From: Dysgonamonadaceae bacterium
GTDB taxonomy: Bacteria > Bacteroidota > Bacteroidia > Bacteroidales > Dysgonomonadaceae
NCBI GenBank assembly: GCA_031272205.1
Contig: JAISUH010000048.1
Coordinates: 1 to 34,181, forward strand
DNA length: 34,181 nucleotides
Direction of reading: 5' to 3'
The notes beneath the pieces are model-generated. The model was not told the origin of the DNA. It did not search any database and was given only the letters and a program-made list of their open reading frames with translations. A program made the position numbers and the translations under genes. Shown here one piece after another: positions 1 through 34,181 of this stretch (position 1 is the stretch's first letter; each line of letters starts with the position of its first letter).

Positions 1-1869
1 AACAAAGGGCATTGGAACCTGCTGCACCTGCCCATGCTGCCTGTTATAGGCGAGGTCAGCGCCACAGACTACCGCTCGCGTTACAGCCACGCCAACGAAG
101 AGGCGCATCCGGGCTATTACCAAGTCTTTTTGGAACGCTACGGAGTGAACGCCGAACTGACTTCTACGCTCCGATGCGGCTTCCATAAATACGCTTTCCC
201 GAAAAACGCCGATAAAAAGTTCCTTATCGACGTTATGCGCAGCAACGGGCGCACCCGCTCGTGGGAAGTGAACAAGGAGAGCCTCGCCAACGCCTTTTCC
301 GGCTTCCAGTCCGCCGGCGAGACAATGTATTTTTATGCCGTTGCAAACTTTGACGTCGCTGATATTGTGCAGATTAAAGACACTGCCAACGTTGTCGCTG
401 TGGTAGAATTTAAAGACAGCCGCAGCTCCAAGCCGCTCGAATTGAAAATAGGTTTCTCGTTTGTGAGCGTCGCGAACGCCCGCATGAACCTTGAAGCCGA
501 GATTGGCGGCAAGTCTTTTGCCGACATTCGCCGCGAGGCTGACGCCGAATGGGAACGGCAGTTGAGCAAAATCATCGTCGAAGGCGGCACTGAAAGGCAG
601 AAACGCATCTTCTACTCTACCCTCTACCGCTCGCTGCTGTGGCCTGCCCTCCGCAGCGACATCAACGGCGATTACCCCGCCGGTTTCCGCAACGAGACGG
701 CTAACGGCGGCTTCCGCAACTATACCGACCCGTCGTTCTGGGACGACTATCGTAACAAACTGATACTGTTGGGAATGCTTTGCCCCGACGTTGCTGTGGA
801 CGTCATCAAGTCCATCACCGACCGTGGCGAGCGGCGAGGCGGCTATATGCCTACGTTCTTCCATGGCGACCACGCATCCACCTTTGTAGCAGGTACTTAT
901 CTGCGCGGAATCAAAGATTTCGACCTCGAAAGAGCCTACAAATTGCTGCTTAAAAACGCCACCGTACCCGGTCGCGGCGGACGCCCCTATCTCGATGAAT
1001 ACATCGCAAACGGCTGGATAACAGAGAAAGACACCGTCAACGTTCCTACTTGGGACGAATACAAGGCGGCTGTTACCAAAACCGTTGAATATGCTTACGA
1101 CGACTATGCTACTGCGCTTATAGCCAAAGAGTTGGGAGACGAAGCGAACTATGACATGCTGATGAAACGTACCGATAACTACAAGAACCTCTTCGACCCC
1201 TCGACGGGCTTCTGGCGCGGGAAGATAGCCGACGGCAGTTGGATAAAGGATTTTGACCCCTACTACCCCTATTTCGCCTATATGTATCGCGAGGCAAACG
1301 CTTGGCAATCATTGTTTTATGCCCCACACGACCCGCAGGGCATGATAGCGCTCTACCCCTCGCCTAAGGCTGTGGAGCAGAAACTTGATTCGCTGTTCTC
1401 CGAGCCGTGGCGCGGCTACGAGGCGCATAACATGACCGGCTTCATCGGCAACTATTGCCACGGCAACCAACCCGACCACAGCGTCCCCTATACTTACTAT
1501 TTCATTGATAAACAGGAGAAAGCACAGTTCTATTTAGACAGTATCATGGAACGGTTCTACGATATGGGCGCCGAGAAACTTGCCTACGCCGGTATGGACG
1601 ACGCGGGCGAGATGTCGGCATGGTACGTCTTCAACGCGATAGGTCTCTACACCTACTCGCCCGCCGACCCAGAATATATTGTTACCGTGCCGCTTTTCGA
1701 CAAGGTGCGTTTCACCTTTGGCGACGGCGCTTCGTTCACTATCCGCAAGTCAGGCTCCGGTCGCCGCATCGAGAGCATCACCGTCGGCGGCGAGCGCTTA
1801 AACGGCTACTTCGTCCCCCACGACAAACTGCATGCGGGGAAGGAATTGATAATCAATGTAAGGAAGTGA
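1..1869 (+). CDS. GH92 family alpha-mannosidase, 5'-truncated by window edge
   Basis: This is an exo-acting, calcium-dependent alpha-mannosidase of family GH92, which trims mannose from N-glycans or mannans in the periplasm or at the cell surface. The frame is open from base 1, so the start and signal peptide lie upstream; about 622 residues are visible and roughly the first 130 of a usual GH92 are missing. Family motifs seen: SFWDDYR near 733, GYMPTFFHGDHAS near 841, REANAWQS near 1288, APHDPQG near 1321 and GMDDAGEMSAWYVF near 1591. By comparison with the family, Glu at 1291-1293 would be the catalytic acid and the Asp pair at 1597-1602 would supply the base. The usual GNEP motif reads GNQP here (Gln at 1468-1470). 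It may belong to the same PUL as susC or end an upstream one. Family call is firm; linkage specificity is unknown. Confidence 0.9.
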   Translation, partial: NKGHWNLLHLPMLPVIGEVSATDYRSRYSHANEEAHPGYYQVFLERYGVNAELTSTLRCGFHKYAFPKNADKKFLIDVMRSNGRTRSWEVNKESLANAFSGFQSAGETMYFYAVANFDVADIVQIKDTANVVAVVEFKDSRSSKPLELKIGFSFVSVANARMNLEAEIGGKSFADIRREADAEWERQLSKIIVEGGTERQKRIFYSTLYRSLLWPALRSDINGDYPAGFRNETANGGFRNYTDPSFWDDYRNKLILLGMLCPDVAVDVIKSITDRGERRGGYMPTFFHGDHASTFVAGTYLRGIKDFDLERAYKLLLKNATVPGRGGRPYLDEYIANGWITEKDTVNVPTWDEYKAAVTKTVEYAYDDYATALIAKELGDEANYDMLMKRTDNYKNLFDPSTGFWRGKIADGSWIKDFDPYYPYFAYMYREANAWQSLFYAPHDPQGMIALYPSPKAVEQKLDSLFSEPWRGYEAHNMTGFIGNYCHGNQPDHSVPYTYYFIDKQEKAQFYLDSIMERFYDMGAEKLAYAGMDDAGEMSAWYVFNAIGLYTYSPADPEYIVTVPLFDKVRFTFGDGASFTIRKSGSGRRIESITVGGERLNGYFVPHDKLHAGKELIINVRK

Positions 1870-1886
1870 TTAACAAAAAAAATCAC

Positions 1887-1894
1887 TATCTTTG
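1887..1894 (+). promoter_or_regulatory. Candidate -7 element of the susC promoter
   Basis: TATCTTTG matches the Bacteroidota -7 consensus TAnnTTTG and is followed by C, as is common. It lies 18 bp after the GH92 stop and about 163 bp before the susC start. I see no good TTTG -33 box at the usual spacing, so this would be a weak or activator-dependent promoter. Confidence 0.5.
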
Positions 1895-1950
1895 CAGCGT
1901 CAAGAATACAATACTTTATGAGGAATGGCTACATCTTTTTTTAGAATGGT

Positions 1951-1979
1951 TTAGGTATAAAGGCCTATTTTGTATTCTT
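1951..1979 (+). promoter_or_regulatory. Shared 29-bp upstream element, copy 1
   Basis: The element starts TTAGGTATAAAGG and ends ATTTTGTATTCTT. It matches 6985-7013 at 26 of 29 positions without gaps; the differences are at element positions 6, 10 and 16. It ends 78 bp before the susC ATG. A common regulator site or a conserved leader RNA segment are both possible; the function is inferred only from duplication and position. Confidence 0.55.
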
Positions 1980-2057
1980 AAAATTATATGGACATCCCAT
2001 TTTATTGGTTTTTTTAAACTATGGATAACTGAAGTATCAATTAGATTTTCAAATTTT

Positions 2058-5000
2058 ATGAAAAACAATCGAAGAAAAATTTTTTGGTTCACGGCGTTTT
2101 TCTTTTTGTCGTTTCTTTGCAATGCTGCAAAAAACGATGTAAAGACGGCGTCGAATGAACAAAGAGAGGCACAACAAAACATGTTTGTGTCCGGAGTTGT
2201 AACCGATGAAAACGGCGAACCGTTGATTGGGGTTACGATAGTTTCCGCCTCAAAACAAATGGCGATAACGGACGCAGACGGTCGTTACAGCATTTCTGTT
2301 GGGAGGGGAGAGGAAATTACCTTCTCTTATGTGGGTTACATTTCGCAAACGCTCAAGGCGGCATCAACCTTGAATGTCAGCTTAGAGCCCGACACGACTG
2401 CTTTGAGCGAAGTGGTTGTTATCGGTTACGGAACTTTGGATAAGAAGCAAGTTACCAGCTCCATTACCTCGCTCAAAGCGAGTGATTTGCCCACCGGCGT
2501 TGGCGGCGCTTCCATCGCTAACGCGATGAAAGGCAAGGTTAATAACCTTGCGATAGCAGAAACGGCTTCGCCGAACTCCGGCGTTACCTTGCAGCTGCGC
2601 GGTATGGCTTCGGTAAATACCTCGGCCGCTCCCTTAGTGGTTATCGACGGTATGCCCGGCGGCGACATCCGTTCGGTAGCGCAGGAAGATATTCAGAGCA
2701 TCGATTTCCTGAAAGACGCTTCGGCAGGCGCAATCTATGGTACCCGCGCCAATGGCGGCGTTATCCTGATTACGACCAAGTCGGCGAAAGACGGCAAAAT
2801 GCGGATGAATTATACCGGAGAGGTACTGTTCAAACAGGCTTTCGGTAAACCGCGCGTGCTGAACGCACAAGAATTTCTCAGCAATGTTGCCGACGCAACC
2901 AACTACGGCGGCGATGTGGACTGGTGGGATGCCGCGCTGACCGACAATCCGACTTCATACCGCCATGTACTGACGCTGCAAGGCGGGTCGCCGGACGCAA
3001 AAGTGTATGCCACGGTGATGTACGAAGACAACAAAGGGGTGATGCTTTTTGATACCCGCAAAGACGTGGGCGGACGCATTAACGGACAATTCAAAGTTCT
3101 TGACAACTGGTTGGAAATCAATCCTCGCGTTTCGTATCGCCAAGCCCGCCGCAACGGTCAGGCGAATCCGGCGTGGAATATACTGGGGGATGCACCTCCC
3201 CAGTTGCCGGGCGTGCCCGTGTTCTACAATCCTACGCGCGACCCCAACGACCCGACAAAATGGGAAACTTCAAACCCGATGGACCCGCAAAACCCGATTA
3301 CCGACGGGGAGCAGATTACCAATCAAGGCTTGGAAAAATGGTTCAGTCCTACCGTGGAGGGGATTGTCAATATTAAACCGATAGAAGGCCTGACTTACCA
3401 CCATACCCTCGGTTACGAAAACCATCAATACGAATGGCAATATTACGCGCCTTCCACCGTGAAATCGATGGAATGGCAAAACCGCGGCGGAAAAGGCACC
3501 GGATATATGCAGTTCAATAAATGGGAGAATTTCAATACCGACGGTTATTTCAGTTTTATCCGTCAGTTTGGCGAATCGCATTATCTGAATGCTGTTGCCG
3601 GTTTCAACTACAACGAGAGTAACTCCGAAGGATTTGCGGTTAAAAACTTGAATTTTCCTGTTGACGGCGTGAAAATGTGGAACATCGGCAGTGGCGAGAA
3701 TCTGAACAACCCGCTCGTTACCGACGGAAACCTGCAAGCAAAAATGGCGTCGAACAAAAGCGCTACCGAACGTATTATGGCCTATTTTGCCCGCGCAAAC
3801 TATTCTTACAATGACACTTACTTGGCCTCTGTATCCTTGCGCCGCGAAGGTTCGTCGAAATTTTGGGGCGACAACAAATGGGGTACTTTTTACAGCATAT
3901 CGGGCGGATGGCGCATCTCCAACGAAGCTTTCTATGAAGGGTTGAAACCTGTTGTCAACGACTTGAAGCTTCGCGCTTCTTACGGTGAGACCGGAAATGC
4001 AGGCTTCAACGCCAACTATTCGGCCATCATGTATAGCAGCAGCGGATATTGGATTATGCCCAACGGCGCTTGGGCGCAAACTTACGGACAGGCGCAAAAC
4101 GTCAATAAAGACCTGAAATGGGAAGAAAAACACGAATGGAACCTCGGTTTGGATTTTGAATTGCTCAACGGCCGTTTCTTCGGGAAATTTGACCTCTACA
4201 ACCGCAAAACCGTGGGTCTGATTTATTCGATAAACGTTCCGGTTCCGCCTTACACGCAATCAACCATGTACAAAAACATCGGCGACTTGGCGAACAGGGG
4301 ATGGGAAATTGAACTTGGAGGGAAAATCTATTCCAACAGTGATTTCTCCTACGATACGAAACTCAATTTGAGCCACAATTTCACGAAAATCGGGAAAATG
4401 GCCGATGCCGACCAGCAAATTACTGCAAGCTACATCGGACGCGCCGGTTATGTGCACATGATTGAAGAAGACGCCGTTGTAGGCTCGTTCTTCCTCTATA
4501 AGTACGCAGGCCTGACTTCCGACGGTGAGTTTCAGGCCATCGGAGCCGACGGAAGTGTCATTGTACCGGAAGTTGACGGAAAAAACTTGGCCGACAAACA
4601 GTTTATCGGCAACTATCAGCCTAAGTTCCAATTGGGTTGGACGCATAATTTGAGTTGGAAAAACTGGTCGTTAGACATTACGCTCACCAGCTGGATGAAT
4701 TTCGACATTTATAATCAGTTGGAACACGAATACGGAACCCTCAACGGAATCCCCGGCAGCAACCGCAACTACCTGTTGAGCGCTTACACGACTCACAAGG
4801 ATATGAAAGGGCAAACGCTGGAATGTGATTATTGGCTCGAAGACGGCACCTTCCTCAAAATTCAGAACGCGCAACTTTCATACACTTTGAATACAAAGAA
4901 GAAGTTGCCTCTGCTCGAAAGCGCCCGTTTCTATCTTACCGGCAACAACCTTTATACCTTCACCGGTTACAGCGGCCTTAATCCCGAAATCGATATTACA

Positions 5001-5078
5001 GGATGGACCGGCGGCATCGAAAGCGTTGTTTACCCGCAAACCCGTACTTTCGCGTTCGGCGTTCAATTAAACTTTTAA
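2058..5078 (+). CDS. susC: SusC/RagA family TonB-dependent outer-membrane glycan transporter
   Basis: This 1006-residue protein is the outer-membrane barrel that imports oligosaccharides with its SusD partner, energised by TonB. The start at 2058 is chosen because it begins a signal peptide (about residues 1-24); the longer open frame upstream only overlaps the GH92 gene. In order: signal peptide, carboxypeptidase-regulatory-like beta-sandwich (about 43-108, starting VSGVVTDENGEPLIGV), the SusC-type SEVVVIGYG motif (about 116-124), plug domain ending in GTRANGGVILITTKS, then the barrel, which ends in aromatic Phe as outer-membrane proteins do. The length is normal for the family. susD follows after 14 bp. 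The substrate cannot be read from the sequence, but the downstream genes point to a rhamnose-rich glycan. Confidence 0.96.
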   Translation: MKNNRRKIFWFTAFFFLSFLCNAAKNDVKTASNEQREAQQNMFVSGVVTDENGEPLIGVTIVSASKQMAITDADGRYSISVGRGEEITFSYVGYISQTLKAASTLNVSLEPDTTALSEVVVIGYGTLDKKQVTSSITSLKASDLPTGVGGASIANAMKGKVNNLAIAETASPNSGVTLQLRGMASVNTSAAPLVVIDGMPGGDIRSVAQEDIQSIDFLKDASAGAIYGTRANGGVILITTKSAKDGKMRMNYTGEVLFKQAFGKPRVLNAQEFLSNVADATNYGGDVDWWDAALTDNPTSYRHVLTLQGGSPDAKVYATVMYEDNKGVMLFDTRKDVGGRINGQFKVLDNWLEINPRVSYRQARRNGQANPAWNILGDAPPQLPGVPVFYNPTRDPNDPTKWETSNPMDPQNPITDGEQITNQGLEKWFSPTVEGIVNIKPIEGLTYHHTLGYENHQYEWQYYAPSTVKSMEWQNRGGKGTGYMQFNKWENFNTDGYFSFIRQFGESHYLNAVAGFNYNESNSEGFAVKNLNFPVDGVKMWNIGSGENLNNPLVTDGNLQAKMASNKSATERIMAYFARANYSYNDTYLASVSLRREGSSKFWGDNKWGTFYSISGGWRISNEAFYEGLKPVVNDLKLRASYGETGNAGFNANYSAIMYSSSGYWIMPNGAWAQTYGQAQNVNKDLKWEEKHEWNLGLDFELLNGRFFGKFDLYNRKTVGLIYSINVPVPPYTQSTMYKNIGDLANRGWEIELGGKIYSNSDFSYDTKLNLSHNFTKIGKMADADQQITASYIGRAGYVHMIEEDAVVGSFFLYKYAGLTSDGEFQAIGADGSVIVPEVDGKNLADKQFIGNYQPKFQLGWTHNLSWKNWSLDITLTSWMNFDIYNQLEHEYGTLNGIPGSNRNYLLSAYTTHKDMKGQTLECDYWLEDGTFLKIQNAQLSYTLNTKKKLPLLESARFYLTGNNLYTFTGYSGLNPEIDITGWTGGIESVVYPQTRTFAFGVQLNF

Positions 5079-5092
5079 ATAATTATTGACGT

Positions 5093-6841
5093 ATGAAAAG
5101 AACTATCATATTTTTAATTGCAGCTGTCGCTTTGGCAAAAGTTTTCCAGAGTTGCAGCATTGAGCCTACCTACTATTCTACGGTAGAGCCCAGTACGTTT
5201 TATTCCAGTGAAGATAAAGTGTATCAACGTTTTACGAATGCTTTCCAATATTGGACTTCAATGTATAACTATTCGCCTATATGGGGTTCGTTCACAAGTA
5301 CTTCGGGGCTCGCGACCGATGAGTTTGTCATGCCGAACCGCAATGGCGACTGGTACGACGACGGGTATTACCTCGACCATTACAACCACAAATTCTCGGC
5401 GGCTTGGAACGGTGAATGGTATTACTATTGGACCGGCTTTACGCGCGGAACGGCAGAGGTTTTCGACGTGCTTGACGACATCGAAAAAAATGTCGATTTC
5501 GAAGCGCTCGGTATTCCCGAAAGCACAAAAGAATCGCTGCTCAACCAGTTGAACGTGCTTGTAGCCTACTATTATCTTATGGGGCTTGATGCCTTCGGCG
5601 GCGTGCCTCTCTATACCTCTAAACAGGATGCTATCGACGGGTTGAAAGCTCGCGCAAGCGATCAGGAAACCTTCGATTATATTGAAACGCTCCTCAAAGC
5701 GGGGATTCCCTTGCTTCCCGTCAAACAAGCGGGAGATGCCGAAAATGGTTACATCACGCAGGGAACAGCCGCGGCTCTGCTTGCTCGCCTGTATTCCAAC
5801 GCAGAACCCTACATTGGGAAAACAATGTGGTCGGAATGTGCCGAAATTTGCACCAAGATTATTAACGGAGACTACGGCTATTACCGCTTGGCAACAAGAT
5901 TTCAGGATATTTTCGGCTACAACAATTCCACCTGTTCCGAAATTATGTGGACTGTGCCGAGCCAGACCGGAAAACTCGAACTCGATGGCGGTTCGCTGCC
6001 TTGGGGCGCACATTACAGCACATGGCAATACCTTGATAACGACAATTTTATGTCGTGGAACGGATATTGCCTCACGCCTTCGCAGGATATGTACGGCAAA
6101 CATTACAAAAATGAAGCCGGAAATCTGGGCGGGCCTTTCAAACTCGGTTGTCCTTACGACAAGTTTGAAGATACCGACTTGCGCAAAAAGAATTACATAT
6201 ATCTCGGCGGCGGCGAGTACGAAGGAATGTTCATCGCAGGCAAAATGCTGAATACAAAAACCGGCGTAGCAGCGCTTTACGACGGCAGCCGCGAATATAC
6301 CGAAGGCGATACCGTCTATATGGTTGACCAGATTGCGCAACTTTGCCCGACAAAAGTGTATTCCAACGGCCGCAAAGAAGGCGCTCTTTATGGGGAAGAA
6401 AATTCCGGCGTGAGAATCGTGAAATTTACGCCGATTCCCAATGGAGCCGACAATACTATGTATTACGACGCCGATATTCCCGTTATCCGCTTGACGGAAA
6501 TTGTGTATATGCTGGCCGAATGTAAATACAATCTTGGCGACAAGGCAGGCGCTGCAAGCCTGATCAATTCGGTACGCGCCCGCTACTTTACGGGCAGCGA
6601 CCCCAATCCGGTTACGGTCGCTAATCTCGATAAATACCGTTTGGCCGACGAATGGCTGATAGAATTTATCGGCGAAGGCCGCCGCCGCACCGACCTTATC
6701 CGCTGGGGAATGTACACCACCGAGTCGTGGTGGGATCATCCGGCCGACGGCTCCGGCAAAGAGTACCTCAATCGCTTGCCGATCACGATAAGTATGATAG
6801 AGGCAAACCCGAAATTGGAGCAAAATCCGGGGTATAATTAA
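5093..6841 (+). CDS. susD: SusD/RagB family surface glycan-binding lipoprotein
   Basis: This 582-residue lipoprotein is the lid of the SusC transporter and binds glycan at the cell surface. A short signal sequence ends in the lipobox VFQSC, with the lipidated Cys at residue 21. The rest is the helical, TPR-like SusD fold with many Tyr and Trp residues suited to sugar stacking. Near the C-terminus is the typical family stretch DEWLIEFIGEGRRRTDLIRW. The gene starts 14 bp after susC and is followed by a strong terminator, so susC-susD form one transcription unit. The opposite strand carries a 538-codon open frame that I regard as a composition shadow. The exact ligand is unknown. Confidence 0.95.
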   Translation: MKRTIIFLIAAVALAKVFQSCSIEPTYYSTVEPSTFYSSEDKVYQRFTNAFQYWTSMYNYSPIWGSFTSTSGLATDEFVMPNRNGDWYDDGYYLDHYNHKFSAAWNGEWYYYWTGFTRGTAEVFDVLDDIEKNVDFEALGIPESTKESLLNQLNVLVAYYYLMGLDAFGGVPLYTSKQDAIDGLKARASDQETFDYIETLLKAGIPLLPVKQAGDAENGYITQGTAAALLARLYSNAEPYIGKTMWSECAEICTKIINGDYGYYRLATRFQDIFGYNNSTCSEIMWTVPSQTGKLELDGGSLPWGAHYSTWQYLDNDNFMSWNGYCLTPSQDMYGKHYKNEAGNLGGPFKLGCPYDKFEDTDLRKKNYIYLGGGEYEGMFIAGKMLNTKTGVAALYDGSREYTEGDTVYMVDQIAQLCPTKVYSNGRKEGALYGEENSGVRIVKFTPIPNGADNTMYYDADIPVIRLTEIVYMLAECKYNLGDKAGAASLINSVRARYFTGSDPNPVTVANLDKYRLADEWLIEFIGEGRRRTDLIRWGMYTTESWWDHPADGSGKEYLNRLPITISMIEANPKLEQNPGYN

Positions 6842-6915
6842 AAAAAATCCGAAAGAAATTATTCCAAAGTTCATAAGAATTTTTCTTTTTCTTTTTTTTA
6901 GCTTTTAATTGTTTG

Positions 6916-6972
6916 CGCCGCCTCATCAGCCTTGTAAATTAGACTTTGAGGCGGCGATTTTTATTATTTTTT
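6916..6972 (+). terminator. Rho-independent terminator after susD
   Basis: CGCCGCCTCA (6916-6925) and TGAGGCGGCG (6947-6956) form a perfect 10-bp GC-rich stem with a 21-nt loop, followed by ATTTTTATTATTTTTT. It would end or attenuate transcription of susCD before the glycosidase genes. Confidence 0.85.
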
Positions 6973-6984
6973 GAGCCGCCGGTT

Positions 6985-7013
6985 TTAGGCATACAGGCCA
7001 ATTTTGTATTCTT
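6985..7013 (+). promoter_or_regulatory. Shared 29-bp upstream element, copy 2
   Basis: This is the second copy of the element at 1951-1979 (26/29 identical). It lies just after the susD terminator and ends 74 bp before the GH63-like gene, nearly the same distance as copy 1 from susC (78 bp). A TTTG at 7003-7006 lies 19 bp before TACCGGTT at 7026-7033, which is a poor -7 box; whether the element is a promoter part or an activator site is open. Confidence 0.55.
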
Positions 7014-7087
7014 CATTCAAATAGTTACCGGTTTTTTGGAAAATTAATCGTAAATTCGTGCTGCATTCAAACATTTCACATAAACTA

Positions 7088-9034
7088 ATGATGAATAAAA
7101 GTCTTAAATCCTTACTGTTAATCTTGATCGCTGTCGGCGTATCATGTACTAAAAACGCTGATATAGATAAAGTTGCGGCTCAACGCCATTACGAAGCCAT
7201 GCAACGCTCAATAGCGCAGGGCTGGAATACTTGGGATACCCGCTCTGTCCTGCGGCACGTGTTGCTTCCCTGCGGTGCCGCTATCGACCTCAACCTCGCT
7301 TCGGCCGACGGAAAACGCGAAAGCCGCTTCTTTATCGGCAACCGAGCCGAAGGCGCTCCCAGAATGCGTCCGGGCGCACATTCCTACGACGGCTATTATA
7401 CCGACGTTACCGCCGAATGGAATGGCTTCGTCCTCCGCGTGGAAAGCGCCGCCGACAGCCTCACGAACGTAATCATTATTACCCCTCAGGCGGAGAGCGC
7501 AAAAAACGGAAAAGTGATTGTTTCATTGAAAGAATTGTGGCAGCGTGCTGTTTGGATAAGATTGAAAGAAAATAAGTTTACGATAAACACATTGATTGAC
7601 ACTACCGCAGTGAATGGCGAAGTGTTGAATGATAGGGTAAAGTTTGATGCCGGAAAAAATGAAATCGCTTTCTCGGCCAACGATACGATTATTATTACTT
7701 GTGGAAAATCATTCACTCGCGAACAGGCTCGCGCATTTGTGGATGATCATTACAACAATTTTGTGAACAAAAACCGCCAAAAATACGGCGATTGCTACGA
7801 CGAATACAACGCGATGCAAAACGTCTTGGGCTGGGATAACATCTACGACCCTACCATCAACCGAGTTATCACGCCCGTTTCACGTATATGGAATGTGGGT
7901 TGGAGCAATAATCCCGAACTGGGCGGCTTTGTCCTTTTTTGTTGGGATACCTATTTTGCCTCGATGATGCTATCGACTGATAATAAGGAACTTGCTTATG
8001 CCAATGCGGTAGAAATTACCCGCGGAATTACCGAACAGGGTTTTGTGCCGAATTTTTATACCGAAAGCAATTATAAGTCGCGCGACCGCTCGCAACCGCC
8101 CGTCGGGACGCTCGCTGTTTGGAATATCTACCGAAAATACGGCGAAAAATGGTTCCTCGAACTGCTTTACGATGACCTTTTGCGCTGGAACCGATGGTGG
8201 GATGCCAACCGCCGTACCGATGGTCTGCTCTGTTGGGGCAGCACCCCCTTTGAGCCGGTTACTTACCGCTGGTGGGAGTTTGACGGCGTAAACGAAACAG
8301 AAGGCGGAGCCTTGGAGTCGGGTCTCGATAACTCGCAGATGTACGACAACATTCCCTACAATAAAGAAACGCATCAGCAAATGCTTAATGATGTGGGGTT
8401 GAGTAGTTTATACATTATGGACTGCAACTTGCTCGCTAAAATAGCCGATGAACTCGGCCAAAAATCCGACGCTGCTGAACTGCGCAAAAGAGGCGGCGAA
8501 TATGCCGGAAATTTGGAAAAACTTTGGGACGAAAACCGCAGTTTTTATTATAATAAACGGACTGATACAAAAGAGTTTAGCGACCGTGTTTCGCCGACGA
8601 ATTTTTATCCGCTTTTGGCCAATGTGCCGACTGTCGAACAGGCCGAGGCGATGCTGCAAAAACACCTGCTCAATCCCGAAGAGTTTTGGGGCGAATGGGT
8701 AATCCCCACAACACCCCGCAACGACCCCGCTTTTGCCGATAATACCTATTGGCGCGGAAGAATTTGGGCACCGCTCAACTTCTTGGTTTATATGGGAATA
8801 CGCAATTATGATGCTCCTGCGGTAAACGAAGTGCGCAGCCAATTGGCCGAAAAATCTCGAAATCTGCTGCTAAAATCGTGGTTGACAGACGGATATGTTT
8901 TCGAGAACTACAATTCGACTACCGGTCAAGGCGACGACGTGCGGAACAGCGATAAATTCTACCACTGGGGCGCCTTGCTCGGCTTTATCGACCTGATTGA
9001 GAAAGGATATTATGATCATGATGCCGTCGAATAA
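7088..9034 (+). CDS. GH63-like (alpha/alpha)6-barrel glycoside hydrolase lipoprotein
   Basis: This is a 648-residue secreted glycosidase, probably an inverting alpha-glycosidase of the GH63 / mannosylglycerate-hydrolase-like group. The frame is open from a GTG at 7058, but ATG at 7088 (or 7091) is preferred because it begins a lipoprotein signal with lipobox VGVSC (Cys 20). An N-terminal beta-rich domain covers about residues 30-210. The (alpha/alpha)6 barrel then shows ESGLDNSQMYD (Glu410, Asp414), WGEWVIP (Glu536) and TYWRGRIWAPLNF near 554. The ESGLDNS Asp is the likely general acid and a Glu near the C-terminus the base, by analogy with GH63. It opens a transcription unit after the susD terminator and is followed by GH106 A after 54 bp. 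The donor sugar (glucose, mannose or other) is not certain. Confidence 0.75.
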   Translation: MMNKSLKSLLLILIAVGVSCTKNADIDKVAAQRHYEAMQRSIAQGWNTWDTRSVLRHVLLPCGAAIDLNLASADGKRESRFFIGNRAEGAPRMRPGAHSYDGYYTDVTAEWNGFVLRVESAADSLTNVIIITPQAESAKNGKVIVSLKELWQRAVWIRLKENKFTINTLIDTTAVNGEVLNDRVKFDAGKNEIAFSANDTIIITCGKSFTREQARAFVDDHYNNFVNKNRQKYGDCYDEYNAMQNVLGWDNIYDPTINRVITPVSRIWNVGWSNNPELGGFVLFCWDTYFASMMLSTDNKELAYANAVEITRGITEQGFVPNFYTESNYKSRDRSQPPVGTLAVWNIYRKYGEKWFLELLYDDLLRWNRWWDANRRTDGLLCWGSTPFEPVTYRWWEFDGVNETEGGALESGLDNSQMYDNIPYNKETHQQMLNDVGLSSLYIMDCNLLAKIADELGQKSDAAELRKRGGEYAGNLEKLWDENRSFYYNKRTDTKEFSDRVSPTNFYPLLANVPTVEQAEAMLQKHLLNPEEFWGEWVIPTTPRNDPAFADNTYWRGRIWAPLNFLVYMGIRNYDAPAVNEVRSQLAEKSRNLLLKSWLTDGYVFENYNSTTGQGDDVRNSDKFYHWGALLGFIDLIEKGYYDHDAVE

Positions 9035-9088
9035 AATAAAAAGACAACCTCTCTAAAAAATAATTGAGTAATAAAAAAATAAAATTTC

Positions 9089-11614
9089 ATGTTCAATAAG
9101 ATAGCGTTACTTCTTCTGATTTTCAGTTTTCAATTTTCAGTTTTCAATTCTTCGGCTCAGGGCTATACGCCCGAAACGCTGCAATCTTTGGCGGAAAAGT
9201 TCGAAAAACCGTCGGATGAATACCGTCCGCAGGTGTGGTGGCACTGGCTGGGAAGCAATTTCAGCAAATCGGGTATCACCAAAGATTTGGAGGCTTGGAA
9301 GGAGGCGGGGATCGGCGGCGGCTGCATTTTTAACATCACATCATCGGTGCAGGAGTCGAATTATCCTATGGGCAACCTGCCGTTTCCCCATCAAACCTTC
9401 CGCAGTCCGGCCTATTGGGAGGCTGTTGAACACACGATGAAAGAGGCGAAACGCCTCGGTCTGACAATGGGTTTGCACGGTACACCCGGCTATTCCACTA
9501 CCGGAGGGCCGTGGATTGACGAAGAACGCGGTATGAAAGCATTGATCAGCAGTCAAATACGGATCGAAGGCGGAAAAGCGATTGATATCGCACTGCCGAA
9601 ACCGGAATTGCCCGACTTTACAACCTATGAAAGCAAATATATTGTTGATTACAAGCCTTCTAAGGCGCACTTGTATTGGGATATCACCGTCATGGCTGTC
9701 CCCGACAGAGCCGACGTCGGTATCGAAGATGTTGTGGAATTGAAGTCCTTTACCGATTCGGAGGGGCATTTAAGATGGGATGCACCCGACGGGAAATGGG
9801 TTGTTTACCGCTACGGTTACGCGCCTACAATGGCGCCGCCGCATCCTGTGCCCGACGATATTATGGGCAAGGTGTTGGAAGTGGATAAAATGAGCCGCGA
9901 GGACAATATCTATCATTGGCAGCAGTTGCTTGACCCTCTTAAAGAGCATATCGGCAGTTATTTCGGCAATACTTTCCGCTACGTTTGGGTGGACAGTTAC
10001 GAGTCGGGTTACCAAAATTGGACGCCTAAATTTCGCGAAGAATTTATCGAAATAAAGGGTTATGACCCGCTTCCGTGGGTAACTTTATACCAGTACAAAA
10101 ACAAACAGACCTTGCAAACGCATTTCTCGGCGGACGATTTTGAGGGTAGTCGTTTTAAAAGTAATTTACCTGAATTTCAGGTGTTTTGTAAAGATTACGA
10201 TGATGTGGTGAGGCGGCTTTTCATGGATAATGGTTTTGCTGTGGCGAAAGAGATGTTGCACAAATACGGCTTGAAACTTTATTGGGAGCCTTATTGGGGA
10301 CCATTCAGCACCTACGAAGGCTCTGCGATGGCCGATGTGCCGGTGGATGAGTTCTGGAGCGGCAGCAACGCCGCCGACACGATATGGGTAAACCGTTCCA
10401 TTATGCGGGCGGCTGTAGAGTATGACAAACGGATTATCGGCGCCGAAGCCTTCACCGGCGCTCCTTCGTTAAGCCGCTACACCGAAGACCCCGCTTTCCT
10501 GAAAAACAAGGCCGACGGCGGCTTTGCAAGTGGAAAAAACCTGTTTTTTCTGCATCATTGGGTGCATCAGCCCTTCGACGACCGCTACCAGCCCGGACTG
10601 GGAATGGGTTGGTGGGGAACGCATTTCAGCCGTTTTCAGACGTGGTTCGAGCCGGGCAAAGCCTTCTTTACCTATCTTGCCCGCTGTCAGATGCTTTTGC
10701 AACAGGGCGATTACGTGCCGAACAACAGTTACAGCGAATATTTCACTCACCGCCGACTGCCCGAAGGAGAGCTGTTTTTCGTGCTCAATACGGCGGATGT
10801 CCCGCAAAAAACATACACCTTCGCCGTAGAAAATGTATCGAGCGTGGAACTTTGGGACGCTTACGGCGGAAATATTACCCGATCGGCGCACTGGCGCAAG
10901 CAGGGCGGCAAAGTTGAGGTTGATTTGAATTTGGAAAAAAATCAATCGATGTTCGTTGTTTTTCCCAATCATGCGACCAACTACCGAAAACTTACGGAAA
11001 AAACGGTCGTCGCCGAAGAGGCAATAGATTACAAAGTCGTGTGGGACGTAACTTTTGAACCGAAACTCGGCAAAACTTTCAAGCGCAAATTCAAGCAACT
11101 GACCGATTGGAGCAAAAGCACCGACCCGAAAATCAAATATTTCTCCGGCACAGCCAAATACGAAACCACTTTCCATTCTCAATTTTCAATTGACTCCAGC
11201 CGAATGTCGTTTCTCAATTTTCGATTTATCTTGGATTTGGGTGAATTGGAGGATATTGCCGAAGTGGAAATCAATGGCGAAAAAGTAGGTGTTCTTTGGG
11301 CGCCGCCTTATAAAATTGATATAACTGATAGGATTAAAGAAGGAAAGAATAAACTTGCGATTTACGTAACGAACAACTGGGCTAACCGTTTGATTGGCGA
11401 TGAGCAGTATCCCGCCGATTTTGAATGGGGTAACGACCGCGGCGAAGACGGCAGGGCAATGAAAACGTTCCCCGACTGGTTTGTGAACAATACGCCCCGT
11501 CCCGAAAAAGGTCGCAAAACCTTCAACGTCTGGTATTATTACCGCAAAAATTCGCCTTTACAACCCGCCGGACTATTCGGGGATGTCAGGCTGATAATAA
11601 AAACTTATGAATGA
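9089..11614 (+). CDS. GH106 alpha-L-rhamnosidase A (compact form)
   Basis: This 841-residue enzyme should remove terminal alpha-L-rhamnose in the periplasm. The signal peptide is residues 1-24, ending SSAQ. GH106 marks: VWWHWLGSNFSKSGITKDLE near 48, HGTPGYSTTGGPWI, WVDSYESGYQNW (Glu305), EPYWGPFSTYEG and AEAFTGAPS (Glu453). The Glu residues of DSYE and AEAFTG are shared by all three GH106 proteins here and are my candidates for the catalytic pair. The C-terminus is a jelly-roll domain (VEINGEKVGVLWAPPYKIDI). After LLQQG the chain passes directly to FFVLNTAD, so the GATase-like module present in GH106 C is absent. Heptanucleotide repeats are translated in the signal peptide (9121-9148) and in the C-terminal domain (11176-11224). 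The stop overlaps the next gene's first ATG by 8 bp. Confidence 0.9.
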   Translation: MFNKIALLLLIFSFQFSVFNSSAQGYTPETLQSLAEKFEKPSDEYRPQVWWHWLGSNFSKSGITKDLEAWKEAGIGGGCIFNITSSVQESNYPMGNLPFPHQTFRSPAYWEAVEHTMKEAKRLGLTMGLHGTPGYSTTGGPWIDEERGMKALISSQIRIEGGKAIDIALPKPELPDFTTYESKYIVDYKPSKAHLYWDITVMAVPDRADVGIEDVVELKSFTDSEGHLRWDAPDGKWVVYRYGYAPTMAPPHPVPDDIMGKVLEVDKMSREDNIYHWQQLLDPLKEHIGSYFGNTFRYVWVDSYESGYQNWTPKFREEFIEIKGYDPLPWVTLYQYKNKQTLQTHFSADDFEGSRFKSNLPEFQVFCKDYDDVVRRLFMDNGFAVAKEMLHKYGLKLYWEPYWGPFSTYEGSAMADVPVDEFWSGSNAADTIWVNRSIMRAAVEYDKRIIGAEAFTGAPSLSRYTEDPAFLKNKADGGFASGKNLFFLHHWVHQPFDDRYQPGLGMGWWGTHFSRFQTWFEPGKAFFTYLARCQMLLQQGDYVPNNSYSEYFTHRRLPEGELFFVLNTADVPQKTYTFAVENVSSVELWDAYGGNITRSAHWRKQGGKVEVDLNLEKNQSMFVVFPNHATNYRKLTEKTVVAEEAIDYKVVWDVTFEPKLGKTFKRKFKQLTDWSKSTDPKIKYFSGTAKYETTFHSQFSIDSSRMSFLNFRFILDLGELEDIAEVEINGEKVGVLWAPPYKIDITDRIKEGKNKLAIYVTNNWANRLIGDEQYPADFEWGNDRGEDGRAMKTFPDWFVNNTPRPEKGRKTFNVWYYYRKNSPLQPAGLFGDVRLIIKTYE
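9121..9148. repeat. Four heptanucleotide repeats inside a signal peptide
   Basis: Four units, TTTCAGT, TTTCAAT, TTTCAGT and TTTCAAT, run end to end and encode part of the hydrophobic core of the GH106 A signal peptide. Related heptamers occur at 11176, 13156, 15100 and 29706-29807. Confidence 0.8.
11176..11224. repeat. Paired heptanucleotide repeats in the GH106 A C-terminal domain
   Basis: TTCTCAA + TTTTCAA (11176-11189) and TTCTCAA + TTTTCGA (11211-11224) flank a short unique stretch. They encode FHSQFS and FLNFRF between two strands of the C-terminal sandwich. The same place in GH106 B carries four such heptamers; GH106 C has none. Confidence 0.7.
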
Positions 11615-12965
11615 TATGAACCCTAAAAAAATGAATACAATACTTAGAATCAATATTTTAGCTGTCGTTGTTGTCTCGACATTAGATCTCTGTGCGCAAA
11701 ACGTGTCGATAGAAAACGCGATCATCAAGCATCAGGGCGTTTGCGATCCGCACATCCGCATTTTCAATGATACGGCATACCTGTTTTCGAGCCACGACTA
11801 CGGTAAAGGCGAGCCGATTTACCGGATGGACGACTGGCAAATATTCAAGTCGGCCGACCTTGTGAATTGGGAAAAAGTGTTCGTGCTGAAGCCCGAAGAT
11901 ACTTTTATCGGCGCGTGGAAAGAATGTTACGCTACCGATGCTGCCGAACGCGATGGCAAATATTACCTCTATTTTTCGCAGCAGCAAATTCAAACGGGGG
12001 TGGCCGTCGCCGACAGCCCCGACGGTCCTTACAAAGATGCGCTCGGCAAGCCTATTTTGCCTGCAAATCTCACGCCTACTGCCGATTACGACCCGCACGT
12101 TTTTATTGACGACGACGCGGCAAAAACGCCCTACCTGCTTTGGGGTTACACGGTTTTGGGGCAGGATTACTATATTGCCCGTCTGAACGATGATATGATT
12201 ACGCTTGCCGAAAAGCCGCGGAAAATCGATATCGGCAAGGCTTGGGAAAACGATGCCATCGCCCTGCACAAGCGCAACGGAATCTATTACCTTAATTCGC
12301 ATCAGGGCGAATATGCAACGGCCTCAACGATTTACGGCCCATACACCTACCGCGGGCAGGTTTCGAAACTGTGGCAAGACCACGGCAATTTTTTTACTTG
12401 GCACAACCAGACATTCTATTCTTACGGTGTGCGCGAGAATTGGGACGACCCTTTTTACCGCACTTCGAAAATCACTTATGCTTATTACAAGGACAATGGC
12501 GATATTGTGTTGGACGAATTTATTGCGAACGCTAATTATGGGGTGGGGCAGTACGATGCCCGCTGGGGTAAAATTCAGGCGGAATGGTTCTTTGCCGCTT
12601 CCGACGGGTTGTCCGTAAGCGAAAATGCAAGCGGTTTTGAAGTCAGGGGTATAAGCAACGGCTCGTATCTTATTTATCCCAAATTCAAGCATTTTGCAGA
12701 AAATCCAAGACTAACTTTTTGTGTGTCTTTTGCTGACGTTAGAAAAGAATACACGGTGGGGACAATAGAAATACGGCAAAATTCACATAGAGGGAGACTG
12801 CTCGGCAAATGCAAAATCAAGAGTGTCAGCGACCGAAACACGAACAACGTTTTTTCCTGCAAACTAAAATTGCAGCCGCAGGAAACCGATATTTGCCTTG
12901 TTTTTAAAGGCAAGGGCGGCGGATTGATGCGATTGGACTGGTTTGAGTTCACGGCGGAGGAATAA
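11607..12965 (+). CDS. GH43 family glycosidase with C-terminal CBM6-like domain
   Basis: GH43 enzymes are five-bladed beta-propeller alpha-L-arabinofuranosidases, beta-xylosidases or galactanases. Numbered from ATG 11607 (452 residues), the three expected acids are visible: Asp47 in CDPHIRIF (base), Asp162 in DYDPHVF (pKa modulator) and Glu214 in WENDAIAL (acid). QIFKSADLVNWE is a typical GH43 blade motif. Residues from about 330 to 452, ending in GLMRLDWFEF, resemble a CBM6 beta-sandwich. Alternative starts at 11616 and 11631 also give a signal peptide ending LDLCAQ; 11631 gives the shortest n-region. The first ATG overlaps the GH106 A stop, suggesting translational coupling. Subfamily and substrate are not resolved. 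Confidence 0.85.
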   Translation: MNDMNPKKMNTILRINILAVVVVSTLDLCAQNVSIENAIIKHQGVCDPHIRIFNDTAYLFSSHDYGKGEPIYRMDDWQIFKSADLVNWEKVFVLKPEDTFIGAWKECYATDAAERDGKYYLYFSQQQIQTGVAVADSPDGPYKDALGKPILPANLTPTADYDPHVFIDDDAAKTPYLLWGYTVLGQDYYIARLNDDMITLAEKPRKIDIGKAWENDAIALHKRNGIYYLNSHQGEYATASTIYGPYTYRGQVSKLWQDHGNFFTWHNQTFYSYGVRENWDDPFYRTSKITYAYYKDNGDIVLDEFIANANYGVGQYDARWGKIQAEWFFAASDGLSVSENASGFEVRGISNGSYLIYPKFKHFAENPRLTFCVSFADVRKEYTVGTIEIRQNSHRGRLLGKCKIKSVSDRNTNNVFSCKLKLQPQETDICLVFKGKGGGLMRLDWFEFTAEE

Positions 12966-12977
12966 AACCTTTGGGTT

Positions 12978-13008
12978 TTTGAAATAAAAAATATAATTTG
13001 TATTTTTG
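12978..13008 (+). promoter_or_regulatory. Consensus Bacteroidota promoter before GH106 B
   Basis: TTTG (12978-12981), a 19-bp spacer and TATTTTTG (13001-13008) match the TTTG-N19-TAnnTTTG consensus exactly. It would start transcription near 13015, giving a leader of about 100 nt before the ATG at 13115. A small 6-bp hairpin (AAAACC 12964-12969 / GGTTTT 12974-12979) abuts it and may weakly terminate upstream transcription. Confidence 0.7.
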
Positions 13009-13114
13009 TAAAAACATAGAAATTTTGCAGAATTTAAGGTAAAAAGGGGTTAATACTCATTCTGCCGCAAACTATAAATAAAGAAAGAAAATCAAAAAAC
13101 ATAAACACTCTAAT

Positions 13115-15508
13115 ATGATGAAGACCAAATTTTTGGCAATCCTGCTCGTTTTTATTTTTCAACATTCCACATTCCACAGTTTTTCACAACAGTATAAACC
13201 CGAAACGCCTGAAACACTTGCAGCACAGTTTGTTGGGCAACCCGACGATGCTTACAAACCGGGCGTTTTTTGGCATTGGCTCGGTACAATGTACAACCGC
13301 GATGGCATCGCCAAAGACCTCGAAACGATGAAAGCGGTTGGCCTGAACAGCGCATTTATCTTCAATGCTCCGCTCTGGCTCGACCCCGAAAAAACGCTTT
13401 ATCCGCAAAACACCTACCGTAGCGAGGCCTACTGGGATGCGCTCGAATTTGCTTTCGCCGAAGCCCAAAGGCTGAAAATGGAAATAGGCCTGCACAACTG
13501 CCCCGGCTGGTCAACTACCGGCGGCCCATGGATCAATCCCGATACCGACGGAATGAAAGCGGCGACGTTCAGCACCATCAAGGTTCCCGGCGGGAAGAAA
13601 ATACATATCGAATTGCCCTTGCCGAAAGGCGATTTCTACAAGGATGTGGCTGTTTTTGCGGCCGAAGGCGACAAAATAATCGACGTAACAAGCTGTTTCT
13701 CAAGCGGCATATTGAATTGGGACGCTCCTCAGGGCGAATGGACGATTTACCGCTTCGGATATTTCAGTACGATGCAAAACACGCATCCAACGCCTGAAGA
13801 GGTGCAAAAAACCTCGTTTGAGGCCGACAAGATGAGCGTTGAGGCAACCGTAAAACATTGGAATAATATGCTAAAACCGCTCACAGAGCGGTTTAAACAA
13901 TATATCGGACATTCGTTCAATTATATCTGGATCGACAGTTACGAGGCTTGGGGACAAAGCTGGACGCCCGATTTCCGCGAGAAATTTATCGCGATGAAGG
14001 GATATGACCCTGTTCCTCAAATCATCAGGGCTTATCAACGGGGCGACAATGTTTTGGACGAAGGGACGAAAGGTCTGAAAATTGATGGCAGAGCCTTCCA
14101 ACCGGAATCGCAAGTTTTTCTTGCCGATTACAAAGATGTTGCAAATCGTTTGTTCCAGAATTGCTGGCGTTTGGGCGCCGAAATGGTTCGTGCGGCAGGA
14201 TTTAAATTAATCTGGGAGCCCTACGGCAGCATTATTGACGCGCCTTTCGATATGAAAGAAGCGGAAAGCATTCCCGATATTCCGGCGACAGAATTTTGGC
14301 TGCACAGCCATGCACCCTCCGGAGGAGGCGATTTTGCACCGTCTGCAGCGCGTTACAACAAAAGAATAGTGGCAGCCGAGGCCTTTACGGGAATGGAATC
14401 GACATCGTGGTTTAACGAGACGCCCGCAATGCTCAAACGCCCTGCTGATATGGCTTTCTCTTACGGTGTCAATATGTTCGTCCTTCATTCATGGGCGCTC
14501 GATCCGTTGCCCGACAAATATCAACCGGGTTGGGCTTTTGCGCATTACGGTACGCATTTTGGCCGCAATCAGACTTGGCACAAGCCCTCAAAAGCGCTTT
14601 TCGACTATTTTTCGCGCTGCCAGATGCTTTTGCAGCAGGGTACTTTTGTTGGGAGGACAGAAAACGTGTTGCACCGCTCAACTCCCGATGCGGAGATATT
14701 TTTTATCCGCAATGCCGGACATGCGGCGGTCGATAAAGAGTTTGAATTTCCGACCGTCAAAGACCGCATTCCCGAACTTTGGGACGCCTACTTTGGAAAA
14801 ATCTCGCAGGCGGATTTTCGAAAAGCCGAAAATTCGATTTTCGTGAAAATTCATTTGGAAAAAGACGAATCGGTTTTTGTTGTTTTTCCTTCAAAACCGA
14901 CTGTCGGAGCGGAAAAAATCAAAACTCCGCAAACCGGAAAATCCATAGAGATTAAAGGCCATTGGAACGTTAAATTTGTTCCGAAAACCGGCGAAAAACC
15001 ATTCAATACAACCTTTAAAACATTGGTCGATTGGAGCAAAAATGCCGCCCCGCGCATCAAATACTTCTCAGGCACAGCCGTTTACGAAACAGTGTTTCAT
15101 TCTCAATTCTCAATGTTCAATTCTCAATTATTTTTGGATTTGGGTGAAGTCCGCGACCTTGCCGAAGTGGAAATCAACGGACAAAAGGTCGCTACGCTGT
15201 GGGTTACGCCTTTTAAAGTTGATGTTACAAAGTATCTGAAAAAAGGGAATAATACGATAAAAATCAGTGTTACAAATACTTGGCAAAATGCAATGATTGG
15301 CGACGAGCAATATCCTCGCGATTTTGAATGGGCTGTACGCGACTGGAACGGCTTACCGGCGATGACTGCGTTGCCCGATTGGGTACTGCACGACCAACCG
15401 CGCCCGGAGCCGCGCCGCAAGACATTTATCCCGTGGTTTTACTACGACAAAACGTCGCCGCTTGAGCCGTCTGGATTGATGGGGCCTGTGTCAATCAGTG
15501 AATATTAA
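13115..15508 (+). CDS. GH106 alpha-L-rhamnosidase B (compact form)
   Basis: This 797-residue periplasmic rhamnosidase is a paralogue of GH106 A with the same compact architecture. A second ATG at 13118 is equally possible as start. The signal peptide ends near SFSQQ and includes translated heptamers. Family motifs: VFWHWLGTMYNRDGIAKDLE, HNCPGWSTTGGPWI, WIDSYEAWGQSW (Glu277), WEPYGSIIDAP and AEAFTGMES (Glu422). The chain goes from LLQQG to FFIRNAGH with no GATase-like module. The C-terminal jelly roll contains FHSQFSMFNSQLFLDLGE, of which the first part is coded by four heptanucleotide repeats (15100-15127). It has its own consensus promoter and is followed by GH2 after 27 bp. It probably cuts a different rhamnosyl linkage from A; this is inference. 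Confidence 0.9.
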   Translation: MMKTKFLAILLVFIFQHSTFHSFSQQYKPETPETLAAQFVGQPDDAYKPGVFWHWLGTMYNRDGIAKDLETMKAVGLNSAFIFNAPLWLDPEKTLYPQNTYRSEAYWDALEFAFAEAQRLKMEIGLHNCPGWSTTGGPWINPDTDGMKAATFSTIKVPGGKKIHIELPLPKGDFYKDVAVFAAEGDKIIDVTSCFSSGILNWDAPQGEWTIYRFGYFSTMQNTHPTPEEVQKTSFEADKMSVEATVKHWNNMLKPLTERFKQYIGHSFNYIWIDSYEAWGQSWTPDFREKFIAMKGYDPVPQIIRAYQRGDNVLDEGTKGLKIDGRAFQPESQVFLADYKDVANRLFQNCWRLGAEMVRAAGFKLIWEPYGSIIDAPFDMKEAESIPDIPATEFWLHSHAPSGGGDFAPSAARYNKRIVAAEAFTGMESTSWFNETPAMLKRPADMAFSYGVNMFVLHSWALDPLPDKYQPGWAFAHYGTHFGRNQTWHKPSKALFDYFSRCQMLLQQGTFVGRTENVLHRSTPDAEIFFIRNAGHAAVDKEFEFPTVKDRIPELWDAYFGKISQADFRKAENSIFVKIHLEKDESVFVVFPSKPTVGAEKIKTPQTGKSIEIKGHWNVKFVPKTGEKPFNTTFKTLVDWSKNAAPRIKYFSGTAVYETVFHSQFSMFNSQLFLDLGEVRDLAEVEINGQKVATLWVTPFKVDVTKYLKKGNNTIKISVTNTWQNAMIGDEQYPRDFEWAVRDWNGLPAMTALPDWVLHDQPRPEPRRKTFIPWFYYDKTSPLEPSGLMGPVSISEY
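13156..13176. repeat. Heptanucleotide repeats in the GH106 B signal peptide
   Basis: Units TTTTCAA, CATTCCA and CATTCCA lie end to end in the signal-peptide coding region. They resemble the repeats in the equivalent region of GH106 A (9121-9148) but differ in sequence. Confidence 0.65.
15100..15127. repeat. Four heptanucleotide repeats in the GH106 B C-terminal domain
   Basis: TTCTCAA, TTCTCAA, TGTTCAA and TTCTCAA are contiguous and in frame with the gene. They occupy the same inter-strand position as the repeats at 11176-11224 in GH106 A. Confidence 0.8.
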
Positions 15509-15535
15509 CGATTTGAAAATCAAGTTGCTATTGTA

Positions 15536-17356
15536 ATGAAAAATTTTTTTACAGTTATTCTTATTGTTGTTACGACAAGTGCATCTGCTCAGTGGAAACC
15601 CGCGGGGGACAAAATAAAAACACTGTGGGCAGAGCAGATAGACCCCAAAAATGTGTTGCCGGAATACCCGCGTCCCCTGTTGGAACGGCCTGAGTGGAAA
15701 AATCTTAACGGACTGTGGAATTTTGCCGTTACTTCGCTGCAAGAGGCCCAACCTGCAACTTACGAAGGTCGGATATTGGTGCCTTTTGCCGTAGAATCGA
15801 GCCTTTCCGGCGTGCAACAGGCTGTAAACGATAAGCAACAAATGTGGTATAACCGCACATTCACCATTCCGAAACAATGGAAAAATAAACGGATATTATT
15901 GCATTTCGGCGCGGTAGATTGGAAAACGGAAATATTTGTAAATGATGTATTTATAGGAAGTCATACCGGAGGTTATTCCCCATTTAGTTTCGATATCACC
16001 CCTTTCCTCGTGCCGGGTGATAAACAGGAACTGACCGTGAAAGTGTGGGATCCTACCGACCGGTATTTTCAACCCCGCGGAAAGCAGGTGAGCAATCCTG
16101 CCAATATTGTTTATACGGCCGTATCGGGGATATGGCAAACCGTGTGGATGGAGCCGGTGGACGAAAAACACATTACGTCATTAAAAATTCTCCCTGATAT
16201 CGATAAAAGTGTTGTTTCGGTGAAGGTGAATGTCTGCAAGGCCTCACAGGATGATTATGTTGAGATTAAGTTGTTGAAAGAAGGGGCATTGGTGTCCGTA
16301 AAAAAAGTGGCGCTGGGAGATGATGCATTTGAAATACCCGTACCCGATGCGCAATTATGGTCTCCGGATTCGCCCTTCCTTTACGATCTCGAAGTTGCGC
16401 TTTTTAGCAAAGGCAAGCAGACCGATAAGGTGAAAAGTTATTGTGGAATGCGCAAAATTTCGATGTCCCGCGACGACAAGGGCGTTATGCGCCTGCAACT
16501 GAACAACAAAAATCTGTTCAACTTGGGTGTGTTGGATCAGGGTTGGTATCCCGATGGCTTATATACGGCCGCTACGGATGAAGCCTTGACTTCCGATATA
16601 CTGTTGCTTAAAAAGCTGGGATTTAATATGATACGCAAACACATCAAAGTAGAGCCCGCACGATGGTACACGCATTGCGACAGATTGGGGATTCTGGTGT
16701 GGCAGGATATGCCCAGCGGCGATAACAATTGGGGATACAGCGGCATAAACTATATGCGCGATTATTTGGATGACAAGGTTGTGAAAAACAATACCATAGC
16801 TCGCGACAATTATCGAAAAGAATGGAAAGAAATCATCGATAATCTGTATTCGTATCCCAGTATCGTGATGTGGATTCCGTTTAACGAGGGTTGGGGGCAG
16901 TTTGATACTGCGAATATGGCCGAATGGACGAAATCGTATGACTCTTCGCGGATACTGAATCCCGCTTCCGGAGGCAACTTTTATCATACCGGGGATGTGC
17001 TTGATATGCACCATTATCCCGAACCGGAAATGTTTCTTTATGACCCCGATAGGGTTAATGTATTGGGTGAATACGGCGGTATAGGATATGCCATAAAGGA
17101 ACATTTGTGGTCTCCTGACGATAATTTTGGCTATGAAAGCTTGCTTCAAAGTCCTAAAGAAGTAACAGACAAATACATAGACTTACTCCATATCTTGAAA
17201 TCCTTGGATAAATTCTCAGCCTCGGTTTATACACAGGTATCCGATGTGGAGCGCGAGGTAAACGGATTCGTAACATACGATAGAAAAGTAATTAAGATAG
17301 ACGAAACAGCCATTAGAAAGGCCAATCAGGATATAATCCGGCAATTTTCGGAATAG
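15536..17356 (+). CDS. GH2 family beta-glycosidase
   Basis: GH2 enzymes are retaining beta-galactosidases, beta-glucuronidases or beta-mannosidases. This 606-residue protein has a signal peptide (about 1-18, ending SASA), the N-terminal sugar-binding jelly roll (about 55-180, with MWYNRTFTIP and GGYSPFSFDIT), an immunoglobulin-like domain and a TIM barrel. The acid/base is Glu451 in PFNEGWGQFD and the nucleophile is very likely Glu512 in LGEYGG. The chain ends soon after the barrel, so it is a short GH2 without the extra domains of LacZ. It lies between two GH106 genes, 27 bp after B and 37 bp before C, and could act on galactose or glucuronate uncovered by rhamnose removal. Sugar specificity is not determinable from motifs alone. 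Confidence 0.9.
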   Translation: MKNFFTVILIVVTTSASAQWKPAGDKIKTLWAEQIDPKNVLPEYPRPLLERPEWKNLNGLWNFAVTSLQEAQPATYEGRILVPFAVESSLSGVQQAVNDKQQMWYNRTFTIPKQWKNKRILLHFGAVDWKTEIFVNDVFIGSHTGGYSPFSFDITPFLVPGDKQELTVKVWDPTDRYFQPRGKQVSNPANIVYTAVSGIWQTVWMEPVDEKHITSLKILPDIDKSVVSVKVNVCKASQDDYVEIKLLKEGALVSVKKVALGDDAFEIPVPDAQLWSPDSPFLYDLEVALFSKGKQTDKVKSYCGMRKISMSRDDKGVMRLQLNNKNLFNLGVLDQGWYPDGLYTAATDEALTSDILLLKKLGFNMIRKHIKVEPARWYTHCDRLGILVWQDMPSGDNNWGYSGINYMRDYLDDKVVKNNTIARDNYRKEWKEIIDNLYSYPSIVMWIPFNEGWGQFDTANMAEWTKSYDSSRILNPASGGNFYHTGDVLDMHHYPEPEMFLYDPDRVNVLGEYGGIGYAIKEHLWSPDDNFGYESLLQSPKEVTDKYIDLLHILKSLDKFSASVYTQVSDVEREVNGFVTYDRKVIKIDETAIRKANQDIIRQFSE

Positions 17357-17393
17357 AAAGGCACAGATAGACAGTGATAATAACGGTGTGAAT

Positions 17394-20300
17394 ATGAAGT
17401 GTTTGTATCAAATTTTTGCGTTAATCCTTCTTTTGTTGACAGCTTGTCATACGGATAGGACGGATTCGCTCAAGACCGGTTTTGAGAATCCGCCCGCCTC
17501 AGTTCGGGTGGGTTGTTATTGGTACTGGATTGACAAAACCGTTACAAAAGAGGGCGTTATAGCCGATTTGCAAGCGATGAAACAGGCCGGTATTACCCGC
17601 GCGTTTATTGGAATGACGGGTGGAGGCGACAATCTTAAATTTATGTCCGATGAATGGTGGGATTTAATTCATACCACACTGAAAACCGCTTCGGATCTCG
17701 ATATTGAGATAGGAATGTTTAATTGTCCGGGTTGGAGTCAGTCGGGCGGCCCTTGGATAAAGTCCAATCAGGCGATGCGCTATTTGGCTGCTGTGGAAAG
17801 GCGAATCACCGGCCCGGCGCACTTTTCCGATAAAATTCCGGTTAATCAAGACGATATTCCGAGTATCGACGGGCTGGGTTGGAGCAACGAAGCCTATCAA
17901 TCTACACCTGATGATTTTCAGGATGTTAAGCTATTGGCTTTCCCCATCGACGGCGCAGCTTCACAAAATCTTCTTGAAACAAAAAATGCGGAAATCCTGT
18001 TGTCGGGAAATATAAAAAAAAGCGTGAAAAATGCAGAAACATTTTATCAACTGCCTGAAAAAGAAGAGTCAATCATCACTTTTAAATTTCCATCGAGACA
18101 ATCCGCTCAAAGTCTTAAAATCTTTGTTTCGGGCAGAATAAAAGCGGATGTGGAATTGCAAGCCCGTAAAAATAAGCAATATGTAATCATTGATACGTTT
18201 ACGATTGACCATAGCGTTGACGGCCTGATGCGCGGTTTTATCCCCAACTCGCCGATTGCGATTGCGTTTCCGAAAACCTTTGCCCAAGAATTTCGCCTTG
18301 TTTTCCGAAATGCGGGTGAGGATGGTTTTCTGACCGGCTTTTCGCTGAGGCAAATGCCTGTGGTTGAGCGTTACCCGGAAAAAACAATGGCTAAAATGTT
18401 CAACAGTTTCACGCCTCCATGGGACGCTTATATGTGGGATTTTCAGACTGCCGATACAACCTACTCTATTAACACAGAGGATGTTATAGATATTACCGAT
18501 AAACTTGCGGCCGATGGAACCCTGACTTGGGACGTCCCCTCCGGCGAATGGATTGTGCTTCGCACCGGAATGTTGCCCACCGGTCTGCAAAATTCTCCTT
18601 CGCCCGCGGGCGCAATGGGGCTTGAAGTGGATAAAATAAGCGGACAACTTGCTGAATATCACTTTGATTCGTATATCGGAACAATTCTTGAACGTATTCC
18701 GCCGGAAGACCGCCGAACGTTCCGTGTCGTGGTGCTCGACAGTTACGAAAAAGGTGGACAGAATTTTACCGACCATTTTATCGATATTTTTAAGAAGACT
18801 TACGGTTACGACCCAACAGCATGGTTGCCATCGTATTATGGTTATCCTGTCGGTAGCCCCGAACTCTCGAACCGCTTCCTTTGGGACATGCGCCGAATGG
18901 TTGCCGACCGCATTGCGCACGAATATATTGGCACAATGCGGCGCAAAGCCAATGAAAACGGCCTCACGACGTGGCTCGAAAATTACGGTACCTGGGGTTT
19001 TGCAGGCGAATTTTTGCAGTATGGCGGCGCGAGCGACGAGGTTGGCGGCGAATTTTGGACGGGCGATTATCTTGGCGACGTAGAATGTCGCGCTGCTGCC
19101 TCATGTGCGCACACTTACGGCAAACAAAAAGTATGGGCGGAGGCTTTCACCGGCGATAAATTCCATTATCAGCAGGCGCCCGCCGACCTGAAAAAGAAAG
19201 CTGATTGGGCCTTTGCAAGCGGGGTGAATGCTTTTGTACTGCACGTTTATATTCAGCAACAGGCTGATAATCAATATCCGGGCGTTGATGAATGGTACAA
19301 TACCGAATTTAACCGCAAAAATACATGGTTTACGCAACTCGATTTGTTTACAACTTACCTCCGCCGTTGCAGTTTTATGTTGCAGCAAGGGCTGAATGTG
19401 GCCGATGTTGCTTATTACATTGGCGAAGACGCTCCGAAAATGGATGGAATCACAGAGCCGAAAATTTCGGAAGGCTATCATTATGACTTTATAAATGCCG
19501 AGGTCTTGATGAATTATGCTACGGTCAAGGACGGAAAACTGACCTTGCCTCACGGAACTCAATACAGAGTTTTAGTTTTGCCGCCGCAATCGACAATGCG
19601 ACCCCAAATACTGGATAAAATTGTGCAATTTGCTGAAAAAGGCTTAGTTGTTGTAGGAACACCCCCTAAATTTTCTCCGAGTTTGCAGGATTATCCCGAT
19701 GCCGACAAAAAAGTAGCGGAACTTGCCGCGCGATTGAAAAAGAAGATTTATCCGAATTTTCACGATAAACCGGTTTTTACAAACGATTTGGCTCGACCGG
19801 ACTTTGCCGTTTCGGGTGCCGTTTCGGTTCTCTTTACCCACCGAAAAACGGAGGATGCGGATATTTATTTTATTACAAATCAAACAGATAGTAAGATTCG
19901 TTCTACGGCGCAATTTCGCGTTTCCGGTCTAAAACCGGAATTATGGGATCCATTGACCGGCGAAATTCACGATGGGCTCGCTTTTTATGAAAGTGATGAA
20001 TATTCAACTTATATACCGCTTCGGCTTGAACCCGGTGAAAGTATATTCGTCGTTTTTCGAAAGAAAGAAAAAAGCAATTCTCCTCATTCGCAATATGAAA
20101 AAAAATCATCTGATGGTCTGATAATTACCGAAATAAATAGCAATTGGACACTGCATTTTCAGTCGGATTCGATTCATCGCGGCCCCTCTGAAGCCGTCGT
20201 TTTCGATAGCTTGCAAGACTGGTCGAAAAGTGCTGTACCCGAAATCAAATATTATTCGGGCACAGTAGTTTACGAAAATACCTTCAAATTGTACGAGCCG

Positions 20301-20609
20301 GATGAGTTCAGCGGACTTCAACTTGAATTTGACAACCTTGGCGCCATGGCCAAAGTGAAAATCAACGGGCAATACGCCGGAGGTGTTTGGTGTGCGCCTT
20401 ACCGTTTGAATATCGGCAAATATGTGAAAAATGGCGATAATAGGATTGAAGTGGAAGTGGTTAACACTTGGGCAAACCGCATCATTGGCGACAGAAAATT
20501 GCCTGAAAATGAGCGTAAACTGCGAACGTATTGGGGGCCGCGAGCCGATACGCCCTTGCAACCTTCGGGTTTAATGGGCAAAGTTCGGATTATCACTCAA
20601 AAAAAATAG
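17394..20609 (+). CDS. GH106 alpha-L-rhamnosidase C (long form, lipoprotein)
   Basis: This 1071-residue rhamnosidase is the long GH106 form. ATG 17394 is chosen over GTG 17388 because it begins the lipoprotein signal MKCLYQIFALILLLLTAC (Cys18). Motifs: YWYWIDKTVTKEGVIADLQ, FNCPGWSQSGGPWI, VLDSYEKGGQNF (Glu452), LENYGTWGFAGEF and AEAFTGDKF (Glu583). It has two stretches missing from A and B: a beta-rich insert at about 170-330, and a GATase-like module at about 680-800 (VADVAYYIGED to YRVLVLPPQS to KGLVVVGTPP). The C-terminal jelly roll carries no heptamers. The signal suggests a membrane-anchored location, possibly at the surface, unlike A and B. A promoter for the next gene overlaps its 3' end. 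Confidence 0.92.
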   Translation: MKCLYQIFALILLLLTACHTDRTDSLKTGFENPPASVRVGCYWYWIDKTVTKEGVIADLQAMKQAGITRAFIGMTGGGDNLKFMSDEWWDLIHTTLKTASDLDIEIGMFNCPGWSQSGGPWIKSNQAMRYLAAVERRITGPAHFSDKIPVNQDDIPSIDGLGWSNEAYQSTPDDFQDVKLLAFPIDGAASQNLLETKNAEILLSGNIKKSVKNAETFYQLPEKEESIITFKFPSRQSAQSLKIFVSGRIKADVELQARKNKQYVIIDTFTIDHSVDGLMRGFIPNSPIAIAFPKTFAQEFRLVFRNAGEDGFLTGFSLRQMPVVERYPEKTMAKMFNSFTPPWDAYMWDFQTADTTYSINTEDVIDITDKLAADGTLTWDVPSGEWIVLRTGMLPTGLQNSPSPAGAMGLEVDKISGQLAEYHFDSYIGTILERIPPEDRRTFRVVVLDSYEKGGQNFTDHFIDIFKKTYGYDPTAWLPSYYGYPVGSPELSNRFLWDMRRMVADRIAHEYIGTMRRKANENGLTTWLENYGTWGFAGEFLQYGGASDEVGGEFWTGDYLGDVECRAAASCAHTYGKQKVWAEAFTGDKFHYQQAPADLKKKADWAFASGVNAFVLHVYIQQQADNQYPGVDEWYNTEFNRKNTWFTQLDLFTTYLRRCSFMLQQGLNVADVAYYIGEDAPKMDGITEPKISEGYHYDFINAEVLMNYATVKDGKLTLPHGTQYRVLVLPPQSTMRPQILDKIVQFAEKGLVVVGTPPKFSPSLQDYPDADKKVAELAARLKKKIYPNFHDKPVFTNDLARPDFAVSGAVSVLFTHRKTEDADIYFITNQTDSKIRSTAQFRVSGLKPELWDPLTGEIHDGLAFYESDEYSTYIPLRLEPGESIFVVFRKKEKSNSPHSQYEKKSSDGLIITEINSNWTLHFQSDSIHRGPSEAVVFDSLQDWSKSAVPEIKYYSGTVVYENTFKLYEPDEFSGLQLEFDNLGAMAKVKINGQYAGGVWCAPYRLNIGKYVKNGDNRIEVEVVNTWANRIIGDRKLPENERKLRTYWGPRADTPLQPSGLMGKVRIITQKK

Positions 20610-20610
20610 T

Positions 20611-20618
20611 TATATTTG
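20611..20618 (+). promoter_or_regulatory. Internal -7 promoter element before GH78
   Basis: TATATTTG followed by C matches TAnnTTTGC and begins 2 bp after the GH106 C stop, 20 bp before the GH78 ATG. The -33 region has only TTCG at 20584-20587, with longer than usual spacing. It would give an almost leaderless GH78 transcript in addition to readthrough. Confidence 0.5.
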
Positions 20619-20637
20619 CCCCTGAATCCGAAAGTTT

Positions 20638-23295
20638 ATGAAAAATAAATATGTACAGTTTTTGCTTTTGGCGTTAATCGTTTCATCCTGTGAAGCGCCT
20701 TTGCGGGTTTACGATTTGCGTTGCGAGTATCTCTCTGAACCCCTCGGAATCGACAATCCGTATTTGCAGACGCAAACAATTGATTACGGCAACTTTTCGC
20801 CGCGCTTGACGTGGAAAATTGAGGGGAAAAGCGAAAGCGGAAAGCAAAAAACCTATCGACTTGTCTTAAAAAATAAAGATAAAACAGTGTGGGATAGCGG
20901 AATAGTTGAAAGTGGAGATCAATTTTGCTTCCTACCGACCGGCCTGCTTCAATCGAATGGTTTATATCGTTGGAAAATAGGAGTTTGTGATAATGATAAG
21001 GGGAAACTGATTTGGTCGAAAGAAACGAAATTTTCTACGGGTATAACCCAATCCGACTGGCAGGGAAATTGGATTTACAAGGCTGATTCGGAGCGGGACA
21101 AGCACCTTTGGTTTCGCAAAACTTTTGAACTTGACGAAGTTCCCGAAACGGTTTTTGCCTATTTGGCATCTTCCGGTTACCACGAACTCTATGTAAACGG
21201 TTCAAAAACAGGAGATATTGCGCTTGCTCCGGCCATTTCGCGAATCGACAAACGGATTTTGTACATCACTTACGACATTTCCAAGTACTTGAAAAAAGGC
21301 AAAAACGTGATTGCGATACATTACGGCTCCGGATGGAGCATGAACAACTATTTTGCACCGAAAACCCGTCAGGCCGTCAGGTTTCAACTTTATGACGAAG
21401 CGCGAACGCTTGCGCTTTCAAGCGATTCCACCTGGAAATGCAGCGAAAGTTACAGCCGCAATATCGGGCGCTTCGATTTTATGAATATGGGTGGCGAACT
21501 CGTTGACGGACGCCGTTTTACCGACAGATGGGCAAGTGTTGATTTCGACGACAGTCATTGGCCAAATGCCTTGCAGCAATCGTTTGACAATGAGCCGATT
21601 TTGTCTGCTCAAATGACCGACCCGACAAAAATTATTGAAACGATAGATGCAAAACAGATCACGGAAATAACGGATTCATTGGGAAATATCGTTTACCGTG
21701 TGGATATGGGAAAGGAATTTACCGGCTTTCTCGAAGCGCGTTTCAATGGGCTGCAAGCGGGTGATAGCGTGAAAATCAGGGTCTCAATGCGCGACCGGAA
21801 TCCGAATTTTGTTCGCGCTACTTACGGTATCGACAATTACGTAATTGAAGAGCAAAAACAATGCCAAGTTTATGTTGCACGCGGCGAGGATGGTGAAACA
21901 TTCCGCAACCGATTTAATTTTTTTGCCGGCCGTTACATCCATTTCCAAGGTTTGCGGAAAGCGCCCGATTTGCAGGCGATCAAGGGTTTGGCGCTTTCTT
22001 CGGCGCCCGCTGTTACAGCCTCTTTTGAGAGTTCGGACAGTCTTTACAACCGGATTTTCGATATGGACAAATACACCTTCCAAATGTGCCATACAGAGGG
22101 TGTTACCGTTGATTGTCCGAATCGCGAACGTCTCGGATACGGCCCCGAAGGGGCTTGGCAAACGCTATGGGGACTTTTGCTGCCCTGTTTCAATTCGTCG
22201 GCCTACTGCGTGAAAAATGTCCGCGATTGGGCGGATGTTCAGTATCCTGACGGGTTTATCAACAACGTTGCTCCACAAATCAGCTATATGTACGGCTGTG
22301 CGCTCAATGGCGCATCAATACTGAACATCGCGGTAGAGCACTACCGTATTTACCGCGACCGCCGAATTTTGGAAATGGCTTGGCCTACGGCCAGGAAATG
22401 GTTCCATTTCTTAGAAAAGTTCGTAAAAAACAATATGCTGACGCCTTACGACAGGGATGGTTATTTCCTTGGCGAATGGGTGAGCCCCGGCCCGGTTTTT
22501 GAGTATGGCGGCACCGAAGAAGCCCTGTTTTTCAATAACTGCATCTATGCCGCAAGCCTCGCTTTTATGATTGAACTTGAAGAAGAACTTGGCGATAAAC
22601 AATTTGAAATTGAATATTTTAGTGCCAAACTTGCTGCGCTGCGTAAAACCTTGCATCAAAAATACTACAATCCCGAAAAATGCAGCTATCAAAATTGCGA
22701 TCAGGTGCGCAGCGCCCTTGCGCTCTATGCCGGAATCGTTCCCGACAGCCTGAAATCGAGGGTAGGGCAGAGCCTCGAAAACCGTTTGCGGGAGCAGGGT
22801 TTCATCAATGTCGGCAGTTTTGGGCGTTATCCGTTTTATAAGACCGTTTTGCAGGATTCTGTTGCTTTTGCGCTTTTGGCCGATATTCTGACGAAAACAA
22901 GCTATCCGGGTTACGGCTATTTCCTTGAAAACGGATGCACGACTTTTCCCGAAATGTGGGAAATCGATCAGCCTAATTCAACTGTTATACATACCTCATA
23001 TACAGGTGTTTCTGCGTTTTTTATTAAAGGATTGACCGGTATAAACGAAGGCGCTTGCGGCAGTGATACCCTCTTAATTGAGCCTCATCCCGTTGCAAAT
23101 CTGTACCGGGCTGAGGCAGAGGTAGATACCCCTTACGGAAGGGTCAAAAGCGCGTGGGAAAAAGATAAGGAAGGCAAAATCAAATATAGCATTGCCCTGC
23201 CCTTCGGCAGCATTGCTAAATTAAGGCTGGAAAATGAAGATGAAAAAACGCTGTCCGCAGGAGAGTATTGTTTTTATACTTCTGTTTCACAATGA
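20638..23295 (+). CDS. GH78 alpha-L-rhamnosidase lipoprotein
   Basis: This 885-residue enzyme is an inverting alpha-L-rhamnosidase of family GH78. It has a lipoprotein signal (LIVSSC, Cys18), a fibronectin-like N-terminal domain, the rhamnosidase N-terminal beta-sandwich (SSGYHELYVNGSKTGD to GSGWSMNNYF), a further beta domain (MGKEFTGFLEARF), then the (alpha/alpha)6 barrel and a C-terminal beta domain. The active-site motif is DCPNRERLGYGPEG starting at Asp492, with Glu497 as candidate acid; FEYGGTEEA (Glu622-Glu628) and ENGCTTFPEMWE are also family-like. The catalytic motif is the shorter NRERLGYG form rather than QRDERLGW. It has its own -7 promoter element and ends 64 bp before GH30. Linkage preference is unknown. 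Confidence 0.93.
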   Translation: MKNKYVQFLLLALIVSSCEAPLRVYDLRCEYLSEPLGIDNPYLQTQTIDYGNFSPRLTWKIEGKSESGKQKTYRLVLKNKDKTVWDSGIVESGDQFCFLPTGLLQSNGLYRWKIGVCDNDKGKLIWSKETKFSTGITQSDWQGNWIYKADSERDKHLWFRKTFELDEVPETVFAYLASSGYHELYVNGSKTGDIALAPAISRIDKRILYITYDISKYLKKGKNVIAIHYGSGWSMNNYFAPKTRQAVRFQLYDEARTLALSSDSTWKCSESYSRNIGRFDFMNMGGELVDGRRFTDRWASVDFDDSHWPNALQQSFDNEPILSAQMTDPTKIIETIDAKQITEITDSLGNIVYRVDMGKEFTGFLEARFNGLQAGDSVKIRVSMRDRNPNFVRATYGIDNYVIEEQKQCQVYVARGEDGETFRNRFNFFAGRYIHFQGLRKAPDLQAIKGLALSSAPAVTASFESSDSLYNRIFDMDKYTFQMCHTEGVTVDCPNRERLGYGPEGAWQTLWGLLLPCFNSSAYCVKNVRDWADVQYPDGFINNVAPQISYMYGCALNGASILNIAVEHYRIYRDRRILEMAWPTARKWFHFLEKFVKNNMLTPYDRDGYFLGEWVSPGPVFEYGGTEEALFFNNCIYAASLAFMIELEEELGDKQFEIEYFSAKLAALRKTLHQKYYNPEKCSYQNCDQVRSALALYAGIVPDSLKSRVGQSLENRLREQGFINVGSFGRYPFYKTVLQDSVAFALLADILTKTSYPGYGYFLENGCTTFPEMWEIDQPNSTVIHTSYTGVSAFFIKGLTGINEGACGSDTLLIEPHPVANLYRAEAEVDTPYGRVKSAWEKDKEGKIKYSIALPFGSIAKLRLENEDEKTLSAGEYCFYTSVSQ

Positions 23296-23359
23296 TATAA
23301 CTGATGCAATAATTACCAAATGAAGAATATCATATAGTATAAATTAAAATTAGAATCAC

Positions 23360-24778
23360 ATGAAAAAAGTATTAAGTATTTGTATCTTTTTTAGTTTGTT
23401 AGCTTGCAATGACAAAGATCCGGTATGGATTGTTACGACCCCCGATGAAGCGTGGAAGGAACAAGACAACAGGAAAATAGAATTGGTTGATGTAGAGCAG
23501 CCCGATGTTGAAGTGATGCTCTCAGAACCTCGGCAGGTTGTGGATGGTTTTGGTGCCTGTTTTAACGAACTCGGATGGACTTCGCTGTCGTTGCTCTCCG
23601 ATGTACAGCGCGATTCGGTTTTCAGCGAACTGTTCGCACCGGGTAAAGGCGCAAATTTCAACATCTGCCGCATGCCTGTAGGTGCGAACGATTTTTCGCG
23701 CGACTGGTATTCGTACAACGAAACGGCCGGCGATTTTGAAATGAAAAATTTCAGTATCGACAACGACAAACAAACGCTCGTTCCGTTTATCAAAGAGGCC
23801 TTGAAATACAATCCCAAGCTCGCGCTTTGGGCTTCGCCCTGGAGTCCGCCTGCGTGGATGAAAGACAACGGACACTATGCTTGCGTATCGCTCAGCGACT
23901 TTTTCGACCAGCGTTTCCGTACCGATATTCGTCCCGATCAGGTGCGTGCCGAGGGAATGAATATGTTTATTACGGAGGATGAATATTACAAGGCTTACGC
24001 GCTTTATTTTCAGAAATTTATAGAAAGTTATCGTGGCGAAGGCATTGATATTTCGATGGTTATGCCGCAAAACGAGTTCAATTCCTGCCAGCCTTTCCCC
24101 AGTTGTACTTGGCAAGCGAATGCTTTAGCCGTTTTTGTGGGAAAATACCTCGGACCGGCGATGCAAAAACTTGGCGTGGATGTGATGTTTGGTACGATGG
24201 AGCGTCCCAATCCCGCGCTTGTGGATACGATTTTGACCGATCCGGATTGTGCAAAATACGTAAAAGGCGTTGGTTTTCAATGGGCTGGTAAAGAATCACT
24301 GCCCAATATTCACGAACGTTATCCCAATATGAAAATTTATGAAACCGAACAGGAATGTGGCAACGGTGCAAACAGCTGGGGCGGCGCCGTTTACTCGTGG
24401 GGCTTGATGAAGCATTACTTTAAGCACGGTACCAATACCTACGATTATTGGAACATCTCGCTGCTCGAAGGCGGAATGAGCCGCTGGGGTTGGGCGCAAA
24501 ACTCCCTCGTGGTAGTGGACAGCCTGACACACTCCTATCGTTATACCTACGAATATCAAGTGTTGAAGCATGCAAGTCATTTTGTAAGACCGGGAGCCAA
24601 ATACTTGCCGGTCAGCGGCGATTTTTCCGATATTATGGCTTTCCTAAATCCCGATGGCGGCGTGGTTGTGATTGTCTATAATTCCGAAATGGAAGAAGTC
24701 AAGAAAACCGTCAAAATTGGTACCAAGACGATTGCTCTTCCGCTGAAACCCCAATCGTTCAACACCATTGCATTGTAG
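23360..24778 (+). CDS. GH30 family beta-glycosidase/glucanase lipoprotein
   Basis: GH30 covers glucosylceramidases, beta-1,6-glucanases, beta-1,6-galactanases and xylanases. This 472-residue protein has a lipobox SLLAC (Cys16), an N-terminal strand that joins the C-terminal beta-sandwich, and a TIM barrel with VDGFGACFNE near 61, RMPVGANDFSRDWYSY, WASPWSPPAWMK near 157, acid/base Glu239 in MPQNEF, and nucleophile region IYETEQECGNG, where Glu330 of the second TE is the likely nucleophile. The SPWSPPAWMK motif favours the GH30_1/GH30_3 type, so a beta-1,6-glucanase or beta-glucosidase-like role is my first guess. It is the best candidate for an endo-acting enzyme in this locus. The acetylesterase starts 7 bp after its stop. 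Confidence 0.9.
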   Translation: MKKVLSICIFFSLLACNDKDPVWIVTTPDEAWKEQDNRKIELVDVEQPDVEVMLSEPRQVVDGFGACFNELGWTSLSLLSDVQRDSVFSELFAPGKGANFNICRMPVGANDFSRDWYSYNETAGDFEMKNFSIDNDKQTLVPFIKEALKYNPKLALWASPWSPPAWMKDNGHYACVSLSDFFDQRFRTDIRPDQVRAEGMNMFITEDEYYKAYALYFQKFIESYRGEGIDISMVMPQNEFNSCQPFPSCTWQANALAVFVGKYLGPAMQKLGVDVMFGTMERPNPALVDTILTDPDCAKYVKGVGFQWAGKESLPNIHERYPNMKIYETEQECGNGANSWGGAVYSWGLMKHYFKHGTNTYDYWNISLLEGGMSRWGWAQNSLVVVDSLTHSYRYTYEYQVLKHASHFVRPGAKYLPVSGDFSDIMAFLNPDGGVVVIVYNSEMEEVKKTVKIGTKTIALPLKPQSFNTIAL

Positions 24779-24785
24779 GAGTTTG

Positions 24786-25667
24786 ATGAATTTGCAATTG
24801 ACGAAATATAAGCGTATCGCGATAGGGTTTTGCTTGGCAGCATCCCTGTCGGGTTATTCTTTGATTGCGGGTGAATATACTGAAATTCAGGTTGATACAT
24901 TGAGGCATAAGGGCGATTTATACCTGCTGATCGGGCAAAGCAATATGGCCGGATATGGAAAGATAGCGGCGTATAACGACACCATTCCCAATGTGTGGCT
25001 ACTGAAAGGACAAGACCATCAATTGTGGGAAAAGGCCGCAGAACCCATGGTGAAGTACGCGACCAATGCCCACCCGAATGATTTGCCTTCGAGCGCCGAT
25101 TACCCCGATCATTTCGGATTACACTACATGTTTGCAAAGAAAATGCACGAACACACGCCGGATAAATGTATCGGCTTGGTGGTTAATCCGCGCGGAGATA
25201 CATCCATCGACGAATGGCAACCGGGCTCTCAGCTCCTTGATTCGGCGCTTTCCCGTACCCGTCTCGCTCTACATTCCGGAAATTGGACCTTGAAAGGAAT
25301 ATTGTGGATGCAGGGCGAAAAGGATGCTTACGGGAATCATGCCGAATACAGGGAAAAACTCATTGCAATGGTAACCTATTTGCGTAACGCACTGAATAGC
25401 GATGCCGCTTTTGTTGCAGGACAAATCATGCCGATTGCCGAATATGAGGAGTGGAACCGCGATATTCTTCTGTTGCCCGACTGTTTGGAAAATTGCGCCG
25501 TTGCTTCGTCGGAGGGATGCAGCGGATGGTTTGACGCCATTCATTTCGACACAAATTCCTGTAATTTAATCGGGGAACGATTTGCGGAAAAGATGATAAA
25601 ACTGCTTGCCGCCAAAGAAAAACCCCGACATAAAAAACATCGAAAACATAAAAGAAAGAATTATTAA
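24786..25667 (+). CDS. SASA-type carbohydrate acetylesterase
   Basis: This 293-residue SGNH-like esterase would remove O-acetyl groups from the glycan. The frame opens at a TTG (24768) overlapping GH30, but ATG 24786 is preferred: it lies 7 bp after the GH30 stop and starts a signal peptide ending near SLIAG. The family signature is LIGQSNMAGYG with nucleophile Ser52; NPRGDTSIDEW and ILWMQGEKDA give the oxyanion region, and WFDAIHFD provides Asp250 and His253 of the DxxH dyad. It resembles the sialate O-acetylesterase/CE6-like acetylxylan esterase domain. The last 17 or so residues form a striking basic tail (KPRHKKHRKHKRKNY). The operon position suggests co-expression with GH30 and the sugar porter. 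Confidence 0.87.
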   Translation: MNLQLTKYKRIAIGFCLAASLSGYSLIAGEYTEIQVDTLRHKGDLYLLIGQSNMAGYGKIAAYNDTIPNVWLLKGQDHQLWEKAAEPMVKYATNAHPNDLPSSADYPDHFGLHYMFAKKMHEHTPDKCIGLVVNPRGDTSIDEWQPGSQLLDSALSRTRLALHSGNWTLKGILWMQGEKDAYGNHAEYREKLIAMVTYLRNALNSDAAFVAGQIMPIAEYEEWNRDILLLPDCLENCAVASSEGCSGWFDAIHFDTNSCNLIGERFAEKMIKLLAAKEKPRHKKHRKHKRKNY

Positions 25668-25686
25668 TTTTATAATCATAAAATAA

Positions 25687-27120
25687 ATGAGTACAAGAAA
25701 CTACAATCTTTCGTATATCGTACCTATAACGCTGGTAGCTACGCTTGGTGGCTTGCTGTTCGGTTACGATACTGCTGTCATTTCCGGCGCCGAAAAAGGC
25801 ATGGAAGGCTTTTTCCTTGGCGCTACGGATTTTGAATACACAAAAGTGCTCCACGGCATCACATCGGCCAGTGCGCTGATCGGGTGCGTCATTGGGGGCG
25901 CTCTTTCGGGCTTCTTCGCAAGCCGTTTTGGCCGTCGCGATTCTTTGCGCATCGCCTCGGTGATGTTCTTCCTTTCGGCGCTCGGTTCGTGGAACCCCGA
26001 ATTTCTGTTTTTCGAACACGGCGTTCCGACCCAAGACCTGTGGGTGGTTTTCAATCTTTACCGCATTCTTGGCGGCATAGGCGTGGGGTTGGCTTCGGCC
26101 ATCGTTCCGATGTACATTGCCGAAATCGCTCCTTCACAGATTCGGGGTACGCTCGTTTCGTGCAACCAGTTTGCGATAATCTTCGGTATGTTGGTTGTGT
26201 ATTTCGTTAATTACCTGATACTTGGCGATCATCCCAATCCTTTTGTCGATAAGGTAACCGGCATTTACACCATTCCCGAAGATAAATTTGCGGTAGAAAG
26301 CGGCTGGCGGTTGATGTTCGTATCCGAAGCCTACGTCGCAGCGGTGTTCGGGATGTTGCTGTTCTTCGTTCCCCGCACTCCGCGATACCTTGCGCTCATC
26401 GGTCAGAACGAAAAGGCGCTTGCCGTGCTGACAAAAGTCAATGGCGCGACAAGAGCCAAAGAAATCATCTCGGATATTCAGGCAACACTAACCGAAAAAA
26501 CCGAAAAAATCTTTGCCTACGGTGTTTTGGTGGTCGTTATCGGTATCCTTTTGTCGGTTTTCCAGCAGGCAATCGGCATCAACGCGGTGCTCTACTACGC
26601 TCCGCGAATGTTTGAAGGCGTTGGCGCAGACGGTATGCGCTCAACGGTGATCATGGGTATTGTGAATATTCTTTTCACGGTGATTGCCATTATAACGGTT
26701 GATCGTTTCGGCCGTAAGCCGCTGCTGATCATCGGTTCGATAGGGATGGCTTTTGGCGCGTTTGCCGTTGCTTTATGCGACAATTACAAAGTGCAGGGTA
26801 TTGTCCCCGTGCTTTCGATTATCGTTTATGCCGCTTTCTTTATGATGTCATGGGGCCCGATCTGCTGGGTGTTGATTTCCGAAATTTTCCCGAACACGAT
26901 ACGCGGAAAAGCGGTGGCTATCGCCGTTGCGGCGCAGTGGATATTCAATTACATTGTTTCTTCGACCTTCCCGCCGCTCTACGATTTCAGTCCGATGGTG
27001 GCTTACGGAATCTATGGCGTGATGTGCGTCCTTGCGGCTCTGTTTGTCTGGAAGCTCGTGCCTGAAACCAAGGGTAAGACGCTCGAAGACATGACGGCGC
27101 TCTGGCGCGGCAAAAAATAA
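25687..27120 (+). CDS. MFS sugar:proton symporter (XylE/GalP-like)
   Basis: This 477-residue inner-membrane protein is a sugar porter with about 12 membrane segments. Visible signatures are GGLLFGYDTAVISGA in TM1, SRFGRRDSLR between TM2 and TM3, the helix after GIGVGLASAIVPMYIAEIAP, FVPRTPRYL near the end of the first half, the sugar-binding QQAIGINAVLYYAPRMF in TM7, DRFGRKPLL between TM8 and TM9, and VPETKGKTLE after TM12. These match proton-coupled xylose/galactose/arabinose porters. It starts 19 bp after the esterase gene and ends the PUL before a bidirectional terminator. It probably imports a monosaccharide freed in the periplasm; which one, including rhamnose, cannot be decided from the sequence. 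Confidence 0.92.
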   Translation: MSTRNYNLSYIVPITLVATLGGLLFGYDTAVISGAEKGMEGFFLGATDFEYTKVLHGITSASALIGCVIGGALSGFFASRFGRRDSLRIASVMFFLSALGSWNPEFLFFEHGVPTQDLWVVFNLYRILGGIGVGLASAIVPMYIAEIAPSQIRGTLVSCNQFAIIFGMLVVYFVNYLILGDHPNPFVDKVTGIYTIPEDKFAVESGWRLMFVSEAYVAAVFGMLLFFVPRTPRYLALIGQNEKALAVLTKVNGATRAKEIISDIQATLTEKTEKIFAYGVLVVVIGILLSVFQQAIGINAVLYYAPRMFEGVGADGMRSTVIMGIVNILFTVIAIITVDRFGRKPLLIIGSIGMAFGAFAVALCDNYKVQGIVPVLSIIVYAAFFMMSWGPICWVLISEIFPNTIRGKAVAIAVAAQWIFNYIVSSTFPPLYDFSPMVAYGIYGVMCVLAALFVWKLVPETKGKTLEDMTALWRGKK

Positions 27121-27147
27121 GATTATTTGCCTTTTCGAGAGGTATTT

Positions 27148-27189
27148 GGTAATGATGTCAAAGATTTTTGGCATCATTACCTGTTTTTT
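27148..27189. terminator. Terminator hairpin between convergent MFS and pgl genes
   Basis: GGTAATGATG (27148-27157) pairs perfectly with CATCATTACC (27172-27181). The inner bases extend the stem through a T-G wobble and CAAA/TTTG, leaving a five-base loop. A run of six T follows on the + strand. It lies between two converging genes; the + strand direction is the better terminator. Confidence 0.85.
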
Positions 27190-27208
27190 AGAGGCTTGCG
27201 TTGCGCGG

Positions 27209-27946
27209 CTAAGGGTTGAGAAGCGCTGCCGCATCGTTATCCAAGAACCACAGCAGATTGCCCGATTGGGCTGCGGCTTTTGCCGCCGGATATCTTCTCT
27301 CGGCCTGTCCGCGGGTTTCGATGATTTCCCGCACCCTTTCGGCTTTGCTTTTTCCGGTAACCAAGAATGCGATGTTTTTTGCGGCATTGATGGTTTTTCC
27401 CGAAAGGCTCACCCGTTGTTGGCCGCTTTGCGGATGTGTTCCCACCACACAAATTTCGGGACTGTCCCACAAGGCGATTTGATGGGGAAAGATGGATGCC
27501 GTGTGTCCGTCGTCGCCCATGCCGAGCATCACAATATCGAAGGACGGAATTTCGTTTTGCGCTTTCAATTCCCGTCGGAGAACCTCCGCATATCTTTTCG
27601 CTTCGGCAAAGGGCTCGTTTTCGCCTTCGATGCGGAAAATTTGACCCTCCGACACCGGCAGGCGGTCGAAAAGATATTCCTTCGTCATCCTATAATTGCT
27701 TTGCTCGTCGTTTGGCGGAACGCAACGCTCGTCGCTCCAAAAAAAGCGAACCCGTGTCCAGTCGATATCGTCTTGATGATTTGCCGTCCAATATTCAAAC
27801 AGCGCTTTGGGTGTGTTCCCGCCCGAAAGGGCAAGGTTTAGCGTTCCGTCCGACGCATTCAAAACCGATTTGAACCAGTCGGTGAAGCGAGCGTAAATAT
27901 CCGGAATACATGCTGTTATAATTTCGATATCGATGTTTGGCTTCAT
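27209..27946 (-). CDS. pgl: 6-phosphogluconolactonase
   Basis: This 245-residue cytosolic enzyme hydrolyses 6-phosphogluconolactone to 6-phosphogluconate, the second step of the oxidative pentose phosphate pathway. It belongs to the glucosamine-6-phosphate isomerase/6PGL superfamily. Motifs: LNLALSGGNTPKALFEYW (about 36-53), FFWSDERCVPPNDEQSNYRM (about 68-87) and FDIVMLGMGDDGHTASIFPH (about 136-155), which together form the phosphosugar site. The start at 27946 is 15 bp after the zwf stop, so the two genes form an operon. The length is normal. A 231-codon open frame on the opposite strand is a shadow. Confidence 0.95.
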   Translation of the reverse strand: MKPNIDIEIITACIPDIYARFTDWFKSVLNASDGTLNLALSGGNTPKALFEYWTANHQDDIDWTRVRFFWSDERCVPPNDEQSNYRMTKEYLFDRLPVSEGQIFRIEGENEPFAEAKRYAEVLRRELKAQNEIPSFDIVMLGMGDDGHTASIFPHQIALWDSPEICVVGTHPQSGQQRVSLSGKTINAAKNIAFLVTGKSKAERVREIIETRGQAERRYPAAKAAAQSGNLLWFLDNDAAALLNP

Positions 27947-27961
27947 CTGCTTATTTTTTTG

Positions 27962-29494
27962 TTACAGTTCGCAATAAATACCGTCGTCTGCCAGATTTTT
28001 GCAGGGATAACGCCAAGTGTTGTCTGTGCCCTCGATAAGTTCGTCGGCGTTGTCCGGCCCCCATGATCCGGAGGGATAACCGTATAAGGGCGCGTCTTTG
28101 TTGTTCTCCCAATGGTCGAGGATGGGCTGCACAAATTCCCAAGTAGCTTCCACGGCCTTCCCGTCCATAAACAACGTATTGTCGCCGTTCATGCAATCGA
28201 GGATAAGTCGTTCGTAAGCTTGGGGGATGTAATGGTCGTTCAGTTCGGAGTAGTGAAAATCCATGTTCACCGACTTCACTTCGTATCCGTTTCCGGGAAC
28301 TTTCATGCCCGTTTTCAGCAGGATGCCTTCATCGGGATGGATGCGCAAGATCAGCTGGTTGTCGCCGGCCGGGCCGATTTCTTCTCTTTTGAAAAGGGTG
28401 AGCGGCGTGGGTTTGAAGTGGATTACGATTTCCGAAACGCGCGTAGGCAACCGTTTTCCGGTACGAATATAGAACGGGACGCCTTCCCATCGCCAATTAT
28501 CGATAAAAATTTTCATTGCCACGTAGGTTTCCGTCCGCGAATCGGCACTGACGCCGTGTTCTTCCCTGTAACCCGGATAGTGTTTCCCCCGTGCGTTGGA
28601 GGTCGTATATTGTCCGCGGATAACGTTGTTTTCCAATTCTTTTTTGTGGAAAGGACGCAAGGAGCGGAACACTTTCATTTTTTCGTAGCGGATATCTTCG
28701 GCGGTGATTTTCGCGGGCGCTTCCATCGCCACCAACGACATCACTTGTAAGAGGTGGTTTTGTATCATGTCGCGCAAGGCGCCCGCGTGGTCGTAATAGC
28801 CGCCCCGGTCTTCCACTCCGATGTTTTCGGCGGCTGTAACCTCCACGTGCCGAATGTAATTGCGATTCCACAAGGGTTCATAAATGCCGTTGGCAAAACG
28901 TGTAATCAACAGATTTTGAACAGTTTCCTTGCCTAAGTAGTGGTCTATCCGGTATATCTGGTTTTCGTTACAGAAATCGAGCAAAGTATTGTTTAGTTCG
29001 CGAGCTGATTGCAAATCGCGACCGAAAGGTTTTTCGATGATGATTCGCCGAAAACCTTTTTGTTCGAGGGTCAAACCGTGGCTGTACAGGTGTTTGGGAA
29101 TGATGGGGTAGAGCGACGGCGGCGTAGAAAGATAGAAAATGCAATTCTTTTGCAAATCAAATTTTTCATTCAAATCGGCGAGCTTGTTCTTCAATATCTC
29201 ATAATCAGCGCTTTGATCGGTTTGGATGCTGAGGTAAAAAACTTTCGAAAGGAATTCGTTAATCGTTTTCGCTTCGGCTTTCGGGAAAAGCGAAAATTCA
29301 CGGATGCCTTCTTTCATTTTGCGGCGGAATGCGTTATCGGTATATTTTGTGCGGCTCACACCCAGCACCACATATCCTTCCGGCAACGAATGGTTCACGT
29401 AGAGGTTGAAGACAGCCGGAAGCAGTTTGCGGTAGGTTAAGTCGCCCGAAGCCCCAAAAATAACCAAGGCTTGATTTGCAATATTCTTTTTCAT
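27962..29494 (-). CDS. zwf: Glucose-6-phosphate 1-dehydrogenase
   Basis: This 510-residue cytosolic enzyme oxidises glucose 6-phosphate to 6-phosphogluconolactone with reduction of NADP (or NAD). Features: the nucleotide-binding GASGDLTYRK (14-23), IIIEKPFGRD (151-160), and the active-site signature RIDHYLGKE (182-190) with the catalytic His-Asp region following in the C-terminal beta+alpha domain. The length is typical for the family. pgl follows in the same direction. gnd (6-phosphogluconate dehydrogenase), which often lies beside these genes in Bacteroides, is not in the visible neighbourhood. A 10-bp perfect inverted repeat stands 11 bp upstream of the ATG and could control the operon. 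Confidence 0.96.
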   Translation of the reverse strand: MKKNIANQALVIFGASGDLTYRKLLPAVFNLYVNHSLPEGYVVLGVSRTKYTDNAFRRKMKEGIREFSLFPKAEAKTINEFLSKVFYLSIQTDQSADYEILKNKLADLNEKFDLQKNCIFYLSTPPSLYPIIPKHLYSHGLTLEQKGFRRIIIEKPFGRDLQSARELNNTLLDFCNENQIYRIDHYLGKETVQNLLITRFANGIYEPLWNRNYIRHVEVTAAENIGVEDRGGYYDHAGALRDMIQNHLLQVMSLVAMEAPAKITAEDIRYEKMKVFRSLRPFHKKELENNVIRGQYTTSNARGKHYPGYREEHGVSADSRTETYVAMKIFIDNWRWEGVPFYIRTGKRLPTRVSEIVIHFKPTPLTLFKREEIGPAGDNQLILRIHPDEGILLKTGMKVPGNGYEVKSVNMDFHYSELNDHYIPQAYERLILDCMNGDNTLFMDGKAVEATWEFVQPILDHWENNKDAPLYGYPSGSWGPDNADELIEGTDNTWRYPCKNLADDGIYCEL

Positions 29495-29504
29495 TATCTA
29501 TCCT

Positions 29505-29533
29505 TTGTTTAGACCTTGTTTTCGTCTAAACAA
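29505..29533. promoter_or_regulatory. Perfect inverted repeat upstream of zwf
   Basis: TTGTTTAGAC (29505-29514) and GTCTAAACAA (29524-29533) are exact inverse complements separated by 9 bp. The repeat ends 11 bp upstream of the zwf start codon. This could be a repressor operator or a 5' UTR hairpin that shields initiation. I found no TAnnTTTG box nearby. Confidence 0.6.
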
Positions 29534-29595
29534 TTTTGAGGAAAAAAAGTTGTATGCGTCCATTTACACAAGGGGATGCCCTGTGCTGATGCTCA

Positions 29596-29689
29596 ATGGC
29601 TTTCAGCCATACTGATACGGCATTTTCCGACTGTAAAGACGGGGCACGCCCCGTCTCTACAAAATACCATACAAGTCCCGCCGAGGGAC
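29596..29689. repeat. Cluster of REP-like palindromes
   Basis: Three hairpins lie in a row: ATGGCT/AGCCAT with a 3-nt loop (29596-29610); a 14-position stem at 29632-29661 with core GACGGGGC/GCCCCGTC, one A-C mismatch and a 2-nt loop; and GTCCC/GGGAC with a 5-nt loop (29675-29689). The GACGGGGC/GCCCCGTC palindrome is of a kind that recurs across many bacterial genomes. No transposase is adjacent. Confidence 0.6.
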
Positions 29690-29705
29690 GACACTTCACC
29701 CCGAA

Positions 29706-29747
29706 GAACTAAGAACTAAAAACTAAGAACTATAAACTATAAACTAA
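29706..29747. repeat. Heptanucleotide tandem array, six units
   Basis: Units GAACTAA, GAACTAA, AAACTAA, GAACTAT, AAACTAT and AAACTAA are contiguous. The strict 7-bp period with drifting sequence is the pattern of short tandemly repeated heptamers. Confidence 0.85.
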
Positions 29748-29765
29748 GCCCCCCCTTTTCGCGCC

Positions 29766-29807
29766 TTCTAACTTCTAACTTCTTAATTTTCAATTTTTAA
29801 TTTTTCG
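29766..29807. repeat. Heptanucleotide array overlapping the protease 3' end
   Basis: Units TTCTAAC, TTCTAAC, TTCTTAA, TTTTCAA, TTTTTAA and TTTTTCG follow each other. The array covers the stop codon and the last residues (KLKIEN) of the protease gene on the minus strand, so the C-terminus is coded by repeat DNA. Confidence 0.8.
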
Positions 29808-30697
29808 AAGTACACTTCCTTTTTCGGCAGGTTGATGGTAAAGTTGTAGCGTTTGAAGAAGAGGATGCCGATAGAGCCGTCCGGCGCGTTTTCGTCTGCA
29901 TTTTCGACGCTGCCGCTGCCCGAAGCTTGGAGGGTTACGGGCATATCGTCCATAAACAGGTTGGCGCCGATAAAGAAACGGCTTGCTTTGCCGTAATAGA
30001 CAGGGGTAGCATGTCCCATGCTGACGGTACTGCCCATTCCTTCGGGTTTGAAACCGCTTAGCAGCAGCCGGTTTTTACGCACAAAACGGGTGAAAGCAAT
30101 CAGGTGATAGTTGGCTCCCGTGTCGAGCAGAAAATCGCCCTTAACGGCTTTTTTGCCGGTCAAATTCAGCTCTGCGGAGATGAGAATGAGGTTGTGGTGC
30201 ATCGTAAGGGGCAGGCTTGCCAAGGTATCGGAAGGCGGCGTGAAACGGTCGGGCTGATAGAGCTGCAGTTCCTCTGTATCGAAATCGAAGCGCGTAACGT
30301 AATTTTTCAGCAGGTTCAACCCGATGATGCCGTCCACATTGCTGATCTCGTCGAAGATGGCGATGTTTTGTTCGGTAAGCGACAGGCTATCGGAGAGGCG
30401 AACCTTGTTTCCGGTGGAGATGTGGATTTGTTTCTTTCCCCCCACAAAATAGGCGTCCTGCGCATAGCCGATTTTCAGTTGAAGGGAATCGGCCAAGGTT
30501 TTGCGGATAGCCATGCCGTCGGCGCCGGTGTCCAACAGGAAGGATAGGATTGTCGGTTGGTCGTTCAAGCGTATCTTCAGGATGACGCCTTTTTCGGTCA
30601 GCTTGAAGGGGATAAATGCCGATGGAACTTCTCCCTTGCCCGCACGAAGCAGGCAGGGGAGTATGACGGTCAGCAATAAAATTCGGATGCGAAGCAT
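29783..30697 (-). CDS. Secreted retropepsin-like aspartic protease with two DTG motifs
   Basis: This 304-residue protein has a signal peptide (about 1-19) and two copies of the clan AA aspartyl protease half-domain: FLLDTGADGMAI (Asp56) and FLLDTGANYHLI (Asp192). The first half ends in the family stretch DGIIGLNLLKNYVTRFDF. Having both catalytic Asp in one chain suggests a pseudo-dimeric active site, unlike retroviral proteases, which dimerise. The start lies 2 bp after the stop of the TlpA-like gene, so the two are co-transcribed and probably coupled. The C-terminal residues come from a heptamer array. Likely a periplasmic or exported peptidase; substrate unknown. Confidence 0.82.
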   Translation of the reverse strand: MLRIRILLLTVILPCLLRAGKGEVPSAFIPFKLTEKGVILKIRLNDQPTILSFLLDTGADGMAIRKTLADSLQLKIGYAQDAYFVGGKKQIHISTGNKVRLSDSLSLTEQNIAIFDEISNVDGIIGLNLLKNYVTRFDFDTEELQLYQPDRFTPPSDTLASLPLTMHHNLILISAELNLTGKKAVKGDFLLDTGANYHLIAFTRFVRKNRLLLSGFKPEGMGSTVSMGHATPVYYGKASRFFIGANLFMDDMPVTLQASGSGSVENADENAPDGSIGILFFKRYNFTINLPKKEVYFEKLKIEN

Positions 30698-30699
30698 GA

Positions 30700-32142
30700 T
30701 TACGAACGGGGAACGTTAGCTTTCAGGGCTTCTTCCAATAAGGGACGCAACTCTTTCGACGAAGGCCGGGGCGCATCGCCCGATACGAGTTTCCCGTCTT
30801 TGCCCACAAGGATGAAACGCGGAATACCGGAAATCTTGTAGGGTTTTTTCAGCGCTTCGTTCGCTTTTTCGCCGGCAAACAGTTGAATGCCGGGCATTTT
30901 CTTTTGAGTGAGGAAGGTTTTCCATTTTGCGACGTCCGCAGCCTCGTCCACGCTGATCCCGATGAAAACAATGTCGTCGCGGTTTTTGTATTCCGCTTCT
31001 ATTTTCTTCAATTCGGGGATCTCTTTGATGCACCAGCCGCACCACGTAGCCCAGATATCGACATACACCACTTTTCCTTTGAACGACGACAGGGTATATT
31101 CTTTTCCGTTCGCATCCGCGAAAGTGAAGTCGGGCGCTTTTTCCCCCGCCACGTTCTTGCGTAGCGCAAGTTCGAGGTTGTTTAACCGCGCCTGTTGATT
31201 TTCGGTAACGAGGCTTTTCCCGTATTTCTGACGGAAATCGTCCAACTGGGCTAAGGTCTTGAGATTCTTCGAAAGCAACAAGGTCAGCTCTCCGCGAACG
31301 GTATCGTTTGCAATCAGGCCGGCATCCGAGCCGACGAGCAACTGTTCCATCAGCGATTGATAATTGATTTGATTGGTCGGCAAATCATCCAAAGCCCTTC
31401 TCTTAGTCATATAGGCATTCAACACCAAGGACGAACCGGCCGGATAATTGAGCAGGGAGGTGTTGGCGGTAAGGGCAGGCAGATCGAGATTGCGGTAGTA
31501 ATCGTCGTAATCTTCGCCCACCGGATGAGCGCTACGTGGCGTTTGAATAAAATTCAGGGCGATAAAGAGCAGGTCGTTGCGTTTGAAATTTTCAAAGGCG
31601 GCATTAAATGCCCTGTTTGGCGTTGCCGCTTTCGGGTAGCTTTTCAGTTCTTCCAACTTTTCGTCGAGCAGCGGGAAGAAATCCACGTATGTGCTGTTGT
31701 GCTTTTGAAAATACACTGCTTTCGATTCCAAAGGGAATATGAAATTGTGCCACTTGTACATTTCTTCGTTTTCCGGCGTGTTTTCGCCCGTCAGCTCGTA
31801 GCTGTCATCCGTAACTTTGAGGTTCAGCCGATCGCCGGGTTTGATGTAAAACACGTATCGGTGCATGACAATAGTCGGACTCAGCGAAATAGCGAAAAAC
31901 CCTTCTTTGTCCGCATTAAAAGCAAAAGAGAAGCGGTGGCTGTCGTCGATCTTCGACGAGGCGATTTCGGTCAGCGTGCTTTCGGCAATGCTGTACAGCT
32001 TCACCGACTCCACATTGCCCCGTTCCCACACGCCGCTCACAATCGACAATTCTTGAGCGGAAAGGCTTGCGATGCTCACAGGCATCCATATAGTTAGAAA
32101 GAATAAAAATAAACTCTTCTTTAAAAGTAAACGTTTTTTCAT
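30700..32142 (-). CDS. TlpA-like periplasmic thioredoxin-fold protein
   Basis: This 480-residue protein has a signal peptide (about 1-30, ending LSAQ), an N-terminal DUF4369-like beta domain (about 31-130), a helical middle region, and a C-terminal TlpA/AhpC-type thioredoxin domain (about 340-475). The redox motif is WCGWC with Cys368 and Cys371, and the cis-Pro lies in KISGIPRFILV. Such proteins reduce or isomerise disulfides in the periplasm and are abundant in Bacteroidota. The protease gene begins 2 bp downstream, which suggests a joint role in handling an exported protein. The upstream gene on the same strand is 126 bp away, past a hairpin, so this pair may be a separate unit. Confidence 0.9.
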   Translation of the reverse strand: MKKRLLLKKSLFLFFLTIWMPVSIASLSAQELSIVSGVWERGNVESVKLYSIAESTLTEIASSKIDDSHRFSFAFNADKEGFFAISLSPTIVMHRYVFYIKPGDRLNLKVTDDSYELTGENTPENEEMYKWHNFIFPLESKAVYFQKHNSTYVDFFPLLDEKLEELKSYPKAATPNRAFNAAFENFKRNDLLFIALNFIQTPRSAHPVGEDYDDYYRNLDLPALTANTSLLNYPAGSSLVLNAYMTKRRALDDLPTNQINYQSLMEQLLVGSDAGLIANDTVRGELTLLLSKNLKTLAQLDDFRQKYGKSLVTENQQARLNNLELALRKNVAGEKAPDFTFADANGKEYTLSSFKGKVVYVDIWATWCGWCIKEIPELKKIEAEYKNRDDIVFIGISVDEAADVAKWKTFLTQKKMPGIQLFAGEKANEALKKPYKISGIPRFILVGKDGKLVSGDAPRPSSKELRPLLEEALKANVPRS

Positions 32143-32189
32143 AACAAATTAATTTACCGGGTTAAATTTTCATACACAGGTTCAGAGAT

Positions 32190-32225
32190 ATGCCTGACGG
32201 ATTATTTTAAAACTCCGTCAGGCAT
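32190..32225 (-). terminator. Perfect 12-bp hairpin without U-tract
   Basis: ATGCCTGACGGA (32190-32201) and TCCGTCAGGCAT (32214-32225) pair exactly around a 12-nt AT-rich loop. It lies after the DUF1735-like gene and before the TlpA-like gene. No T-run follows on either strand, so it may be a non-canonical terminator, a processing site or a stabilising 3' hairpin. Confidence 0.65.
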
Positions 32226-32268
32226 TCTTTGCGCGAAGATACGCATTATTTTTGAAAATTCAAAACGT

Positions 32269-33789
32269 TTATTCCGTATAAACATAGAATTGAAGCCAAC
32301 CGATATAACGGGTACCGGAAGTGAGGGCGGGCTTCACATTCCGGAGAATGATATACCGCGCCGAAGGAATTGACGGAGTGATTTGCGCATAGACGTATCG
32401 GGCGCAGTTGTCGATAGTGCCGATATACGATTCTTCGTATTGTGCAAATTGGGCTTCGGTGGCATATCCCACTTCATAGGATTTGGCAAAACGGTTCGCA
32501 GTGGATGAATAGCCGTCGAGTTCGATGCCGGAGATGTTATCCACATCTTTGCCCAAATCGATGACGACATTCAGCGCGAAATCATTCGCCGTGGAAGTGA
32601 AGTAGGTCGTACCTGTTCCGTCGGTTACCATGTTGGATGCCGGATAGCTTGCCGAATAAGGCGCTTTCGTCAGATAGGTCGCTGCCTCGCGGACATCAAC
32701 CGCATAGCCGCTGCGATCTTCTTGCTTAACGCCCAAAGCCGCTGCGGCGGAGGCATCCACGGCAGAGCCTGTCTTATAGACCGAAACCGTACGTCCGGCG
32801 TCGGTTAATTGGTTGCTCACCCTTGCGATGAAATAGTGAACTTTGGCCGTATTGTCCGCAGCAGCGCCATCCACGCCGCTTACCGATTTGATTTCCAACG
32901 GAATCAAATAAATTCCGCCTGTGGCCGACGGGATGCTTGACGGCTCCAAGGTACCTGCCACAGATGTCTCCGTTTTGCCCATCGTTAGATTAACCGTTGG
33001 GAAAGTGGCAGATACGGATGGATAATTTGTATTGTATGCGCTATTATAGCCATTTATCAAGCTGTTGTTGACTTCCAGCGAGACGTTTACGTCATTGTCG
33101 ATCGCTTGTTTGGTGAGCGTGAAAGGCATCTTCCAATCCCAAGTATTTAAGGTCATCCCATCCATATAAGTTTCCGAGCCGCTGAATTTAACGCCGATTT
33201 TTTGAATTACGGTGATAACGACATAACATACCCGTTCGTCATAATCGATTTTTGCGCCGCTACCTGACACCGTGAGCATGCGTAAAGGCAAAAGATAGGT
33301 TTGTTGCCCCGTATTACCTGTAATCCCATTGAAAGCCGTCAATTTGCCGGTATATGCGAAAGAAACGGAATCTTCGGAAATGGTTTCTCCTTTGGGAATC
33401 GTGAGGGACGTGTTAGTCGTAAATTCATTGGGGAATTGTACATAATTGATACCATTTTTTATCCTGTACACATCCAACAAAGCGTCATCCCTTAAGAACT
33501 TTACTTTAGTCTCGCTGATCACCGGCTGGGCGGAATGTACCGGAAATTTAATCCAGAGTGTATCCAATTCTTTCGTTTCGGCATCGTAAATCCGTACTCC
33601 TTCGTTGACGGTATGCACCAGTGTGTAGCATATCGTTTGCTCTTTGGCATCCACATAGACGTCATTGGAAGCCTCGACGCTGGTAATGTCCTGAAAGTCG
33701 TTAATGTTTTTGTCGCAACCGCTAAGCGCCATAATGCTACCAAGCAGCGTCAAGGCACAAGCGTATTTTATTGCTATCAGATTCTTCAT
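32269..33789 (-). CDS. DUF1735-like surface glycan-binding lipoprotein with putative F5/8 type C domain
   Basis: This 506-residue lipoprotein has a signal ending in the lipobox ALSGC (Cys25). Two beta-sandwich repeats of DUF1735/BT_3987-N-terminal type appear at about 40-185 and 195-330; the second shows LEVNNSLINGYNSAYNTNYP and the end of each has the GGIYLIPLEIKSVSG or TYLLPLRMLTVSG pattern. A C-terminal discoidin-like sugar-binding module (about 370-506) has NMVTDGTGTTYFTS, VVIDLGKDVDNISGIEL and SARYIILRNV. Proteins like this act as accessory glycan binders beside SusC/SusD pairs or carry glycosidases; no catalytic domain is visible here. It starts 20 bp after the partial upstream gene and is probably the tail of a second PUL extending to the right. 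Confidence 0.82.
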   Translation of the reverse strand: MKNLIAIKYACALTLLGSIMALSGCDKNINDFQDITSVEASNDVYVDAKEQTICYTLVHTVNEGVRIYDAETKELDTLWIKFPVHSAQPVISETKVKFLRDDALLDVYRIKNGINYVQFPNEFTTNTSLTIPKGETISEDSVSFAYTGKLTAFNGITGNTGQQTYLLPLRMLTVSGSGAKIDYDERVCYVVITVIQKIGVKFSGSETYMDGMTLNTWDWKMPFTLTKQAIDNDVNVSLEVNNSLINGYNSAYNTNYPSVSATFPTVNLTMGKTETSVAGTLEPSSIPSATGGIYLIPLEIKSVSGVDGAAADNTAKVHYFIARVSNQLTDAGRTVSVYKTGSAVDASAAAALGVKQEDRSGYAVDVREAATYLTKAPYSASYPASNMVTDGTGTTYFTSTANDFALNVVIDLGKDVDNISGIELDGYSSTANRFAKSYEVGYATEAQFAQYEESYIGTIDNCARYVYAQITPSIPSARYIILRNVKPALTSGTRYIGWLQFYVYTE

Positions 33790-33809
33790 ATTGTGATTAT
33801 CCTTTAGAA

Positions 33810-34181
33810 TTATTTTTTCTTAAAATCAAGACCAACAACCTTGCCCAATTCCGTGAAAGACATGGTAACTTGTTTGGGTGCCAAAGCAGGCTCTGCCGCT
33901 ATCATGTTGTCCGTAGGATATTTGGCAAGTTCCAATGTTCCGCTGTTCGCATCAGTTAATGTGAATACTTCCAACTTACCACATTCTTCTTTTGCTTTCG
34001 AAGCATTGTAGGTGGCAACTACCAAGCCTTTTTCTACCGACTCGCTCACTTTATAAACCGCTGAACCGTTGGTGTTTGGATAAGTGAATTTAAAGGCAGT
34101 AATCTCACTGTAACCGTCTCTCACAAACAGGTTGGTTATCTCCGTTTCTAAAGCGGTGGCGCCGGAGGTATCTACTTTATA
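33810..34181 (-). CDS. C-terminal part of an unidentified surface-type protein, cut by the window edge
   Basis: The minus-strand frame is open from the right edge of the window to the stop at 33810, about 123 residues; an internal GTG at 34124 is not a convincing start because the frame continues upstream of it. The sequence is beta-rich with Thr/Asn/Ser-rich stretches and ends in GLDFKKK. I do not recognise a domain. Its position 20 bp upstream of the DUF1735-like lipoprotein gene suggests another component of the same putative PUL, such as a glycan-binding lipoprotein or the tail of a secreted enzyme. Confidence 0.6.
   Translation of the reverse strand, partial: YKVDTSGATALETEITNLFVRDGYSEITAFKFTYPNTNGSAVYKVSESVEKGLVVATYNASKAKEECGKLEVFTLTDANSGTLELAKYPTDNMIAAEPALAPKQVTMSFTELGKVVGLDFKKK

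Follow-up and report, generated by a model that had tools for sequence, protein, structure and literature searches.

A rhamnosidase-rich locus and its repeated element

The window, here the whole analysed stretch of 34,181 nucleotides (contig JAISUH010000048.1, assembly GCA_031272205.1), comes from a Dysgonamonadaceae bacterium, a gut-dwelling relative of species from termite guts, whose genome is represented by an 83%-complete MAG. It carries a rhamnosidase-rich PUL in which a susC/susD pair is followed by a hairpin and a run of enzyme genes, and no regulator gene was found within it. The features discussed below are listed with their coordinates and strand.

1950-1959, + strand: -35 box TTTAGGTATA of the predicted ECF-sigma promoter copy 1 (susC)
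1972-1979, + strand: -10 box GTATTCTT of the predicted ECF-sigma promoter copy 1 (susC)
2058-5078, + strand: susC, encoding a TonB-linked receptor of the SusC/RagA type that lacks the STN signalling domain
5093-6841, + strand: susD
6916-6956, + strand: terminator-like hairpin with a T-rich tail, located after susD and ahead of copy 2
6984-6993, + strand: -35 box TTTAGGCATA of the predicted ECF-sigma promoter copy 2 (enzyme genes)
7006-7013, + strand: -10 box GTATTCTT of the predicted ECF-sigma promoter copy 2 (enzyme genes)
7051-7058, + strand: TAAATTCG, a box resembling the housekeeping (sigma-ABfr) -7 element, 38 bp past copy 2
7091-9034, + strand: gene for a GH63/MGH1-like glycosidase that opens the enzyme run (7088 is the other possible start)
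9089-27120, + strand: downstream co-directional genes for three GH106 enzymes, GH43-CBM6, GH2, GH78, GH30, a SASA esterase and a sugar transporter
Contig C38 of the same genome, about 1683-2252, - strand: ECF sigma gene, 62% identical ortholog of the sigma found beside the motif in a relative, with the matching region at 1704-2249

The two copies of the element, TTTAGGTATAAAGGCCTATTTTGTATTCTT at 1950-1979 and TTTAGGCATACAGGCCAATTTTGTATTCTT at 6984-7013, are identical at 27 of 30 positions; the match of 26 in 29 given in an earlier note for 1951-1979 and 6985-7013 is correct and gains one base at its left end. The distances to the start codons also hold: copy 1 ends 78 bp before the susC ATG at 2058, and copy 2 ends 74 or 77 bp before the GH63-like gene, depending on which of the two possible start codons (7088 or 7091) is used. 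With up to three mismatches allowed, the 19-bp core would be expected 0.03 times in the window and was found twice, and the two copies are thus beyond chance. A weight matrix trained solely on other genomes gave them 17.0 and 15.5 bits, the next best place in the window reaching 2.6, and a scan of the window found no further motif copy among the genes at 9089-27120. The earlier note held that many copies scattered through the genome would count against a regulatory role. In the 2.33-Mb genome the merged 30-mer matched exactly two places at up to three mismatches, with no third copy and no match for the reversed control, and a BLAST search with the 201 bp around copy 1 returned copy 2 as its sole match (E 1e-4), so this check did not refute such a role.

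The terminator that the same note had placed between susCD and the enzyme genes was confirmed as a hairpin of -22.5 kcal/mol (z -4.2), which a simple terminator scan missed because of its long loop. Its counterpart after susD in a closely similar locus (L016; z -6.5) is kept despite base changes, and the stem is closed in both. The TAAATTCG box is likewise kept in L016, with TTTG 20 bp upstream and the ECF element absent, and the GH63-like ortholog of genome G494 lacks the ECF copy and has the housekeeping-like promoter TTTG-N20-TAAATTCG; the ECF site of that genome lies upstream, at an STN-SusC, on what is taken to be the contig of the GH63-like gene. A possible housekeeping promoter downstream of copy 2 might suffice by itself. 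Upstream of copy 1, a housekeeping -7-like box, TATCTTTG, is found at 1887-1894, and a perfect 10-bp inverted repeat joins 1902-1911 to 1970-1979, its second arm being the 3' end of copy 1.

A bipartite motif in related genomes

Comparison of the regions upstream of GH63-like orthologs showed that some relatives keep the outer boxes of the element and leave the inner 12 bases free, giving the motif TTTAGGYRTA-N12-GTRTTCTT. At up to one mismatch it was found at 11 sites in seven of eight related genomes, one to three in each, with none for the reversed control. Overall the motif was seen in eight related Bacteroidales genomes, mostly from termite guts; the nearest relatives by locus are Bacteroidales MAGs, and their termite-gut origin is taken from isolate names. 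It lies upstream of three susC genes whose products carry an STN domain according to Pfam (L014, at a distance of 121 bp, L093 and L102) and of further SusCs that appear to bear STN on inspection of the sequence (L094/L108, L097/L141 and L174). The motif also precedes a susD gene (L008, where it comes after a susC encoding a Pfam-supported STN), GH63-like genes (L010 and L011), a GH106 gene (L103) and a gene without Pfam match (L105), and the site in genome G488 falls between susC and susD.

In copy 1 the hexamers TTTAGG and GTATTC are separated by 16 bp, and all 19 sites share this distance between TTTAGG and GTRTTC; inner gaps of 11 and 13 bp yielded only matches with three mismatches. As the sites were picked by the pattern, selection-free evidence of conservation comes only from positions outside it, such as the A at 32. 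This geometry, a hexamer, 16 bp and a second hexamer, followed by an A/T-rich stretch, is the one expected of an ECF promoter, in which two conserved boxes stand at a fixed distance of about 16-17 bp.

The strict 30-mer matched only its own genome among 101 genomes of the family, since the spacer differs in the relatives. None of 392 other genomes in the order carried the mismatch-free motif, and the six matches of the bipartite pattern at one mismatch elsewhere in the family fell below the control count and are therefore attributed to chance. Within the window's genome, three mismatches gave 19 matches against 21 in the control; by position, just one of the 19, the copy ahead of the sigma gene, is credible.

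A conserved small peptide as the source of the similarity (L008 reads FRHIVLLCVLYY) was rejected, the variable bases not lying on third codon positions. Separately, leaders between the motif and STN-susC genes contain a short ORF starting M(K/R)NKDP (L014 from 3619 onward, L141, and L106 at about 2830); the readings MKNKDPTGNMPKQMQEILLYY, MKNKDPTGNTQHA and MRNKDPVII suggest, by eye only, a possible leader peptide.

A probable cognate sigma factor and competing readings

One motif copy in genome G490 lies before an ECF sigma gene (L100) that is followed by FecR. A close ortholog of this sigma occurs once in each of six genomes (the window's genome, G000, and G490 to G494) at about 60-74% identity, the remaining ECFs of these genomes reaching at most 34%. 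The six proteins form one clade with 100/100 support, apart from other ECFs, and a search of 392 genomes of the order returned no further sigma beyond 41% identity; the best relative in G506 is 42-45% identical and falls outside the clade. In the window's genome the sigma gene lies on a contig other than that of the window, its product fits TIGR02985, the Bacteroides-expansion ECF subfamily (138.6 bits against a cut-off of 126.4), and the gene after it (in L139) matches FecR (4e-15) and FecR_C (1e-18). The genome thus has the arrangement of cell-surface signalling systems, an ECF gene followed by a gene for a FecR-domain anti-sigma factor, and in G491 the orthologous PUL has the sigma and FecR genes immediately on its upstream side. 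Beside the sigma gene on C38, the stretch 2599-7762 (L139) holds a second, divergent ECF gene, a gene in anti-sigma position and an STN-SusC, neighbours that belong to another PUL.

The motif precedes the sigma start codon in all six orthologs with the same internal spacing and at a distance of 14-36 bp, as would be expected of a sigma that controls its own gene. These copies were scored with a matrix built from PUL sites of other genomes, against 2000 shuffles each. For four genomes no shuffle was as good, and the copies of G490 and G491 had the top scores. Those of the window's genome (three mismatches; 54 of 2000 shuffles as good) and of G494 (20 of 2000) are degenerate and agree with the others in position and spacing. 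No good copy was found upstream of more distant ECFs (31-45% identity). Among 26 genomes, the motif was present in six of six with the ortholog versus three of 20 without it, for which Fisher's p of 4e-4 is only indicative, because the sampled genomes are related and were selected by way of their GH63-like gene, and the test ignores shared descent. Two MAGs of unstated completeness, G488 and G489, have the motif, and no sigma ortholog was found in them. In G506 (L174, 1769-2338) the motif lies between an STN-SusC gene and a divergent ECF gene, the latter not orthologous to the proposed sigma.

We are highly confident in reading the element as a promoter, with TTTAGGCATA as its -35 and GTRTTCTT as its -10 box, that would be recognized by the single ECF sigma encoded beside FecR on C38. 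The earlier note had proposed a shared regulatory element that might be an activator site, for an HTCS or ECF system, or a leader RNA motif. The common transcription signal is supported and the ECF option is the one that the evidence favours; the HTCS site and the leader motif are not supported. The sigma-gene motif, together with the bipartite sites in relatives, also supports its idea that susCD and the enzyme genes form one regulon with a regulator elsewhere, which is now narrowed to a predicted ECF/FecR pair at another locus.

An AraC-type site of a hybrid two-component regulator, aiding the housekeeping sigma at a downstream promoter, would suit the -7-like box TAAATTCG placed 38 bp after copy 2 and the fact that PULs are commonly under HTCS regulators (PMC3878776). 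Known HTCS sites, however, have a direct-repeat structure with a period of about 21 bp (PMC3878776), and the 19 sites have no repeat at a shift of 21 (identity 0.37, within the background maximum); the sole excess in the self-repeat test was at a shift of 17, stems from shared GTAT-like letters and is gone in the sigma-gene sites. In the sigma genes only 14-36 bp separate the end of the motif from the start codon, too little to fit both an activator site and a promoter of its own downstream. With the motif tracking an ECF clade and no HTCS gene present in the window or among the genes examined beside the motif, we consider such a site improbable. A SusR site was rejected as well, as it needs tandem boxes 67 or 77 bp apart (PMC3878776) and the boxes here are 22 bp apart, start to start.

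Even less weight is given to a leader RNA motif, acting after transcription as a structure or as a protein or sRNA target. A transcript through copy 1 could start from the -7-like TATCTTTG, and the inverted repeat at 1902-1911/1970-1979 includes the 3' end of that copy, but the predicted leader (1896-1990) folds no better than shuffled sequences (z -0.84), on which ground the repeat was rejected as an RNA stem. Furthermore, the inverted arm was not found at copy 2, and conservation is confined to two short boxes with a free spacer. It is about equally hard to credit that the element is a recent segment duplication or mobile-element remnant devoid of regulatory function. The spacers of the two window copies do agree at ten of 12 positions, so that one copy may derive from the other; yet their flanks differ, the genome has only two copies, and the same boxes with different spacers stand before functionally matching genes in other genera.

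Proposed regulon and relation to known systems

Under the promoter reading, one alternative sigma would most likely switch on its own gene along with those for the sugar importer and the first enzymes. Where PULs are under ECF control, SusC passes its signal to the anti-sigma factor through the STN domain (PMC7782687), and anti-sigma loss raises PUL transcription from a 5' end lacking the housekeeping consensus (PMC11501099). By analogy with these systems, and given the repeat, the motif in relatives, the sigma-gene motif and the sigma/FecR pair observed here, glycan binding by an outer-membrane STN-SusC would cause FecR to free the sigma factor. The freed sigma would then drive its own operon as well as both copies here, with copy 1 serving susCD and copy 2 serving the enzyme genes. 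As copy 2 lies past the conserved hairpin that ends the susCD unit, this second promoter would restart transcription there and restore enzyme expression.

By Pfam, the SusC of the window has no STN domain, unlike a SusC that usually acts as the sensor, and the inducing sensor is therefore probably another SusC. No STN-SusC behind this promoter was encountered in the window's genome, which is 83% complete. The window protein is 85% identical to the likewise STN-less SusC of L016 (4050-7040) and about 51-56% identical to the STN-bearing SusCs of L014 and L008, homologs from other families, which suggests that STN was probably lost in the lineage of the window, or else gained by the others. We tentatively propose, leaning slightly against rather than for it, that this lineage's SusC lost its STN domain and kept the ECF promoter, so that glycan import and degradation would be switched on by a different STN-SusC. 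If true, the ECF regulon would relay the signal from one transporter to another between separate loci, and would not be a self-induced PUL.

Judged by comparative genomics, the element is real and regulatory, ordinary in kind, and comes with a specific and testable sigma-promoter assignment. Few PUL regulators in Bacteroidetes are as common as ECF/anti-sigma pairs, and to our knowledge the DNA sequences of such switches are rarely known. The type of system is familiar; the predicted promoter assignment appears to be new, judging from the literature searched. By tying a particular promoter sequence to one sigma clade across genera, the analysis offers a sigma-promoter pair open to experiment, and the motif is a route for assigning remote PULs to their regulators in uncultured bacteria of the termite-gut type.

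A close known parallel is the control of Bacteroides PULs by an ECF sigma and a FecR-type anti-sigma, for example in PUL24 (BT1877/BT1876; PMC11501099), which shares the ECF and anti-sigma pair, the STN-SusC targets (here in the relatives) and glycosidase genes that the same sigma serves from a start site of their own (here predicted); the mapped 5' end upstream of its susC-like gene falls, like the predicted promoter here, in a place devoid of the housekeeping consensus. Unlike in PUL24 (PMC11501099), a sigma-recognition sequence common to several genera is proposed here, the SusC of the window lacks STN, and the enzymes are rhamnosidase-rich rather than acting on host glycans or raffinose. 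A 2020 transcriptome study reported no known recognition motif for any B. thetaiotaomicron ECF (PMC7366714). The consensus has TGTT within GTGTTCTT and in this may resemble the non-housekeeping, TGTT-containing -10 of B. thetaiotaomicron promoter motif 2, or SigW-1; for those promoters, as far as their published description goes here, no -35 like TTTAGGCATA is given, and the SigW-1 motif was not significant in its source study (PMC7366714, PMC12596196). The HTCS sites Rgu-1 and Rgu-2 (PMC3878776) resemble the element in their place, ahead of susC and the enzyme operons in loci of the pectin type; they differ in being AraC-domain targets with a direct repeat at about 21 bp, a structure absent here.
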